Positions 1 to 64,000 of a DNA stretch of 64,000 nucleotides are shown piece by piece (the first letter of the stretch is position 1; the number at the start of each line of letters is the position of its first letter). The translations under genes were made by a program, and so were the position numbers. This stretch comes from Brooklawnia propionicigenes (GTDB taxonomy: Bacteria; Actinomycetota; Actinomycetes; Propionibacteriales; Propionibacteriaceae), in contig NZ_AP028056.1 of assembly GCF_030297015.1 (NCBI RefSeq), positions 1,064,939 through 1,128,938 of the forward strand. Reading direction: 5' to 3'. The notes under the pieces are model-generated. The model made no database searches and was not told where the DNA came from. It worked only from the letters and a program-made list of their open reading frames with translations.

Positions 1-183
1 CTCGGCAGGCAGCTCCTGGAGGGCGTCGATGGCAGGCCCGATGCGGCCCAGGACGATGCGGCGATCGTCCGGCACACCGAGCGCATCGAGGTGCCGCTGC
101 CCGCCCACCACCAGGGAGGCACCGGCGACGGCTTCGCGTAGTCCGGCGCTGGGGGCGCCGATGTAACCGTAGACGGTGATCAT
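1..183 (-). CDS. cobL: Precorrin-6Y methyltransferase CobL/CbiE, N-terminal part (runs off window)
   Basis: Only the first 61 codons are inside the window. They read MITVYGYIG... followed by a tetrapyrrole-methylase style segment with a VVGGQRHLDALG stretch, as expected for the CbiE half of CobL, which methylates precorrin-6Y at C5/C15 in the aerobic B12 route. The start ATG overlaps the stop of cobM (ATGA), so it is translationally coupled as the third gene of a cobI-cobM-cobL operon behind the riboswitch. Whether the CbiT half is fused cannot be seen here. The call rests on a short fragment plus context. Confidence 0.7.
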   Translation of the reverse strand, partial: MITVYGYIGAPSAGLREAVAGASLVVGGQRHLDALGVPDDRRIVLGRIGPAIDALQELPAE

Positions 184-1088
184 GCCTGGGCGCCCTTCTC
201 GGCAAGTTCGCGCGCGGCGACCGGGTCGGCATCGCGGTACTCGTGCCGGAAACCGGGATGGTAGAGATGGCTGCGCTTGGCCAGCGGGGTTTCGGCCAGC
301 GCGGGACCGACCAGGATCACGGTGTGCTTCCAGAACTTGTGCTCTTTCATGGTGGCGGCCAACTGATCGAGCCGGCAGCGCACCATCACCTCGTCGGGCC
401 AGGTCACCTGGTGGCCGATGATGACCGGGGTGTCCGGCGGATAGCCGCCGGCCAGCAGCTCCCGCTGCAGGGTGTGGCTGCGCGCCGCGGACAGGTAGAG
501 CGCCATCGTGGTGCCGTGGGCGGCGAATTCGCGGACACTCTCGCGCGGCGGCATCGGCGTGCGGCCGCCCTCCAGCCGGGTGAGGATCAACGACTGCGAG
601 ACCTCCGGCAAGGTGATCTCGACATCGGAGCGGGCTGCGGCGGCGGAGAAGGCCGAGACACCCGGAATCGACTCGTAGGCGATGCCGAGCCTGCGGAGTA
701 GTTCGCGCTGTTCGGCGGTGGCGCCGTAGATGGCCGGGTCGCCGGTGTGTACGCGAGCGACCAGCAGGCCCTCGTCGCGGGCCCGCTCGTAGAGGGGGGT
801 GATGTCTTCGAGCGAGGCGGACGCCGAGTCGACCAACAGCGCGTCCGGCTTGTGGTCGGCCACGATCTCGGCGTTGACCAGGGACGACGCCCAGATGATG
901 ATGTCGGCGGCCGCGATCGTCCGGGCACCGCGCACGGTGATCAGGTCGGCTGCGCCCGGGCCGGCGCCGACGAAGACGACCTTGCCCTGGCCGGGTTCAC
1001 CGCCGGCCGGTGGAATCACCGTGTACTGGGCGCGGCCTTCGGCCTGCGGCTCGGTGGCGTCTGATTCAGCCGCTGGTTGCTGGTTCAC
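180..1088 (-). CDS. cobM: Precorrin-4 C11-methyltransferase CobM/CbiF
   Basis: SAM-dependent methylation of precorrin-4 at C11 in cobalamin synthesis (cytoplasmic). After about 45 variable residues comes the tetrapyrrole methylase fold: VVFVGAGPGAADLITVRG (first glycine-rich loop), then VHTGDPAIYGA, IPGVSAFSAAAA and LTRLEGGRTPMP, all typical of CobM. The start is taken as the GTG that overlaps the cobI stop (GTGA) with GAGGAGA upstream, giving 302 aa; an ATG 12 codons upstream lies inside cobI and is less likely. The N-terminal extension is longer than in many CobM proteins. Middle gene of the riboswitch-controlled operon. Confidence 0.9.
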   Translation of the reverse strand: MNQQPAAESDATEPQAEGRAQYTVIPPAGGEPGQGKVVFVGAGPGAADLITVRGARTIAAADIIIWASSLVNAEIVADHKPDALLVDSASASLEDITPLYERARDEGLLVARVHTGDPAIYGATAEQRELLRRLGIAYESIPGVSAFSAAAARSDVEITLPEVSQSLILTRLEGGRTPMPPRESVREFAAHGTTMALYLSAARSHTLQRELLAGGYPPDTPVIIGHQVTWPDEVMVRCRLDQLAATMKEHKFWKHTVILVGPALAETPLAKRSHLYHPGFRHEYRDADPVAARELAEKGAQA

Positions 1089-1846
1089 AGCCGTTCTCCT
1101 CGTCCGCCACGCTTGGCCGGCCACAGCACGCTGGTGAAGTAGGGGGCGCTGTCCAGTTCACTGACCGCGCTGATCTGCTCCGCGGGCAGCCCGACGTCGA
1201 TTCCTGCTACGGCGTCGTCGCCGATCTCGGCCAGATGCGCCCGCAACTCGGGCAGATAGCGTCCGGCCTTGTACACCACGCAGGTGTCGGCCACCTCGGC
1301 GACCTTCAGCAGTGGCTCGATGCCCCTCTTGAGCGGGACGAGCGCCAGCACCTCGTCGCCTTCGACCAGCGGGGTGCGGCTGGCCGCGGCCAGCGCCTGC
1401 ATGGCGGTGATGCCGGGGATGACCTCGACCCGCAGATCAGCAACCTTCTCGCGCACCGATGAGGCCAGATAGCTGAAGGTGGAGTAGACCGACGGGTCCC
1501 CGATGGTTGCGAAGCCGATGGTCGTGGCACCAGCATCGAACGAGGCCACGGCCTGATCTGCCGAGGCCTGCCACGAGGCGGCGCGCCGTTTCGTCACACC
1601 GGTGCGGTCGGCCATCGAGAACGGAATACGCACGATGCGCTCGGCCACGTCGGGGCAGGCGGCGAGCACGATCGTCTCGGCTCGTCCGGCGCCGGAGCCG
1701 CTCGCTTCGGTGGCGGGCACCAGGATGCGTTCACAGTGGCGCAGCGCGTTGACCGCTTTGACGGTGATGAGTTCGGGATCACCGGGGCCGACCCCGATGC
1801 CGAAGAGGATGTGGGGGCGCGTCGTGGGCTGGGCGGCTTCGCTCAA
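1085..1846 (-). CDS. cobI: Precorrin-2 C20-methyltransferase CobI/CbiL
   Basis: Converts precorrin-2 to precorrin-3A with SAM, the first committed corrin step. Visible motifs are GIGVGPGDPELITVKA at the N-terminus, GFATIGDPSVYSTFSYL in the middle and a VIPGITAMQALAA segment. The start chosen is a TTG with an AAGGAG Shine-Dalgarno five bases upstream, giving 253 aa. An ATG at 1933 in the same frame would put 29 extra codons through the riboswitch, so I reject it. First gene of the operon; expression is expected to fall when cobalamin is plentiful. Confidence 0.92.
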   Translation of the reverse strand: MSEAAQPTTRPHILFGIGVGPGDPELITVKAVNALRHCERILVPATEASGSGAGRAETIVLAACPDVAERIVRIPFSMADRTGVTKRRAASWQASADQAVASFDAGATTIGFATIGDPSVYSTFSYLASSVREKVADLRVEVIPGITAMQALAAASRTPLVEGDEVLALVPLKRGIEPLLKVAEVADTCVVYKAGRYLPELRAHLAEIGDDAVAGIDVGLPAEQISAVSELDSAPYFTSVLWPAKRGGRGERL

Positions 1847-1894
1847 TTCGACTCCTTGCGATCCCCTCAGCCGGGGGACCTGATCTGCAGGAAC

Positions 1895-2035
1895 GCGAAG
1901 GCCAGTCGACCGGGCTTGCCGCGCGTAGCGCATGCTTCGGGCATGCAGCAGGGCGGACCACCGTTGCGGGACAGCGCCGGAATCTCACCGGCTTCGCTTG
2001 GCACTCGCTCCGGTCGTATCTGACCGGCGCGGTCA
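1895..2035 (-). promoter_or_regulatory. Cobalamin (AdoCbl) riboswitch in the cobI leader
   Basis: Reading the minus strand from about 2035 towards cobI, the leader carries the conserved core GAAGCCGGTGAGATTCCGG followed by CGCTGTCCCGCAAC, diagnostic of B12 riboswitches, and a B12-box-like AGCCCGGTCGACTGGCC near 1901-1918. A C/G-rich hairpin (TCCCC...GGGGA, about 1862-1878) lies just before the AAGGAG of cobI and could be the expression platform. The ends are approximate. The element sits in the divergent gap between cobI and the acyl ligase gene and would control only the leftward cob operon. Confidence 0.92.
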
Positions 2036-2165
2036 GCTTACCGCCCCGGGCTGAACGGCGACAATGCGCGGGTGGTGTCTGCCGACCCCGGACGCCGGCC
2101 GGCGGGCGATCCCCACCGCATCGCGGGTATCGCCCGCTTCTTCGCAGGTTCTAGGATCGGGGACG

Positions 2166-3203
2166 ATGAATCCCTTGAACAGTGTTAACCCGACCGCCGA
2201 TACGCCGGTCGATGTGGCTGCCGCAATCGAGCCGGTCGCGGCGTTCTGGGCCGCGCATGCGGCGCGGCGACCGATCGCCGTGCACAGCTCGGGGACCACC
2301 GGCCAATCCCGCACGATCGTGCGCAGCACCGCCTCCTGGGTGGATTCGTTCGGCCTCGCCGCGGCGCGGCTCGACTTGTCGTCCGCCGGCAGGTTCTACA
2401 TCCCGGGACCGCTCAGCGCGACCATGAACCTGTTCGCCGCCTGCCTCGCCGACGCCGCCGGGGCGTCGTGGTCGCCGGATCCTGCCGGGGCTACGCATTG
2501 CACGCTGACTCCGTCCGGGCTTGGGCGGGCCCTGGGTTCTGGGCTCTTGTCTCCTGGGCTCGTGGTGCTGGTCGCCGGCGACGGGCTGCACGATAACCTG
2601 CGGGACGAGGCTCGTGCGCAGGGACTGCGGGTTGAGCACTACTACGGCGCGACCGAACTCTCGCTGGTGGCGTGGGGCAGCTGCCGTTCGGATCTGCGGC
2701 TGTTCGACCGGGTCGAGGCGCGAATCATCGACGGACGCATCTGGGTACGTTCGCCGTGGCTGTCCGACGGCCCGGCCCCCGGCACTCCGGTGGGATCGTG
2801 GCAGCGTTCGGCGGACGGCTTCGCCGGCATCGGCGATCACGGCCGGCTGGACGGCGACCGGCTGCACGTCCAGGGGCGCGATGGCGCCATCACGACCGGT
2901 GGCGCGACCGTCGAGCTTGCCCCGTTGACAGACCGGCTGCGGGCCGCTGCCGGCGGCGAGGTCTATCTAGTGGGGATCCCGCATCCGGTGGTGGGCCAGG
3001 TGCTGGGCTGCGCGGTCACCCGTCCCGACGATGTCGAGCGGCTGCGCGCCTGGTCACAGCGCAATCTCGGCCCGGCCGAGCGTCCGCGGGCTTGGGCAGT
3101 GGTCGAACAGCCACCCCTGACCGCCGCCGGCAAGATCGATACTTCAGCCCTGGCGGCTTTGATCCGCGGGCACCACGCGACTTCGAAGGAACAGCACTCA
3201 TGA
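2166..3203 (+). CDS. Short AMP-binding acyl-CoA ligase-like protein
   Basis: A 345-aa member of the ANL (adenylate-forming) superfamily. Visible are the phosphate loop HSSGTTGQSRT (residues 40-50, with SR where PK is usual), the YYGATELS motif, a GDHGRLDGDRLHVQGRDGAI hinge region and the C-terminal PLTAAGKIDTS with the catalytic Lys. It is much shorter than typical acyl-CoA synthetases (500 aa or more) and closer to MenE-like proteins; the substrate is unknown. The start is the ATG at 2166; an upstream ATG in frame would begin in the intergenic region with no Shine-Dalgarno. It overlaps the thiolase gene (ATGA), so the two probably act in one pathway. Confidence 0.75.
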   Translation: MNPLNSVNPTADTPVDVAAAIEPVAAFWAAHAARRPIAVHSSGTTGQSRTIVRSTASWVDSFGLAAARLDLSSAGRFYIPGPLSATMNLFAACLADAAGASWSPDPAGATHCTLTPSGLGRALGSGLLSPGLVVLVAGDGLHDNLRDEARAQGLRVEHYYGATELSLVAWGSCRSDLRLFDRVEARIIDGRIWVRSPWLSDGPAPGTPVGSWQRSADGFAGIGDHGRLDGDRLHVQGRDGAITTGGATVELAPLTDRLRAAAGGEVYLVGIPHPVVGQVLGCAVTRPDDVERLRAWSQRNLGPAERPRAWAVVEQPPLTAAGKIDTSALAALIRGHHATSKEQHS

Positions 3204-4339
3204 GCAGCAGTCCGGTCATCATCGATGCCGTGCGCACGCCGATCGGCACCGAGCACGGCAGCCTGAAGAATGTGACAGTCGATCAGCTGGTGACACCGCT
3301 GATCGCCGAACTCGCCGCCCGCTGTCCCGAGCCGGCCGCGATCAGCCAGGTCATCTTGGGAAACCTGCGCGGACCCGGCGGCAATCTGGCCCGCTACTGC
3401 GCGCTGGACGCCGGGCTGCCCCAGCAGGTGACCGGGCTGACCGTCGACCAGCAATGCGGGGCGGGGCTGGCCGCCGTCGAATGCGCCCGCGGTGCGCTGG
3501 CGCTCAATCCGGGGTTCATTCTGGCCGGCGGCGCGCAATCGGCATCGACGCAGCCGCGCACCTTCTGGCCGGCTGCCTCGGCCGATGCCCCGGGCGGCCT
3601 TGAGGAGTTCACCCGGGCGCCCTTCGTCCCGGAGCGCTTCGACGACCCGGGCATGGGGTTGGCCGCGGACCTGCTGGCCGAGGAATGCGGGATCGGCCGC
3701 GCGCGGCAGGATGCCTACGCGGCACGATCTCATCAGCGAGCGGTGCACTCGATCGATGCCGGGGTCTTCGACGACGAGATCGTGCCCATCGCCGGTGTCA
3801 CCACGGACGAACGGCCGCGGCGAGGCTTCACCCAGCAGCGGCTGGCGCGTTTTCGTCCGGTCTTCCGGCCAGGCGGCACAGTGACCGCCGCGAACGCCTG
3901 TGGGGTCAACGACGGCGCGTCCCTGGTGCTGATGACCGACGCGCACACCCACGCCCGGCTCGGCATCGGCGGACTGCGCATCCTCGACCTGGTGACCGTC
4001 GGCGGCACTCCGGCGCGTCCGGGCATCGGCGTGGTGCCGGCCGTGCGAAGGCTCTACGAGCGCACGGGTCTTGGTCCCGACGACTTCGAGGTCGTGGAGT
4101 GCAACGAGGCGTTCGCAGGTCAGATCCTGGCCTGCCTGGACGAGATCGGCATCCCCGATGAGCGCAACTGCGTGCAGGGCGGCGCGCTGGCCCTCGGACA
4201 TCCGTGGGCGGCCACCGGAGCCGTCCTGTTGACCCGGATCTTCACCCAGCTGGTGCGCGAAGGACGAGGTGGACGCGGCCTGGCGGCCATCGCCATCGCC
4301 GGCGGCATGGGAGCCGCGATCGCTGTCGAGGCCTGTTGA
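3200..4339 (+). CDS. Thiolase-family acyltransferase lacking the second catalytic cysteine
   Basis: A 379-aa thiolase-fold protein. The nucleophilic Cys is present (TVDQQCGAGLAAVE, C86), as are an NEAFAGQ motif and GGALALGHPWAATG with the catalytic His. The C-terminal Cys that acts as general base in thiolases (usual pattern CIGGGMG) is replaced: the protein reads AIAIAGGMGAA. A full Claisen or thiolytic role is therefore doubtful, and it may be a thiolase-like acyltransferase. It starts with GAAGGA upstream and overlaps the acyl ligase stop (ATGA). The pair lies between the cob and hem operons; no role in tetrapyrrole synthesis is evident. Confidence 0.8.
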   Translation: MSSSPVIIDAVRTPIGTEHGSLKNVTVDQLVTPLIAELAARCPEPAAISQVILGNLRGPGGNLARYCALDAGLPQQVTGLTVDQQCGAGLAAVECARGALALNPGFILAGGAQSASTQPRTFWPAASADAPGGLEEFTRAPFVPERFDDPGMGLAADLLAEECGIGRARQDAYAARSHQRAVHSIDAGVFDDEIVPIAGVTTDERPRRGFTQQRLARFRPVFRPGGTVTAANACGVNDGASLVLMTDAHTHARLGIGGLRILDLVTVGGTPARPGIGVVPAVRRLYERTGLGPDDFEVVECNEAFAGQILACLDEIGIPDERNCVQGGALALGHPWAATGAVLLTRIFTQLVREGRGGRGLAAIAIAGGMGAAIAVEAC

Positions 4340-4426
4340 TGGCCATCAGGACCAGGCATCGCCACCGACTGGGCCAGCGGCAGACTGCCGCTGCCCGTTG
4401 AGCATTCAAGATATACGCTAGGGCCC

Positions 4427-5653
4427 GTGCCGGTACTCGCAGTGGGGTTGAGCCACCACCAGGTGGCCAGCGACGATCTGACGCAGTTCGCCGCCTGCGC
4501 CGAGCAGGCGAGCGCCAGCCTGCGCGCATCCCACGGTGTCAGCGGGCTGATCATGCTGTCGACCTGCAACCGGTGCGAACTGTATATCGACGCCGAGAAC
4601 TTCCATCAGACCGTTCGTCTCACCCGTGATCTGCTCACCAAAGCCGGTGCGGGTGATCTGGTCGGCGTGATGGATGTCTACGGTCTGCGCAATGCCGTGC
4701 AGCATCTCTTCGAGGTCTCCTGCGGGCTGGACTCGATGGTCGTCGGCGAATCCGAGATCGCCGGCCAGGTGCGCAGCTCCCTGCAGGCTTACTCCGAGCA
4801 GGCCGGTCCGGCGCTGCACCGGCTCTTCCGGATGGCCCTGGGCACGTCGAAATCCATCGCCAACGCCACCGCACTAGGCGCGATGGGACGCTCGGTAGCC
4901 TCCGTCGCCCTCGATCTGGTGGAGACCCGGCACGGTCATCTGGCCGGCCGGCGAGCGCTGCTGGTCGGCACCGGGGCCTATGCGGGCGTGGTGACCGCCG
5001 ACCTGATTCGTCGCGGCGCGCAGGTCTTCGTCTACTCCTCGTCGGGACGGGCCACGGCGTTCGCCCAGACGCATCCGGTCAATCCGGTCGGCGATGACCG
5101 GCTGCCGGACGCGCTCGCGCTGGCCCAGGTGCTGGTCGCCTGCAGTGGACGCGGGCGCCGCGCGAACCGCATCACCGCTCGTCAGGTCAGCGATGCCCGG
5201 GCCGCCAGCGTCGGCCCGCTGCCCGTGGTCGACCTCGCGCTGGCCCGCGATGTCTCGCCCGAGTTGGCCATGACACCGGGGATCGACCTGATCGATCTTG
5301 ATGTCGTCGGCGAACACGCCCCCACCGATCACGTGGAGTCGCTGCACCGGGCCCGCGAACTGATCGACGAGGCGGTGGACGACTATCTGCGCACCGAACG
5401 TGCCCGGCTGGCCGACCCGGCCATTCTCGCGGTCCGTGCCTATGTCAACCAGATCGTCGCTCATGAGATCGACTCAGTAACGGCGCACGGTTCACCCGAT
5501 GAGGCAGCGGCGGTCCGCCGCTCGCTGCGCCGGGTGGCCAATGCGGTCCTCCACCAACCGACCGTCCGCGCGGCAGCGGCAGCCCAGGACGGCGATCTCG
5601 GCGAGTTCACCTCGGCGCTGGAAAGGGTCTTCGGAATCGAGGTCGACCAATGA
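4427..5653 (+). CDS. hemA: Glutamyl-tRNA reductase (chromosomal copy)
   Basis: NADPH-dependent reduction of glutamyl-tRNA(Glu) to glutamate-1-semialdehyde, the first committed tetrapyrrole step. N-terminal catalytic domain with VGLSHHQV and the active-site Cys in LSTCNRCELY (C47); then VSCGLDSMVVGESEIAGQV, the nucleotide-binding LVGTGAYAG and a C-terminal helical dimerisation region ending ALERVFGIEVDQ. 408 aa, normal for the family; GTG start. First gene of an eight-gene overlapping operon. A second hemA lies at 26992-28236 and is clearly divergent in sequence, so the two are not a recent duplication. Confidence 0.95.
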   Translation: MPVLAVGLSHHQVASDDLTQFAACAEQASASLRASHGVSGLIMLSTCNRCELYIDAENFHQTVRLTRDLLTKAGAGDLVGVMDVYGLRNAVQHLFEVSCGLDSMVVGESEIAGQVRSSLQAYSEQAGPALHRLFRMALGTSKSIANATALGAMGRSVASVALDLVETRHGHLAGRRALLVGTGAYAGVVTADLIRRGAQVFVYSSSGRATAFAQTHPVNPVGDDRLPDALALAQVLVACSGRGRRANRITARQVSDARAASVGPLPVVDLALARDVSPELAMTPGIDLIDLDVVGEHAPTDHVESLHRARELIDEAVDDYLRTERARLADPAILAVRAYVNQIVAHEIDSVTAHGSPDEAAAVRRSLRRVANAVLHQPTVRAAAAAQDGDLGEFTSALERVFGIEVDQ

Positions 5654-6564
5654 CCGACCAAGGCCCCACGGCCGGACCGTTGCGGCTGGGCACCCGCGGT
5701 TCGCTACTTGCCCGCACCCAATCACAGCTGGTCGCCGATTCGATCACCGCGGCCACCGGACGCGCGGTCGAACTGGTGATCGTCCGCACCGAAGGCGATG
5801 ACGTCTCGATTCCCCTCGACGCGCCATCGCGGCCCGGCGCGTTCGCGGCGGCCCTGCGGGATGCCCTGCTGGACGACCGAGTCGACCTGGCCGTCCACTC
5901 ATTCAAGGACCTGCCGAGCGCACCGCTGCCCGGGCTCTCGGTGGCGGCGATACCGCCGCGCGCCGATCCCCGCGATGCGCTGTGTTCCCGCGATGGGCTG
6001 TCCTTGGACGCGCTGCCCCGCGGCGCGCGGGTGGGGACGTCCAGCCCCCGACGGGTCGCCGGGCTGCTGCGCGCGCGCTCCGACCTGCAGATCGTGCCCA
6101 TTAGGGGAAACGTCGACACCAGGCTGCGCAAGGTCCGCGACGGCGACGTGGACGCCGTCGTGCTCGCAGCCGCCGGCTTGCAGCGGTTGGGGCGCGAGGC
6201 AGCTGTCACCGAGTTCATCGATGCAGGCATCGTGCTGCCCGCCCCGGCTCAGGGCGCGCTGGCGGTGGAGTGCCGTACCGGCGAACTCGGGTCCCAGATG
6301 GCAGCGATCGATGATCCGGCGACCCGGCTCGAGGTGACCGCAGAACGCTCGGTGCTGAGCGGGATCGGCGCCACCTGCACCACGGCGGTGGGCGCCCTGG
6401 CCACCTGGATCGGCAAAGATGAGCTAAAGCTGACCGTCGAGGTCAGCAATCATCGCGGCATCGTCTACAGCCGGATCTCACGCGCCGGGCGCGTCACCAT
6501 CGCCGGCGAGGCGACCCAGCTCGGCGCGGCGGTCTGCGACCAGCTTGCCGCCGACATGTCATGA
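5650..6564 (+). CDS. hemC: Porphobilinogen deaminase (hydroxymethylbilane synthase)
   Basis: Polymerises four porphobilinogens to hydroxymethylbilane. Motifs: LRLGTRGSLLARTQSQ at the N-terminus, VDLAVHSFKDLPS, VGTSSPRRVAGL, IRGNVDTRLRKV and LPAPAQGALAVE. The dipyrromethane cofactor Cys sits in GIGATCTTAVGA. 304 aa, full length. The ATG overlaps the hemA stop (ATGA) and its own stop overlaps hemD, so the three are translationally coupled. This is a stand-alone hemC, unlike the hemC-hemD fusion at 33623-35239. Confidence 0.95.
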   Translation: MTDQGPTAGPLRLGTRGSLLARTQSQLVADSITAATGRAVELVIVRTEGDDVSIPLDAPSRPGAFAAALRDALLDDRVDLAVHSFKDLPSAPLPGLSVAAIPPRADPRDALCSRDGLSLDALPRGARVGTSSPRRVAGLLRARSDLQIVPIRGNVDTRLRKVRDGDVDAVVLAAAGLQRLGREAAVTEFIDAGIVLPAPAQGALAVECRTGELGSQMAAIDDPATRLEVTAERSVLSGIGATCTTAVGALATWIGKDELKLTVEVSNHRGIVYSRISRAGRVTIAGEATQLGAAVCDQLAADMS

Positions 6565-7316
6565 AGCCCCTGCTGCTCATCCGCCCCGACCACAACGAGG
6601 CGGACGCCGGCGCTCTGGCGGAGGTAGGCATCGCATCCGTGACCGAGCCGCTGCTGCAGATCGTCCCCGTCGCGGACAGCGGGCCGGCGCGCGCGCTGGC
6701 ACATCGCCTCAGTGAGGTGGACTCACTAACCTGGCTGGTCGTCACCTCGCCACGCACCTGGAAGCGATGGCGGATTGCGGTCACTGAGTTGGACTCAGTT
6801 CTGACCGAGGCGCTGGCCAGGGGGTTGAACGTGGCCACCGTGGGCGCGAAGACCGCCTCGTCGTTGCCGGCGGCCGCCCGAGACCGGACGATCATCCCGT
6901 CCGGCATCAGTGCCGAGGACATGCTCGGTTTTCTGCTGGAGCAGACCCCCGGTACCGCATTGCTGCCGGCGTCGGCCCGGGCCCGGCGGGTGCTGCCCGA
7001 CGGGTTGACTGCGGCAGGTTGGCAGGTTCAGCAGGCAGCGATCTACGGCACCGTGGCTCGCCGTGATGTCCGGTTGCCCGCGCTCGATGGTCTGGGCGGG
7101 GTCGTGGTGCGGTCGGCCAGCGCCGCGTCTGCGTTGGCAAACCTGGTTCCGCAGCCACCGGGCGATTTCACGGTTTTCGCGGTGGGCCCGGTCACCAGTG
7201 GTCGTTGCCGCGATCTCGGCTGGCAGCCGGTCGAGATCAGTTCTACGCAGCCGGGCGCAGTAGCCCGGGCAATCGCCGGTCATCTCCGGGCAGACGGGGG
7301 CATGCTGGAACAATGA
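6561..7316 (+). CDS. hemD: Uroporphyrinogen-III synthase
   Basis: Cyclises hydroxymethylbilane to uroporphyrinogen III, the branch point to heme, siroheme and B12. HemD proteins diverge strongly; the call rests on length (251 aa), the two-lobed pattern (LLIRPDHNEADAGALAEVGI at the start, VTSPRTWKRW, LLPASARARRVLPDGLTAAGW, VRSASAASAL near the end) and position directly after hemC with an ATGA overlap. It overlaps the following usp gene in the same way. Confidence 0.88.
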   Translation: MKPLLLIRPDHNEADAGALAEVGIASVTEPLLQIVPVADSGPARALAHRLSEVDSLTWLVVTSPRTWKRWRIAVTELDSVLTEALARGLNVATVGAKTASSLPAAARDRTIIPSGISAEDMLGFLLEQTPGTALLPASARARRVLPDGLTAAGWQVQQAAIYGTVARRDVRLPALDGLGGVVVRSASAASALANLVPQPPGDFTVFAVGPVTSGRCRDLGWQPVEISSTQPGAVARAIAGHLRADGGMLEQ

Positions 7317-7846
7317 ACACGACTCCACAGCCGGCCATCGAGCGCATCACGCCATTCGCCGGGAATCCTCTGGTGGTCGGCATAGAACCGGGCCAGCCGG
7401 ACATCGTCGTCGTCACCGCCGCCCGACTCGCCGAGACCCTCAAGGCGAAGGTGTATTTCGCCTACGCCGACCCACAGCGGATCACCGAACGCGAGTTCCC
7501 CGACGGCACTGTGCAGCACGGCGGCCTTGATCCCGACTTCTCCGGCGACGAGATCTGGCAGGCCCGGCGGGACCAGTTGGTCGCTGCCGTGCACAAGACG
7601 CTGGGCGAGGCACCCATCGAGTGGGAGTTCCGCTACTTGGCCGGACGCGCCGACCGCGCCCTGACTCATCTGGCCCGCGCGGTGGACGCCAGCATGATCG
7701 TCATCGGTACTCGACGCCCGGGAAGCAGTGGCCGGGTGAAGCGGTTGCTGCAGGGCACCCTAGGCAGGCACCTGGCCCATCATCAGCACCGTCCGGTGCT
7801 GATGATCCCTACCTCTGTCGTCGATTGGAAGATTCCGCTGGAATGA
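7313..7846 (+). CDS. Universal stress protein (UspA-like) in the hem operon
   Basis: A single UspA-type domain of 177 aa. LVVGIEPGQPDIVVVTAARLAE near the N-terminus corresponds to the first strand and loop, and SMIVIGTRRPGSSGRVKRLLQGTLGRHLAHHQHRPVLMIP (described in parts: IGTRRPG, then GRVKRLLQG, then HQHRPVLMIP) is the usual nucleotide-binding end of the fold. It starts inside the hemD stop (ATGA) and ends overlapping fluC, so it is co-expressed with heme synthesis. The function is unknown; a regulatory or stress role is inference. Confidence 0.82.
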   Translation: MNTTPQPAIERITPFAGNPLVVGIEPGQPDIVVVTAARLAETLKAKVYFAYADPQRITEREFPDGTVQHGGLDPDFSGDEIWQARRDQLVAAVHKTLGEAPIEWEFRYLAGRADRALTHLARAVDASMIVIGTRRPGSSGRVKRLLQGTLGRHLAHHQHRPVLMIPTSVVDWKIPLE

Positions 7847-8301
7847 CAGCCACCCCTGCCCCTTCGCCCGCGCGTCCACCCCATCTGCGTCCCCAGCTGA
7901 TCGGGCTGGTCATGCTCGGCGGCGCCGCCGGCACAGCGGTCCGCAATGCCATAGAGAATGCCTTTGCGGCCTCCGGAGATCACCTGCTGCCGTGGGCCAC
8001 CTTCGGCATCAACATCTCGGGCGCCTTTCTGCTGGGCCTGTTGTCGGAGTTGCTGGCGTTGATCATCTCGAATGAACAGCGGCGGCGGGTGCTCCAGCTG
8101 ACCTTCGGCACCGGCGTGCTGGGCGGCTACACCACCTACAGCACCTTTGCGCTGGAGACTGTGCGGCTGGGCGAGACCAATCATCCGATCGCGGCGGCGG
8201 GCTACGCGGTGGGCAGCGTCGTCCTGGGTTTCGTGGCCGCCTATCTGGCGATGCTGGGCACTCGCCGGATGGTCGGGATCGCGGAACGAGGCCAGCGATG
8301 A
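7843..8301 (+). CDS. crcB: Fluoride channel CrcB/Fluc, first subunit
   Basis: 152-aa integral membrane protein with four predicted TM segments. Signature motifs: GGAAGTAVRNAIE (R-containing first helix), TFGINISGAFLLGLL (the conserved GxNxxGxFLLG), TGVLGGYTTYSTFALE (the GGxTTFSTF fluoride-pore motif). Fluc channels export toxic fluoride as dual-topology dimers; paired neighbouring genes usually give a heterodimer. Coupled by ATGA overlaps to the usp gene before and the second crcB after. Its location inside a heme operon is unusual. Confidence 0.92.
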   Translation: MTATPAPSPARPPHLRPQLIGLVMLGGAAGTAVRNAIENAFAASGDHLLPWATFGINISGAFLLGLLSELLALIISNEQRRRVLQLTFGTGVLGGYTTYSTFALETVRLGETNHPIAAAGYAVGSVVLGFVAAYLAMLGTRRMVGIAERGQR

Positions 8302-8666
8302 TCGCGCTGGGAGTCGCGGTGTTCGGGGGGCTCGGCGCCGGCGCCCGCTTCATGCTGGACGGTTTCCTCACCGAGCGGGTCCACGGGCCGGTGCCGCTGG
8401 CCACGCTCATCATCAACACGCTCGGGTCGCTGCTGCTCGGCGTACTGACCGGCTGGATCGCGGTGGGCGGTCCAGTGGATGTCAAGACCATCGCCGGGGT
8501 GGGTTTCTGCGGTGGGTTCACCACCTTCAGCACCGCCAGCGTCGAACTGGCCCGGCTCGTGCGCGCCGGCCGCAGGCCTGCCGCCGCAGGGCTTGGCGCG
8601 GTCATGTTGATCGTCTGCCTGATCGCGGGACTAGCCGGCATCGCCTTGGGCGGTCTGCTGGGCTGA
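8298..8666 (+). CDS. crcB: Fluoride channel CrcB/Fluc, second subunit
   Basis: 122-aa membrane protein, the shorter partner of the preceding crcB. Motifs: GGLGAGARFMLDG, TLIINTLGSLLLG and GFCGGFTTFSTASVELA. Presumed to form a heterodimeric fluoride exporter with the upstream gene, with which it overlaps by four bases. 54 bp separate it from hemB. Confidence 0.92.
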   Translation: MIALGVAVFGGLGAGARFMLDGFLTERVHGPVPLATLIINTLGSLLLGVLTGWIAVGGPVDVKTIAGVGFCGGFTTFSTASVELARLVRAGRRPAAAGLGAVMLIVCLIAGLAGIALGGLLG

Positions 8667-8720
8667 AGCCTCGCGTCCTATGCTTCTGTACAGCGTCTGC
8701 GAACCCTGAAGGAGCCCGTC

Positions 8721-9695
8721 TTGTACCTTGTCCAGCGTCCCCGCCGGTTGCGTCAAACACCTGCCGTAAGGCGTCTGGTCGCTGAGACCCGGCTGCATCC
8801 GGCCGATCTGGTGCTTCCGATGTTCGTCGTGGAGGGTCTGGACGAACCTCGGCCGATCACCGCGATGCCGGGCGTGGTACAGCACAGCTTGAGCAGTCTC
8901 GCCGAGGCGGCCGTCGAGGCGCAGGCTGCCGGTGTCGGTGGGCTGATGCTGTTCGGGATCCCGCTGATCAAGGATTCGATCGGGTCCCAGGCGACCGATC
9001 CGCAAGGAATCCTGGCCAAGGGCGTTCGAGTACTGGCCGAGGCGGTGCCGCAGCTGCCGATCATCGCCGACCTGTGTCTGGACGAGTTCACCGATCACGG
9101 TCACTGCGGGGTCCTCGATGCGCGGGGGCGGGTCGACAACGATGCGACACTGCTGCGCTATCAGGAGATGGCCATCGTGCTGGCCGAGGCCGGGGCAACC
9201 ATGGTGGGTACCTCGGGGGCGATGGACGGCCAGGTCGCGGCCTGCCGAACCGCGCTCGACGGCGCCGGACATACCGACACCATGATCATGGCCTACGGCG
9301 CGAAGTATGCGTCCGCGTTCTACGGCCCGTTTAGGGAGGCCGTCGATTCATCGCTGCAGGGCGACCGGCGTGCCTATCAGCAGGATCCGGCCAACGCGGT
9401 CGAGGCGATCCGGGAGGTTCAGCTGGACGTCGACGAAGGCGCCGACATCGTGATGGTCAAGCCCGGCCTTCCCTATCTCGACGTTCTCGCGGCGGTAGCC
9501 GCCGAGGTCACCATTCCCGTGGCCAGTTATGTGGTGTCGGGCGAGTATTCGATGATCGAGGCGGCGGCGGCGAACGGCTGGATCTCGCGCAAGCCGACCA
9601 TCCTGGAGGCACTGACCTGCGTGCGGCGCGCCGGTGCGAGCATTCTCGTGACGTACTGGGCCACCGAAGTGGCCGGCTGGCTGAAGGAGAACTGA
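8721..9695 (+). CDS. hemB: Delta-aminolevulinic acid dehydratase (porphobilinogen synthase)
   Basis: Condenses two 5-aminolevulinates to porphobilinogen. Visible: [19 protein letters not shown] at the start, [22 protein letters not shown] (metal-binding/lid region; only the single Cys of DHGHCG remains, suggesting a Mg-type rather than Zn-type enzyme), [17 protein letters not shown] and [12 protein letters not shown] with the Schiff-base Lys residues. 324 aa. The start is a TTG with AAGGAG six bases upstream; no better in-frame start is present. It is the only hemB in the window, so it must serve both tetrapyrrole clusters. Confidence 0.95.
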
Positions 9696-10990
9696 TGCCC
9701 ACCAATGAGGAGCTCTTCGCGCGGGCGAGGCGGGTCATGCCCGGCGGCGTGTCGTCGCCGGTGCGCGCGTTCGGTGCCGTGGGCGGCACGCCGAGGTTCG
9801 CGGCCAAAGCGAAGGGGGCATGGATCACCGATGCCGAGGGACGCGAGTATGTCGACCTGGTGGGCAGCTGGGGGCCGATGATCTTGGGGCATGCGCACCC
9901 CGAGGTGGTCGCTGCGATCCACCGCGCGGTCGATGCATCGCCGTCATTCGGTGCGCCCTGTCTGCCGGAGCTGGCGTTGGCCGAGAAGATCGTTTCGATG
10001 GTGGAGCCGGTCGAGCGCGTGCGCTTCACGTCGAGTGGCACCGAAGCCGTGATGACCGCGGTGCGGCTGGCCCGCGGCGCGACCGGGCGCGACAAGATCA
10101 TCAAGTTCGCGGGCTGCTACCACGGCCACAGCGATTCCCTGCTGGCGGCGGCCGGCTCAGGAGTGGCGACCCTGGGGCTGCCCGATTCGCCGGGGGTGAC
10201 CGGCGGTACCGCAGCAGACACCCTGGTGCTGCCCTACGGACGTCTTGACCTGGTCGAGGAGGCCTTCGCCGCTGGTGGCGACCTGATCGCCGCGGTCGTG
10301 ACCGAGGCGGTGCCCGCGAATATGGGTGTCATCGTGCCGCCTGCCGGATTCAATAAGGGGCTGCGCGAGATCTGCGATCGCTATGGCGCGAAGCTCATCG
10401 TGGACGAGGTACTCACCGGTTTCCGGGTCGGACCGACGGGGTACTGGGGCGCTGCAGGCCGCGACGAGGGGTGGGCGCCCGATCTGCTCACCTACGGCAA
10501 GATCGTGGGCGGTGGCCTGCCGATGTCCGCGGTCGCCGGCGGCGCCGCATTGATGGACCTACTGGCTCCGGCCGGACCCGTCTATCAGGCGGGCACGCTG
10601 AGTGGTAACCCCGCTGCGGCGGCGGCCGGCCTGGCGACGCTTGAACTCGCGAGCGCGGATGTGTACTCGCATCTGGATGCCGTCAGCGTCCAGTTGCGTG
10701 GACTGATCACCGACGCGCTGTCGGAGGCCGGAGTGCCGCACCGCATCAACAACTGGGGCAACCTGTTCAGCGTCTTCTTCACCGGTGACCAGGTCACCGA
10801 CTACGAGTCCGCGAAAAAGCAGGATACGGCGGCCTTCGGGCGCTTCTTCCACACCCTGCTGGACGAGGGCGTATGGCTCGCGCCGAGTTCTTTCGAGGCC
10901 TGGTTCGTGTCGGACGCCCTCGGCGACCGCGAACTCGAGGTGATCGCCGCTGCGCTCCCGAAGGCGGCGCACGCCGCCGCGCGGGGCTGA
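9695..10990 (+). CDS. hemL: Glutamate-1-semialdehyde 2,1-aminomutase
   Basis: PLP-dependent conversion of glutamate-1-semialdehyde to 5-aminolevulinate. Motifs: [80 protein letters not shown] and [18 protein letters not shown] carrying the PLP Lys. 431 aa, full length. One-base overlap with the hemB stop (TGATG), GGAGA upstream. Last gene of the operon; the strong hairpin at 11125-11163 follows. Confidence 0.96.
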
Positions 10991-11124
10991 TTCTCGCGTT
11001 CCGCCGCGGTCGGCCCCGAACGCTCACCGTCCGTCCCAAGCGCAATCGTCCGCGAATGGGTCAAGCGGCTCACGTGACAGGCCCTGGGCGGGCTGCTCAC
11101 CGCGGCCGCGTGCGACATACAGAT

Positions 11125-11163
11125 GTGCGCCCTGACGAGTTCGGACGGCTCGTCAGGGCGCAC
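11125..11163. terminator. Rho-independent-like hairpin between convergent genes
   Basis: A perfect 15-bp inverted repeat: GTGCGCCCTGACGAG (11125-11139), a 9-base loop, then CTCGTCAGGGCGCAC (11149-11163), followed by CCTTTCATTCT. It lies between hemL (plus) and the convergent stress protein gene (minus) and probably ends transcription from hemL; the U-tract is weak. Confidence 0.8.
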
Positions 11164-11168
11164 CCTTT

Positions 11169-11256
11169 CATTCTGTCGGCTGACGCTGGTCATTCTGTCG
11201 GCTGACGCTGGTCATTCTGTCGGCTGACGCTGGTCAGTCTGTCGACGGACGCTGGC
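11169..11256. repeat. 22-bp direct tandem repeat, about four units
   Basis: Unit CATTCTGTCGGCTGACGCTGGT occurs head to tail at 11169-11190, 11191-11212 and 11213-11234, followed by a degenerate fourth copy at 11235-11256 (CAGTCTGTCGACGGACGCTGGC). The first three are identical. It follows the terminator directly. No function is evident; it could be a variable-number repeat or a protein-binding array. Confidence 0.9.
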
Positions 11257-11288
11257 CTTGGACGACCGGCGCCGGCCTCGTCAAACCG

Positions 11289-12263
11289 TCAGCTGCCAGC
11301 CTGTGTCTCTTCGCGCTTGCCGGTCAGCGAACGTCCGGACTGATCCTTCCAGCCGCCCACCGCACGGGTGACGACCACCGGGCAGTACGACTCGCGCAGC
11401 ACATGACGGCTGGTGGAGCCGAGCAGCAGCCTGGCGAAACCACCGCGGCCACGCGAACCGATGACGACCAGACCGGCCGTACGGGAAGCCTCGATGAGGG
11501 CAGCCTCGGGGCGTCCACGCACTGCACGGACTTCGACCTTCACATCCGGGAACTCCTTGACCTTGTCAGCGATCAGCTCGTTCGCCGCCTTGGTCATCAT
11601 CTTGTTCATCTCGTCGATGCTGTACTCCCACTGCTCTGCGTTGAATGCGTCATAGGGGCCGTAGTCCCATGCGGTGATGGCGATCAGCGGGACACCGCGC
11701 AGGGATGCCGCCTGGAAGGCACGGGCAATCGCCAAGCGCCCCTGCGGGGAGTCGTCCAAGCCGACGACAACCGGCGCCCCGTCGCGATCCTCCGCCTGGT
11801 CGGGCACGACTGCGATGGCGCCCTGCGCCTGCGCAACAACATAGTCGGACGTGCCGCCCAGCATCTTCACCAGAGCCGGCGCCCCGGCGCCACGGGCACC
11901 CACGACGATCTGGTCGGCGTCCTTGCCGGCTTCTGCGAGCAGGTCAGCGGGATGACCCTCGACTACCGCTGTCTCCACCGGCAGATTCGGGTACTCGGAC
12001 CGGACCCGTGCTGCGATATCGCCGACGATGCGTTCCGCCTTGTCATGGACCATTTCTTCATAGGAGCGTCCCTCGCTCTGGGCGACGGCAGCGGCCTCGC
12101 GGGACGGAATCGGTGACTCGGGAATCGCATGGAGAATGAGCAGCGGGACAGGCGTGACGCGTTCCGACGCATGTTTCGCCGCCCACATCACCGCCTTCTC
12201 TGCACGGAGCGAACCATCGGTACCCACCACCCAGCGGCCTTCTGATACGAACTTGTCAGACAT
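11289..12263 (-). CDS. Tandem universal stress protein (two UspA domains)
   Basis: 324 aa with two UspA domains. The first starts WVVGTDGSLRAEKAVMWAAKHA and ends with QIVVGARGAGAPALVKMLGGTSDYV; the second starts PVVVGLDDSPQGRLAIARAF and ends VVIGSRGRGGFARLLLGSTSRHVL, both with the G-x2-G-x9-GS/T ATP-binding pattern. The start is the second of two adjacent ATGs, six bases from GGAGG; longer readings run through tRNA-Ser and are rejected. Likely a cytoplasmic ATP-binding stress or dormancy protein; the specific role is unknown. Confidence 0.9.
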   Translation of the reverse strand: MSDKFVSEGRWVVGTDGSLRAEKAVMWAAKHASERVTPVPLLILHAIPESPIPSREAAAVAQSEGRSYEEMVHDKAERIVGDIAARVRSEYPNLPVETAVVEGHPADLLAEAGKDADQIVVGARGAGAPALVKMLGGTSDYVVAQAQGAIAVVPDQAEDRDGAPVVVGLDDSPQGRLAIARAFQAASLRGVPLIAITAWDYGPYDAFNAEQWEYSIDEMNKMMTKAANELIADKVKEFPDVKVEVRAVRGRPEAALIEASRTAGLVVIGSRGRGGFARLLLGSTSRHVLRESYCPVVVTRAVGGWKDQSGRSLTGKREETQAGS

Positions 12264-12416
12264 CATCGCCCTCCTCAACAGTGCTGCTTTGCACACCAGG
12301 GACGGCACCCTGATGGCAATAATGCTACGCGGACTGATCTGGCCACGGAGGGAATGCGATCGATCATGGGGCGCTCGGTTGGCATCCGCTTGTGTGATCC
12401 GGCTAGGATGCCCCAC

Positions 12417-12504
12417 GGAGGATTCGCCTAGAGGCCTATGGCGCTCGCTTGGAAAGCGGGTTGGGTTCACGCCCTCACGAGTTCGAATCTCGTATCCTCC
12501 GCCA
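12417..12504 (+). tRNA. tRNA-Ser (anticodon GGA)
   Basis: Acceptor arm GGAGGAT pairs with ATCCTCC (12494-12500); discriminator G and an encoded CCA follow. The anticodon arm reads CTCGC-TTGGAAA-GCGGG with GGA in the loop (serine UCC/UCU codons). A long variable arm (TTGGGTTCACGCCCTC) marks a class II tRNA, and the T-arm is ACGAG-TTCGAAT-CTCGT. tRNA-Ser 3' ends are common integration sites for actinobacterial elements, and all DNA to the right looks accessory. Confidence 0.97.
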
Positions 12505-12745
12505 CTGCGATTCCCGCTCTGACTGGAGCGGGATCATCGTTTTCGGGACTGTTGGCGCCCTTCAGGGCGATTCGTGCCCCGAGTGTGCCCCGAGTTTTCG
12601 TGGCAAGTTTCTCCGAGCGCTTGAGCGCGCCTTGGCAGGGTGGATCTGGATCCGGGATGACGTGGGGTCACGCCGTTCCCCCGACGCAGGCACGAGCGCC
12701 GCGCACCATGAGGTGCGCGGCGCCTGAGAACGATCAGTGGGCTTC
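12505..12745. other. Short gap after tRNA-Ser, possible attachment region
   Basis: About 240 bp without a credible gene. It holds a small inverted repeat right after the tRNA (CCCGCTCTGACTGGAGCGGG, 12512-12531), which may be the tRNA terminator, and a short duplication GTGCCCCGAGTGTGCCCCGAG near 12573-12593. If the tRNA is an attachment site the core would be in its 3' end. I found no second copy of that 3' end in the window. Confidence 0.4.
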
Positions 12746-13003
12746 CTACCAGGTGCGCTGATTGCGCGCACGGGCCCGTCGGTCAGTGAGGTCATCGCCC
12801 GTGGGGATGGGCCGGAACAGCCTGTCGAGATCCTCGACGCGGACTCGGATGAGCCTCACGCCGAACCTTGACGCCCGGAGCTTCCCTGAGGCGATGCGTC
12901 GCCGCAGCGTGTCGACACTCACGCCGTACACGGCGGCCGCTTGCTGCAATGACAGCCATTCGGGCACGGGTTGACCCCAGGTGGGCGAGATGGGGAGCGA
13001 CAT
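12746..13003 (-). CDS. Helix-turn-helix excisionase-like protein
   Basis: 85 aa with a MerR/excisionase-type winged HTH: EWLSLQQAAAVYGVSVDTLRRRI then GKLRASRFGVRLIRVRVEDLDRLF. This pattern (sensor helix, then a SGKL-R-wing-IRV-DLD end) is standard for Xis-like proteins of integrative elements and plasmids. AGGAAA upstream of the ATG. It is the first gene past the tRNA, which fits a recombination directionality factor, but no integrase gene is adjacent. Confidence 0.8.
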   Translation of the reverse strand: MSLPISPTWGQPVPEWLSLQQAAAVYGVSVDTLRRRIASGKLRASRFGVRLIRVRVEDLDRLFRPIPTGDDLTDRRARARNQRTW

Positions 13004-13069
13004 GGCCAGTTTCCTCTCGGTGTCGGGATGGAAGGTCGGGTTGGTGCGTGACCGTCGGATGGCGACTCG

Positions 13070-14137
13070 TCAGAGAGATAAGGCGGGCGCTGGGACGGCG
13101 CGACTTGGAGGTGACACCTGCGGGGGTGGCTCGGCGACGGCAGGCGCGACTTCCCATCTGGTCGGGTCGACCTGGGTTCGAACCTCCGACTCCAGGGCGT
13201 CGAGCGCTCCGTCGGTGATGGTGGGCGCCGGCTGCGTGGCTTGGAGGATGAGGTCGGCCGCGCCAATGACTCGCTGGCCTGTGCTGCGGAGGATCTCGGC
13301 AAGGTCGCGCTGCTCGGTCACCGCGTTGAGGGCCCAGCCGGCGACGTAGTTGAAGGTGTACTGGCTGGAGTCGAGGCCGTGAGCGCTCGTGACCATGTAC
13401 GCGACGGATTCGGCTTCCACTTCGAGGATTCCGCGGCAGTCGCGGCTGCCCTGCTCCTGGTGGAGGAGCACGTGCCCGGCTTCGTGCGCCAGTGTCTTGA
13501 CGGCCTGGGCATCATCGACGTCGTCGCGGACCATGACGAGCCGCTGGCCGAAGTCGGTGTAGCCGTTCGGCCCACCTAGGTCCGCGCCACGTCGTACGTC
13601 GAATCCCCGTTCCTCGAGGAGACCTTGAAGGCGATCCCACAGTCCGACGGGCGCCTGACCGGTAAGGAGTGTCGCCTCGCCGATCTTGGGGTCGGGCAAT
13701 GGAGGCCCGTCGGTCTGCCGAATGTCGAACACCGTGACGGGTTTGGTCGCAACAACGTGGGTCCGGTGCAGGACGCGGCCCTGGTCGTCGCGCACCGGTC
13801 GGCCGGCGTCGTCAAGGCGGGGATCGCGGCGCGTGATCGGCGCCAGGACCTTGATGCCGGTCTCCCCGCGGCGTACCTGGCGACCCATGGCCTTGAACGC
13901 CTGGTAGCCGGCGACGTGGGTGGCCTGGGGGTCCTGAAGCATGATCAGCAGCGAGTTGCCGAAGGAGTAGCGATGGAACTGGCTGGAGAACTTCAGCCAG
14001 GCGTGCCAGGCCTGCGGGTCGTTGAGGGCGAGGATGCCGTCGCTGAGCTGGGCGTGAAGCTTGTCCAGCGTTGCCTGTCGGGCTTCCGCAGCCGCGGGTC
14101 GGTCTGCGTCGCTGACAGGCCTGCGATAGCCGGTCAT
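13070..14137 (-). CDS. ArdC-like antirestriction protein with metallopeptidase motif
   Basis: 355 aa. Residues 20-130 match the ArdC N-terminal (ssDNA-binding) type, with WLKFSSQFHRYSFGNSLLIMLQ and a GYQAFKAMGRQVRRGETGI segment. Residues 190-260 hold an ImmA/IrrE-like zinc metallopeptidase core, HEAGH (218-222), followed by an EVEAESVAYMV helix. The C-terminus is Pro-rich. Such proteins protect incoming conjugative DNA from host restriction. The ATG overlaps the stop of a tiny upstream gene (ATGA); three genes are chained in this way. Typical of actinobacterial conjugative elements. Confidence 0.85.
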   Translation of the reverse strand: MTGYRRPVSDADRPAAAEARQATLDKLHAQLSDGILALNDPQAWHAWLKFSSQFHRYSFGNSLLIMLQDPQATHVAGYQAFKAMGRQVRRGETGIKVLAPITRRDPRLDDAGRPVRDDQGRVLHRTHVVATKPVTVFDIRQTDGPPLPDPKIGEATLLTGQAPVGLWDRLQGLLEERGFDVRRGADLGGPNGYTDFGQRLVMVRDDVDDAQAVKTLAHEAGHVLLHQEQGSRDCRGILEVEAESVAYMVTSAHGLDSSQYTFNYVAGWALNAVTEQRDLAEILRSTGQRVIGAADLILQATQPAPTITDGALDALESEVRTQVDPTRWEVAPAVAEPPPQVSPPSRAVPAPALSL

Positions 14138-14289
14138 GAGTCGAGGCCGTCCCGGAGGGCGGCGACCTGGTCCAGAATCTCCTCGATCGCTTCGCGGCGA
14201 ACACCGGCGTCGGCCAACTGCTTGGCTCGGACGAGGAGGTCATCGATGATGAGCGGGACGTCGGGGAGTGGGAGCACGGGTTCGGTCAC
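14134..14289 (-). CDS. Small conserved-looking protein between ArdC and upstream gene (51 aa)
   Basis: A 51-aa frame starting with GTG that overlaps the stop of the upstream gene (GTGA) and ends overlapping the ArdC start (ATGA). Sequence MTEPVLPLPDVPLII followed by an amphipathic helical stretch with REAIEEILDQVAAL and DGLDS at the end. I do not recognise it. The double four-base overlap is the main evidence that it is translated. Confidence 0.65.
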   Translation of the reverse strand: MTEPVLPLPDVPLIIDDLLVRAKQLADAGVRREAIEEILDQVAALRDGLDS

Positions 14290-14729
14290 GGCCGGTACCC
14301 CCTGTCAGTGGTCCGTGCGTCGTGGTGCTGCGCAGGTTCCTCGGGGGCCGCGAACGGGACCTGCGCCACGCCCTCCCACTCCCCCACCGCCTCGGGCCTC
14401 TGCTGTGGCGGCACGATCCGTCCTTGTGGGTCGCGCACCTGGACGGGGTCGACGTATAGGTCGAGGTCACCGCCCCGGCGTTCGATGGCGGCCTCGATGA
14501 GCAGCGCCCGTGCGTACGCGGTACTCGCCGCAGCCTTGTGCGTCGCGCTGAGGACATCCCCTCGCGCTTCGCGACTCAGGAGCTCGCGGTAGGCGTCGCT
14601 GGTCTGGCAATAGTCGCGGGCCACGTCGTCGAACGACTTGCCGGCGTCGTCGAAAAGGACGCCGTGCTCGTCGGCCCACTGGAGCCACAACTGGGCTCGA
14701 GTGACGAGGCGATCTGCGTCGTGGTTCAT
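14286..14729 (-). CDS. Hypothetical element protein, 147 aa
   Basis: Starts at an ATG with AAGGAGAGCGAC upstream (an ATG six codons earlier is possible but lacks that spacing). Reads MNHDADRLVTRAQLWLQWADEHGV then acidic/helical segments with YCQTSDAYRELLSREARGDVL and a YARALLIEAAIERRGGDLDLYVDPV stretch; the tail is rich in Pro and Glu. No recognised domain. First gene of the three-gene ArdC chain on the minus strand. Confidence 0.7.
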   Translation of the reverse strand: MNHDADRLVTRAQLWLQWADEHGVLFDDAGKSFDDVARDYCQTSDAYRELLSREARGDVLSATHKAAASTAYARALLIEAAIERRGGDLDLYVDPVQVRDPQGRIVPPQQRPEAVGEWEGVAQVPFAAPEEPAQHHDARTTDRGYRP

Positions 14730-15440
14730 GTCGCTCTCCTTCGACAAGCTCGCGACCTGCCACCCCGCATAACGAGACGCCCACCCCTCCCGTGGACACG
14801 GCCCTTGACTGACCGCGGTCGAGATCGTTCAACGTGATTCCGGACCGGCTGGCCGCGCCATTGCTTCAAGGAGGTAACCCGACGGCTGCGCAGTTAGAAC
14901 TCAGGTCCCCAACGCTTCGGAACAGACAGCCAGCGCGTGCATGAGGAGGTGTTTCGCCGAGGACAACGCGACGAGGTCCCGAAGCTCAGCAGGCATCTAC
15001 GCCCGCGCAAGGGCCGGATTGCTGCAGTCAGGGCCCGGGTTAGGCGAAAGCACTCGGGCCCCTCAAGCGGCATCCACGCCATCGCGCCGAACAAGGCAAC
15101 CGAGCCGTCTCGTCGATCCGGGCGTCGCGGTCCCTCGGAACATGCCATCTCACCTGCCGTGCCGGAGCCGTCAGGAGGAGAGCCACGAAATGGACAGCGC
15201 CGCGCAGGCGGTCTCGACCTGAACCACTCACGGTTCGAGGTCGATGGCGGTCGCCTCGCGACCGTTTCCGTTAGTCGTGAGCTCAGCTCACTCACATGCC
15301 CGTTGAAGACATTGACCTGGCGTGCTGGCATCGATGGTGTCGACAGATGGTCATCTGGCCGCGATAGGCGGGCTGGGGCAGGCCACACGCCTACGTCCCG
15401 GGCCGGAAACTAGCAGGCCGAGTGATCTACCATCATCATC
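14730..15440. other. 710-bp region with no supportable gene
   Basis: Frames on both strands here are Arg/Ser/Pro-rich with no Shine-Dalgarno and no recognisable motifs, so I call none. It probably holds the leftward promoter of the ArdC chain (near 14740-14850) and the rightward promoter of the 15441 gene; no clear -10/-35 pair could be defended. Confidence 0.5.
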
Positions 15441-16517
15441 GTGGCCCTCCCGACTGTCCGTGACGAGACTTTTACAGAACGCGACGGAGTCAACGAGGTT
15501 GCCCGCCTCGTAAATAGGGCGCGCTGTCTATGGCGCGAAACGACGATGCACGACGTGGGCATCGACGGGCAAATCGAGTATGTGCACGCCAACGAGGCCA
15601 CCGGACGAATAGTGCTTGTTCAGATCAAGTCAGGAGCTAGCCACTTCAAAACTCAGATCGGAAACGCCTTTCGTTACTACCCTGAGGCAAAGCATGTTGG
15701 CTATTGGGAGTCCGCTCCGCTTCCTGTCATTCTTATCTTGCGAAATCCAGAGACTGGCCTCACATGCTGGGTGGATGCGCGAGACTCATTGCGATCTGGC
15801 CATAGATACATCGATGTCCCCTCGGCCAATGTATTCGACGAAGCCGGGGTCCTACACGCTCTCGAGAGACTCGGGCCCTTGCCAACGGGGCGAATGGATA
15901 TCGCTGAACTATTCGCGGAAATGGTTCACTCCAAGCCTCCGTCGGCCGGCCTGCCGATCGACTTCTCCGACATCTTCATTCACGGACTAACGGACCTTGC
16001 TGACTCACTGCTCTTCGACATCGGTCTGGTGATGGACGTAGCCGAGACGAGGCAAGCCTTCTACAATCCAGGCCTCGGACTCGGATTGGGTTCCGCGGAA
16101 TACGCCTACTTGTTTAGGTTCGTGTCATTTATCATTGCGCACGACCTTGCGCGTGTCGATTATGACTACTTCATGCGACACTGGGATCATCTGGCGATGC
16201 TAGGGCGGTTCTTGGCGCCACTCACGGCACGAGGTCGCGAACTCGTCCAGCACATCAGCGCCCTAGAATCCGAGTGGCGCGAAGGCACGGCGATGATCGA
16301 CGAATCCTTGGTCTGGACTACTGAGGGTTATCTGGCCGTGCTTAATGCGTGGAGGCTGAGTGATCTGCAGCCGCGATTCGTCCTCGTTCCGGGAATTCGC
16401 GTAATTCAGGACAAAGCTTTCCAAGGGATATACCCCTTCGAGACCGCCAGACGTGTGCCCGTCGTCGAGGCGTTCAAGGCATGGTACGAAGAGCGCGGGC
16501 GAGCGGAATCCAGCTAG
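15441..16517 (+). CDS. DUF4365-like putative nuclease protein
   Basis: 358 aa, GTG start. The N-terminus has HDVGIDGQIEYVHANEATGRI then VLVQIKSGASHFK: the G-D-G-x-I/V-E ... V-Q-I/V-K-S/T-G arrangement of DUF4365-type PD-(D/E)XK-like domains (D and the QxK catalytic pair visible, about residues 40-70), then a FRYYPEAKHVGYWESAPLPVILIL segment, also typical. The C-terminal two thirds are helical and unrecognised. The codons are visibly AT-richer than the surrounding hem genes, suggesting transfer. DUF4365 proteins occur in defence-type loci; a role against phage is inference. Confidence 0.75.
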   Translation: MALPTVRDETFTERDGVNEVARLVNRARCLWRETTMHDVGIDGQIEYVHANEATGRIVLVQIKSGASHFKTQIGNAFRYYPEAKHVGYWESAPLPVILILRNPETGLTCWVDARDSLRSGHRYIDVPSANVFDEAGVLHALERLGPLPTGRMDIAELFAEMVHSKPPSAGLPIDFSDIFIHGLTDLADSLLFDIGLVMDVAETRQAFYNPGLGLGLGSAEYAYLFRFVSFIIAHDLARVDYDYFMRHWDHLAMLGRFLAPLTARGRELVQHISALESEWREGTAMIDESLVWTTEGYLAVLNAWRLSDLQPRFVLVPGIRVIQDKAFQGIYPFETARRVPVVEAFKAWYEERGRAESS

Positions 16518-16755
16518 AGGTCATCGCCATGAACTCGGACGCACTCTTACCTTCGCCGAGGTCAACTTCGGCGCACCCGCTCAAAGAGACCCAGAAGGCG
16601 ACACGCGACCCTGGACACGCCCAGCGGCTCTGGACGAAAGTGCGTGGCCGCTCCGCCAAGCGCCAAGGGGGATGGGGCTACCTCGCCATGCCGATGTCCG
16701 GCGTTACCGACTGCCCGGGCCTTACGCGCCACCGCAATGCGTTACCCGCGCAACT

Positions 16756-17058
16756 TCAGTCGGCCCCTGGCGCTTGACGGTTGTTCCAGCGTTCATCGAA
16801 AGCCGTCTGCATCTCAGTCTTTACCTCCACGAGGAGCTCAATAGTCTGAAGGTTCCCCAGGGTGGACTTAGGTTTCGCTCGCAAAGCAGCAATGCGGCCG
16901 TCGAGTGTGTCTATCGCGATGGCCACGGCATCGTCGTACTTCGGACGGGTGACCCGCTCCACTACCACGTCGGTCGTCGAGTCTCGCAGGATCTCCAGAG
17001 CTCGGATCAACCAGTCGCCTGCCTTGCCACGCGCGCCCTGCGCACCGGTTGGTACCAT
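16756..17058 (-). CDS. Small hypothetical protein, 100 aa
   Basis: Starts at the ATG at 17058; reads MVPTGAQGARGKAGDWLIRAL, then KYDDAVAIAIDTLDGRIAALRA and LGNLQTIELLVEVKTEMQTAFDERW. The balanced composition (Asp, Glu, Ile, Thr spread evenly) looks like a folded helical protein, unlike the Arg/Ser-rich frames around it. The Shine-Dalgarno is weak. No family recognised. It is on the opposite strand to the 15441 gene. Confidence 0.5.
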   Translation of the reverse strand: MVPTGAQGARGKAGDWLIRALEILRDSTTDVVVERVTRPKYDDAVAIAIDTLDGRIAALRAKPKSTLGNLQTIELLVEVKTEMQTAFDERWNNRQAPGAD

Positions 17059-17180
17059 GCACCCAGCATAGGGCCGAACCCTACCCGCCAGTTGCACACG
17101 ACAGCGATGGATGCTGAAGGCCCAGCGAGTGGCAGAACAGGATGCGTCCTTCGGCTCTCGAGCCTTGCCGCGAGTACCCC

Positions 17181-18200
17181 TCAGCCCTTGGGCGCGGCCT
17201 TCGTCGCACGCAGGTGCTCTCGGTACTCGCGGCGGATCACGTCATATTGTGCGTCGGTGAGGTCGACCATGTACCTCACGGCGTCTCCAGACCAGACGTG
17301 AGTCGCGCCGTTGCTGTGCTTCCACGCCATGCGCGGGTTGTCACGCAGGTGCTCCTTCCAGCACAGGGCCTGGTGATCGTGGGTGGTTAGTGCCCTGTCC
17401 CTACCAGGGCCCTGGCGTTTGGCATTCACTCGCTTCACCAGCTCGGTCATCGTATACGGATGCGTCTGATTCGGATCGGTCTTCTTCACCATCACACGCT
17501 CGCCCTCGTGCGCCACGGACACCACTAGGTCGGCCCCCGTCACGGCCTTGGTAGAGCGCAGGTGCACGTCGTAGACAGCTGCGACGCGCTGCATGTCCGC
17601 GCCAGCGGCCTGAGTCGCGTCAAGCAGCTTGCGCAGGCCATCGATAAAGTCCTGGACCTCGGCGACAGCGCAGGTGGCCGGCTCGGCCTTCATGAACTGG
17701 ATGGGCTCCGTCGGCGCCTTGGCTCCGAGGGGGAGGAGTTGCCATGTGATCGAATCGGCCAGGTCCTTGTGAAATCGGTCCAGCATGAAGTCTCGGTAGT
17801 TCAGGACGCTGGTCTGCAAGAAGGGGTAGACCAACTCGCCTAAGTCGGCGGCGTAGAGGTGCACTGCACGGTTGCGGTACTCGGTGAGAGCGGTGACGTT
17901 GGCCGCCAGGGCCCTGCCGTCGACGCCCGCTGGGAAGAGTTTGTGGGTGACGACCTGCTTGAGCGCGTCCTCGACCGCCAGCGTCCGGTACTGCTCGTTG
18001 CGCTTCTTGGGGTAGAAAATGCGCTTGCCGGCCTGCCGCAGAGCCGCCTTCAGCGCGAGCTCCCAGGCATTGACAACGAGAACCACGGTGACCTCGTCGC
18101 GGTAGTCCATCCGAGGCTTGTTGTACACCTCGATCGCCGCCAACATCGCTGAGAGCGAGTTCGCGACGAGTCGCCGCGAGGACACGTATGGCTGCGGCAT
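17181..18200 (-). CDS. DUF3644-like protein
   Basis: 339 aa. The N-terminal third matches the DUF3644 pattern: SSRRLVANSLSAMLAAIEVYN, VTVVLVVNAWELALKAAL (the AWE-LLKA motif), KKRNEQYRTLAVEDALKQVV, and LTEYRNRAVHLY (RN-x2-H motif, HEPN-like). DUF3644 proteins are thought to be HEPN-related RNases found in defence contexts; RN...H at about residues 125-130 would be the catalytic set. The C-terminal part (residues 190-335) is unique, with a YTMTELVKRVNAKRQ helix resembling a DNA/RNA-binding segment. Monocistronic, convergent with nothing close by. Confidence 0.75.
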   Translation of the reverse strand: MPQPYVSSRRLVANSLSAMLAAIEVYNKPRMDYRDEVTVVLVVNAWELALKAALRQAGKRIFYPKKRNEQYRTLAVEDALKQVVTHKLFPAGVDGRALAANVTALTEYRNRAVHLYAADLGELVYPFLQTSVLNYRDFMLDRFHKDLADSITWQLLPLGAKAPTEPIQFMKAEPATCAVAEVQDFIDGLRKLLDATQAAGADMQRVAAVYDVHLRSTKAVTGADLVVSVAHEGERVMVKKTDPNQTHPYTMTELVKRVNAKRQGPGRDRALTTHDHQALCWKEHLRDNPRMAWKHSNGATHVWSGDAVRYMVDLTDAQYDVIRREYREHLRATKAAPKG

Positions 18201-19364
18201 TCTGCATCACCTCGATCAGATCAGCGGACGTCGATGGCAACGAGCCTAGAGGCGGCCACTGACGGAACTAGCCTGGCGTCCGGTTCCCGAAGCGCACGCC
18301 CTGTCAGGCGGTCCGGCGAGGTCGCCCTGCGGGCTGGACCTTCGGTCACTCGACCGCCCTGCCACGCATGGTCGGTCCAGCTGGCGATTCGCGCCAAGCT
18401 GGTCAGCTACCCATGTCCCCCGTGGGGGTAGGCGAGTCAGTTACCCGAGGTAGATCCAGGTGACTCGATTCACCAATGGGTCCTCCACCATTACCGCTCG
18501 ACCCTGGAAGACGCCAACGGGGCAGCGTCGTGGTTGCCGCCTACAACGACCATGCCGAGCTCGAGGCCGCGCTGGCCACCTACGTCGGCACATCCGCAAA
18601 GAGGTCCCCAGTGACACGCCTGACCTTGCCGTGCAGGTCAGTGGTCCTCTGGCATGCAGGCCACCAAGCGGCGCAGGCACGCGACCGGACCTTGAGGAGA
18701 GCGATCATGCGTGGAGTGGAGGATCCTCGTCCCTACGCTCTGGAGGGCCCACTCCCATCTAGCGTGGCCTTCGTCGGGTGGGATTCTGAGGGCAACGAGT
18801 GGTCACCCCACTCGGGCCCACTACTTGACCAACCTACTCGGATGCGGTGACCGGCCCCAGACCGAACCCGAGCCGCAACAAGCTGCTGCCAGCGAACTAC
18901 TTGGCCGCGGCTGCCCTGATAGCGGCACCCTCTGTCGACGACGCGCTGAGTCGGCAGACTGGCCTTTCGGCCAGCTCCGACACGCCTGATGTGGTGACTA
19001 TGCCGCTTGCGCGGTGCTGGGCCACCCGGACGCGAGGAGCGGAGACCCCACCGCGTGGAACAGGCATACGACCGCGGAAACCGTCAAGGTGAACGCCCAT
19101 GTGCGAGCAGCGCGATTGACGTGAGGAAGAGTTCCCATCCCAAGTGCGCCTTAGCCTTTCCTGACCATGCAGTAGGTCGTGGCGTCACTCAGTTGCCCAG
19201 GACCAACGTCTACCCACCCGGTGAGGCCGCAAACTCCCGGGCCTAGCCGGAGGCCCCCTGATGTCCTCGGTCCGCCCCGCTCGGCGACTTCGGCCTTTAC
19301 CTCGTGACCGGCGAAGATGGACGCTGCCTCACCTGCATTGTGACGACCCAGTAGCGTCTCCAGT
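18201..19364. other. 1.16-kb region without a confident gene
   Basis: Frames are fragmentary. A plus frame at about 18476-18850 contains SVVVAAYNDHAELEAALATYV, which looks like real protein for about 35 codons and then degenerates, so a decayed gene is possible but not assignable. The remainder shows nothing recognisable. The promoter for the 19365 gene is presumably near 19300-19360. Confidence 0.45.
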
Positions 19365-21107
19365 ATGGCTGGCAAGGCGGCCGACCTGACGGGCGAAGTC
19401 GGCTGGGGTGATACCGGCCCGTTCTGGGCTGCACGCGCCTTCAACTCGAAGCGTGGACAGGATCATCTCGGCTTGGCATCAGTGAGCCAGGACCACATCC
19501 TTCCGATGCTCTCGCCCGGAATCAATGTGCTCACGCCCCACCCGAGGTACTGGTCGTTCTACCTCGTGGTGCTCGACGAGTTCTGGCGACGGGGGCTTCG
19601 GCCGAGCGCCTTTCGGGACTTCTTTCGCGCGCGAGAGGCGGCCTTCTCGATGGCATGCCACGTATGCGCGGCACCCGAGCACGCGAGCATCCAGTTCGGG
19701 ATCAACGGCGCTCTGAAGATCGCGCCACACCGCCTCGATCCCGTCTTTGAACCGTCTACCGTGGCAGTCGATTACATGGTGTCCGCGCTTGGCGGCTATG
19801 GCCTCTACTACCGGACAGCCATGGAGTCGACCGGGGTGCTCGCAATCGCCCGTCGGGGCAGTGGACTGACCGTAGATGCGCCGACCCCGACCGGCCAAGC
19901 GATCGCGGCCGCGTATCGGAAGGCGATCGCGGGCACGATCCTCTGGGCGGAGTACTTGCGGAAGGACATGGAAGGACTGATCCACCGAGACGACCTGGTT
20001 GAGTTCGCTCGGGTGGGCTGCCTGTGCCAACTCCCCAACGCCGCAGACGCAGATCTTCCGCTCTTGCAGGACCTGTTCCTGCATGAGCCTGCGGAGGGCT
20101 CACCCCAACGGCGCGGAACCATGCGGATGCTCCTCGACCTCGGGATGACCTACGGCGCCGAGCCCATCGACGAGGATACTTACCGCCGGATGATCTACTT
20201 CCGCCAACTGAACGGCACCTCCTACCAGCCGCGGCCCGACCTCGCCGCGACCGCCCGCTACTGGCGAATCCTCCAGGCTCGCGAATACTTCGCGTACACC
20301 TTCAACCGGCTCCTCGAATGGCTCCGAGCGAACGGTGCAGGCAACGCGCCTGGCGTCACCACGCGCCCGATCGGAGATGTAGAGGCAATCATCGACACGG
20401 CGCTGTCGACTCATACGCTCGACGTCAACATCGCGCCGTCTTCCCCTGCACATGCGATGGCCGAGGAACTGACCACCAAGGTGGATGTGTCACCGTCGAT
20501 CGACATGCCATGGCCGAGCAGCGAGGGATGGGACGAACAAGAGCTCTACTTGGCGACGCTGCCCAACCGCTCAGCTGACGACGCCAACACGTTCGTCCGG
20601 CTACTCTCCCTGCTAACGCTCGTCCATCATCGACTCGGCGTGCCCGAACGCATGCTCAGCCTCGACCCTGTCGCCACCTCACTGTTGGCCGAGGGAGCCT
20701 CGCAACGAATCGGGATGGCCACGTTCTTCCGCCAGTTCACCGAACGGCTGAGGGACGGCGCCACCGTCAGCCAGCTGGCCCACTGGATCATCGACACCAG
20801 GGTCATCACTCAGCACGAACGCGTCGCCATCGCGAAGCTCCCCGATGACACCTTCCGCATTCGACGAATGGGCTCAATGGTGGTCTTCTCCGAGCGCGAG
20901 GCCTTCTCGCCGCTCAACAGCTCCCGCTTCAATGCGCTCAGCACCATGGTGCACGAACTCGGCTTCATCTCCGCCTACGCAGATGCTGGGCGCACCCTCA
21001 CCCCGGCTGGCACTCAACTGCTCGACATTGGTGATCTGCGAGCCGGCTCGCTAGCGAATGCGGCCAGCGCGCCAGAGGTACTCCCTCCCAGGGCCATCGA
21101 TGGCTGA
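19365..21107 (+). CDS. Uncharacterised 580-aa protein paired with a PLD-like protein
   Basis: Unrecognised by name. The N-terminus has the order LGLASVSQDHILPMLSPGIN, VLTPHPRYWSFYLVVLDEFWRR: a 'start motif - L-PGI-x2-LT-x-R-Y-SFY' pattern reminiscent of DUF6361-type proteins (resemblance only). Residues 60-330 are helical with several conserved-looking Tyr/Arg blocks (GYGLYYRTAMES, RREYFAY-like REYFAYTFNRLLEWL). The C-terminus (residues 450-560) carries RVITQHERVAIAKLP, VVFSEREAFSPLNSSRFNAL. No TM segments. Its stop overlaps the PLD gene by 8 bp, so the two are one translational unit and probably one complex. Confidence 0.8.
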   Translation: MAGKAADLTGEVGWGDTGPFWAARAFNSKRGQDHLGLASVSQDHILPMLSPGINVLTPHPRYWSFYLVVLDEFWRRGLRPSAFRDFFRAREAAFSMACHVCAAPEHASIQFGINGALKIAPHRLDPVFEPSTVAVDYMVSALGGYGLYYRTAMESTGVLAIARRGSGLTVDAPTPTGQAIAAAYRKAIAGTILWAEYLRKDMEGLIHRDDLVEFARVGCLCQLPNAADADLPLLQDLFLHEPAEGSPQRRGTMRMLLDLGMTYGAEPIDEDTYRRMIYFRQLNGTSYQPRPDLAATARYWRILQAREYFAYTFNRLLEWLRANGAGNAPGVTTRPIGDVEAIIDTALSTHTLDVNIAPSSPAHAMAEELTTKVDVSPSIDMPWPSSEGWDEQELYLATLPNRSADDANTFVRLLSLLTLVHHRLGVPERMLSLDPVATSLLAEGASQRIGMATFFRQFTERLRDGATVSQLAHWIIDTRVITQHERVAIAKLPDDTFRIRRMGSMVVFSEREAFSPLNSSRFNALSTMVHELGFISAYADAGRTLTPAGTQLLDIGDLRAGSLANAASAPEVLPPRAIDG

Positions 21108-23826
21108 CGCAGTGCGGTTGATCCTCCCCAACCACATCCAAGGGGAATGGTCGGCGGCCGTCCTGCTCACCTACACGGCCAACCTCAGCTTCTTCGAGAG
21201 CCAGTTGCTACCCCAACTAAGTCACGTGCCGGTGCGCGTTGTGCTCGCCGATGCCGACCGGCTGAGGGACACCTTCGAGCGAGCGAAGGCGGCCGGCGAA
21301 GGCCTCCGTCGCACCAATCGCACATACATCGTCGGCCCCATCCGCAGCCGCTTTGCGGCTCACGCGAAGGCCATACTCCTTCTCGGTCCTGCGAGGGGTT
21401 GGCTGGCAGTCGGCTCGGGCAACCTTGGCCTGGATGGGTACGCAAGTCCAGGCGAGTTGTGGCACACCTTCGCCTATGAAGACGCGCGCCCTGAGCATCT
21501 CGTTGAGTTCGAGACTGTGCGTGAGCTCATCGACGGCTGGCTGCCAGCCGTCGATCCGCCGGCCCGTGAGGCAGTCCGCCGTGCCTGGTCCACCGCAACT
21601 TGGCTCGGCGCGCAGCCTCCGGCGCGTGGAATCGTTCGCCACAACTTGCAGCGGCCGTTCATCGAACAGCTCGCCGAGGTCGTCACCTCCCCGGTACGCA
21701 CGATGCGAGTGCACGCGCCGTTCTACGATCGTGATCTGTCCGGCCTTGCCACGCTCCTCAAGGGCGTTGTCGCGGAGAGGCTCGAAGTGCTCACTACCCA
21801 GGACACCTCAGTCGACGGGTCGACACTCAAGGCAGCGTTGGACGAGCTTCGTGTGCCGACCGCTTACCAGACGCTAGGGCTGAGGGATCCCAGCGAGGCG
21901 GGCACCTACCTCCACGCGAAGTGGATCCACCTGCTCTGCGATGACAAGGAGGTCCTCCTTTCAGGTTCGGCGAACCTCTCGTCGCCAGCCCTGGTCCGTT
22001 CCGGCGCCGCGGCGAACATCGAGCTCGCTACCCTGCGAACGGGAGGGCCGGGTTCCTTCAACAGGCTCTACGAGCCGTTCGTCATCGAACCACTGGCGAA
22101 ACCCTCCTCGCTCACTTTCGCCGACACGGTCCCTGACCGTCATGGACCCCTGCCCGACGTCCCGAAGCTCATGTGGGCCGCGATCACGTCGCGGACACTG
22201 ACGCTTGAGTTCGACCGTCCCAGCGAGCATCCCGATCCGAGCCTTCGCATCGTCGGAATCGGCGGCGCGGTCGCTTCACCGGAGGTGAACTGGCAGGACC
22301 CGCGCGTCGAACTGAGACTCACCGAAGACGACCTCGGGAGAGTCCACTCAGGCCACCTGGACGTGTGGCTGAACGAGGTGCATGCGGGCACGGTGTGGCC
22401 CTATCGGATCGACGCACTCAATGACCAGTTCGCCACGTCGAGCGCCAACGACCACCTGAAGCGACTCCGCGAACTGCCGTCCAGCGACGCTGACATGATG
22501 GAGCGGCTCGCCGCGCTCGAGCAGACCCTCATCATCGATTTTCAGTCCGCCTGGAGAATCTCCCACCCTGGCAAGAACCTCCCCGAGCCTGACGGTCAGA
22601 CCGACGAACCCTTGCTCAGGCTCGAGCATCTCGATTGGGCGAGGATTCGACGCTCCCCGCAACACTTGGCGTACGGCTCCGCCAGTTCCTTGGCCGCCCC
22701 CGCCCCCACGAGCCTTCAAGTCGCACTCGCCGCAATCTCGGGCAGACTCGGTGAACTCGGACAGGTCGCCACCCCGACGAGGTCCGGGCTTGACGATCCT
22801 GAGGACCCCGACGCTGGCCTCGGTGCCGAACCGATCAGCGAAGACGAGTCGGTCGACGAGGAACAGCCACGGCGACTACCCATCAGCACCCGAACCCGCA
22901 TGGCCTGGGGCAGGTTCATCGACCGCTACGTCCGCGCCATCGGCGATGATCGCTTCTTGGCCGAACTCGGTCCTCACGCCACAATCCAAAACGCCGCTAT
23001 CTTCGCCGGCATCCTCACCCAACTGCTCAGGGAACACGAAGGCGGCCAGAGGCTTGTGGATCCCCAGCGAATCGTCCGCTCGCAAGTCTCGCTCTGGCGA
23101 CACCTGTGGGGTGACGACAATCACCCGGGCCTCCTCGACGTCGACGATCCGGTCGTGGGTGCCTTCATCTACAGGACTGTTGAGGAGACCGGCCTCAGAG
23201 CCTCGGTCTTGGATGCGATCGAGGACGACGCCTTCGACGCTCTACCCGGAGAACTCCGAACGCAGGTCCGCCATCAACTAAATCGCGTCGTGTCGCTGCC
23301 ATCATTCGACCTTGTGGCCACCGTTGACGAGGTCACAAAAGGGCAGCCCGCTCAAGTTGACGCCTGCATTGCCGCACTAGTCCGACTCCTTGCTCCTCGC
23401 GACGATCTAGAGAAGGCAGCCCACGCACTGAGCCGTCCTGACCTGCGCGCCAGCGAAGTCGATTGGGACACCAAAGCACTGAAACGCTGGGACCCACGCC
23501 AAGGCCAATCGATCAGCGCCACTGAGCGTGTCATGGTCGTTCACACGGCGATTCCGGACCTCGACCACGCAACCATGGCAACCTATCTCGCCCAACTCTC
23601 AGCGGCCGAGCTGATGACCAACACCGCCGGTGACTACTGGCGCATACACTTCCGAGGCAACGGCAAGTCACGGGCACTGTGGGATGCCCGGTTCAGGTAC
23701 GGAACGACGTTCCTCGATGGCGAGGAGGACGACCAAGAGATCGACGACCTCACGCCGTTGTGGCCAGAGTGGTGGTTGGAGGCACAGGAGATCGGGCGCG
23801 CATTCGGCCGGCGAAGAACGGCCTGA
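21100..23826 (+). CDS. Phospholipase D-like domain protein, 908 aa
   Basis: Two HxK-type PLD half-motifs are visible: HAKAILLLGPARGWLAVGSGN (H88, K90, then GSGN) and HAKWIHLLCDDKEVLLSGSAN (H272, K274, then GSAN), separated by about 180 residues as in two-motif PLD enzymes. The region from residue 330 is beta-rich, then an acidic linker near residues 565-590 (EDPDAGLGAEPISEDESVDEE) and a helical C-terminal domain. PLD-family members in defence systems are usually nucleases. Start taken as the ATG at 21100 inside the stop of the 580-aa gene; an in-frame ATG at 21058 is possible. Confidence 0.82.
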   Translation: MADAVRLILPNHIQGEWSAAVLLTYTANLSFFESQLLPQLSHVPVRVVLADADRLRDTFERAKAAGEGLRRTNRTYIVGPIRSRFAAHAKAILLLGPARGWLAVGSGNLGLDGYASPGELWHTFAYEDARPEHLVEFETVRELIDGWLPAVDPPAREAVRRAWSTATWLGAQPPARGIVRHNLQRPFIEQLAEVVTSPVRTMRVHAPFYDRDLSGLATLLKGVVAERLEVLTTQDTSVDGSTLKAALDELRVPTAYQTLGLRDPSEAGTYLHAKWIHLLCDDKEVLLSGSANLSSPALVRSGAAANIELATLRTGGPGSFNRLYEPFVIEPLAKPSSLTFADTVPDRHGPLPDVPKLMWAAITSRTLTLEFDRPSEHPDPSLRIVGIGGAVASPEVNWQDPRVELRLTEDDLGRVHSGHLDVWLNEVHAGTVWPYRIDALNDQFATSSANDHLKRLRELPSSDADMMERLAALEQTLIIDFQSAWRISHPGKNLPEPDGQTDEPLLRLEHLDWARIRRSPQHLAYGSASSLAAPAPTSLQVALAAISGRLGELGQVATPTRSGLDDPEDPDAGLGAEPISEDESVDEEQPRRLPISTRTRMAWGRFIDRYVRAIGDDRFLAELGPHATIQNAAIFAGILTQLLREHEGGQRLVDPQRIVRSQVSLWRHLWGDDNHPGLLDVDDPVVGAFIYRTVEETGLRASVLDAIEDDAFDALPGELRTQVRHQLNRVVSLPSFDLVATVDEVTKGQPAQVDACIAALVRLLAPRDDLEKAAHALSRPDLRASEVDWDTKALKRWDPRQGQSISATERVMVVHTAIPDLDHATMATYLAQLSAAELMTNTAGDYWRIHFRGNGKSRALWDARFRYGTTFLDGEEDDQEIDDLTPLWPEWWLEAQEIGRAFGRRRTA

Positions 23827-23935
23827 TGATCCCAACATCGCGAGCCCTAACAGGGATGATCCTTGGCTGGGAACAGATCACTGCCGATTACTCGATCCCG
23901 CTCGAGGCAACCGGCTCGCTCGTTCCCGCGTGACT

Positions 23936-25435
23936 TCATCGGGCAGGCCCGCGGCTTGGTCTCAGATCGGAGGAAGGCAGGGACGTCTGCTCGAACATGC
24001 GTTGCGCGCGTTCCAGTACGGGATCGATCTCCGTGTCGAAGGGCACCCAGGGGCGGTCGTCCGCGTGCGATGCGATGTCGTCCCTGATGTGCTCACGCGC
24101 TTCCTTGATGCGTCGGTGGGCGGTGCTCTCGGAGTACCCGAGGTGCTCGGCGATCTCCCGGAGCGGGTGACCTTGCATCGACGCCATCAGCGGCTCCCGC
24201 AGTGACGTAGGCAGCTGCCCGAGAGCCTGCGTGATGGCAGCGACAGCGTGCCGGTCCTCGACGAGCTGGCCCGGGTCGGGCGCGCGGCTGGCCGGGTCCC
24301 GGCCTTCGAGGGCCACCGTGCTGGGTCGGGGGGCAGTGATGCGCTTGCGAACCACGCCAGCGTCGTCGACGCCGCGCGAGCGGGCATGTTTGATCGTCAT
24401 CCAGGCGTAGCTGGCCCAGCCTTCGGGGCTGGTGCGCTGGGGGTCGAATCGGTAGGCCGCACCCATCAGTTCGACGAACATCTGACCGCGAGTGTCTGCG
24501 GCGTTCGGGGTTCGTCTGGTCTGGGCGTAGACCATCGGGATGACCGAGCCAACCAAGTCGGTCACGGCCTGCCGCCCCTCGGCGACCAACTGCGGCCAAC
24601 GCGATGGGTCGACCCCCAGGAGGATCTCGGGCGGGTTCAACGGATCGCCGGTCGCAGCGGCGGCACCGAGGTCGCGGGCCTGGCAGAGCGCCAGGATGGA
24701 AGGGCCGTCCAGGACCGTCCCGGGGCTGACCGTCGGTTCCATGGGTGCGATCCGTGCCGAGGCTCGGGGTTCCCGCAAAGCTGCGGCTTTGGGCTCCACT
24801 GGCGCGGGCGCCGGCGGAGCGTCGGGTGGGTCAGAGGGGCGGAGCATCTGGGGATCTGTCAGATACTCGAGTGAGAGTCGGCTGATCCTCGCGGCAGTGG
24901 GCCGGGCCGAGGGCTCGCCGACGAGGTTGGCGACCACTACCGCCTGGCCGAGCCCCGAGCGCAGCAGCACGTCCAGACGGACGCGGGAAGGCTCGGTGAG
25001 ATCCGGGCGTCCAGTGAGTTGCCGCACGGCCGTGCCGACCTGGAGCATGACAGCTTGGTCGACGCGGGTGGCGCCGAGACGTCGGCCGTCGATCTGACTC
25101 AGCATGGTCTGGTGGGCGCGGGCGAGCTCGCGGATGTTGCCGACGAGAGCGTCAGCGTAGGGCCCGGGCAGCGCCCCGGCCTTCGCCGCCTCGTCCACCA
25201 GAGCGTGGGTGTCGCGCAGGATCGCCAGGTGCCCGATCGCCACACTGCGGCGCACGATCGGGGCATTGTGAACGGGCTGCACGGCTGCGAGCGCGGCCTG
25301 CCAGGCCGCCAGGCCGACGCTGGCGGCAGACCGGCTGGCTGGGGCGTGAATCGCGCCGTCGAGTGCCGTCTCGCCAGCCAGCAGCCATGCCTTCGCCTGC
25401 TCGCGATCAACTCGTGGCGCTGTGGGGCGAGGCAT
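23936..25435 (-). CDS. Sigma-70-like factor with long N-terminal extension
   Basis: 499 aa. The C-terminal half looks like a sigma factor: a region-2-like block (residues about 305-355: GQMFVELMGAAYRFDP, PEGWASYAWMTIKHARSRGVDD) and a region-4 HTH (about 400-460: ITQALGQLPTSLREPLMASM, HPLREIAEHLGYSESTAHRRI). The first 280 residues are Ala-rich, helical and unrecognised, with a Pro-rich linker around residue 200. Similar sigma-like proteins occur on actinobacterial conjugative elements, so it may switch on element genes. Its start lies 19 bp from the divergent cobH start, leaving no room for a normal shared promoter. Confidence 0.7.
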   Translation of the reverse strand: MPRPTAPRVDREQAKAWLLAGETALDGAIHAPASRSAASVGLAAWQAALAAVQPVHNAPIVRRSVAIGHLAILRDTHALVDEAAKAGALPGPYADALVGNIRELARAHQTMLSQIDGRRLGATRVDQAVMLQVGTAVRQLTGRPDLTEPSRVRLDVLLRSGLGQAVVVANLVGEPSARPTAARISRLSLEYLTDPQMLRPSDPPDAPPAPAPVEPKAAALREPRASARIAPMEPTVSPGTVLDGPSILALCQARDLGAAAATGDPLNPPEILLGVDPSRWPQLVAEGRQAVTDLVGSVIPMVYAQTRRTPNAADTRGQMFVELMGAAYRFDPQRTSPEGWASYAWMTIKHARSRGVDDAGVVRKRITAPRPSTVALEGRDPASRAPDPGQLVEDRHAVAAITQALGQLPTSLREPLMASMQGHPLREIAEHLGYSESTAHRRIKEAREHIRDDIASHADDRPWVPFDTEIDPVLERAQRMFEQTSLPSSDLRPSRGPAR

Positions 25436-25454
25436 CGAGCGAGATGAGCGGCTC

Positions 25455-26090
25455 GTGACCTACCTCAAGGACGGGGCCGAGATCTATCGGCAGTCGTTCG
25501 CCATCATCGAGGCCGAGACCGACCTGGCCCGGGTGCCCGCCGAGCTGAGAGCCGCCGCCATCCGGATGGTGCACGCCTCCGGCCAGCCCGACCTGGTCGA
25601 AGACCTGGCCTGGTCGGACGGCTTCGCGGACGCTGCCACCGCCGCCCTGCGCGCTGGCGCACCGATCCTGTGCGATTCGAAGATGGTGGCCAGCGGCGTG
25701 ATCCGGTCCCGACTGCCCCAGGACAACCAGGTGATCTGCATGCTGGGCGACCCGCGGCTGGACGCCTTGGCCGCCGAGCTGGGCACCACCAAGACCGCCG
25801 CGGCCGTCGAGCTGTGGCGTCCGCAGCTGGCTGGAGCGGTAGTGGCCATCGGTAATGCCCCGACCGCACTGTTCCATCTGCTCGAGCTGGTGGCCGACGA
25901 ACCGTCCCTGGCCCCGGCCGCCGTGCTCGGCATCCCGGTGGGCTTCGTGGGCGCGGCCGAGTCCAAGCAGGCGCTGGCCACCAACAAGCTCGGCCTGGAG
26001 TACCTCATCGTCCATGGACGCCGCGGCGGCAGCGCCGTCACCGTGGCCGCCCTGAACGCCCTGTGCGGCCCGGACGGACGCACCGGCTGA
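25455..26090 (+). CDS. cobH: Precorrin-8X methylmutase CobH/CbiC
   Basis: Moves the C11 methyl to C12, turning precorrin-8X into hydrogenobyrinate. Motifs: YLKDGAEIYRQSFAIIEAE at the start, IRMVHASGQPDLVEDL with the catalytic His, ILCDSKMVASGVIRSRLP, GNAPTALFHLLEL and PAAVLGIPVGFVGAAESKQ. The start is the GTG at 25455 (211 aa); upstream in-frame codons run into the divergent sigma gene. First gene of the second tetrapyrrole cluster; no other late cob gene is beside it, so it has been separated from a larger cob set. Confidence 0.93.
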   Translation: MTYLKDGAEIYRQSFAIIEAETDLARVPAELRAAAIRMVHASGQPDLVEDLAWSDGFADAATAALRAGAPILCDSKMVASGVIRSRLPQDNQVICMLGDPRLDALAAELGTTKTAAAVELWRPQLAGAVVAIGNAPTALFHLLELVADEPSLAPAAVLGIPVGFVGAAESKQALATNKLGLEYLIVHGRRGGSAVTVAALNALCGPDGRTG

Positions 26091-26155
26091 GCCGCCCGCG
26101 GCCCCCAACCCACCTCCCATCCGACCCGCTTCCGCCCCAGCGAAAGGAACCCTTC

Positions 26156-26908
26156 ATGAACGTCCGCCCTGCTCAGACCGGGGAAGTGATCCTGGTCGGC
26201 GGCGGCCCCGGCGACCCCGACCTGCTCACCGTCGGCGGCCTGCGCGCCCTGCAGCACGCGGACGTCGTTCTGTACGACCACCTCGCCCCACTGGCCTGCC
26301 TGGATGACACCAAGCCCGGCGCCACCCTGATCGACGTCGGCAAGTTGCCCGGCGGACGGCACACCGATCAGGCCAAGATCAACCAGTTACTCATTGAGCA
26401 CGCGCAGACCGGGGCCAGCGTCGTCCGCTTCAAGGGCGGCGACCCGTTCGTGCTGGGCCGCGGCAGCGAGGAGTGGCTGGCCTGCGCCGAGGCCGGCGTC
26501 CCGGTCCGGGTGATCCCCGGCGTCTCCTCGGCGATCGCCGGCCCCGAGCTGGCCGGCATCCCGCTCACCCACCGCGGCCTCACCCAGGGGTTCACCGTGG
26601 TCTCCGGCCACGTCGGCCCGAACCACCCGGCCAGCACCGTGAACTGGCCGGTGGTGGCCAAGACCGCCGGCACCATCGTGATCCTGATGGGGGTTCGACA
26701 CCTGGCCGACATCTGCGCGGCGCTGATCGCCAACGGGTTGGACGCCCAGACGCCGGCCGCCGTCGTCGCGCAGGCGACAACCCCCGACCAGCAGGTCGTC
26801 CGCGGCACCGTGGCCACCCTGCCCGCCCTGGCCGCCGCCGCCGGAATTCAGCCGCCGGCGCTGACCGTGATCGGCTCGGTGGTCGGCCTCGACCTGCTCC
26901 ACCGGTGA
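26156..26908 (+). CDS. cobA: Uroporphyrinogen-III C-methyltransferase
   Basis: SAM-dependent methylation of uroporphyrinogen III at C2 and C7 to precorrin-2, feeding B12 and siroheme. Motifs: GEVILVGGGPGDPDLLTVGGL, ADVVLYDHLA, VVRFKGGDPFVLGRGSEE, VIPGVSSAIAGPELAGIPLTHRG (given in parts: VIPGVSSAIAG, GIPLTHRG) and a GTIVILMGV segment. 250 aa; a stand-alone SUMT with no CysG or HemD fusion. GAAAGGA Shine-Dalgarno. It sits between cobH and hemA and marks the branch to corrins. Confidence 0.95.
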   Translation: MNVRPAQTGEVILVGGGPGDPDLLTVGGLRALQHADVVLYDHLAPLACLDDTKPGATLIDVGKLPGGRHTDQAKINQLLIEHAQTGASVVRFKGGDPFVLGRGSEEWLACAEAGVPVRVIPGVSSAIAGPELAGIPLTHRGLTQGFTVVSGHVGPNHPASTVNWPVVAKTAGTIVILMGVRHLADICAALIANGLDAQTPAAVVAQATTPDQQVVRGTVATLPALAAAAGIQPPALTVIGSVVGLDLLHR

Positions 26909-26991
26909 CCGGCTGCGACCCTTCGCCGGACTGCGAGCGGAGGCCCGCAGCCTCTGCCCCGGTTCGGGTCAACCCGGGGCGAGCGATTACC

Positions 26992-28236
26992 ATGCTGAAC
27001 GTGCCTGTGACCAGCGTTGGCGTGAACCACAACCTAGTAGCCCTGGACGAGCTGGCCAGGTTGAGCGTCGCTTCCGAGAAGATCCTGGCCCGACTCGATC
27101 GGGCCGACGTCCCCGGACGCATCCTGCTGAACACCTGCAATCGCTTCGAGCTGTACGCCGAAACCGAGACCTTCCACGGCGGCCTGGAACTGATCCTCGC
27201 CACGGTCCGCGAGGCGCTGGCACCCGCCGATCGGCACCTGGTCGATCAGTTCGAGGTGTACGCCGCGGACGCCGCCGTCCAGCACCTGCTCGAAGTGGCC
27301 AGCGGCCTGGACTCGATGGTGGTCGGCGAGGCCGAGATCATCGGCCAAGTCCGGGGCGCCCTGGCTGAGGCCGGCCCCCGGGCCAGCGCGGCTCTGCACC
27401 GGCTCTTCGATGCGGCCCTGACCACGGCAAAGGCTGTCGCCAGCGAGAGCGGGCTCGGTGAGGCCGGACGCTCCCTGGCCCAGGTCGGCCTGGACCTGGT
27501 CGAGGCCCGCCACTTCCCTCTGGCCGGACGCCGAGTGCTGCTGATCGGCACCGGCAGCTACGCCCGGGTGGTCATCGCCGCCCTTCTGCGCCGCGGCTGC
27601 ACCGAGCTGTCGGTCTACTCCCCCAGTGGCCGGGCCGAGCAGTTCGCCACCAGCCACGACGTCCGTCCGGTCGCCGAGGACGAGTTGGATGCAGCCCTGG
27701 CCGCCACCGAGCTGGTGATCACCTGCAGCGGCGGACAGCACCGCGGCGAGCCCGTCCTGGGCACCTTCCAGCTGGCCGCCACCCGAGCCGGCGCACCACT
27801 GCTGCCGGTACTGGATCTGTCCTTGTCCGGTGACGTTGCCGCGGACGCCGACAAGCTGGCCAATGTCGACCTCATCGATCTGGACGAGGTGGGCGCCGCC
27901 GCTCCGGCCGCCCAGACCGCGGCCGTGCTGCGAGCTCGTGACCTGGTCAACCGCGGAGTGGAGACCTACCTACATCTGGAGCAGGGACGCCAGGCCAGCC
28001 CGGCAGTCACCGCGATCAGAGCACATGTCACCCAGTTCATCGAGCGGGAGATCGAGTCGGCCAACCGCCGCTACGACGCCGAGACCGCGGCCGCCGTGGC
28101 CCACTCACTGCGCCGGGTGTCGAACGCACTGCTGCACACACCGTCCCTGCGCGCGGCCGAACTGGCCCGCACCGGCGGACTCGACGACTACTCCCACGCC
28201 CTGCAGACCCTCTTCGGAATCGAGATCCCACGATGA
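26992..28236 (+). CDS. hemA: Glutamyl-tRNA reductase (second copy)
   Basis: 414 aa. Catalytic Cys in LLNTCNRFELYAETE (C49), VASGLDSMVVGEAEIIGQV, nucleotide loop LLIGTGSYARVV, C-terminus ALQTLFGIEIPR. Catalyses the same step as the copy at 4427-5653 but differs along its whole length and carries TELVITCSGG where the other has AQVLVACSGR, so the two came from different lineages. The ATG at 26992 is used; a GTG three codons later is possible. It overlaps hemE (ATGA). Confidence 0.95.
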   Translation: MLNVPVTSVGVNHNLVALDELARLSVASEKILARLDRADVPGRILLNTCNRFELYAETETFHGGLELILATVREALAPADRHLVDQFEVYAADAAVQHLLEVASGLDSMVVGEAEIIGQVRGALAEAGPRASAALHRLFDAALTTAKAVASESGLGEAGRSLAQVGLDLVEARHFPLAGRRVLLIGTGSYARVVIAALLRRGCTELSVYSPSGRAEQFATSHDVRPVAEDELDAALAATELVITCSGGQHRGEPVLGTFQLAATRAGAPLLPVLDLSLSGDVAADADKLANVDLIDLDEVGAAAPAAQTAAVLRARDLVNRGVETYLHLEQGRQASPAVTAIRAHVTQFIEREIESANRRYDAETAAAVAHSLRRVSNALLHTPSLRAAELARTGGLDDYSHALQTLFGIEIPR

Positions 28237-29267
28237 GCCAGCCCACCTCTTCGTTGCTGACCGCCTACCGAGGCCAGCCGGTCACCCGGCGTCCTGTGTG
28301 GTTCATGCGGCAGGCCGGACGCTCCCTGCCGGAGTACCGGGCACTGCGCGAAGGCACCTCGATGCTGCAGGCCTGCCTGACCCCCGAGCTGGCCGCCGAG
28401 ATCACCGTCCAGCCGGTCCGCCGCCACGACGTGGACGCCGGCATCTTCTTCTCCGACATCGTGGTGCCGCTGCGGCTGGCCGGAATCGGCGTCGAGATCG
28501 TCCCCGGTGTCGGGCCGGTGCTGGAGTCCCCGATCCGCAGTGCGGCCGACGTGGCAGCCCTCCCCGAACTCGACCCGGACGCCCTGGCGCCGGTCCGCGA
28601 CGGGGTAGCGCTGGCCGTGGCCGAACTCGGCACTACCCCGCTGATCGGCTTCGCCGGCGCCCCGTTCACCCTTGCCTCCTACCTGATCGAGGGCCGGCCC
28701 AACCGCGACCTGCCCGCGACCACAGCTCTACTGGCCGAGGACCCGGAGACCTTCCACCGACTGCTGGGCTGGGTGGCCGGGATCACCGCCACCTTCCTGC
28801 GCGCCCAAGTCGAGGCCGGGGCCGTGGCCCTGCAGCTGTTCGACTCCTGGGTGGGCCGGCTGTCCCCGGCTGAGTACCGCAGCAACGTCCAGCCGCATTC
28901 GGCCGCGGTCTTCGCGGCCATCGCCGACCTGGGCGTCCCCCGGGTGCACTTCGGTACGGCCACCGCGAACCTGCTGCCCGACCTGCTGGCCGCCGGAGCC
29001 GACGTGATCGGCGTGGCCTCCGATCTGGGGCTTGATCAGGCCAATCAGCTGCTGGGCGGGGCCGTCCCGCTGCAGGGGAACCTGGATCCGGCGCTGTTGA
29101 GCGGCGACTGGGCGACCCTCGAAGCGGCCACCCGCGATGTCGTGGCCCGCGGTGCGGCCGCACCCGGCCACGTCTTCAACCTGGGCCACGGCGTCCACCC
29201 GGACACCGACCCGGACGTCCTCACCCGGCTCGTCGAGCTGGTTCACTCGATCCCTCCGGAGAACTGA
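28233..29267 (+). CDS. hemE: Uroporphyrinogen III decarboxylase
   Basis: Removes four carboxylates from uroporphyrinogen III to give coproporphyrinogen III, drawing flux from corrins to heme. Motifs: RRPVWFMRQAGRSLPEYRAL (the PVW-MRQAGR signature), ITVQPVRRHDVDAGIFFSDI, LIGFAGAPFTLASYLIEG, QLFDSWVGRLSP, HFGTATANLLPDL and FNLGHGVHPDTDP. 344 aa, full length. The first pathway gene in this cluster that has no counterpart in the 4.4-11 kb operon. Confidence 0.96.
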   Translation: MSQPTSSLLTAYRGQPVTRRPVWFMRQAGRSLPEYRALREGTSMLQACLTPELAAEITVQPVRRHDVDAGIFFSDIVVPLRLAGIGVEIVPGVGPVLESPIRSAADVAALPELDPDALAPVRDGVALAVAELGTTPLIGFAGAPFTLASYLIEGRPNRDLPATTALLAEDPETFHRLLGWVAGITATFLRAQVEAGAVALQLFDSWVGRLSPAEYRSNVQPHSAAVFAAIADLGVPRVHFGTATANLLPDLLAAGADVIGVASDLGLDQANQLLGGAVPLQGNLDPALLSGDWATLEAATRDVVARGAAAPGHVFNLGHGVHPDTDPDVLTRLVELVHSIPPEN

Positions 29268-29268
29268 C

Positions 29269-30429
29269 ATGCATCCCGCCGCCACCGGACATCCCGGCCA
29301 CGCCCACCCGGGCGCCACTCGTCCCGGCCACGGTCACGGCATCGGCTCGGTGAAGCCGGACGGCTGGGTCTACCAGCGTGCGCCCATGATCATCTACTGG
29401 GAGCTGACCAATGCCTGCGGGCTGGCCTGCCGGCACTGCCGGGCCACCGCGATGCCGGACGCCGCCCCCGGCGAGCTGACCACCGCCGAGGCGATCGCTC
29501 TGCTCGACGACATCCTCGGTTTCGCCGGCCCCGGCGAGGCACTGCCACACGTGGTGATGACCGGCGGCGACCCGCTGCGCCGCGCCGATCTGCCCGAACT
29601 CGTCGCCGCCACCGCCCGCGGGATCGGGGTATCCCTGGCCCCGGCGGTCACCCCGCTGCTCACCCGGGAGCGGATGTTCTGGATGAAGGAGATCGGAATT
29701 CAGGCCATCTCGCTGTCCCTGGACGGCTCCACCGCCGAGTACCACGACGGCGTCCGGATGGTGCCAGGCACCTATGAGGCCACCCTCACCGCCCTGGACG
29801 ATGCAGCTGAGGCCGGCCTGTCGGTGCAGGTGAACACCCTGGTCACCGCCAACACCGCGGCCGACCTGCCGGCGGTCTACGAGCTGCTCAGCACGCACAC
29901 CTTGATGCAGTGGAGCCTGTTCTTCCTGATCTCGATCGGACGCGGCTCCGAGCTGGCTGAACTCAGCCCCGGCGAGGCCGAGCGCTGGCTGCTGTGGGCG
30001 GCCGGGGTGAACAAGGACGCGCCGTTCCGGGTGAAGACCACCGAGGCCATGCACTACCGCCGGCTGGTGACCCAGCCGTTGCTGCGGGCCGGCAAGAGCA
30101 AGGAGGACCTCGAGACGCATCCGATGTCGCGGGCCTTCGGGATCCGGGACGGCAACGGCATCGTCTTCGTCTCCAACCTGGGCGAGGTCACCCCGTCCGG
30201 CTTCCTGCCGATCAGCGTCGGCAACGTCAAGCAGCGCTCGCTGGTCGAGCTGTACCGCGACGATCCGCTGATGCGCGCGCTGCGCGACCCGTCCCAGTTC
30301 AAGGGACGCTGCGGGGTCTGCGAGTTCCAGGATTGGTGCGGCGGCTCCCGGGCCCGCGCCTACGCGTGGACCGGCGATCCGCTGGAATCCGACCCGCTGT
30401 GCCCCTATCAGCCCAAGGCCGGCAAGTGA
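29269..30429 (+). CDS. Radical SAM/SPASM protein of the heme-modifying type
   Basis: 386 aa. A His/Gly-rich N-terminus (MHPAATGHPGHAHPG...) precedes the radical SAM core: IIYWELTNACGLACRHC gives C50-x3-C54-x2-C57 for the 4Fe-4S cluster; then HVVMTGGDPL, ISLSLDGSTAEYHD. A C-terminal SPASM-like set of cysteines occurs (CGVCEFQDWCGG then a final LC about 20 residues on). It resembles the AhbC/AhbD/NirJ group acting on heme precursors. Position between hemE and hemY argues for a tetrapyrrole substrate, for example oxygen-independent coproheme decarboxylation; this is inference. GGAGA upstream, overlap GTGA with hemY. Confidence 0.8.
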   Translation: MHPAATGHPGHAHPGATRPGHGHGIGSVKPDGWVYQRAPMIIYWELTNACGLACRHCRATAMPDAAPGELTTAEAIALLDDILGFAGPGEALPHVVMTGGDPLRRADLPELVAATARGIGVSLAPAVTPLLTRERMFWMKEIGIQAISLSLDGSTAEYHDGVRMVPGTYEATLTALDDAAEAGLSVQVNTLVTANTAADLPAVYELLSTHTLMQWSLFFLISIGRGSELAELSPGEAERWLLWAAGVNKDAPFRVKTTEAMHYRRLVTQPLLRAGKSKEDLETHPMSRAFGIRDGNGIVFVSNLGEVTPSGFLPISVGNVKQRSLVELYRDDPLMRALRDPSQFKGRCGVCEFQDWCGGSRARAYAWTGDPLESDPLCPYQPKAGK

Positions 30430-31916
30430 AGCTGCTGGTCGTCGGTGGCGGGATCGCCGGGCTGGCTGCAGCCTGGGAGGCCATCGCTCGGCCCGGCACC
30501 GAAGTGGTGCTGGTCGAGGCCGACGCGCGCCTGGGCGGCAAGCTGCAGACCGAGAACACGGACGGTTTCCTGATCGAGCACGGCCCGGACTCGTTCGTCA
30601 GCTACCGTCCGGCCGCGGCCCAGCTGGCTCGCGAGGTCGGCCTGGGCGACGATCTGATCGGCACCTCCGGAACCCGTCAGGTCTACCTGCGCTCGCGGGA
30701 GCGGCTGCGTCCGATCCCGGCCGGGATGGGCATGGTGCTGCCGACTCGGCTGCTGCCGTTCGCCACCACCGGCATCCTCTCGGTGGCCGCCAAGCTGCGC
30801 GCCGGGCTCGACCTGATCTTGCCCCGCCAACTTGGGGCGGACGACGTGGCCATCGGCGCTTTCCTGCGCCGCCGGCTCGGCGGCGGCATCGTCACCGGCT
30901 TCGCCGACCCCATGGTCGGTGGCATCTACGGAGCCAGCGTGGACGAGCTGAGCCTGGACGCCGTCCTGCCCAGCCTGCGCTCGGACGAGGCCACCCACCG
31001 CAGCCTGATCCTGGCCTCGCTGGCTTCGGGCCGGAAGGCTCGCGCCGCCCGCCGGGCCTCGGGTACCCGCGGACCGGGCTCGCCCTTCCAAACCCTGCGC
31101 GGCGGTCTGGGCTCCTTGGTGGACGCGCTCGCCACCCAGCTCACCGCGGCCGGCGCCGACCTGCGCACCGGCGTCTCGGTGCTCTCGCTGACCCGAACCG
31201 AGGGCGGCGAAGCGCACGCCGAACTGAGCGACGGAACCGTGATCGAGGCCGACGCGGTGGTGCTGGCCGGCGGCGTCCGCAGCAGCGCCGAACTGCTGGC
31301 CGAAGCCGTCCCTTCCGCCGCGGACGCCCTGGCCGAGGTGCCGCTGGCTACCTCAAACGTGATCAACCTGGGCTACCGGGCCTCGGCCTTCCCGGCTCCG
31401 GTGACCACCCACGGCTGGCTCGAAGCGCAGGACGCCCCGATCAGCGGCGTCACGGTCAGCTCGGCCAAGTGGGCCGGACGCGCCGAGGGTGATCAGGTGC
31501 TGATCCGCGCGTTCGTCCCCGAACGCCTCGGCCGGATCGCCACCGCCGAGTCCGACGAGCTGCTGGCTACGGTGATCGCCCACGTCGGCACCGTGCTGGG
31601 CGCCACGCAAGCCCCGTTCCTGACCCGGCTCACCCGCTGGCGGTCGGTGATGCCGAAGTACACAGTCGGCCATCTGGATCGGATCGCCACCGCCGAGGCC
31701 GCCCTGGCCGCGCTGCCCACCTGGCGGATCGCCGGGTCGGCGTTGCGCGGGGTCGGGGTGCCCGACTGCATCGCCGACGGACGTCGCCAAGCCGCGGCAA
31801 CCCTGGACGCCGCCGCCAACTCAGAGACCTCCGCCACTGCCACTCCCAGCTCAGAAGCCACCCCCACCCCACAGGCCACCCCAGCCCGAGCAACCGGAGT
31901 TAGGGTCGATTCATGA
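30426..31916 (+). CDS. hemY: Coproporphyrinogen III oxidase (coproporphyrin-forming) CgoX/HemY
   Basis: FAD-dependent oxidation of coproporphyrinogen III to coproporphyrin III in the Gram-positive heme branch. Dinucleotide fold at the very start (KLLVVGGGIAGLAAAWEA), then LGGKLQTENTDGFLIEHGPDS, GFADPMVGGIYGASVDELS, FQTLRGGLGSLVDAL and C-terminal RIAGSALRGVGVPDCIADG. 496 aa with an unusual Ser/Thr/Pro/Ala-rich tail after residue 460. GTG start overlapping the previous stop (GTGA). Confidence 0.93.
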   Translation: MKLLVVGGGIAGLAAAWEAIARPGTEVVLVEADARLGGKLQTENTDGFLIEHGPDSFVSYRPAAAQLAREVGLGDDLIGTSGTRQVYLRSRERLRPIPAGMGMVLPTRLLPFATTGILSVAAKLRAGLDLILPRQLGADDVAIGAFLRRRLGGGIVTGFADPMVGGIYGASVDELSLDAVLPSLRSDEATHRSLILASLASGRKARAARRASGTRGPGSPFQTLRGGLGSLVDALATQLTAAGADLRTGVSVLSLTRTEGGEAHAELSDGTVIEADAVVLAGGVRSSAELLAEAVPSAADALAEVPLATSNVINLGYRASAFPAPVTTHGWLEAQDAPISGVTVSSAKWAGRAEGDQVLIRAFVPERLGRIATAESDELLATVIAHVGTVLGATQAPFLTRLTRWRSVMPKYTVGHLDRIATAEAALAALPTWRIAGSALRGVGVPDCIADGRRQAAATLDAAANSETSATATPSSEATPTPQATPARATGVRVDS

Positions 31917-32569
31917 CTGATGCGATCAGCTACACCTGCTATGCCGTCTTCACCCGCCGCGCCCCGGTGCCGGTGGACGTGGCCGCCGACGTCACCGAGC
32001 TGATCGGCGAACTTGCCGAGCTCGGCGTGACCACCCGCGGCCTGTACGACGTGCACGGGATGCCGGCCAAGGCCGACCTGCTGGTGTGGCTGCACGGCGA
32101 CTCGGCCGAGCGGCTGCAGGAGGCGCAGCGCCGCTTCCAGCGGGAGGCGCTGGGCGGAGCGGTCGAGCTGACCTGGTCCGGCTTCGGCGTGCACCGGCAG
32201 GCCGAGTTCAGCCGCGAGCACGTCCCGGCTTTCCTGCGCGGCGCCGAGCCGAAGACCTGGCTGACCGTCTACCCGTTCGTCCGCTCGTACGAGTGGTATC
32301 TGCTGCCCGAGGACGAGCGTCGCGCCTTGTTGGCCGAGCATGGCGCGCAGGGACGCGACTTCCCGCAGGTGCTGAGCAACACGGTGGCCGCCTTCGCGCT
32401 GGGCGACTACGAGTGGCTGCTGGCCCTGGAGGCCGACGAGCTGGTCGACCTGACCGACCTGATGCGGCATCTGCGCGGCTCCGGCGCGCGCCGGCACGTC
32501 CGCCTCGAGGTGCCGTTCTTCACCGGACACCGGATCAGCCCGTCCGACCTGCCCCGCGTGCTGCGATGA
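31913..32569 (+). CDS. hemQ: Coproheme decarboxylase ChdC/HemQ
   Basis: Last step of the coproporphyrin-dependent route: two oxidative decarboxylations of coproheme to heme b, using peroxide. 218 aa of the chlorite-dismutase fold: YTCYAVFTRR, then a VELTWSGFGVHRQAEFS stretch, YPFVRSYEWYLLPEDERRALLAEHG (Tyr and the WYLLP motif of ChdC) and VAAFALGDYEWLLALEADELVDLTDLMRHLR (in parts: FALGDYEWLLALEAD; LVDLTDLMRHLR). Actinobacterial type. Coupled to hemY and hemH by ATGA overlaps. Confidence 0.93.
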   Translation: MTDAISYTCYAVFTRRAPVPVDVAADVTELIGELAELGVTTRGLYDVHGMPAKADLLVWLHGDSAERLQEAQRRFQREALGGAVELTWSGFGVHRQAEFSREHVPAFLRGAEPKTWLTVYPFVRSYEWYLLPEDERRALLAEHGAQGRDFPQVLSNTVAAFALGDYEWLLALEADELVDLTDLMRHLRGSGARRHVRLEVPFFTGHRISPSDLPRVLR

Positions 32570-33612
32570 CCGACGCCGTCCTGCTGCTCGGTTTCGGCGG
32601 CCCCGAGGGGATCGATGAGGTGGTGCCGTTCCTGGAGCGGGTCACCGTCGGACGCGGGATTCCGCCCGAGCGGCTGGTCGAGGTCGGCCAGCACTACTTC
32701 ACTCTCGGCGGGGTGAGCCCGCTGAACGCGCAGAACCGGGCGTTGCGGACGGCGCTGGCCGAGGCTCTGGACGCTGCCGGCTCGCCGATCGAGGTGGCCC
32801 TGGCCAATCGGAACTCGCCGCCGTTCGTGCCGGACGTCTTGGCCGAGCTGGCCGCCGCCGGACGCCGCGAGATCCTGGCCGTGGCCACGGCGGCCTACTC
32901 CGGCTACTCCAGCTGTCGGCAGTACCGGGAGGATCTGGGGACCGCACTCGCCTCGGCCGACCTGGGCCTGAGCGTCCGCAAGCTGGGCCCGTTCTACGAC
33001 CTGCCGGAGTTCGCCGGCACCATCGCCGCGCTGCTCCTCGAGTCGCTGCCCGATGACATCTCACTCGATGACCCCGGCACCCGGTTGGTCTTCACCACTC
33101 ATTCGGTGCCGACCTCGGCAGCTCGGGCGTCCGGCCCGTCCGGGGATGCCTACGTCAACCAGCACCGCTGGGTGGCCGAGCAGGTGGTGAGGCACCTGGC
33201 CGAGGCCATCGACGTCACCAAGCCGTGGGAGCTGGTCTTCCAGTCGCGCAGCGGCCCGCCGACCATGCCCTGGCTGGAGCCGGACGTGAACGACGCGCTG
33301 CGGGCCTACGCCGCCGAGGGCGCCACGGCCGTGGTGCTGGTGCCGATCGGCTTCCTTTCCGATCACATGGAGGTGATCTGGGACCTGGACACCCAGGCCC
33401 GCGATACCGCCGCTGAGCTGGGCATTCGCCTGGTCCGGACGCCGGCCGTGGGCACCGATCCACGCTTCGTGGCCGCCCTGGCGCGGCGGATCGCCGCCGA
33501 GTTGGCTGCGCCGTCCCCGGAGCCGGGGGCTGGCGACTTCTGCTCCGGTGGTTGCTGCGCGAACCCGCGCCGCGAGCTGCCGACCGTGCCCGGGACGGGG
33601 CTGCGTCGATGA
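32566..33612 (+). CDS. hemH: Coproporphyrin III ferrochelatase CpfC/HemH with Fe-S ligands
   Basis: Inserts Fe(II) into coproporphyrin III. 348 aa: AVLLLGFGGPEGIDEVVPFLE at the start, ATAAYSGYSSCRQYRED (the Cys here is the internal ligand of the actinobacterial 2Fe-2S cluster), FTTHSVPTSAA, FQSRSGPPTMPWLEPD and VVLVPIGFLSDHMEVIWDLD (in parts). The C-terminus DFCSGGCCANPR supplies the remaining Cys ligands. ATG overlaps hemQ stop. Confidence 0.95.
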   Translation: MTDAVLLLGFGGPEGIDEVVPFLERVTVGRGIPPERLVEVGQHYFTLGGVSPLNAQNRALRTALAEALDAAGSPIEVALANRNSPPFVPDVLAELAAAGRREILAVATAAYSGYSSCRQYREDLGTALASADLGLSVRKLGPFYDLPEFAGTIAALLLESLPDDISLDDPGTRLVFTTHSVPTSAARASGPSGDAYVNQHRWVAEQVVRHLAEAIDVTKPWELVFQSRSGPPTMPWLEPDVNDALRAYAAEGATAVVLVPIGFLSDHMEVIWDLDTQARDTAAELGIRLVRTPAVGTDPRFVAALARRIAAELAAPSPEPGAGDFCSGGCCANPRRELPTVPGTGLRR

Positions 33613-33622
33613 GGTTGTGGTG

Positions 33623-35239
33623 ATGAAGCTGCGGTTGGCGACGCGTGGCTCGAAGCTGGCCTGGGCGCAGTCCGGGATGGTCGCCGACCTGCTGCGGATG
33701 CACGGGCATGAGGTGGAGTTGGTCCGGGTCACCACGCACGGCGATGTGACCACTGCCCCGCTGGCCAGCCTGGGCGGGTCCGGGGTCTTCGTCGGAGCCG
33801 TGCGGGCGGCCGTGCTGGCCGGTGAGGCCGACCTGGCCGTCCATTCGTTCAAGGACCTGCCGACCGAGCCGAACGCCGACTTCATGCTGGCCGCCGTGCC
33901 CGAGCGCGAGGATCTGGCCGATGCGCTGTGCGCGCGCGACGGGCTGAGTCTGGCTGGGTTGCCGGCCGGGGCGCGGGTGGGGACGGGCTCGCCGCGGCGG
34001 GCCGCGCAGTTGCTGTTGCGGCGTCCCGATCTGGAGCCGGTGGCGATCCGCGGCAACGTGGAGACCCGGCTCTCCCGGGTCGGCGCCGACCTGGACGCCG
34101 TGCTGCTGGCCGCCGCCGGACTGCGGCGGCTGGGCTTGGCGGCCGCGATCACCGAGCGGCTGGACCCGTCGTGGTTCCTGCCGGCGCCCGCCCAGGGGGC
34201 GCTGGCGCTGGAGTGCCGCGCCGACGCGTCCCCGGAGTTGCGGGCCGCGTTGGCCGAGGTGGACGATCCGGCCTCCCGGGCTGCGGCCCTGGCCGAGCGG
34301 GCCGTGCTGCTACGACTGCAGGCCGGATGCGCTGCCCCGGTCGCCGCGCACGCCGTGGTTGCCGACGGACGCGTGGACGTGGTCGCCACAGTGACCGCCG
34401 TGGACGGCACCGCTCAGCTCACCGAACACGCCTCCGGGGCAGCCAACGCCGCCGAGCAGGTGGGACGCCAGGTAGCCGAGCAGCTGCTCGCTGCCGGTGC
34501 CGCCGACCTCGTCGATCTGTCCGCGGACAAGCCCAAACCCCTCGCCGGGCGGACCATCCTGGTTCCCGAGCGGGCCCCCTCCGGCACCGCGGCCACCCTG
34601 ACCGCCGCCGGTGCCGACGTGATCCTGGCCGCCTTCACCGAGCAACAGCCGCTGCCTCTGGACGAGTTGCGCGCCGCCCTTGCCGAGGACTGGGACTGGC
34701 TCGTGTTCAGCTCCGCCAAGGCCGTCCCGGCGCTGGTCGAAGCCCTCGCCGGACGCCCCCTCACCGCTCAGCTCGCCGCCGTCGGCCCGGCCACCGCCGA
34801 GGCCCTTTCCGAAGCGGGCCTCACGCCCGCCCTGGTCGCCCAGCCCGCGAACGGCGCCGCCCTGGTCACCGCCTTCCCCGCCGGACCCGGCCGCATCCTC
34901 ATTCCCGGCGCCGCCGACCACTCCCTCGAGCCCTCCGCAGGCCTGGTCGCCAAGGGCTGGGACGTCCACAACGTCGCCGTCTACCGGACGATCAGCCTCC
35001 CGCTGCCCGAGTCGGTCGTCTCCCGCTGGCAAGCCGGCACCATCGACGCCTTCATCGTCACCGCCGGCTCCGTCGCCCGCGCTGCAGTTCAATCGGCCGG
35101 CCTCCCCGGCCCGAGAGTCGTCGCCCTCGGCCCCTCCGCCGCCAGAGTCGCCACAGACCTGGGCCTCACCGTCGCCGCCACCGCGACCCGCCCCCTCGCC
35201 GCCGCCCTCGCCGACGCCGTCCTGGCCGCACTGTCCTGA
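33623..35239 (+). CDS. hemC/hemD: HemC-HemD fusion: porphobilinogen deaminase + uroporphyrinogen-III synthase
   Basis: A 538-aa fusion. Residues 1-305 are HemC: LRLATRGSKLAWAQSG, ADLAVHSFKDLPTEP, VGTGSPRRAAQL, IRGNVETRLSRV, LPAPAQGALALE and the cofactor Cys in LQAGCAAPVAAHA. Residues about 312-538 are HemD: LAGRTILVPERAPSGTAATL, WLVFSSAKAVPALVEAL, LIPGAADHSLEPSAGLVAKGW and FIVTAGSVARAAVQSAG (in parts). Fusion would channel unstable hydroxymethylbilane to the cyclase. Start chosen at the ATG after GTGGTG, ten bases past hemH. Separate hemC and hemD exist at 5650-7316. Confidence 0.93.
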   Translation: MKLRLATRGSKLAWAQSGMVADLLRMHGHEVELVRVTTHGDVTTAPLASLGGSGVFVGAVRAAVLAGEADLAVHSFKDLPTEPNADFMLAAVPEREDLADALCARDGLSLAGLPAGARVGTGSPRRAAQLLLRRPDLEPVAIRGNVETRLSRVGADLDAVLLAAAGLRRLGLAAAITERLDPSWFLPAPAQGALALECRADASPELRAALAEVDDPASRAAALAERAVLLRLQAGCAAPVAAHAVVADGRVDVVATVTAVDGTAQLTEHASGAANAAEQVGRQVAEQLLAAGAADLVDLSADKPKPLAGRTILVPERAPSGTAATLTAAGADVILAAFTEQQPLPLDELRAALAEDWDWLVFSSAKAVPALVEALAGRPLTAQLAAVGPATAEALSEAGLTPALVAQPANGAALVTAFPAGPGRILIPGAADHSLEPSAGLVAKGWDVHNVAVYRTISLPLPESVVSRWQAGTIDAFIVTAGSVARAAVQSAGLPGPRVVALGPSAARVATDLGLTVAATATRPLAAALADAVLAALS

Positions 35240-35380
35240 GGCGGCTCAGCCCGTTTGGGGGTCGGCCCGCTCGCGCAATTCCGGTCGAGAGGCATTGCCT
35301 CCTCAAGCTGAACGCGCAGACCCCCGCTCATACCCTTCTTCTGACAGCCCGGATGCTACTTCTAGAGTGTCGTCTTAGTT

Positions 35381-36779
35381 GAGTCCAGCAGAGTGGTGCA
35401 CGACCCGGTGATCGTGACCGTGTCGCTCCGGAGGTAGGGGCGGTCATCGGGTGATTCTTCGAGAGATCTCTCACAACCAACTCGAAGGAAAGAGCACACC
35501 GATGACCGCTGTCCCCAGTATCGACGACCCCGCCCAGTTCCTGAACCAGATCCTCGGCCAGTCCTCCCCGGACTTGCTGCGGGAACTGTTGGAGGGTTTC
35601 GTCAACACGATTCTGTCCGCTCAGGCCGACCAGGTCTGCGGTGCCCCGCACGGGGTTCGTGACGAGGCCCGGGTGAACCGCCGCAACGGCTACCGGCACC
35701 GTGACCTCGACACCCGGATCGGCACCCTTGACGTGGCGATCCCCAAGCTCCGCGAAGGCAGCTTCTACCCCGACTGGCTCCTGGCGAGGCAGCGTCGCAG
35801 CGAACAAGCCCTCGTCAGCGTGGTGGCCACCTGCTACCTGCTCGGCGTCAGCACCCGGAGGATGGACAAGCTCGTCAAAGCGTTGGGGATCACCGGCTTG
35901 TCGAAGTCACAAGTCAGCGTGATGGCCGGCGAGCTCGACCAGCTGGTCGCCGACTTCCGCAACCGGCCCCTGGACGCCGGCCCGTACACGTTCGTCGCCG
36001 CCGACGCGTTGACCATGCGGGTGCGCGAAGGCGGTCGGGTGGTGAAGGTCGCCGTCATGGTCGCCACCGGCGTCAACAACGACGGCTACCGCGAAGTACT
36101 AGGCGTTTCATGCTCGACCAGCGAAACCCACGCCGGCTGGCTCACGTTCTTCAAAGACCTCCTCGCCCGCGGCTTGACCGGCGTCGCCCTGGTCACCTCC
36201 GACGCCCACCAAGGGTTGGTGGAGGCGATCGGCGCGACCCTGCCTGGCGCCTCGTGGCAGCGCTGTCGGAGCCACTACACCGCGAACCTGATGAGCGTGT
36301 GCCCCAAGCACGCGTGGCCGGCGGTCAAGGCGTGGCTGCACTCGGTGTTCGAACAAGCCGACCCCGACGCCGTCCACGCCCAATACGACCGGCTGCTGGC
36401 CGAGGTCGACCACAACAAGCTCCCCGGCGTCCACGACCACCTCGAGGCCGCCCGCGACGAGGTGCTCGCATTCACCGCGTTCCCCCAAGGCGTGTGGCGG
36501 CAGGTGTGGTCCAACAACCCGAATGAGCGGTTGAACAACGAGATCCGCCGCCGCACCGACGTCGTCGGCATCTTCCCGACCCGCGAGTCGATCATCCGGC
36601 TCGTCGGCGCCGTCCTCGCCGAACAACACGACGAATGGGCCGAAGGCCGCCGCTACCTCGGCCTCGAACTATTGAAGAAGGCCCGCCTCACCCTCGTCCA
36701 CGGCGACACCGACCAGGAGGAACCAGCCCAACTCACCGCATGAAACGAAGAATCACTCGTACACCACCGCGTTGGACTT
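35381..36779 (+). mobile_element. IS256-family insertion sequence
   Basis: Imperfect terminal inverted repeats: GAGTCCAGCAGAGTGGTGCACGA at the left (35381-35403) and, on the opposite strand at the right (36757-36779), AAGTCCAACGCGGTGGTGTACGA, about 17 of 23 matching. They enclose one transposase gene. No direct target duplication is visible; the right flank is an istA fragment and the left flank is unrelated, so DNA has been lost next to the element. Confidence 0.85.
35502..36743 (+). CDS. IS256-family (Mutator-like) transposase
   Basis: 413 aa. N-terminal helical region with RRNGYRHRDLDTRIGTLDVAIPKLREGSFYPDWLL (in parts: NRRNGYRHRDLDTR, IPKLREGSFYPDWLL), the hallmark start of IS256 transposases. 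DDE residues visible: VAADALTMRVRE (first D), LVTSDAHQGLVEAI (second D), WRQCRSHYTANL-like segment WQRCRSHYTANL, and SNNPNERLNNEIRRRT (E). GAAGGAAAGAG Shine-Dalgarno. Appears intact. Confidence 0.95.
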   Translation: MTAVPSIDDPAQFLNQILGQSSPDLLRELLEGFVNTILSAQADQVCGAPHGVRDEARVNRRNGYRHRDLDTRIGTLDVAIPKLREGSFYPDWLLARQRRSEQALVSVVATCYLLGVSTRRMDKLVKALGITGLSKSQVSVMAGELDQLVADFRNRPLDAGPYTFVAADALTMRVREGGRVVKVAVMVATGVNNDGYREVLGVSCSTSETHAGWLTFFKDLLARGLTGVALVTSDAHQGLVEAIGATLPGASWQRCRSHYTANLMSVCPKHAWPAVKAWLHSVFEQADPDAVHAQYDRLLAEVDHNKLPGVHDHLEAARDEVLAFTAFPQGVWRQVWSNNPNERLNNEIRRRTDVVGIFPTRESIIRLVGAVLAEQHDEWAEGRRYLGLELLKKARLTLVHGDTDQEEPAQLTA

Positions 36780-36952
36780 GACCCGCGGGCCTCCACATAG
36801 CGTTTCACCGTGTGATGAGAACACCCCACCAACTCGGCAGAATCACGCAACGACCCAGTCAGATCGTAAGCATCCAAGATTTCCATGATTTCCTCGGCAG
36901 ACTTCAAGATGTCCCTTCCCCGGGTGACGAACAGTGCTTCAGCACCACTCAT
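36780..36952 (-). pseudogene. N-terminal fragment of IS21-type IstA transposase
   Basis: About 57 codons on the minus strand read MSGAEALFVTRGRDILKSAEEIMEI then LDAYDLTGSLRDSAELVGCSHHTVKRYVEARG, matching the HTH start of IstA proteins (KSAEEIMEIL-AYD-TGS...CSHHTVKRY). The frame then runs straight into the IS256 end, so the gene is truncated. The 5' end position is approximate. Confidence 0.75.
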
Positions 36953-38036
36953 CGCACTCGAGGAAGGGACCCCAACCGCGGACGCGGCCAGGCAACGGAT
37001 GTCGTGTCGGGCAAATCCCATGGCCACCACCGGGCAGATTTCATGACCGCCAGCGGGCAACTACATGACCGTCACTGGGCATTTTTCCGTGTCCGCCGAC
37101 ATGCGAGAGAGGAGTTGAAGCTTCCTTGAATTCTCTGTGGCTAGGAGATGCGTCGCCGGTGGCCCCCTATAGGGCTCCCCGTGCGGTGAACGTGCGGTGA
37201 AAGCCGCGCATCCACTCCCATGCAAACAGGTTAGGCCCGGTGTGAACGTAGTCAGGACCGGCTGACTTCTCGCGAGGCCCGCTGACTAATGCTTGGCGAA
37301 TCGGGTGGCAGTTTGCAGGTCGAGCGCTTGGCCGTTCTCGCGGGTCATCAGTGGATGGTGACCGACGGGCGCAGTCGGCACCGCGATAGCGTCGACCAGA
37401 TCAACGACGCCGGGATGCAAAGGCCAGGTAGCGGACCTCTGGAGTTTACCCACGGGCACGTCGAGCCAGTGGGTGTCACCGATGAGAACGACGGCGTCGG
37501 CGGGTCGCCGCGGTTCACTCCCCGACCTGCAGGGGTGCGGAGGAGAAACTCCACCCACGAGCATCCTGTGGTGGGCTTGTGCCGCGCGGAGCAGTTTCGC
37601 GGCGGTCGGGCGTTGAGCACGCCTTGGTTGTAAATGGCGTGGTCCTGGCGGGGCACGTTACCGTGGAGCATCGGCATCCGGCTGGGTGCGTCGTCCCAGT
37701 CCCACGCGTCGATACGCCTAGAAGGACATTGGTCAGGGTGCCGAGCCGGTGCGCGATCCAGGACAGGGTGCCCGCTCCCGGTGGATGCGCGCCAGCCCGG
37801 CCAAACTGACCATATTCATGCCCGCCTCGGGCCCACGCCGTGAGTCGCGGAGATTTCGCAGGTAAACGAAGGGTTGGGCCAGCGGCCTGACCAGCCGCTG
37901 TTAGCGGGGTGGCAGCGTCTACGCTGAATCAAGAGCTTCTTGCCAAGACCGTCGGCGCTAAGCTGGTCAAGCGGGCCAGGTCCGGCGGGCACATCCGATC
38001 GCGGCTGCCAGCGTATGACGATCCGAGGAGGATGAG
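36953..38036. other. 1.08-kb region with no supportable gene
   Basis: Only short frames. A minus-strand frame at 37286-37564 contains VVLIGDTHWLDVPVGKLQRS followed by WPLHPGVVDLVDAIAVP, which could be the remnant of a decayed gene but is not assignable. The region also contains the leader of the istA fragment and, near 38000-38036, AGGAGGATGAG-like purine-rich sequence just before the deformylase gene. Confidence 0.45.
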
Positions 38037-38579
38037 ATGGGACGGCGAGACATATGGCAGGTCCAGAGGACCGGTGGAAGTCCTGAGCAAGAGCAGCTAT
38101 TGAGGAGCCGGACGCAGTTGGCGACCTTTGGAGCGGATGACCTGGATAGGCTCATCGCAGATCTGCTTTCCACCATGTCATCCTATAGCATTTGCGTCGG
38201 CCTCGCCTCAACGCAAATTGGCGTTCCCCTTAGGGTCGCAATCGTACGACGTTCTGATGCCGATCCCCTCGTACTTATCAATCCTGAGGTCACGGCAACA
38301 TCAGGGAAGAAGGACTCAAAACGCGAGTCATGCATGTCAATATGGGGACTATGCGGCGAGGTTGAGCGACGCGACAAGGTTCGGGTTAGGTACCAGGACC
38401 GCTCTGGTGCTTCCGTCGAGGAGCAATTCCACGGTTTCGAATCTCGGGTCGTTCAGCATGAGATCGATCATCTTGACGGAGTCCTCTACGACGAGCGCCT
38501 CAATACTGATGCGAGCCTCGAGTCCATAGATATCTTCGCTGGGTTAACACCGCAAGCTAGCGATAGCGGAGTTTCTTGA
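38037..38579 (+). CDS. def-like: Divergent peptide deformylase
   Basis: 180 aa with all three deformylase motifs: GLASTQIGVPLRVAIV (motif 1, Gln kept), RESCMSIWGL (motif 2, normally EGCLS; metal-ligand Cys kept, G to S and L to M), and VVQHEIDHLDGVLYDERL (motif 3 HExxH, both His and Glu kept). Catalytic residues are complete, so it is probably an active metalloenzyme removing formyl groups or a related substrate. GAGGAGGATGAG lies upstream of the ATG. The codons are AT-richer than in the hem genes and it stands alone among IS debris, so it is not likely to be the housekeeping Def. Confidence 0.85.
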   Translation: MGRRDIWQVQRTGGSPEQEQLLRSRTQLATFGADDLDRLIADLLSTMSSYSICVGLASTQIGVPLRVAIVRRSDADPLVLINPEVTATSGKKDSKRESCMSIWGLCGEVERRDKVRVRYQDRSGASVEEQFHGFESRVVQHEIDHLDGVLYDERLNTDASLESIDIFAGLTPQASDSGVS

Positions 38580-39884
38580 TCGTCTGACCTTGGGCACTGG
38601 CTAGACCTGTCCGACCAAACGCACGGCCCCAGTAGCTGCGTTGGACTATTGCGTTGGCAAGTAGTGGACTGATTCGTTCTGGCCTCATCTTCGACCTATA
38701 GAATTCAGTTCCGATGGCCGATCCGGGAGTCATTGCGCACCAGGGCGCATCCGGTCAGAGAGACGCACGGCACTTTGAGTGCTTCCATGCACCGCGGCGA
38801 TCGCGATCGGGCCCTAACCAAACTAAGTAGTCGTGTTGTCCCCGGACTCGTGGGACGCAAGTTGACGGTCTCGTTCAGACAACGGCGCTTGGTGAATCTG
38901 ACAGCCCGGCACTGGTGTTGGTGAGGGGTGTCAGGGTCGAGTTGGAACGGCGGACCTGGCCCGGGACTGTGATGGCCTCGACCAACGCAGGGGGACGCGG
39001 GACCGTGCCGCGTTTCTTGCCGCCCACGTCGTCGGGCACCAAGTGATCGCCGACACGGTGGGAAGCGTGGCGGGCGACGGCGCCCGGTGGCGGCACACCG
39101 TCACCTGACCGAGGGCTCCAAGGTCCTGATGAGCCTCACCCGGGCCGACCAGGCAGGTAGACGGGGGTCGCGATTCATAGCGGCGACGCTGGATCCGCGA
39201 GGTGGGGTGACCCATTGACTTCGCGGTTGCCGCCCCCGCGTATGAGGGGCGACGTCCCATCGACAACCCACTAGGTTGAGAAGCTGGACGGCGATGTGGA
39301 CCGGTTCCATCTGCCGGCGATGTCAAGGCACACATACCCAAAGGCGACTTTGAAAACTGAAGATCGGGCGGGCCCCACAAAGCGGCCAGCCGCTCGAATC
39401 GAAACCTGCTTTGCGCGGTCCCTCGCAGCCGCGCGGCGCCTCGCCCCTTTGGTCCAAGGGAGATCCCCGCCTCCGGAACTGCCCTGACCATGCTCCCTCC
39501 CTTGTGGATCGCCGTTCCCATGACGGATCGGCTGTGCGTGGGATATCCACTCTCGGAGCTGTGCGACGGTCAGCGGCGGGAGCGCCTTCGCGGACCCCGC
39601 TTGCCGGTGTGCCTCGTCGGTCCGAGAATCGGCGAAATCGACAGATCGGCCCCATCGAGGTGCGCCCTCGTTGGGACATTCCCTGGGAATCGGCTCTGGC
39701 CAGTCGACGTCAAATCAGACGCCTGAGCTCCGCGGATTGGATGCCACGCCCCTCTAGGCACAGCACCGCGGTCACCATCTCTGCTCAGGATCCCACGTGC
39801 TTCGCGTCTCTTGCGGGACGGCAAGAGCAAGCTCGGTTCTTCACCTGCTAGAGTCATCGGCGTTTGGGCTTTACACAGGGGGAA
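38580..39884. other. 1.3-kb region with no supportable gene
   Basis: Frames on both strands are short and rich in Arg, Pro and Ser with no coherent domain. On the minus strand around 38900-39050 a patch reads GKKRGTVPRPPALVEAITVPG, which may be a remnant, but I cannot name it. GGCTTTACACAGGGGGAAATGATG at the right end belongs to the next gene start. Confidence 0.45.
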
Positions 39885-40754
39885 ATGATGACTCGTTGGC
39901 AGAAGTTCCAAGAGAGCCTGACCGTCAATGTCCTGACCAACGTTCTGATCCTGATCGCCTCGGCCGGGATCGGAACCGTGAGCGGGGCACGCCTAGCTCT
40001 CGAGTCCGAATTCGCCAGTGACCATGTCCTGGAGCTAAGTGTGACTATCTTTGCCCTGCTGGGTATGGCTGGCCTCTTCATTTGGCGACGGATCGATCGT
40101 TTCAGGCCGCATTATCGGCGTCAACACCCACCTTATCGCGTGCTCTCCAAAGAAGTGACTTATCAATACTTGTCTCGGACGCAAATGCTATACACAAAGA
40201 ACATCAAGATCAAGACGCTTCGGTCTGGTATTGACGCCTTCACAGACAAGTACGCTTGGACGGGCGCCGGCAAGATGAGGGTGAGTAGCGGCCTGGCCGA
40301 GCAGTCAATTGTCAACCTCGGAGTCCGCAACATCTGGCAAATTTACCAGGTACATTTCGGCTTCAATGCCCCTAAAGGCAAAGAGATCCAGATGGCCATT
40401 CGGTGGGAGTTGGAAGATGACTTAGGGAGGGCCCAACCCTTCATGTCCCAGACCATCGACATGCCCACAAACGAGTTGAAAATGCGTGTAATAGTGCCTG
40501 AATCGTTTGGGGTTCAGACGGCAATCAAGAAGATCCGGCCAAACATCGATATTCTGGACGACATCTACACCGAGACGATGCCCGTTCGAAATGGTTTCGC
40601 CGAATGGACGGTGAGTCGCCCCAAACTCTTCCACTGTTACGAGCTCGCTTGGCTCGACCCAGGAGCTAAACCAGCCATACCGGGCGGCGTTGTTACCACA
40701 GGATCGTCGGATGTGTCGACGAGCACCCCCCGCGAGGCCACTAAAGCAAGCTAG
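39885..40754 (+). CDS. Two-TM protein with beta-rich C-terminal domain
   Basis: 289 aa; two adjacent ATGs follow AGGGGGAA, and the second (39888) has the better spacing. Residues about 14-35 (NVLTNVLILIASAGIGTVSG) and 48-68 (LELSVTIFALLGMAGLFIW) are hydrophobic and predicted TM helices. The rest is strand-rich with alternating hydrophobics (QMLYTKNIKIKTLRSGIDAF, IYQVHFGFNAPKGKEIQMAI, LKMRVIVPESFGVQTAIKKI) and a Ser/Thr-rich tail. No family recognised. The layout of two TM helices plus a beta domain resembles Cap15-type (S-2TM-beta) membrane effectors, but no cyclase gene is adjacent. AT-richer than core genes. Confidence 0.7.
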   Translation: MMTRWQKFQESLTVNVLTNVLILIASAGIGTVSGARLALESEFASDHVLELSVTIFALLGMAGLFIWRRIDRFRPHYRRQHPPYRVLSKEVTYQYLSRTQMLYTKNIKIKTLRSGIDAFTDKYAWTGAGKMRVSSGLAEQSIVNLGVRNIWQIYQVHFGFNAPKGKEIQMAIRWELEDDLGRAQPFMSQTIDMPTNELKMRVIVPESFGVQTAIKKIRPNIDILDDIYTETMPVRNGFAEWTVSRPKLFHCYELAWLDPGAKPAIPGGVVTTGSSDVSTSTPREATKAS

Positions 40755-41826
40755 CTTCAGATTCTCACTCTGCCCTTGCGGTACCTTATGGTCAACTCGG
40801 GGTCTTAACAAGACACGTCCAGGACTTCCGGATTGGGAGAGCCTGACTTGCCCAAGTCGCAGCACCTCAACGGCACAGCACTCATCCGACCAAAAGCGCC
40901 CGGCCAACTCCCCAACCGTCACGAAGCCGGAGGAATCATGTGGTAGGTCAAACGGGCGCCATGCCGCCGCAATTGCACGACCGCCAGGGCGGGGGAACGG
41001 ACGGGGCTGTCACCAGCGCCTCTCCGTGGATGACCGTTCCTGGCTTCCAAGGCCCCGCCCTCTTGTCGGCGCGACGGATCGCTATCATGCAGTGCGCCCT
41101 CTTCCTGACACTGGTATCATTCGTGGTGAGACTCCCACACCAGTTGGGTTGCGGGAGTCCACGAAGGGAGATGTCTGCAGTGACGTGATCAGTAGCGCCC
41201 CCCCCCCCGGCTAGGTCTAGGCCCTGTTCAGGACCCTGGCCATGGCCGGGTACTTGCGCGCCCCAAACATGGCTGCTGGCTAGTGAACGGGGTTTGATGG
41301 ACGCGGATCGATTGACCCGGCGCAGGAAGTGCTTGTTCCTTGGCACGTGCCATTGGGATTGACCGTCGGGTTGCTGGTTGGCCCTCTTCACTGTTCGATG
41401 ACGCTTCATGGCGCGTATGATCCCGCCCGAGGAACCGAACATGTGATCGATATCTCCACGGGGCTGTCCCATCAGCTGATTTAGATTTCGAGAACAGTTG
41501 ATTTCGCCCGCCGTTCCCTCCCAGATCAAGCCGTGTCTCAACATCGACGCTGCTTAGTTCCGGTCGTCGCGGGGCCTACGTCTGGGGGTAGAGGTCGGGT
41601 CGACCCATCTCCGCTGCCTGCTGCATCAGTCAGCAGTTCGTGGGCCTTGCGGCTCGTTGACCTGTCGAACTTCACCCTTCCCTCTACGTTGCCACGCGCC
41701 GGCGATGCCTGATCGTGGGGATACTGAGCAAGGCGACGACGGTTCAGCCACCCCACAGGCTGTGGTGCCGGCTGGGTCACTGGGAGACCCGCTCGGGGCC
41801 ACGCGATCAGTTGGCCTTTCGTGGCT
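40755..41826. other. 1.07-kb region with no supportable gene
   Basis: No frame here has a convincing start or motif. A run of ten C residues near 41199-41208 is the only simple-sequence feature. The right end abuts the left end of the IS110 element. Confidence 0.45.
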
Positions 41827-42249
41827 CTTGTATGACTTGGAGTGCCTCCTGGTGACGGGTGGTGGTCGCTACGGTGGCCGTGGGAGAAGGCTCCGGGTCT
41901 CGCCGCTATCCGGCTGAGCGTGATGGCTCGTGAAAGAGATCGGTGGGCTCTGGGGTCGACTCTCCCGGTCGAGGCTGGCCCGGTTCAGGGAATTGGTGGC
42001 CGAGGCGTGGACCTGCCACGCGGGTGACTCGTCTTGGGTGGCACCGGATCACGCACAAGCGTGGGTTCGCCGACCGTGGCGTTGGTTGCGGTCGCTGGGT
42101 GGCGATGAGCGGGAGTGTCTGCGCGTCACTGTCTGAGGACGGGGACGAGGGTTCTCCCGTCCAGGAAGACGATGCCCGTCGTGCGGAGTCACTGGCCGGT
42201 GGTTGGGCCCGGCGGGGTCGTGTCGTTCACAGCGAACGGAGGAACCCTC
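41827..42249 (+). ncRNA. IS110 left-end leader, candidate bridge RNA region
   Basis: 423 bp between the element's left end and the transposase start contain no gene. In characterised IS110-group elements this position encodes the bridge RNA that pairs with target and donor DNA. I have not folded it; the call rests on location and length only. The same segment is kept in the inverted copy (47561-47983). Confidence 0.45.
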
Positions 42250-43605
42250 GTGTTTGTTCACCCTACCGATCCCGCGCTGGCGCGGGTTCAGGTCGGAATC
42301 GATGCTGCGGTGGTCGCCGACCATCACGTCACGATCCGATCGACCTTGTCCGACGGGCAGGTGCAGCTGTCCCGTTTCCATGTCCCACCCACGATTGCTG
42401 GCTTGTCTCGTCTTGGGGAGCGACTGTCGGTGTTCCCGGGTGTGGTCGCTGTTGCGGAACCGACGTCGATGACGTGGCTGGGTCTTCATGTTGCGTTGCA
42501 ACGCGCCGGCTGCGACCTGTCCCTGGTCGGGACCCGGCACTCGGCCCGGTTGAGGGGAGCGATCTCAGGCAAGCTCAAGTCCGACGTGATCGACGCCGAC
42601 GTGTTGTCGCTGGCCTCTGATGTGTTCGCGCTGTCACCCTTGGACCCTCCCCTGCCGGCGGAGTTGGCGCTGCGCCGCGCGGTCGTGCGCCGCGGGAAGC
42701 TGGTCATCGACGGGAATCGGGCGCGGCGGCGACTGATCTCGTTGGCGCGGTGGGCGTTTCCCGATGTGTGGACGGCGTTCGCCGGGTCGTGGCCGACCGC
42801 GATTGCGGTCTTGACCCGGTGGCCCGACTTGCGCGCGTTGGCCGCTGCGCGACGCTCGAGCGTGACCGCGGTCGTCGCCGCCCACACCCGAGGCGTGCCG
42901 GGTGTCGCCGAGCGTGCCGGCGCGATCCGTCTCGCGGCGGCGGCCTGGGTCGAGTTCTGGGACGGTCGCCTGGACTTGGAGGCGTTGGCCTGGGAAACCG
43001 CCGAGCATCTGCGCGACATCACGATCGCGAGCGAACAGATCGAGCGGGCCACCACCCAGGCACAGCGCTACTGGGCGGGTCTGTATGGCGATGACCCGCT
43101 GCTGCTGTCCCTGCCCGGAATGGGTCCCATGACCGCCCCCACGATCCGCGCGTTCCTGGGCGACGGCACCCGCTTCGTTTCGGCGAAAGCGGCCGCGTCC
43201 TACGCCGGGCTGACACCGTCAACGTGGTCGTCGGGAACGGTCGTGCAACCCTCCCGGGCGATCACCAAAGAAGGGCCCGCGGTGCTGCGGCTGGCGTTCT
43301 ACCAAGCCGCGAATGGTGCCCGCCGTGTCGACCCACAACTGGCGGCCTACTACCAACATCTGATGGTCGAGCGCGGGCACTGCCACACCCAAGCCACCGT
43401 CGCGGTCGCCCGCAAACTCGTCGAACGGACCTGGACGGTCCTGACCCGAGGCCAGCCCTACCAGTTCCGCGACGCCACCGGGCAGGCCGTGACCCGGACC
43501 GTCGCCAAGGACCAAGCCCGGCATGACCATGCCGTCCCCGACGACGTCCGGGCCCGAGCTCGAGCGCGCAGCGCGGCCACGCACCGCTCCAAGCTCACCA
43601 AGTAG
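42250..43605 (+). CDS. IS110-family transposase (DEDD plus Tnp20 domains)
   Basis: 451 aa from the GTG at 42250, which has CGGAGG seven bases upstream. N-terminal RuvC-like DEDD domain: VQVGIDAAVVADHHVTI (first D), VVAVAEPTSMTWLGL (E), KLKSDVIDADVLSLA (D-x2-D). C-terminal Tnp20: SLPGMGPMTAPTIRAFLGDG, SAKAAASYAGLTPS with the conserved Ser, and ITKEGPAVLRLAFYQAANGARR (in parts). Intact. IS110 recombinases act through a DEDD/Ser mechanism guided by a bridge RNA. Confidence 0.95.
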   Translation: MFVHPTDPALARVQVGIDAAVVADHHVTIRSTLSDGQVQLSRFHVPPTIAGLSRLGERLSVFPGVVAVAEPTSMTWLGLHVALQRAGCDLSLVGTRHSARLRGAISGKLKSDVIDADVLSLASDVFALSPLDPPLPAELALRRAVVRRGKLVIDGNRARRRLISLARWAFPDVWTAFAGSWPTAIAVLTRWPDLRALAAARRSSVTAVVAAHTRGVPGVAERAGAIRLAAAAWVEFWDGRLDLEALAWETAEHLRDITIASEQIERATTQAQRYWAGLYGDDPLLLSLPGMGPMTAPTIRAFLGDGTRFVSAKAAASYAGLTPSTWSSGTVVQPSRAITKEGPAVLRLAFYQAANGARRVDPQLAAYYQHLMVERGHCHTQATVAVARKLVERTWTVLTRGQPYQFRDATGQAVTRTVAKDQARHDHAVPDDVRARARARSAATHRSKLTK

Positions 43606-43813
43606 ATCCCTTACGACAGCCCGGGCCTACGGTCCGGGCGCTTCACCGCGCCCCGAAATCCACCCGCTGGAGACTTGACAACCCGTTAGGGAATCTTCGT
43701 ACCTGAGCGTGGGGTGAGCGGGGATCCGGGGGTGGGCGTGTCGGTGGGGTGAGGGGGGTCGAGGCCCTCAAGAATCGGGGATACCACACCACTCGATTCC
43801 GAGGACCTCGACG

Positions 43814-44418
43814 ATGCCCGATTCTACTTCCTGCTGCCATGCCACTGGCGGCTACTGCCAGCGCTGCGACCTTCTGGTCGGGCTGCCCGGGCTCCACGTG
43901 ACCGGTGTCCATCGCGACGACGCGGGGCTCCGGGTCGAGGTCGAATCCCGGCCGCCGGTGGTGATGGGCTGCCCAGCGTGCGGGGTCGTCGCGCATGCGC
44001 ATGGCCGGCAGCGGGTCGTGCTGATCGACGCTCCATGCTTCACGGCGCCGGTGAAGCTCTGGTGGCGAAAACGACGCTGGCTGTGTCCGGAGCCGTCGTG
44101 TCCGGTGACCTCGTTCATGGAGCAAGACCCAGAGGTCGCGCGGCCGAGGGCGCTGCTCACCAGCCGCGCGACGTCGTGGGCGATCGGGCAGATGCGGCGG
44201 GAGAACGCCTCTGTTCAGGGTCTGGCTCGGCAGCTCGGCTGCGCCTGGAAGACCCTGTGGCGAGCAGTCCGACCGGTCCTCGAAGCCGCAGCCGCGGACG
44301 AGACCCGCTTCGCCGGCGCCACCTCGCTTGGCGTCGACGAACATGTCGTGCGCCACGAGGCGCTGTTGTATCGGATGGAGGTGGGAGACCTGCATTGGTT
44401 GGCCGTCGTAGCGGCCAA
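43814..44418 (+). pseudogene. ISL3-type transposase, N-terminal part only
   Basis: About 200 codons: zinc-binding cysteines (GCPACGVVAHAHGRQRV, then RRWLCPEPSCPV), an RARALLT-like segment PRALLTSRATSWAIGQM, an HTH with NASVQGLARQLGCAWKTLWRAV and the start of the DDE domain (TSLGVDEHVVRH). ISL3 transposases are about 400 aa; this one stops where the group II intron begins (44419), so it has lost the catalytic half. Confidence 0.8.
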
Positions 44419-44608
44419 GTGAAGCTGACGGCAGCCTGTCCTGGGGGAACGCCTGGGGTGGGTGGGAGCAGCCGTGACAAAGTCAGGACGGTCCAGTACT
44501 ACCGGATGGGCCGTGTCTGGTGAGCAAGACGGGAAGGTGTGGACCGTTCCCGGTTTGGTGGACACTGGTGAGGTTTGCGGTTCCCGATAGGGTGAAGGGG
44601 AGCTGATT

Positions 44609-44929
44609 ATGGGATCTACGCGGAGGCATTTCACGGCGGAGTATAAAGCTAACGCGGTGGCGTTGGTGTTGGATGATGGGCGGTCGATCGCTGAGGCGGC
44701 ACGGAATATCGGCGTCCTCGAGAAGACGTTAGGGAAATGGGTGAAGAAAGAACGAGACTTGCGCGATGAGCAGCGTGACCCGGACGAGCCTTTGACCCGC
44801 TCGGAACGGGCCGAGCTCGAACAGCTCCGCGCGGATTACCAGAGGCTGCTGGACGAAAACGCTCATCTCCAGATGCAGGCCAGTTTCGCAAAAAAAGTGG
44901 CGACCTGGTTCGCGAAAGACCAGCAGTGA
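44609..44929 (+). CDS. IS3-family OrfA (HTH plus leucine zipper)
   Basis: 106 aa: HFTAEYKANAVALVLDDGRS, IAEAARNIGVLEKTLGKWV (HTH) and a coiled-coil ERAELEQLRADYQRLLDENAHLQ. The stop overlaps the orfB start by four bases (GTGA). Binds the element ends. GAAGGGGAGC upstream of the ATG. Confidence 0.93.
   Translation: MGSTRRHFTAEYKANAVALVLDDGRSIAEAARNIGVLEKTLGKWVKKERDLRDEQRDPDEPLTRSERAELEQLRADYQRLLDENAHLQMQASFAKKVATWFAKDQQ
44890..44896 (+). other. Programmed -1 frameshift slippery site (A7)
   Basis: In the orfA frame the sequence reads GCA AAA AAA GTG, giving the heptamer A-AAA-AAA. A -1 slip moves ribosomes into the orfB frame, which is open from here to the orfB start at 44926, producing the OrfAB transposase typical of IS3 elements. 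Confidence 0.8.
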
Positions 44930-45810
44930 AGTTTGCTGCGATCGCGGACTGGGCTGATCAGGGTGTTTATCCGGTGGTGTTCATGTGTCGGGAACTCCAG
45001 GTGTCGACCTCGGGCTATTACAAGTGGCGGAGTCATCGGGTTTCGGCCAGGCACGACCAAGACGATCTGCTGATGGGATTGATTCGACATTTTTACGCCA
45101 GCAGCCCGGGCCGGCCTGGGGTCCGACGCATTCATGCCGAACTCGCTGCTGGCGGGCACCGGGTATCGCGCAAGCGGGTGTGGCGGCTGATGCGGGCGCT
45201 GGGTGTCCAGGGCCGTCATCCCGCGGCGTGGCGGCGAACCACGGTGGCTGGCGAGCATCCGGTGCCAGCCCCGGACCTGATCGGTCGAAGGTTCGAGGCG
45301 TCGGCACCGAACGAGAAGTGGTGCGGTGATATCACGTATGTGAAGACGTGGAATGGTTGGGCTTATCTGGCGACGGTGATCGACCTGTATTCCAGGAAGG
45401 TGGTGGGCTGGGCTGTCGATGACCATATGCGTACCTCGTTGGTCACTGATGCTTTAGATATGGCTCGGGTTCATCGCCAGCCTCGGACACGCGTGATTTT
45501 TCATTCGGACCGTGGGACGCAGTATACGTCGACGGATTTTGCTAAGTACTGTCGGAAACACAAGATTCGTCGATCATTGGGCCGTACCGGGATTTGTTAC
45601 GATAACGCCGTCGCGGAATCGTTCTTCGCGACCTACAAGAAGGAACTCATCCATACCCGGCCTTGGCCAGATCTCAAGACTCTGAAGAAGTACACGTTTT
45701 CTTGGATTGAGGAATACTACAACCAGACTCGTCGCCATTCAACGCTCGGATACTTGACACCGCAAGAATATGAGCTAGGCTACAGAAACATACTTGAACT
45801 CGCAGCCTAA
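44926..45810 (+). CDS. IS3-family OrfB (DDE integrase domain)
   Basis: 294 aa. HTH_21-type start (CRELQVSTSGYYKWRSHR, RPGVRRIHAELAAGGHRVSRKRVWRLM in parts), then the rve catalytic core: WCGDITYVKTWNGWAYLATV (first D), VIFHSDRGTQYTS (second D) and YDNAVAESFFATYKKEL (E), ending with YYNQTRRHSTLGYLTP. All catalytic residues are present; probably functional as OrfAB. Confidence 0.95.
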   Translation: MKFAAIADWADQGVYPVVFMCRELQVSTSGYYKWRSHRVSARHDQDDLLMGLIRHFYASSPGRPGVRRIHAELAAGGHRVSRKRVWRLMRALGVQGRHPAAWRRTTVAGEHPVPAPDLIGRRFEASAPNEKWCGDITYVKTWNGWAYLATVIDLYSRKVVGWAVDDHMRTSLVTDALDMARVHRQPRTRVIFHSDRGTQYTSTDFAKYCRKHKIRRSLGRTGICYDNAVAESFFATYKKELIHTRPWPDLKTLKKYTFSWIEEYYNQTRRHSTLGYLTPQEYELGYRNILELAA

Positions 45811-46204
45811 ACAGCTATCCACTTTATCGGGAACACTCCAGTGTACGAGAGGAACCGGTGTCGTAAAGCCTCTTAATCGTCGCCCAGCTCTAACCCGGTG
45901 GATCGGGGCTGGTTTGCGGTGCGTAGCCGCTTGTCGGGGCCGTCGTAGGCGGTCGTGGCGGGTGGGGAACTGTCGGAACGGTGGTATGTGTCGGGTCCGG
46001 CAGGTCGTGGTGAAGGTCTACGGCGTAGCCACGACGATGCCGCAGGGGTAAAGCCGGATGCCTCGCCCGTCAACCGAACAACAGTGAACGTGGGAACCAT
46101 CCGCATTCCGTTCCCCGCTTTTTTGGGGATAGGTGCGTTGCCTGCCGAAGGGTGTGGGTGGGGCGGAGCCGCCGTAGTACTCCGAGGCCGGGAAAGCCGG
46201 TCAC

Positions 46205-46711
46205 ATGGGGAAGGGCGGCAGTGAGAGAAAGCAGAAGAAGGTGAATGTAATGTCCGAAGACGCGCCGGTGAATGTCGGCGCCTCCGGATGGCCCAGCGAT
46301 GCTCGGGCCTATCTGGGGGTACGGAGGATGCAGACCAAGCTGCATGGTTGGGCGGCCACCGATGGTGGTCGCCGGTTCGATGACCTGTGGAACCTTGTGT
46401 GTGATCCGGCGTTCTTGACGATGGCGTGGGAACGCGTCGCCGGGAACAAGGGGTCCAAGACTCCCGGGGTGGACCGTGTCACCGTGGCACGGATCAGTTC
46501 CGGGGTCGGGGTGGAGGAGTTCCTGCGAAACATTCGAGCCCAGTTGAGGGCTGGAGAGTTCAGGCCGGTGCCGGTGCGGCAGGTGATGATCCCCAAGGCC
46601 AGCGGCAAGCTGCGCAAGTTGGGCATCCCGACCGTGACCGACCGGGTGGTGCAGGCAGCTTTGAAGCTGGTGCTGGAACCCATCTTCGAGGCCGACTTCA
46701 AGTCGTGCTCG
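46205..46711 (+). pseudogene. Group II intron-encoded reverse transcriptase, N-terminal fragment
   Basis: 169 codons from the ATG that follows the intron's CAC. MGKGGSERKQKKVN..., then LHGWAATDGGRRFDDLWNLV, FLTMAWERVAGNKGSKTPGVDRVT (in parts: MAWERVAGNKGSKTPGVD, the RT0/RT1 block) and VRQVMIPKASGKLRKLGIPT (RT2), VVQAALKLVLEPIFEADF (RT3 start). The frame then enters antisense IS110 sequence. The YADD active site, maturase and endonuclease parts are gone. Confidence 0.9.
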
Positions 46712-47560
46712 CGGGTCATCGCCATACAGACCCGCCCAGTAGCGCTGTGCCTGGGTGGTGGCCCGCTCGATCTGTTCGCTCGCGATCGTGATGTCGCGCA
46801 GATGCTCGGCGGTTTCCCAGGCCAACGCCTCCAAGTCCAGGCGACCGTCCCAGAACTCGACCCAGGCCGCCGCCGCGAGACGGATCGCGCCGGCACGCTC
46901 GGCGACACCCGGCACGCCTCGGGTGTGGGCGGCGACGACCGCGGTCACGCTCGAGCGTCGCGCAGCGGCCAACGCGCGCAAGTCGGGCCACCGGGTCAAG
47001 ACCGCAATCGCGGTCGGCCACGACCCGGCGAACGCCGTCCACACATCGGGAAACGCCCACCGCGCCAACGAGATCAGTCGCCGCCGCGCCCGATTCCCGT
47101 CGATGACCAGCTTCCCGCGGCGCACGACCGCGCGGCGCAGCGCCAACTCCGCCGGCAGGGGAGGGTCCAAGGGTGACAGCGCGAACACATCAGAGGCCAG
47201 CGACAACACGTCGGCGTCGATCACGTCGGACTTGAGCTTGCCTGAGATCGCTCCCCTCAACCGGGCCGAGTGCCGGGTCCCGACCAGGGACAGGTCGCAG
47301 CCGGCGCGTTGCAACGCAACATGAAGACCCAGCCACGTCATCGACGTCGGTTCCGCAACAGCGACCACACCCGGGAACACCGACAGTCGCTCCCCAAGAC
47401 GAGACAAGCCAGCAATCGTGGGTGGGACATGGAAACGGGACAGCTGCACCTGCCCGTCGGACAAGGTCGATCGGATCGTGACGTGATGGTCGGCGACCAC
47501 CGCAGCATCGATTCCGACCTGAACCCGCGCCAGCGCGGGATCGGTAGGGTGAACAAACAC
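46712..47560 (-). pseudogene. IS110 transposase, truncated
   Basis: First 283 codons of the same transposase as at 42250, from the GTG at 47560 up to ...YWAGLYGDDP, after which the frame continues into antisense intron sequence. The DEDD domain is complete but the Tnp20 domain with the catalytic Ser is lost, so it should be inactive, though it could still bind bridge RNA. Confidence 0.9.
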
Positions 47561-47983
47561 GAGGGTTCCTCCGTTCGCTGTGAACGACACGACCCCGCCG
47601 GGCCCAACCACCGGCCAGTGACTCCGCACGACGGGCATCGTCTTCCTGGACGGGAGAACCCTCGTCCCCGTCCTCAGACAGTGACGCGCAGACACTCCCG
47701 CTCATCGCCACCCAGCGACCGCAACCAACGCCACGGTCGGCGAACCCACGCTTGTGCGTGATCCGGTGCCACCCAAGACGAGTCACCCGCGTGGCAGGTC
47801 CACGCCTCGGCCACCAATTCCCTGAACCGGGCCAGCCTCGACCGGGAGAGTCGACCCCAGAGCCCACCGATCTCTTTCACGAGCCATCACGCTCAGCCGG
47901 ATAGCGGCGAGACCCGGAGCCTTCTCCCACGGCCACCGTAGCGACCACCACCCGTCACCAGGAGGCACTCCAAGTCATACAAG
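46712..47983 (-). mobile_element. IS110 element, truncated inverted copy
   Basis: Reverse complement of 41827-43098: base x in copy one corresponds to 89810 minus x. Every frame compared between the two is identical, so the 1272-bp repeat is perfect or nearly so. It keeps the left end and leader and loses the 3' third of the transposase at the junction with the group II intron (46711/46712). Confidence 0.92.
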
Positions 47984-48084
47984 CCAGTAATGATCCCGCC
48001 TCAGGTGCAGGCGCCACCCGCATCCCGTCAGCAACTGGGGGCATTAGGTAGCTGTGGGAAGATTGAGCCGCAGTCCAGAAGGGA

Positions 48085-49089
48085 CTACAGGCCCGAATCG
48101 CCCACTACTTTGATCCGTGCGCCATGGGCAGCAAACTGAGAATCCGTAATGGCAACAGGCAGATCCGCCGCATGGGAGGCCTTCATAATGATTGCACGGG
48201 CACTCGCCAGCGAGCCAGAGCGAATGACGCTGAACAAGCTTGGACCAAGTGACGACATGCCAAGATTTGGAAGTCCACTGTCTAGCGCCAGTCGCCTTAG
48301 TCGCCCCAGTCGCTCGTCGTAAGAATTCCAAACAGCAGATTTAAAATCGCCCTCTTGCATGGTATTGATCGAGTCCGATACTTGAGCGACGTCGCCCTCC
48401 AAGAGACCAGGCAAGAGTCTCATATAGCAATCCGCGATCACTCGATCCGCCGATTCACGTGAGACCGGACAATTCCTGGAGAAGAAGGCCCTCTCAGAAT
48501 CGCCGGACGCACCCTGCATTCCGAGCGGCCGAATGAGCACGAGCGACAGTTCATCACTTGGCGTGAAGCGACCGATCAATGGTGGAAGACCAGCGGTGCG
48601 CGCCGCGGATGATGGCAAGAAACCCGTCTTTCCGTCAGGGCCAAAACGGTGTCCGGCATCCACAACGATCCCCCCATGCTGGAACGTGTAGCTGCCTACT
48701 CCTGAGGTGCCTCCGCGGCCGGATTCACGCGCAATCTGAGCGACATTCACCTCTCGATCGAAATATCGCAATAGCCCCAGCGCGACAGCCAACGCCGTTT
48801 GCGTCTTGTGTCCAAGTCCAACGTGGGGGGGGATGGTTTGAACGAGTTCAACGACTGCCTCTCGTGCGTCAACGCCGAACTTTGAGGCCAGGGAAATACC
48901 CTCACGAAGCGCTGGGACTTGCTCATCCGGCACTGCCGTCGGCGCTTGGTGATGCCCTGAAACCCGAACGACCACTCTGGGGGAGTCGATGGCGAAGCCG
49001 ATAGTCCCGTCCACCCGACCCAACTCACCGTTCAGATCCAGGAGCGTCACTGCGATGCGCGCAGGACTTGAGACCTCAATCGGACTCAT
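48085..49089 (-). CDS. GHMP-type protein of the beta-RFAP synthase family
   Basis: 334 aa. Start VSSPARIAVTLLDLNGELGR, the GHMP ATP-loop equivalent IPPHVGLGHKTQTALAVALGLL (in parts: IPPHVGLGHKTQTALA) and the C-terminal GMSSLGPSLFSV, matching the GLGSxTQ and GQSSWGPTxY signatures of beta-ribofuranosylaminobenzene 5'-phosphate synthases, which join a ribose phosphate from PRPP to an aromatic acid to form a C-riboside. Here the substrate is unknown; a methanopterin pathway is not suggested by neighbours. Last gene of a five-gene overlapping operon (ATGA overlap with the SDR gene). AT-richer than the hem genes. Confidence 0.8.
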   Translation of the reverse strand: MSPIEVSSPARIAVTLLDLNGELGRVDGTIGFAIDSPRVVVRVSGHHQAPTAVPDEQVPALREGISLASKFGVDAREAVVELVQTIPPHVGLGHKTQTALAVALGLLRYFDREVNVAQIARESGRGGTSGVGSYTFQHGGIVVDAGHRFGPDGKTGFLPSSAARTAGLPPLIGRFTPSDELSLVLIRPLGMQGASGDSERAFFSRNCPVSRESADRVIADCYMRLLPGLLEGDVAQVSDSINTMQEGDFKSAVWNSYDERLGRLRRLALDSGLPNLGMSSLGPSLFSVIRSGSLASARAIIMKASHAADLPVAITDSQFAAHGARIKVVGDSGL

Positions 49090-49721
49090 CGCATGCTCCA
49101 GAGATACTCTGGTGTCGCCCGAATCAAGCCACCTCGCGAGGCAGCCACATGGTCCGATACCAACTTCCTCACGAGCCCCGCCGTAGCAGGAACCAGCTCG
49201 GGGTCTGCCCGCAGCCGATCGATTCTCACAGAGCAGAACCCACAGGACGGGTCAGCTTGTCGAGCGCGAAAGCCGATGAGAGTCTCCCCACAAGCCTTGC
49301 CCACCACGTACGCCAATCCATTGGCAGGGAGTGTCTCGACTGCCAAGCTGGACGTGAATACGAACGAGAATGACTGGTGTGCGCGCTTGAGCGCCAATAC
49401 AGTCTCGATCATGCGGTCGGCAGCAACCACTGCCAGTGCTAGCTCCTGCTCCAGGGAGGACCCGCTCAACCCTCTAGTTGCCATGTGCACTATCCCGATA
49501 TGAGTTACGCTCTCCGCGGTGGCGACTTCACAGAATCTCGAAGTTACGTCAATCGCGGTCTGGGCATCCCCAAGGTCCCCATTTAGCTTGACGCTTCGCG
49601 GCATGCGACTGGGTGACCTGTGAACCACCTCCCAGACGTCCCCGATGTCAGCAAGGCCTCGGACCAGGTCGTCGCCAATGCGCCCCGCTCCACCAGTAAC
49701 GAGGTAGGCGGACGTCGTCAT
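49086..49721 (-). CDS. Short-chain dehydrogenase / NAD-dependent epimerase-like protein
   Basis: 211 aa. Rossmann start AYLVTGGAGRIGDDLVRGLAD with GxxGxxG, an LNGDLGD segment (Asp after the fourth strand), THIGIVHMATRG, FVFTSSLAVETLP (catalytic Ser) and AYVVGKACGETL (Tyr-x3-Lys). It is shorter than usual NDP-sugar epimerases (about 300 aa), so the substrate-binding C-terminal part is reduced. Overlaps both neighbours by four bases. Might modify the sugar of a nucleotide; inference from context. Confidence 0.85.
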   Translation of the reverse strand: MTTSAYLVTGGAGRIGDDLVRGLADIGDVWEVVHRSPSRMPRSVKLNGDLGDAQTAIDVTSRFCEVATAESVTHIGIVHMATRGLSGSSLEQELALAVVAADRMIETVLALKRAHQSFSFVFTSSLAVETLPANGLAYVVGKACGETLIGFRARQADPSCGFCSVRIDRLRADPELVPATAGLVRKLVSDHVAASRGGLIRATPEYLWSMR

Positions 49722-50278
49722 GCGGGCGCCCTTAAGAAGTCGGCGAACTTCTCGTAGGCGAGCTGGACGTGCGACATACGCACCTTTTCCTCGGGATCCA
49801 TTTCAGCGTATGTCAGTCGCGAGCCTACCGGAATGAACATGGTGTCGTAATAGTAAGCACGTCCACCACTGGCACTGGGGGCGATTTCCCCATGCATCAG
49901 TCCGGAGAATTGGCGCACTCTCCGCCCATCACAGTAGCTAATTACGCTCTTGGCAGTCGCTTCCCGCGTTGCGCCCGTGGGGATGACGCTGCAGAGTTGG
50001 GAACCTAGCCTGTCGAAGAAGACCTTCGACAGGCTTCCGGGAAGCCCTTGAAGCGCTTGAATTTCCAACGCACCGTGCTCACAAAAAAGCGGTACTTGGT
50101 ATTTGTTGTAGGCTGCCAACGCCTTCTGACGCGACACAAGGAGTAGGTCCAGCGATAGGACCTCTTCCAAGTTTCCCGGATCTAGCTGGATAACCTCAAT
50201 TCCCAGCGACAGAAGAGCGATCTGGGCCTCCGCAACCTTCCCACGACTCGTCGTGACGAAGTACGCCACGCCGGTCAC
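49718..50278 (-). CDS. Ham1/RdgB-like nucleoside triphosphate pyrophosphatase, divergent
   Basis: 186 aa from the GTG that overlaps the SIR2 stop (GTGA). ITPase-family layout: YFVTTSRGKVAEAQIALLSL at the N-terminus (the T-x-N/S-x-x-K motif), FCEHGALEIQALQGLPGSLS where Ham1 proteins have EDSGLxVxAL-G-PG, and DPEEKVRMSHVQLAYEKF where they have EKN-x-SHR. Glu and Lys are kept, but the acidic Asp (ED to EH) and the Arg of SHR are changed, suggesting altered substrate or metal use. Family members hydrolyse non-standard (d)NTPs to NMP and PPi. Confidence 0.82.
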   Translation of the reverse strand: MTGVAYFVTTSRGKVAEAQIALLSLGIEVIQLDPGNLEEVLSLDLLLVSRQKALAAYNKYQVPLFCEHGALEIQALQGLPGSLSKVFFDRLGSQLCSVIPTGATREATAKSVISYCDGRRVRQFSGLMHGEIAPSASGGRAYYYDTMFIPVGSRLTYAEMDPEEKVRMSHVQLAYEKFADFLRAPA

Positions 50279-51123
50279 GGGCGCGCGCAACTCTCCAGGA
50301 GTTCTGCCATGGCCGCCTCTGGGTCATCGGGGAGGAGTTCGATGGTCTCGACGTTGAATCTCACGGAGAGAATCGTGCGCTGAACCTCACCCATGCCAAA
50401 CGAAGCGAGGTAGGATTTCGGCCCGACACGGCGCCCGTCGTCATAGACCTTCTCGTTACGCTCCTTATTCAGTCTGTAGAGCAAGTATCTCACATTGACA
50501 TCATTGAGCGAGTATCCCATGAAAAGGATGGACTTACCCAAAGCCTCGGCGCGCAGGCGGATGTCGATTGCGGAGTCTAGGCTCATGCGGTCGAAGTACT
50601 GAGATTCACTCATGACCAAGCTCTTGTGAGAGGTGAAATCACCGTGAAACTTCACCACCTGCACTTCCTCGTCACCCGGGCCAGCGGCGATGTCCAGGTA
50701 CGATGAGATCACTCGGGTCCGGAGACCGGCCTCTTGAAACGAGCGCTCCAATAGGTCATCGTAGTTGGTCGTGTAGACGACTCTCGGCCGCAAGTTGACC
50801 AGCGCGTGATGCACTCGGGATGGGACGAAGTTGGCTGTGGCTCGGGCGAACTCGCGGTTCAGCTTCGCCGCATAGGCTTCCCGGGTCTCCGGTCGGCTAA
50901 CCGCAAAATAGTAGTCGAACAGCTGAGGGAATGATCCCTGTGAGACAAAGACATCAGGCTCAAACCCCAGATCCGTGGCCAGCGCCTCGAGGAGAGACCG
51001 CCAGCTGGGAAGATGCGATGAAATCGATAGTCCTGAGCCCACAAACGGTATGACTCGCCCGCCCTTGAAATCGTTCTTCAGAGCAGCGACGGCCGTGTTG
51101 GATGAATCACGCCAGGATGACAC
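50275..51123 (-). CDS. SIR2-like NAD-consuming protein
   Basis: 282 aa from a GTG overlapping the kinase gene by 17 bp (an in-frame ATG at 51162 is the alternative). SIR2 motifs: RVIPFVGSGLSISSHLPSW (GxG and SxS loop), RVVYTTNYDDLLERSF (TTNYD), VVKFHGDFTSHKSLVM (catalytic His in KxHG) and ILFMGYSLNDVNVRYLL (GYSL-D). This SIR2_2 class acts as NADase in several anti-phage systems (Thoeris, DSR, SIR2-HerA). Here it is probably the killing effector or an NAD-dependent enzyme of the operon. Confidence 0.9.
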   Translation of the reverse strand: MSSWRDSSNTAVAALKNDFKGGRVIPFVGSGLSISSHLPSWRSLLEALATDLGFEPDVFVSQGSFPQLFDYYFAVSRPETREAYAAKLNREFARATANFVPSRVHHALVNLRPRVVYTTNYDDLLERSFQEAGLRTRVISSYLDIAAGPGDEEVQVVKFHGDFTSHKSLVMSESQYFDRMSLDSAIDIRLRAEALGKSILFMGYSLNDVNVRYLLYRLNKERNEKVYDDGRRVGPKSYLASFGMGEVQRTILSVRFNVETIELLPDDPEAAMAELLESCARP

Positions 51124-51625
51124 TTTGTACCACTCTTTCGAGATTATGATCAGGACTGCCATTCACGAGCACTAACTCTGCGTTCGCCGGCGCAGAATTT
51201 TCACGTATGGCGTGCGCCAGTCTGGCCTTGAACTGTGACGCGTCGTCATTACGGCTGGATAGCCTTTCCTCTATGAGACGAGGAGGATCGATTCTGAGAT
51301 GCACGTGGACCACTTCTGCAGCTCTCCGAAGATCGGCGACCCTCCACGTGGGGAGGGTCAGTGAGGCGAGAGTCGCTGGCTTCCGCAGTTCCGAAAGAAG
51401 AAGGCCATAGCGAAACCCAAATAGCTCGTCCCAGAAGAGTGATTGGGACTCGCGACTTGCTGCTTCCCGTTCGGAAAAGAAATGGTAGTCAAGTAGAGTC
51501 TCGTCGCTCCGTCGTGGTCGCGAAGTATACGGGCGCAGCTTGGCGATCGACGCATTTTGAAGGAGCAAGTCGGCCAGAGTCGTCTTTCCGGAGCCCGGCG
51601 CTCCCGTGATGGCCAAAATTCGCAT
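51107..51625 (-). CDS. Guanylate-kinase-like P-loop kinase
   Basis: 172 aa. Walker A ILAITGAPGSGKTTLADLLL at residues 3-22, then the guanylate-kinase NMP-binding block LRPYTSRPRRSDETLLDYHFF (YTSRPRR-x2-E-x4-DY-F), which binds GMP in true Gmk, and a late RLSSRNDDASQFKARLAHA segment resembling the lid. It therefore phosphorylates a nucleoside monophosphate or an analogue. GGGGG-rich Shine-Dalgarno before the ATG; first gene of the operon, whose promoter must lie in 51626-51750. Confidence 0.85.
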   Translation of the reverse strand: MRILAITGAPGSGKTTLADLLLQNASIAKLRPYTSRPRRSDETLLDYHFFSEREAASRESQSLFWDELFGFRYGLLLSELRKPATLASLTLPTWRVADLRRAAEVVHVHLRIDPPRLIEERLSSRNDDASQFKARLAHAIRENSAPANAELVLVNGSPDHNLERVVQSVILA

Positions 51626-52041
51626 GCCTGCCCCCCTCCGCGAGCCCGACCCCATCCAGAGCCGCGCATCCACCCATGGATCGACACTCTAGCCTCGATC
51701 TTTCGTTGCTCCGGGCTGTGTCCTGAAAGGGGCCAGCCAGCCCGCCAGCCGGACGACGGCACGGCCGGTGGCGGGGCAACTCGCCGTCCAGGGCGGACCG
51801 TCCCGGGCGGGGTGCGCCAGAAGCGGGATGAGGCTTGTTTCGCTGGGATTCGGGGTCTGGGACCGCTCCGGCTCGTCGGGGGTGGTTATTGACTGAAAGA
51901 GGGGCCCTGCGCGGCGCTGGGCCCTGTGCCCAGTGCTTCGCCTCGTCGGGCCAACTAACTAGGCACCGTTCTGGCTCCCCCACAAGCGCACTCTTGCGCG
52001 TGTCTCATGTGGTCAGTTGGGATTTCTGAGACACTGAGTCA
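51626..52041. other. Divergent intergenic region between kinase operon and recombinase gene
   Basis: About 415 bp without a credible gene. It must hold leftward control signals for the five-gene operon and rightward signals for the recombinase gene. Near 51990-52035 TGTGGTCAGTTGGGATTTCTGAGACACTGAG includes a TCTGAGACAC-type sequence close to the recombinase start. I could not define promoter hexamers with confidence. Confidence 0.4.
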
Positions 52042-52623
52042 GTGAGGCTCCTCGGATACACCCGCGTCACCGACAACCGAAGCGCGGCCATCCAGCTGGA
52101 CGCACTGACGTCCGCGGGGGTGAAGTCCCCCAACATCTTCTCTGACGTGACCACCGCCGCAAGGGAGACAACCGACCGCCCCGGCATGCGTCGCCTAACG
52201 GACAATGCGGAGGAAGGCGACACCGTCGTTGTGTGGCAGGTAGACCGCCTCGGCCGATCGCTAAGCGAGGCTCTTGAAACCGTAACCCTGCTGGTAGAAC
52301 GGGGCATTGGCGTCTGCTCTCTGCAAGACGGCATCGACCCAGGCACGGTCGACGGCCGCCAGATGCTGAATCTGCTGGTCCGCCTGGCCGAGTATGAACG
52401 AAACGTCAAAGGTGAGCGGATCGCGGCGGGTATGGCGGCCGCTCGGGAGTCGGGCACGAGACTCGGCCGACCGCCGGTCGATTCCGTGGTGATCCGTAAC
52501 AAGATCCGCGCAGTGGAAGAAGCGCGAGCCCGCGGTATGACCGCCGGCGACGCCGCGCAACTGGTGGGATGGAGCCGAGCCACCTTCTACAGGCACCAGC
52601 AAGAACACGGGTCCCAGCAATGA
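52042..52623 (+). CDS. Serine resolvase/invertase-like protein with Thr at the nucleophile site
   Basis: 193 aa, GTG start. Resolvase fold: LLGYTRVTDNRSAAIQLDAL at the start, FSDVTTAARETTDRPGMRRL, VVWQVDRLGRSLSEALE, GIGVCSLQDGIDPGTVDGRQ (in parts), RLAEYERNVKGERIAAGMAAARESG (in parts) and a C-terminal HTH ending AAQLVGWSRATFYRHQQ. In active enzymes the first motif is RVS with Ser10 as nucleophile; here it is RVT (codon ACC). The Arg residues of DRLGRS and ERxxxxERI are kept. Strand transfer is therefore doubtful. The stop overlaps the prepilin peptidase gene (ATGA). Confidence 0.9.
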   Translation: MRLLGYTRVTDNRSAAIQLDALTSAGVKSPNIFSDVTTAARETTDRPGMRRLTDNAEEGDTVVVWQVDRLGRSLSEALETVTLLVERGIGVCSLQDGIDPGTVDGRQMLNLLVRLAEYERNVKGERIAAGMAAARESGTRLGRPPVDSVVIRNKIRAVEEARARGMTAGDAAQLVGWSRATFYRHQQEHGSQQ

Positions 52624-53264
52624 CTCGCGACGATCTGATCCTCACCGCTGCCCTCACGATTCTCGGCGCCGTCATCGGCCTAGCCATCAGGTCGCGAGTC
52701 GCCACGCTCAACTACCGTCACGATGACGAAGCTCAACGGCCCCCTCCCGGGCCGCGCTGGTGGATCCCCGTCGCAACAGCAGCGGCCAGTGGACTCCTCG
52801 CGTGGCGGTTCGGAGTTGAGCGCTGGCCGCTGCTCCTACCCACACTGCCACTCGCTTGGTTCGGTCCATGGTTGTCTGCGATCGACCTCGACGTCCGCCG
52901 ACTGCCCAATCGCCTTCTTGCCGTCCACGGCGTCGTCGTGGCGGTAGGGGTGGGAGGCGCTGCTCTCATCAGTGGCGATCTCAACATCGCCATCCAAGCC
53001 GCCATCGGCGGGGTGGTCGCGTTCGTCGTCTTCTGGATCCTCGACCGGGTCCGGCCCGGCGGTTTCGGTTGGGGTGACGGCAAGTACATCCCGATCATTG
53101 GCGCCGCAACCGCAGCGGTCAGCCTTTCCGTCGCGTGGTGGGCGTTCCTGATCACCTGTCTGGCGGCCGTCCTGGCCACCCCGTTCCGTCGCCGGCGAAC
53201 CGCCTTCCCGTTCGGGCCATGGCTAGCCGTCGGGGCGTTGGCGGCCATCGCGCTGTTGGGATGA
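52620..53264 (+). CDS. Prepilin peptidase (A24 aspartic type)
   Basis: 214 aa with about six hydrophobic segments. The two catalytic Asp motifs are visible: WLSAIDLDVRRLPNRLL and GGFGWGDGKYIPIIG (normally FGxGDxK). The N-terminal methylase domain is absent, as in archaeal-like or TadV/element-encoded short peptidases. It processes prepilin-like signal peptides at the membrane. Coupled to the resolvase-like gene by ATGA; such pairs occur on actinobacterial conjugative elements, though the link is unexplained. Confidence 0.85.
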   Translation: MTRDDLILTAALTILGAVIGLAIRSRVATLNYRHDDEAQRPPPGPRWWIPVATAAASGLLAWRFGVERWPLLLPTLPLAWFGPWLSAIDLDVRRLPNRLLAVHGVVVAVGVGGAALISGDLNIAIQAAIGGVVAFVVFWILDRVRPGGFGWGDGKYIPIIGAATAAVSLSVAWWAFLITCLAAVLATPFRRRRTAFPFGPWLAVGALAAIALLG

Positions 53265-53302
53265 GGGGCGGCACTCGAATGGCCCAGCGGGCCATCGATC
53301 CT

Positions 53303-53950
53303 CTAGAGAACCTCGCCGGTAGCCGGGTCGATCAGGTCACCGCCATCCAAGAGCGTGAGTTGGTGCCCGGAAGCTCGAGGGTCTTCGTCGTGGGCGAGTG
53401 CGAACAGGTCAACCTCGAACGCTCGGAGTCGCAGGGCAGAACCCTCTTCGCTCGTGTGGCGGGTGTAGCGGCTGCGGCTGGGCCAGGGCTGGTGGTCGTC
53501 ATCGCATGACTGCTTGAGCCGCTGCCGCATCCGATCGATGAAGCCGGGCAAAACGTAGCGGTGCCAGTTCTCGAGGATGTCCGACGTCGGCGCGTGACCA
53601 GCTCGCCGGCGCTGGTCGGCCACCACGGCCAGCTCGTGGACGAGGTGCGGATGCAGCGGCCAGCAGGGCGGGATGCACCCGCCTCCCGAGCCCTCCCACA
53701 CGTACTCCGTGTTGATCCACTCCGCCACCTGGTCGAGCCACAGCCAGACCTCCCACCGCAGACCCCGCTCCAAGCACGTGGTCGGATCCCACGGGCGCGG
53801 CAGGTTGGCGGGGTTGCCCAACTTCTTCTTGCGCTCCTCGCTGCCATTCTGGGCGTCCCACAGATCGTGGTACGCCTTCTGGACCCGAGTACCCGGCGCC
53901 GGGAAGCCCACCACCAGCGGGCCAGCCTGGGTCGCCTGATCACCAGCCAT
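53303..53950 (-). CDS. Conjugative element protein, DUF4913-like
   Basis: 215 aa from the ATG at 53950, which overlaps the coupling-protein gene by 11 bp. Contains WEVWLWLDQVAEWINTEYVW, then CWPLHPHLVHELAVVADQRRRAG and NWHRYVLPGFIDRMRQRL: the 'W-x-HP-x-V-x-EL' pattern resembles DUF4913 proteins that accompany TraG on actinobacterial elements. The tail LTLLDGGDLIDPATGEVL is acidic. Role unknown; probably DNA processing or mating-bridge assembly. Confidence 0.65.
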   Translation of the reverse strand: MAGDQATQAGPLVVGFPAPGTRVQKAYHDLWDAQNGSEERKKKLGNPANLPRPWDPTTCLERGLRWEVWLWLDQVAEWINTEYVWEGSGGGCIPPCWPLHPHLVHELAVVADQRRRAGHAPTSDILENWHRYVLPGFIDRMRQRLKQSCDDDHQPWPSRSRYTRHTSEEGSALRLRAFEVDLFALAHDEDPRASGHQLTLLDGGDLIDPATGEVL

Positions 53951-55406
53951 GACGTTGCGCTTCCACGAGGGCGGCGGCGGTACGGGCCTCCACGTCACGG
54001 CCCCCGGCACGTCCTGCGGCAAGCTCCTCCCGAAGCGCTCGCTGTTGGCCCAGCAGCCGTCGGCCATCGCGTCCCTCGATGCACCGATGCAGCCGGGCGA
54101 TGATCGGTCTGGCATTCTCGGCTATGACGAGTGCCTGCTTGTCGGGCAGCTGACGGAGCTCCTCCGGACGCAGGATCGGGATCTCCTCGGAGTGGATCGT
54201 GCGCCCGCGTCCGCCGCCCAACTGCCACGACGACCGGGGCACACGCACACGTCCGACGAGGTCGGAGACCTCCTGGTTGAACGACACGTCCTTTGAGCCG
54301 CCGAACCACACGAGCACGTTGGTGAGCCCCACCAGGGCACGGGCCTCCTGTTCGCCGAAGATGGCCGCCAACTGCCGGAACGTCTGGGCCGCGTAGATGA
54401 ACGACAACCCGAGGGCCCGCTCGTTCGCCATCCGGGTCCGCAGCGTGGGCAGCGGCGCAGTGGAGGGCAGTTCATCCAGGCAGGCCAGCATGGGCGGGCA
54501 CAGGCGTCCGAACTGGCTGCCGTTGGCCTGTTGGATCGCAGTGTCGAGGACATGCTCGGCGACGGCGGTCATCAACGGGGACGCCGACGCGTACGGGTCC
54601 TCGCGGCCCAACAGGTAGATGGTCCCCCGGTTGCGGAGCACCTCGGCGACGTTGGTAGCGGGTCGCCCTTCCGTCGGCACGCAGCGGCGTCGGATGTCGT
54701 CTTGGAAGAACAGCGACATGGCCTGTTGGACTGTCGTGATTGTGTTCGCGCTCGTGCGTTCGTCACCGCGCAGCGCCCCTTGCAGAAGCCCGGCCCACAA
54801 GGGATCGGAGTGCGGATGTCTCCGCAGGATCTCCTCGGGCTGGGAGGTGGACAACGGCTTGGCCACCCACGCCAGCAGGTCATCCAGGGTCTTGCCGGTG
54901 AGGGCGGCTGCGTGGAAGTACGCCATCAGAACCTTCGCGGATTCGGCGGCGTAGAACCGGGCCGCTGCATCCCCGGAACCATGGCTCGTCCCATGGATGG
55001 TTCCTGCCGTGAACGCCTTCGCCCGGCGTTCGGACACCATGCGGTCGACGCACCCGGCGATCGGGTCCCACACCAGCTCGGGGAGGCCTGGAACGAGACC
55101 GAACGGATCCAAGACCACGCAGGGCCGGCCGACCTTGGAGCGCTCAGGCAGGGACAGAAGCAGGTCGTCGGGTTTGGTGAGAGTGACCATTGCGGCACCA
55201 GGAGCGCTGATGAGCGCGGGCGTCAGCAGGTCCAGCGTCTTGCCCGAACCCTGCGGGCCGATGACGCCGGCGGTCCGGTCCCACGGGCACCACAACTCAC
55301 CCGACCTTGGCTGGTGACCGGCGCCGATGCGCCAACCCACCTGGGCGGGGTCGAAGCGCGTGGCCATGTCCGGTCGGATTCGGCCGACTGATTGAGTCGC
55401 AGTCAT
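53940..55406 (-). CDS. Type IV coupling protein TraG/VirD4 (soluble ATPase part)
   Basis: 488 aa. Walker A at residues 49-57 (AGVIGPQGSGKTLDLL), GAAMVTLTKPDDLLL, PCVVLDPFGL, Walker B region PMLACLDELPSTAPLPTL and GLSFIYAAQTFRQLAAIFGEQEA (in parts: FIYAAQTFRQLAA), all as in VirD4/TraG ATPases that bring the relaxosome to the mating channel. There is no N-terminal TM segment; the membrane part is on the separate upstream gene. Start ATG with GGAGGG upstream. The reading frame extends 141 codons further upstream but overlaps that gene, so the shorter form is used. Confidence 0.9.
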   Translation of the reverse strand: MTATQSVGRIRPDMATRFDPAQVGWRIGAGHQPRSGELWCPWDRTAGVIGPQGSGKTLDLLTPALISAPGAAMVTLTKPDDLLLSLPERSKVGRPCVVLDPFGLVPGLPELVWDPIAGCVDRMVSERRAKAFTAGTIHGTSHGSGDAAARFYAAESAKVLMAYFHAAALTGKTLDDLLAWVAKPLSTSQPEEILRRHPHSDPLWAGLLQGALRGDERTSANTITTVQQAMSLFFQDDIRRRCVPTEGRPATNVAEVLRNRGTIYLLGREDPYASASPLMTAVAEHVLDTAIQQANGSQFGRLCPPMLACLDELPSTAPLPTLRTRMANERALGLSFIYAAQTFRQLAAIFGEQEARALVGLTNVLVWFGGSKDVSFNQEVSDLVGRVRVPRSSWQLGGGRGRTIHSEEIPILRPEELRQLPDKQALVIAENARPIIARLHRCIEGRDGRRLLGQQRALREELAAGRAGGRDVEARTAAALVEAQRHGW

Positions 55407-55864
55407 GGCTGGGCCCTCCGGTTGAGGGGATAGAGGTCCGGTCGAACGACGTGCCGCACCTTCCAGAGCCGGTCCTTGCCGAGGAGCTGGTGGGCTTCGG
55501 AGATCGACGCCATGCCGCGCATCCGCCCGGGGCCCCACTGCTGCCACCCCCTGACGCCGGCGACCGTGAACGCCAGGACCGTCAGCAGGCCCACGACGAC
55601 CAGCCAGCCCCAAACGGCTTCGGCGGTGGCCACCGGTTGGACGCCGGGCAGACCAGCGGCGCCGTCGCCGGCTAACACGCCTGGGACGCTGGTCACCCAC
55701 TTGTCGAAGGTCGGCCACCACCAACCGGCGCCGGCGAACCAGTTCGCGACCGACCGAGCCAACTGGCACACCGTCACCCCGACGAGGAGCACCGCACAGA
55801 TCACGACCAAGGGGAACTCCCATGTCCATGGGTACTGGTCCTGCACACGCTCCCGCTGCATCAC
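55403..55864 (-). CDS. Membrane protein, partner of the coupling protein
   Basis: 153 aa. Two TM segments: FPLVVICAVLLVGVTVCQLA (residues 17-36) and WLVVVGLLTVLAFTVAGV (residues 87-104). The C-terminal ISEAHQLLGKDRLWKVRHVVRPDLYP resembles the linker between the membrane domain and the ATPase of TraG proteins. Its stop overlaps the coupling protein start (ATGA); the two probably form a split TraG. First gene of this minus-strand block; no relaxase or VirB4 gene is visible. Confidence 0.75.
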   Translation of the reverse strand: MMQRERVQDQYPWTWEFPLVVICAVLLVGVTVCQLARSVANWFAGAGWWWPTFDKWVTSVPGVLAGDGAAGLPGVQPVATAEAVWGWLVVVGLLTVLAFTVAGVRGWQQWGPGRMRGMASISEAHQLLGKDRLWKVRHVVRPDLYPLNRRAQP

Positions 55865-56173
55865 GTCTCCTTTCGCGTCAACTGCCTAACGGAGTCAGGG
55901 ACGCGCTCGGGGACACATGGCCAGCCTCCTCTACGTCGACAATGTCAACTGCGCTCGCCCGGGACGCCAGCCTCAAGGCACGGCTGGCGAGCGAGCACCA
56001 ACCGCCTCACGACGCTCGGCCAGCGATCCTCGGATGAGGCGACGAAGCTCCGAAGGGCTCGAGAATGCCAGCGACGATCGAAAGCAAGCTCAATGCCCCC
56101 CGGCGTTACGGCATCAAATCCAGGGCGTCGTTGACACGAGAATCCGGCCGCCCGGCGAAGTGTGACACCACGC

Positions 56174-56210
56174 CCTCGATAGTGTTGGGTGATCCAGACA
56201 GCTATCGAGG
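56174..56210 (+). promoter_or_regulatory. Hairpin overlapping the Shine-Dalgarno of the helicase operon
   Basis: CCTCGATAG (56174-56182) and CTATCGAGG (56202-56210) form a perfect 9-bp inverted repeat with a 19-base loop. The second arm runs directly into GGGATTACC-GTG, so it covers part of the ribosome site (GAGGGGG) of the 56220 gene. It could be a translational switch or a repressor operator. The rest of 55865-56173 shows no gene. Confidence 0.55.
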
Positions 56211-56219
56211 GGGATTACC

Positions 56220-59069
56220 GTGCTTGGATTGGCGGCCACGGGCGAGACTGGTGACCTGCTCGTGCCCGGCAAGGTCGTCCGCATGCGTGAACGCCTATGG
56301 CGCGTCGATTACAGGGACGGTGCGGTATTCAGCGCCACCCCCCTCGACGGTCGGGACAACACGCCCATGCGATTCCATACGCGCCTGGAAGACGTGCAGC
56401 CGGGCGCGTTGCCGTTCCCGGACGCGGCCACGGTCGGCGACGCGGCTGAACAGGCACTGCTGCTGGACGCGTACAAGTTCTCTCTGCTGCATGGCACCGC
56501 GCCTATCCTCGGCCTGCAACGCTCGCGGGCGATCCCGACCGACTTCCAGATCGTGCCGCTGCTGATGGCGTTGAACGCCGAACGGGTGAGGCTCCTCGTC
56601 GCCGACGACGTTGGCACGGGCAAGACTGTGGAGGCCGGGCTGATCCTGTCCGAGCTGCTGGCCCGAGGCCGCGCTCGACGCATCCTGTTGTGCGTTCCCG
56701 CGAACCTGCGGGACCAGTGGCGGGACACGCTCGACACCATGTTCCACATCGACGCGACCGTGGTCGCCGGCCACCTGCTACCCGCCCTGGAACGGAAACT
56801 CCTGCCCGGCCAGAGCGTGTGGGCCGCACATGACGTTGTGATCGCAAGCATCGACTACCTCAAGACCCGCACCGAGGAGGTGCTGGCACATCAGTGGGAC
56901 GCGCTCGTCGTCGACGAGGCCCACCTTGCCGCGGCCCCACACGCGTTCGCGGGACGGTCGTCCACCGACATGGAGCGGCACGCGTTCGTGCATACCGCTG
57001 CCGCCCGGTGTCGGCACTTGCTGCTGCTCACCGCGACCCCGCACAACGGCTACAGCGACTCCTACCACTCCCTCTTCGAGATGCTCGACCCGACTCTGGT
57101 GACCGAGACCGCGTTCGGGCGCAAGCTCAACCGCACACGGGCACGCGAGTCCCATGTCGTCCAACGGCGACGCGCCGACATCGAAGCCTGGTACGGCGAG
57201 CGCGGCACGAAGTCGCCGTTCCCCGCCCGTAACTCAGATGAAGTGATCGTCTCCCTCAAACGGAGCCCCGACCTGAGGGCCCTCATCGACGAGCTGACCG
57301 GCTACACCGGCGACCTGTACGGCGCGTCCACGACCAGCATCGGCAAGTGGGTCGCCGCGCACCTGCACAAGCGGCTGCTGTCCAGCCCCGCCGCGTTCCG
57401 CGCCAGCATCGACAACCGGCTGAACGCGATCCGCCGCCAAGCCGCTCTCGACCTCGGCGACCAAGCCGCGCGGGCGGCGGCTGACGCCACCACCGATCAG
57501 GTGTTCACCGAGGACGACGAGCTCGACGCCGCACACTTGACCGCCCGCGTCGACCTGCCCCGCAACGCGGAGCTAGACCGCCTCAACACCATCAAGGACC
57601 TCGCTGCCCGGGTCACACCGGCAAAGGACCCCAAACTCGCCGAACTCCTGCGGCTCCTCCCAGAGCGCATGCACGCCCACCCGAACGCGCGCCGCGTGCT
57701 CGTGTTCACCAAGTTCAAGGACACCCTCGACTACCTGGAGAAGAACCTCTCCCGGGCCGTCGGCAAGGCGAAGGCAGGACTGCCCGACGGCACGCGTATC
57801 TTCACCATCTACGGCGACATGAACCTCGCCCAACGCAACGCCACCTTCGCCGAGTTCGAGGCCACGAAGCAGGCAGTGCTCGTGGCCACCGACTGCATCA
57901 GCGAAGGCGTGAACCTGCAACGGGCGTGCGCGGAGCTCATCCACTACGAGCTGCCATGGAACCCGAACCGGATCGAGCAGCGCAACGGCCGCATCGACCG
58001 GTTCCAGCAGCGCGAGCCGTTCGTCGGGATCCGCACGCTCGTCCTCGACGACGCCCTCGACGCGAGCCTGCTTTACCTGATCGTGCAGAAGTCCGAGCAG
58101 ATCCGCGCCGACTATGGGTTCGTGCCCCCGTTCCTCGCGAACAGCGACATCCTGTTGTACCTGTCCGACCCCGGCACCGCGTTCCGTGCGAAACTCCGTG
58201 CCTCGGGGCACCTGCAGCCGACCCTGTTCGACGAGTCAGTTCTGCTGGATTCGGATCCCGAACTTGCCCGGCTCACGGAGGAGAGCGTCGCAGACACCGA
58301 CGTGCTCGCACGCGTCAAGGAGGAGTCGTTCTACGGGCAGACTGGCATCTCCCTCACCGCGATCGAGGACGCCCTGAACGAGTCGCGCCAAGTGACCGGC
58401 ACCACCGACCAGGTCGAGAGGTTCACCCTAGCCGCACTCCGTCACCGGCACGCGACCGTCACCACCCTCGGCAACGTGCACACCGTCACGTCAGCGCCCT
58501 CCATCGTGGACGACGTCGCCCCGGCCGGGCACAGGTTCACGTTCGACACCGGCCTCGGCGTGGACGACCCGACCCTCGACGTGGTTGACCTCGCGCACCC
58601 GCTCCTGCGCCGGCTCATCGACCTGACGTTAGATGAGGCCCGCCTCCCCGAGTGTCGTGGCCGGGTTGCTGCCCACAACGCCGTCCTCGACACCGGACGG
58701 GCGGCCGTCCTGCACGTCCTGTTCCGGTACGTCGCCAACGCGGACCCCCCCGTCTTGCTCGAGGAGCTCGTGCCCCTCGCGCAACGCACCAGCGACCCAG
58801 GAGAGGCTTTGGACTCCGCCCCTGTTCTGTCGGCCGAACCTGGACGCGGAGCGCCGTTCGTCGGGGACGTGCGCGACGATGCCGCCTTCACACTCTCCGA
58901 CTCAGGCCTGGAGGCCCGGCTCGACCAGGTCGCCAAGCATCGCGCGAACATGCTCGCCGAACGGCACGGCCGGCTCACCGCGGCGTGGGCCGAGGGGCTA
59001 GCGGACGTGCAACCGACCTCCCACGACCTCGTCGCGATCACCCTCGTCTACCCAGAGGTCGCCCGATGA
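56220..59069 (+). CDS. SNF2/SF2 helicase, DrmD-like
   Basis: 949 aa, GTG start. A small beta-rich N-terminal domain (VPGKVVRMRERLWRVDYRDG), then an SF2 core: Walker A LVADDVGTGKTVEAGLILSELL (129-136), DEAH box ALVVDEAHLAAAP (232-235), motif III LLLLTATPHNGYSDSYHSLF, helicase C part VLVFTKFKDTLDYLE, VATDCISEGVNLQRA and motif VI NPNRIEQRNGRIDRFQQ. This RapA-like SNF2 type matches the helicase (DrmD) that precedes the methylase in class 1 DISARM, and similar genes in other helicase-methylase defence loci. Overlaps the methylase gene (ATGA). Confidence 0.85.
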   Translation: MLGLAATGETGDLLVPGKVVRMRERLWRVDYRDGAVFSATPLDGRDNTPMRFHTRLEDVQPGALPFPDAATVGDAAEQALLLDAYKFSLLHGTAPILGLQRSRAIPTDFQIVPLLMALNAERVRLLVADDVGTGKTVEAGLILSELLARGRARRILLCVPANLRDQWRDTLDTMFHIDATVVAGHLLPALERKLLPGQSVWAAHDVVIASIDYLKTRTEEVLAHQWDALVVDEAHLAAAPHAFAGRSSTDMERHAFVHTAAARCRHLLLLTATPHNGYSDSYHSLFEMLDPTLVTETAFGRKLNRTRARESHVVQRRRADIEAWYGERGTKSPFPARNSDEVIVSLKRSPDLRALIDELTGYTGDLYGASTTSIGKWVAAHLHKRLLSSPAAFRASIDNRLNAIRRQAALDLGDQAARAAADATTDQVFTEDDELDAAHLTARVDLPRNAELDRLNTIKDLAARVTPAKDPKLAELLRLLPERMHAHPNARRVLVFTKFKDTLDYLEKNLSRAVGKAKAGLPDGTRIFTIYGDMNLAQRNATFAEFEATKQAVLVATDCISEGVNLQRACAELIHYELPWNPNRIEQRNGRIDRFQQREPFVGIRTLVLDDALDASLLYLIVQKSEQIRADYGFVPPFLANSDILLYLSDPGTAFRAKLRASGHLQPTLFDESVLLDSDPELARLTEESVADTDVLARVKEESFYGQTGISLTAIEDALNESRQVTGTTDQVERFTLAALRHRHATVTTLGNVHTVTSAPSIVDDVAPAGHRFTFDTGLGVDDPTLDVVDLAHPLLRRLIDLTLDEARLPECRGRVAAHNAVLDTGRAAVLHVLFRYVANADPPVLLEELVPLAQRTSDPGEALDSAPVLSAEPGRGAPFVGDVRDDAAFTLSDSGLEARLDQVAKHRANMLAERHGRLTAAWAEGLADVQPTSHDLVAITLVYPEVAR

Positions 59070-62000
59070 CCGACGTCAGCCTCATCCACACCAGCGGTGG
59101 CCTGGTCGGTGACGTGATCACCGACAGCCTCCGCCAGCCCACCGTCGACGGGGATGCGAAGTTCCTCGCCGACCCGTCCACGTTCACCGGCCGCGACGGG
59201 ATTTCACCCACCAGATCCCAGCTCTCCGCCGACCAGGAAGCCGCATTCCGGGCGTGTGTCGCCCTCTGGTCCGCATACGCCGCCGAACTCAACGGCGACA
59301 TGGAGGTGTCCCGCCTTCGCGAGAAGCTCGTCCTGCCCATGCTCGACCTGTTCGGGTTCCGCCCCGTCTACCAGCGCGCGAAACTGCACGCCGGGGACCG
59401 GGCATGGGCCGTGTCGCACCTCGGCTGGGACGGCCCCGATGCTCCCCCCGTCGGCGTGGTTGCCGTCGCTGACCTCGACGCGCGCGAGAGCCGTGCCCGC
59501 TCCGCCCACGAGGAGCTCCAGGGCTATTTGAACGCCGCCACCGCCAGGTGGGGGCTACTCACCAACGGGCGGGTGCTACGGCTGCTCCGCGACTACCACC
59601 ACACGCGCACCCGCGGCTACGTCGAGTTCGACCTGGCCGCCATGTTCGAGGCCGGCTCCTACTCCGATTTCCTCGCCCTCTGGCGGCTCTGTCACGCGTC
59701 CCGGTTCTTGCCCCAGACAGCGCCCGACTCGGGACCAAGCGACACCGAATCGGAGGACGGGAACGAGGGCGACGACACCGACGACGGCGGCGACACCGCG
59801 GCGTCCGACACGCCCGAAGGCCCGGACAGCTCCCTGCTGGAACGGCTCCACGCCAAAGCGCTCACCGCCGGCGTCGCCGCCGGCAAACGGCTCCAACCGC
59901 AGGTCCGGCAAGCCATCAGCCTCCTCGCGAACGGCCTACTCGAAGGGACGCCGGGCCTGCGGGACCGGATGACCTCGAACCCCGACATGGGCCGCGACCT
60001 GTACCGAGAACTGCTCACCGTGCTCTACCGGGTGCTGTTCCTCCTGTTCGCCGAACAACGCGGCATGCTCAACGGCGCCAACCCGCTCTACGACGAGACC
60101 TACAGCGTCACCCGGCTCCGCTCCACCTCCACGACCGGCCACGCCGAACCACGCCGCATGGACCTGTGGGAAGGGCTGAAGACCACGTTCCGGGCGTTCT
60201 CGGACGAGGACGACGCCGCGGCACTCGGCGTCTACCCGTACAACGGGTTCCTGTTCGATCTGACCCGAACCCCGCTCACCACCGCCGGGCGTATCGCAAA
60301 CACGTACCTCACCCGAGCGCTGCAATCCCTCACCACCGTCACGGTCGGCGGCACCAGCATGCACGTCGACTACCGCAACCTCGGCGTCGAAGAACTCGGC
60401 GCCGTGTACGAGTCCCTGCTCGACTACACCCTCGCGGTAGCCGGGACCGCGACCCTGGACGACGACAACAAGAGAGTCGCTCCTGGGCAGGCGTACCTCG
60501 CCCGGATCAGCATCGAACGCGCCGACCTCGCCTCGTTCTACACGCCCACTGACCTCGTAGACCTCCTGCTCACCCGCTCGCTCGACCCGCTCATTGAACA
60601 GCGGCTCGCGGACGCCGGCGACGACCCGCAGGCGCAGGTGGCCGCCATCCTCGACCTGAAAGTCATCGACCCCGCCTGTGGCTCCGCCGCCATCCTCGTC
60701 GGCGCGCTCGACCGGCTCGCCTACACGGTCGCGAAAGCCCGCAGCAACCCCCACGAGCCCCTCCCTCACGACCTCGCGCACGCCCGCCGCGAAGTGCTCC
60801 AGTCGTGCATCTATGGCGCGGAGAAGGACCCCTTCGCGGCCGAGCTCGCCAAGGTCGCCCTGTGGATCCACTGCGTCGTCCCCGACCAGCCGCTCACGTT
60901 CCTCGACCACCACATCGTCTGTGGTGACAGCCTGGTCGGCTGGCCGCTGCTGAAAGTGCCCACCCGCATCGAAAACGCCGCCTTCCAGGTCACCGGGGTG
61001 AAAGGCCCGTTCGGCAGCCGCCTCACGCGGGCACTCAACGACAACAAGGCATTCACCGCCGGGTACGGGGACCTATTCCAAACCGACACCGTCGAGTTGA
61101 CCCTGACCCTCCCCGACGCGCTCCACGGACCAGAGCAAACGCCGGCGCATGTCCGCGCCAAGTCGCAGGCATTCCGGGACTGGCAGGCCAGCCCCGAGTA
61201 CGCCGTCTGGAAACAGACCGCCGACATCTGGACCGCCGCCCACTTCTGGACCGACGGGGACACGCACGCCATCCCGACCAGCCGCGCCTACGCAGCGGCC
61301 CTGGACGGCCACCCCGACCCCAACACCGCCGCGGTAGCGGCCAGCATCCTCGCCGACATCAACCCCATCCATTGGCCGCTCGCCTTCCCGGAGATCCACG
61401 CCCGGGGCGGCTTCGACCTCGTGATCGGCAACCCACCCTGGGAGCAGTACAAGGGCGAGGAACAACCGTTCTTCCGACAGCACCTGCCGCGTATCGCGGC
61501 CATGACCAGCGAGACCCGCAAGAAGGCCATCGCCGACCTCGAACACACCAACCCCACGATTTACGCCCGCTGGAAGACCTACCAGGCGGGACAGGGCAGG
61601 CTCGCCCACTTCGCCAAGTCCAGCGGCCGGTACACCCGCACCCCGAACGAGGCGAACACGTACGTCTTGTTCACCGAGCTCGCCGCCGACTCCAGCTCTA
61701 ACGTCGGACTCATCGTCAAGTCCGGCATCGCCACCGACGCCTCGCAGTCCCCCGTGTGGAAGCGGCTCCTTGACCGGGGCCGCGTCCGCGAGGTCCTCGA
61801 CATGGTCAACCAAGAGACCTCGGGCAAGCGCGTGTTCCCGGCGGTCGCCGCGGTCGAGCGGTTCTCCGTCCTCTATCTCGGGGAGCCGTCTGACTCCCTG
61901 CCGCGCGCGTCGATGCTCAACTTCGGCGTCGCCGAGGCTGTCACGAGCACCCCGAGGTCCTGGACGCGCACTGAACTGCGGACCATCTCGCCACGCACCG

Positions 62001-62995
62001 AGACGCTACCCTCGACCGCCGACCCGGCCGAGCTCGCCCTCGCTCTCGAGCTGCAGGACAGGTTCCCGACCCTCGACTTCTCCGAGCGCCACGGCGAGAA
62101 CCCGTGGAACCTCAAATACGCCGGGCTGTTCCACTCGTCGGCATCGAAGGCGAAGGGGTGGCTTCTGCGCGGTCCGGCACTGGAGTCCGCAGGGTTCAGG
62201 CTCCACACAGACAAGCACTATCGCCACCCGGACGGGCGCGAGGCGCTCCCGGTCTACGAAGGCCAGATGGCGAACCGGTGGGACCACCGAGCGCGCACGT
62301 TCCAGGGGTTCTTTGGGAAGGATCGTTACGGGCGGAAGCCCCACATCCCATGGGTCACCGAGGAGCAGCACGCCGATGCGTCGTTCGAGGTCGAACCGCG
62401 CTACTGGATGCACGCGCAGATCGCCCGCGAGCGGCTGGACGATGTCGTAGGACGCGGACGTGCGATGCTCGCGATGAGGGATATCGGGGCTGTGTGGACG
62501 AACAAGCGGTCACTGCGGGTCGCGCTCATGGAGCCGTTGCCCGCCACTCACACTCTCCCCGTCCTCGTCACGGACAGCGCCAAGGTCCTCGGAGCGGCCG
62601 CGCTGCTCAACTCAATGACCCTCGACTTCCTCGCCCGGATCCATATGCCAGGCGGCCACCTCACTCCCTGGGTGCTGTCCCAATGTGCCGCGCCGACGCC
62701 ATCGGACATCCCCTCCGAGGTGGAGGCCGTGTCGGCCGCTCTGAGCGTCACGACCGCCCGGCTCGGCGCGTTCCTCGGCCGACAGCCCACCCGATGGGAC
62801 GCTGGAGAACGAGAGCTCCTCGACGCCCGGTCGGATGCCCTCATCGCGCAGGCGTACAGGCTCACGCTGGCCGAGTATGAGGTGGTCCTGAACCACTTCA
62901 AGCTGCTTGAGAAGATCGAGATGCGCGAGGTCGGGGAGTACCGCAGCAAGCGGCTCCGGCTGGAGGCGTTCGAGGAGATCGGAGGGGGTCGCTAA
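59066..62995 (+). CDS. Eco57I-type adenine-specific DNA methyltransferase, large
   Basis: 1309 aa. A restriction-endonuclease-like N-terminal region (MEVSRLREKLVLPMLDLFGF), an acidic linker around residues 225-255, helical TaqI/Eco57I-like part (YRVLFLLFAEQRGML, LASFYTPTDLVDLLLTRSL), motif I KVIDPACGSAAILVGALDRL (about residue 530), CIYGAEKDPFAAELAKVALW, the catalytic FDLVIGNPPWEQYKGEE (NPPW, about residue 789), and a C-terminal target-recognition part. Motif I reads GSAA where GSG is usual. Likely the methylase arm (DrmMI/PglX-like) of the defence locus: N6-adenine methylation of host DNA. It ends TAATG into the next gene. Confidence 0.88.
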   Translation: MTDVSLIHTSGGLVGDVITDSLRQPTVDGDAKFLADPSTFTGRDGISPTRSQLSADQEAAFRACVALWSAYAAELNGDMEVSRLREKLVLPMLDLFGFRPVYQRAKLHAGDRAWAVSHLGWDGPDAPPVGVVAVADLDARESRARSAHEELQGYLNAATARWGLLTNGRVLRLLRDYHHTRTRGYVEFDLAAMFEAGSYSDFLALWRLCHASRFLPQTAPDSGPSDTESEDGNEGDDTDDGGDTAASDTPEGPDSSLLERLHAKALTAGVAAGKRLQPQVRQAISLLANGLLEGTPGLRDRMTSNPDMGRDLYRELLTVLYRVLFLLFAEQRGMLNGANPLYDETYSVTRLRSTSTTGHAEPRRMDLWEGLKTTFRAFSDEDDAAALGVYPYNGFLFDLTRTPLTTAGRIANTYLTRALQSLTTVTVGGTSMHVDYRNLGVEELGAVYESLLDYTLAVAGTATLDDDNKRVAPGQAYLARISIERADLASFYTPTDLVDLLLTRSLDPLIEQRLADAGDDPQAQVAAILDLKVIDPACGSAAILVGALDRLAYTVAKARSNPHEPLPHDLAHARREVLQSCIYGAEKDPFAAELAKVALWIHCVVPDQPLTFLDHHIVCGDSLVGWPLLKVPTRIENAAFQVTGVKGPFGSRLTRALNDNKAFTAGYGDLFQTDTVELTLTLPDALHGPEQTPAHVRAKSQAFRDWQASPEYAVWKQTADIWTAAHFWTDGDTHAIPTSRAYAAALDGHPDPNTAAVAASILADINPIHWPLAFPEIHARGGFDLVIGNPPWEQYKGEEQPFFRQHLPRIAAMTSETRKKAIADLEHTNPTIYARWKTYQAGQGRLAHFAKSSGRYTRTPNEANTYVLFTELAADSSSNVGLIVKSGIATDASQSPVWKRLLDRGRVREVLDMVNQETSGKRVFPAVAAVERFSVLYLGEPSDSLPRASMLNFGVAEAVTSTPRSWTRTELRTISPRTETLPSTADPAELALALELQDRFPTLDFSERHGENPWNLKYAGLFHSSASKAKGWLLRGPALESAGFRLHTDKHYRHPDGREALPVYEGQMANRWDHRARTFQGFFGKDRYGRKPHIPWVTEEQHADASFEVEPRYWMHAQIARERLDDVVGRGRAMLAMRDIGAVWTNKRSLRVALMEPLPATHTLPVLVTDSAKVLGAAALLNSMTLDFLARIHMPGGHLTPWVLSQCAAPTPSDIPSEVEAVSAALSVTTARLGAFLGRQPTRWDAGERELLDARSDALIAQAYRLTLAEYEVVLNHFKLLEKIEMREVGEYRSKRLRLEAFEEIGGGR

Positions 62996-64000
62996 TGCGC
63001 CCGTTGTCATTGGTCGCTGGGCTCCGCGAGGGATACGCGCGGTACGTGGACTCGTTCCAGTTCTACAAGAACCCGGCGATCCGAGACTGGGTAAGGGGCA
63101 AGCGCAGGGAGGGCCGTCTGCTCTACCGGGAACCGTTCCTGACGTTGGCGAAGCCGTTCGAAGACGGCGCTTCCCTGCAAGCACTGGTGGACGACGGTGT
63201 TCTCGACTCGGGTGTATTGGGGGTGTTCACTAGGAAGCCGGGCGACCCGGGTTCTGGACCGGTGTCGCCGTTCGCGCATCAGGAGCAGGCGGTCCGGCAG
63301 GTCATGGCCGGTCACAACACGGCGGTGACCACGGGGACCGGATCTGGCAAATCGTTCACGTTCTACATGCCGATCGTGTCCACCGCGCTATCAGTCGCCG
63401 CGGCCCGGCAAGTGGGGGTGCTGCGGCGTCCGGTGGCGGTGATCATCTATCCGATGAACGCGCTGGCGAACAGCCAGTACGAGGACATCGCGGCCCGGCT
63501 GGCGGGCACTGGGCTGACGGTGTGCAACTACACGGGCAGCCTCAAAGTTACCGGCGAAGCAGCGTTGAAGGACTTCAAGCAGTTGACGGGCCGGGACACC
63601 CCGTACGACAGCGAGGTGATCGATCGGGGCACGCTGCACACCAAGGGCTGCGACATCCTGCTCACCAACTTCAAGATGTTGGAGTACGCGCTCGTCCGCA
63701 GGGAGGACGCCGCCCTGTTCGACACGCTCGGCGATGAGGGCCGGCTGCGGTACCTCGTGCTGGACGAGATGCACACCTACTCGGGCCACCAGGGTGCCGA
63801 CATGGCGCTGCTCGTCCGCCGGTTCAAGGCACGGACGGGCACCGCTGGGACGCTGCGGTGCGTGGGCACGTCCGCGACGGTCGACTCGGGTGATCCGGCG
63901 GAGGCGCGTGCGACGATCGCGGAGTTCGCGGGGCGCCTGTTCGGTGAGCCGTTCGACCCGGACCACGTGGTGGGCGAGTCGTACGGGAAGCAGGAGACCC
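62995..64000 (+). CDS. DEAD/DEAH helicase, N-terminal part (runs off window)
   Basis: 335 codons are visible from an ATG with GGAGGGGG upstream, overlapping the methylase stop by one base. N-terminus YARYVDSFQFYKNPAIRDWV, then SPFAHQEQAVRQVMAGHNTAV (Q motif-like), Walker A VTTGTGSGKSFTFYMPIV (about 113-120), VIIYPMNALANSQYEDIAA (Ia), DILLTNFKMLEYALVRRED, DEMH box YLVLDEMHTYSGHQGADMA (about 256) and motif III RCVGTSATVDSGD. This is the large helicase type that usually ends in a DUF1998 domain, as in MrfA, Druantia DruE and related defence helicases. The rest lies beyond the window. Confidence 0.85.
   Translation, partial: MRPLSLVAGLREGYARYVDSFQFYKNPAIRDWVRGKRREGRLLYREPFLTLAKPFEDGASLQALVDDGVLDSGVLGVFTRKPGDPGSGPVSPFAHQEQAVRQVMAGHNTAVTTGTGSGKSFTFYMPIVSTALSVAAARQVGVLRRPVAVIIYPMNALANSQYEDIAARLAGTGLTVCNYTGSLKVTGEAALKDFKQLTGRDTPYDSEVIDRGTLHTKGCDILLTNFKMLEYALVRREDAALFDTLGDEGRLRYLVLDEMHTYSGHQGADMALLVRRFKARTGTAGTLRCVGTSATVDSGDPAEARATIAEFAGRLFGEPFDPDHVVGESYGKQET

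Follow-up and report, generated by a model that had tools for sequence, protein, structure and literature searches.

Five minus-strand genes in the window, the stretch of 64,000 nucleotides analysed here, join a SIR2 NADase and a Ham1-fold protein resembling KomC and KomB of the Kongming defence system to a P-loop kinase, a short-chain dehydrogenase (SDR) and a C-ribosyl synthase. Judged from sequence, this operon is best read, although still tentatively, as a Kongming-like NAD-depleting immune system with a C-nucleotide that is made and phosphorylated by the operon's own enzymes. In the proposed mechanism, the synthase, an RFAPS/ForT-like enzyme, would combine PRPP with an aromatic acid to give a C-nucleoside 5'-monophosphate, with loss of CO2 and pyrophosphate, as its family, fold and residues suggest. 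The SDR may adjust the base or the sugar, which is the weakest step. By analogy with Kongming, the guanylate-kinase-like (Gmk-like) kinase would then yield the diphosphate and the host nucleoside diphosphate kinase the triphosphate. KomB is reported to bind dITP; the Ham1-like protein, which lacks the catalytic Asp, would similarly bind this triphosphate without hydrolysing it. It would then switch on the SIR2 protein, whose homology to KomC points to destruction of NAD+ and arrest of the infected cell. Taken together, triphosphate binding by the Ham1-like protein and activation of SIR2 with destruction of NAD+ are highly probable. A nucleotide signal other than dITP is moderately favoured, and its identity as a C-nucleotide is plausible at a distinctly lower level.

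All five predicted open reading frames were found, chained by overlaps of 4–17 bp as claimed. The genes for the kinase (positions 51107-51625, ATG start; longer starts are possible, up to a GTG at 51673), SIR2 (50275-51123 with a GTG start, or to 51162 with ATG), the Ham1/ITPase-fold protein (49718-50278 with GTG, or to 50290 with TTG), the SDR (49086-49721, 211 residues) and the GHMP-fold synthase (48085-49089) follow one another on the minus strand. The overlaps computed from the nearer start candidates are 17, 4, 4 and 4 bp; taking the longer starts of SIR2 and Ham1 gives 56, 16, 4 and 4 bp. Because the synthase, SDR and kinase genes overlap neighbouring genes, they are probably co-transcribed. 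The operon is indeed richer in AT than the core: its G+C content per gene is 0.56-0.60, that of the flanking 2-kb windows 0.66-0.68 and that of core-like parts about 0.69-0.72. Other stretches of the island are equally low (0.59-0.61 at 38-42 and 44-46 kb). The flanking genes at 46070, 52042, 53940 and 56220 are of mobile-element and helicase type according to Pfam (IS110, resolvase, TraG/TraD-like, SNF2), and defence-type matches elsewhere in the window agree with the prediction of further defence loci in this island.

Kongming (KomABC), originally reported by Zeng et al. (Science 2025, cited in PMC12774641), consists of the adenosine deaminase KomA, the SIR2 protein KomC and the Ham1-fold protein KomB, and its output is NAD depletion; KomB binds dITP, and a phage deoxynucleotide kinase is borrowed for the signal (PMC12948488 and PMC12774641). 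The assignment of the SIR2/Ham1 pair of the window as a KomC/KomB-like effector and sensor is well supported by homology. The SIR2 protein matches Pfam SIR2_2 (4e-23), contains both claimed motifs intact (TTNYD with its Asn and KFHGD with its His), and has the KomC-type chain of 9v0g as its best solved sequence match (E 2e-55). The Ham1-like protein (Pfam Ham1, 1.5e-28) also has its best solved match in 9v0g (E 7e-33) and matches KomB of 8zsg with E 4e-25. Its active site is altered as predicted. The catalytic Asp, which we take to be the equivalent of human Asp72, is replaced by His (EHGAL), and the C-terminal SHR motif, whose Arg presumably corresponds to human Arg178, reads SHV. In the alignment, the catalytic Asp is lost in all eight SIR2-linked Ham1 proteins versus none of the 26 others; KomB likewise carries His at this position, and the RdgB of the same genome keeps Asp. 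This loss suggests nucleotide sensing and not hydrolysis, and a function as scavenging hydrolase was rejected on the same ground. The original prediction had assumed that the operon makes, phosphorylates and destroys a non-standard nucleotide, with SIR2 as effector or NAD donor enzyme; the immune role with a SIR2 effector is supported by the homology to KomBC, but the Ham1-like protein would rather sense the nucleotide than destroy it.

A KomB-type profile matched in 197 of 396 genomes of the phylum at 1e-12. Among the matches listed, more than 250 bits were reached only in the genome of the window and in that of L070, followed by 133.5 bits. The 13 next-best loci, each covered with short flanks, keep the Asp and display no SIR2 match. 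SIR2 precedes Ham1 in the window and in L070, whereas Ham1 precedes SIR2 in the six plasmid pairs that were read. Scans of viral contigs with a few short patterns each gave no relatives of SIR2 or Ham1. For GC-rich loci, a codon-position gene caller was used, which missed the SIR2 gene in L068. A D12-like methylase in L070 and a deaminase in L012 were both named by eye.

The similarity to KomBC also fits a rival reading, in which the pair senses dITP or another deaminated nucleotide, the deamination is due to host or phage, and the synthase, the SDR and the kinase serve as regulators or counter-measures or are simply passengers. Three plasmids, two of Pantoea and one of Acinetobacter, have Ham1-SIR2 pairs with no annotated adenosine deaminase gene in the stretch covered. 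This plasmid evidence is weakened, however, by an amidohydrolase gene in both Pantoea stretches (in L083 on the opposite strand, roughly 0.8 kb beyond SIR2). Two points speak against the rival reading. The three additional genes are probably co-transcribed with the pair, and the SHR Arg, of which the presumed human equivalent Arg178 is named crucial in PMC9016069, is kept in six plasmid SIR2-linked Ham1 proteins but is a Val in the window. This rival is rather unlikely, although it is the most serious competitor of a C-nucleotide signal.

The phosphorylation of a C-nucleotide is ascribed here to the kinase of the operon. Its description as guanylate-kinase-like holds for the P-loop and the Arg/Arg/Tyr block, which are kept, but the family cut-offs are missed, for PF00625 (Guanylate_kin) just barely (1.6e-5, 25.1 bits vs 25.2) and for TIGR03263 widely (46.3 bits vs 160.45). 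A canonical Gmk is encoded elsewhere in the genome (146.1 bits vs 23.9). At the positions that we assume to contact guanine (Ser, Glu and Ser/Thr), Ser is changed to Pro and Glu to Phe in three of four alignments each and in the pair alignment; the third residue is Leu in the first alignments and lies beside a gap in the pair alignment. These changes would fit a PhnN-like enzyme as well, which makes PRPP from ribose 1,5-bisphosphate and feeds the synthase, leaving it to host kinases to raise the C-nucleotide. RFAPS-type enzymes need PRPP, and the PhnN model TIGR02322 is matched with 20.8 bits. Nevertheless, the Gmk model scores higher, and a kinase is fused to a Ham1 fold in 13 other RFAPS loci. 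PRPP supply is an improbable function. The SDR (Pfam Epimerase, 2.5e-5; motifs GGAGRIG and YVVGK (YxxxK) identified by eye), searched at E 1e-8 across the class, matched in its own genome and in none of the 295 others; no relative was found on plasmids, or in viral contigs scanned with a few short patterns.

The synthase, the presumed source of the C-nucleotide, matches the Pfam GHMP N domain (7e-5) and exceeds the cut-off of TIGR00144 (179.6 bits vs 113.5), but not the equivalog cut-off of NF040726, the model of the true RFAP synthase of methanopterin biosynthesis (200.5 bits vs 328). The closest solved relative is the formycin C-nucleoside synthase ForT (24% identity over 323 residues). Five of the six side chains contacting PRPP in ForT (Arg19, His99, Thr106, Arg135, Ser139 and Ser142) are kept; at the position of Ser142 the window has Gly, and Ser occurs in none of 17 aligned rows. 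In the tree, the synthase branches apart from those of the 13 loci, nearer to Streptomyces and H4MPT-type rows; the H4MPT-type label of L017 and L020 (Poribacteria) is assumed, and several 'bgc' labels were given by eye from the neighbours. Relatives of the synthase occur in surroundings of H4MPT type, identified by annotation in L003 and by eye in L015, and L002 has a formycin-like neighbourhood that includes PurH and PurC-like genes. Together with the position in the tree, these contexts would suit a pathway unconnected with defence, either for an H4MPT-like coenzyme or for a C-nucleoside natural product, in which SIR2 and Ham1 are housekeeping proteins. Such a pathway has little probability in view of the absence of MCH from the genome, the KomBC matches, the lost Asp and the mobile-element and helicase genes on the flanks. 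The H4MPT coenzyme reading was rejected on account of the missing MCH and the missed NF040726 cut-off.

Within the searches made, the exact five-gene set was found only in the window, and the co-occurrence considered in the original prediction was recovered for a subset: synthase, Ham1 and kinase occur together in 13 other loci (L004, L009, L010, L011, L016, L022, L023, L025, L029, L031, L033, L034 and L035) from Pseudomonadota, Bacteroidota, Bdellovibrionota, Actinomycetota and one viral contig (L016, viral by IMG/VR call). Among them, L029 belongs to Dechloromonas and L031 to Sphingomonas. In these loci Ham1 is fused to the kinase, a protein with two transmembrane segments (two-TM) is present in 12 of 13, and a DNA methyltransferase lies near 11 of 13. 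Most of the D12-like methylases were assigned by similarity to that of L004, Pfam being applied to L004 and L023 only, and the methyltransferase of L016 was named by eye. The Ham1 Asp is kept in all 12 aligned sequences. Eight two-TM and Ham1-kinase proteins scanned with PADLOC-DB 2.0.0 gave two weak dCTPase matches only. In phages, neither the RFAPS-like synthase nor a Ham1-kinase protein was matched at 1e-5. No literature on RFAPS with SIR2 in defence was found, and RFAPS was not named among the best 10 of 1,089 literature matches, which is weak evidence of absence.

It is conceivable, if speculative, that C-nucleotides are an unrecognised class of bacterial immune second messengers and that synthases of the RFAPS/ForT type entered defence on two or more occasions: in the window alongside a Kom-type Ham1/SIR2 pair, and in the 13 loci alongside a Ham1-kinase fusion, a two-TM protein and a DNA methyltransferase. 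A precedent for a base-modified nucleotide as alarm is Kongming, as described in PMC12948488 and PMC12774641. If the proposal is true, the C-C bond would protect such an alarm from glycosidases and phosphorylases, which clear ordinary nucleotides. The operon further suggests that quite different signal-making enzymes can be connected to the sensor/effector pair, here ones that would start from PRPP and not from deamination of an existing nucleotide. Whether a C-nucleotide serves as an immune signal can be tested directly on this operon, which also points to a larger family of RFAPS-Ham1-kinase operons.

The original prediction knew of no described system with this set of genes; the SIR2/Ham1 half is related to Kongming, whereas the synthase/kinase/SDR half matches no system found. 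The best PADLOC model for SIR2 is ThsA of Thoeris, likewise a SIR2 NADase that a nucleotide activates, as proposed for the window. However, the SIR2 protein of the window shows only a SIR2_2 domain within 295 residues at most, and KomC-type chains match it far better than ThsA (E 2e-55 vs 1e-17). Identity with Thoeris was rejected, since neither a SLOG domain nor a TIR (ThsB) gene was found among the five genes. In contrast to ForT and the RFAP synthases of the TIGR00144 family, the synthase of the window sits inside a SIR2/Ham1 operon. With the 13 loci the operon shares an RFAPS-like enzyme, a Ham1-fold protein and a P-loop kinase beside a putative effector; unlike there, the kinase is unfused and of another family, SIR2 takes the place of the two-TM protein, the Ham1 Asp is a His, and the SDR, SIR2 and kinase have no match in those loci. 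Kongming shares the adjoining SIR2 NADase and Ham1-fold protein, the best solved matches of both, the lost Ham1 Asp, a kinase step in signal making and, presumably, NAD depletion as output. KomA is missing from the operon, no adenosine deaminase being present among the five genes or the four flanking genes scanned with Pfam (46070, 52042, 53940 and 56220). Instead of borrowing a phage deoxynucleotide kinase, the operon of the window encodes a kinase of its own, changes the SHR Arg of its Ham1-like protein, and adds an RFAPS-like synthase and an SDR.

The five coupled genes of the original prediction are all present as described. They lie on the minus strand and code for a kinase (51107-51625), a SIR2 protein (50275-51123), a Ham1-like protein (49718-50278), a short-chain dehydrogenase (SDR, 49086-49721) and an RFAPS-like protein (48085-49089), that is, a GHMP-fold C-ribosyl synthase of the RFAPS/ForT family. 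Consecutive genes overlap by 17, 4, 4 and 4 bp with the nearest starts, and by 56, 16, 4 and 4 bp with longer starts for SIR2 and Ham1. Per-gene G+C across the operon is 0.56-0.60, compared to 0.66-0.68 in flanking 2-kb windows and about 0.69-0.72 in core-like parts; low G+C is not unique to the operon, as other island stretches are equally low. The source genome is a single contig of 3.21 Mb. The window further contains a DUF3644 protein matching PDC-S19 (17181-18200), a DUF4365 protein, an ArdC-N protein, a TraG/TraD-like coupling protein, a resolvase and IS110 copies. Two IS110-like transposase ORFs (42115-43605 and 46070-47695) have opposite orientation and are identical in their first 985 bases and different in the remainder; overlapping the latter is a partial ORF that by eye resembles the reverse transcriptase of a group II intron. 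A DrmD-like SNF2 protein (56220-59069) and a DruE-like protein (from 62995, truncated by the window end) are also encoded, and 56220-64000 is possibly a DISARM/Druantia-type locus truncated by the window end.

The genome, plasmid and viral-contig searches yielded no second instance of the exact five-gene set. RFAPS relatives are scarce nearby (2/293 genomes of the order and 2/396 of the phylum, the own genome counted each time), and SDR relatives at E 1e-8 were found among 296 genomes of the class in the own genome only. SIR2 matches occur in 45 of 394 class genomes, and one of eight SIR2 neighbourhoods read (L070) contained a Ham1 match. The operon DNA had no match in one same-species genome (50 contigs), an empty answer that alone shows little; the operon is likely variable between strains of the species. 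With PADLOC, SIR2 is known (best match ThsA), the kinase gave weak P-loop matches only, and the other three proteins gave none.

The Ham1-like protein was compared in an alignment of 34 Ham1-fold proteins, whose catalytic Asp column we take to be human Asp72. This column contains His or Gln in all eight SIR2-linked proteins (window, L070, and the plasmid loci L012, L013, L079, L083, L088 and L089). All 12 aligned Ham1-kinase fusions, all 13 single actinobacterial proteins and the source genome's own RdgB retain the Asp; this RdgB scores 198.8 bits versus 100 bits for the operon copy. A passage of PMC9016069 names Asp72 of human Ham1/ITPase as crucial. Judged from these sequences, the window protein is probably a sensor. 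The six plasmid proteins retain the Arg of the SHR motif, presumably human Arg178, where the window protein has Val and the L070 protein Ser; this is no more than a hint that a different base is read by the window protein. Two genomes of the phylum (L098, L100) encode Ham1-fold proteins that carry EDTSL and SMRK motifs and are intermediate between the catalytic type and the KomB type.

KomB is the Ham1-fold component of the Kongming defence system, which also comprises the adenosine deaminase KomA and the SIR2 protein KomC and uses dITP as signal. An adenosine deaminase was found in three of the six plasmid regions (annotated in L079 and L089, by eye in L012). No gene is so annotated in the stretches read of L013, L083 and L088, among which both Pantoea stretches contain an amidohydrolase gene. 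L070 (3403-8053), of the same class as the window, encodes, in this order, a TPMT/TehB-like methyltransferase, a SIR2 protein, a Ham1 with His in place of the Asp, what by eye is a D12-like DNA methyltransferase, and a fusion of HARE-HTH, weak NUDIX and P-loop kinase. Kom-type pairs thus appear to be connected with several enzymes that modify nucleotides, namely a deaminase, a methyltransferase and, in the window, RFAPS. L070 is a link between the window type and the Ham1-kinase loci. On a Bradyrhizobium plasmid (L077, 5437-6783), a NUDIX hydrolase gene directly precedes a KomC-like SIR2 gene, as if NUDIX had replaced Ham1.

RFAPS was used in a pattern-limited scan of the genome-contig collection, which yielded 19 loci. 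In eight of these a Ham1-kinase fusion adjoins RFAPS; with four plasmid loci and one IMG/VR contig this makes 13 (L004, L009, L010, L011, L016, L022, L023, L025, L029, L031, L033, L034 and L035), which are partly non-independent, as L010/L011 and L034/L035 are very close over these genes. L011, one of the plasmid loci, is frameshifted and was not counted in the Ham1 alignment. The hosts are Pseudomonadota, Bacteroidota, Bdellovibrionota and Actinomycetota. Upstream of RFAPS, 12 of the 13 loci (L035 gave no match) encode a protein with two hydrophobic segments, computed for ten proteins with two in each; this protein belongs to no clear family, the most it gave being a weak PLD-like match, in L023. 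Eleven of the 13 loci have a DNA methyltransferase gene nearby (nine D12-like, one C5, one by eye on the opposite strand), and L031 and L035 gave no match. PADLOC-DB gave two weak dCTPase matches and nothing more for eight proteins of these loci. The 11 remaining loci of the scan, loosely sorted, have mixed formycin-like or other biosynthetic, H4MPT-like and ambiguous contexts. On a Mesorhizobium plasmid (L002, 7995-13874), a RFAPS/ForT-like gene lies near PurC-like and PurH genes, a formycin-like C-nucleoside context.

In a tree of 28 RFAPS rows, the window protein sits on a long branch outside all starred sets and groups (89/90) with Streptomyces and H4MPT-type rows, apart from the Ham1-kinase loci. 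The latter form two clusters, one consisting of L016, L025, L031 and additionally L026, in which no Ham1 was seen; in L026 (6265-8720) a P-loop-kinase-like gene (by eye) lies 5' of the RFAPS-like gene. Among the RFAPS nearest to that of the window by identity are those of three Streptomyces loci (L018, L019, L028), each beside a radical-SAM-like gene and in L018 and L028 also a TrpB-like gene, all named by eye. The fused kinases scanned match other P-loop models than the operon kinase. Because of this, the separate tree placement and the Asp of the fused Ham1, synthase, Ham1 and kinase may have been assembled twice, which would argue for, and not prove, a common chemical logic.

The operon kinase is closest to guanylate kinase, with scores under the curated cut-offs. 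Both its P-loop and its Arg/Arg/Tyr block are conserved, with a gap of one residue at the Tyr. At the Ser, Glu and Ser/Thr positions that we take to contact guanine, Ser is replaced by Pro and Glu by Phe, each in three of four printed alignments and also when the kinase is aligned pairwise with the source genome's own Gmk; the third is Leu in the printed alignments and lies beside a gap in the pairwise one. One of the four aligned chains, 9jae, itself has Pro at the Ser position. Since these contacts are changed in most alignments and the genome contains a normal Gmk (146 bits), the operon kinase is probably a paralogue that acts on another substrate. A role like that of PhnN, forming PRPP, is possible, and the PhnN model TIGR02322 matches at 20.8 bits.

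A defence role with SIR2 as effector, one of the options originally proposed, is likely. For the remainder of the operon a C-nucleotide signal is our best, though tentative, reading. Because the operon contains no KomA, it is not classed as Kongming, whereas its SIR2/Ham1 pair resembles the Kongming pair.
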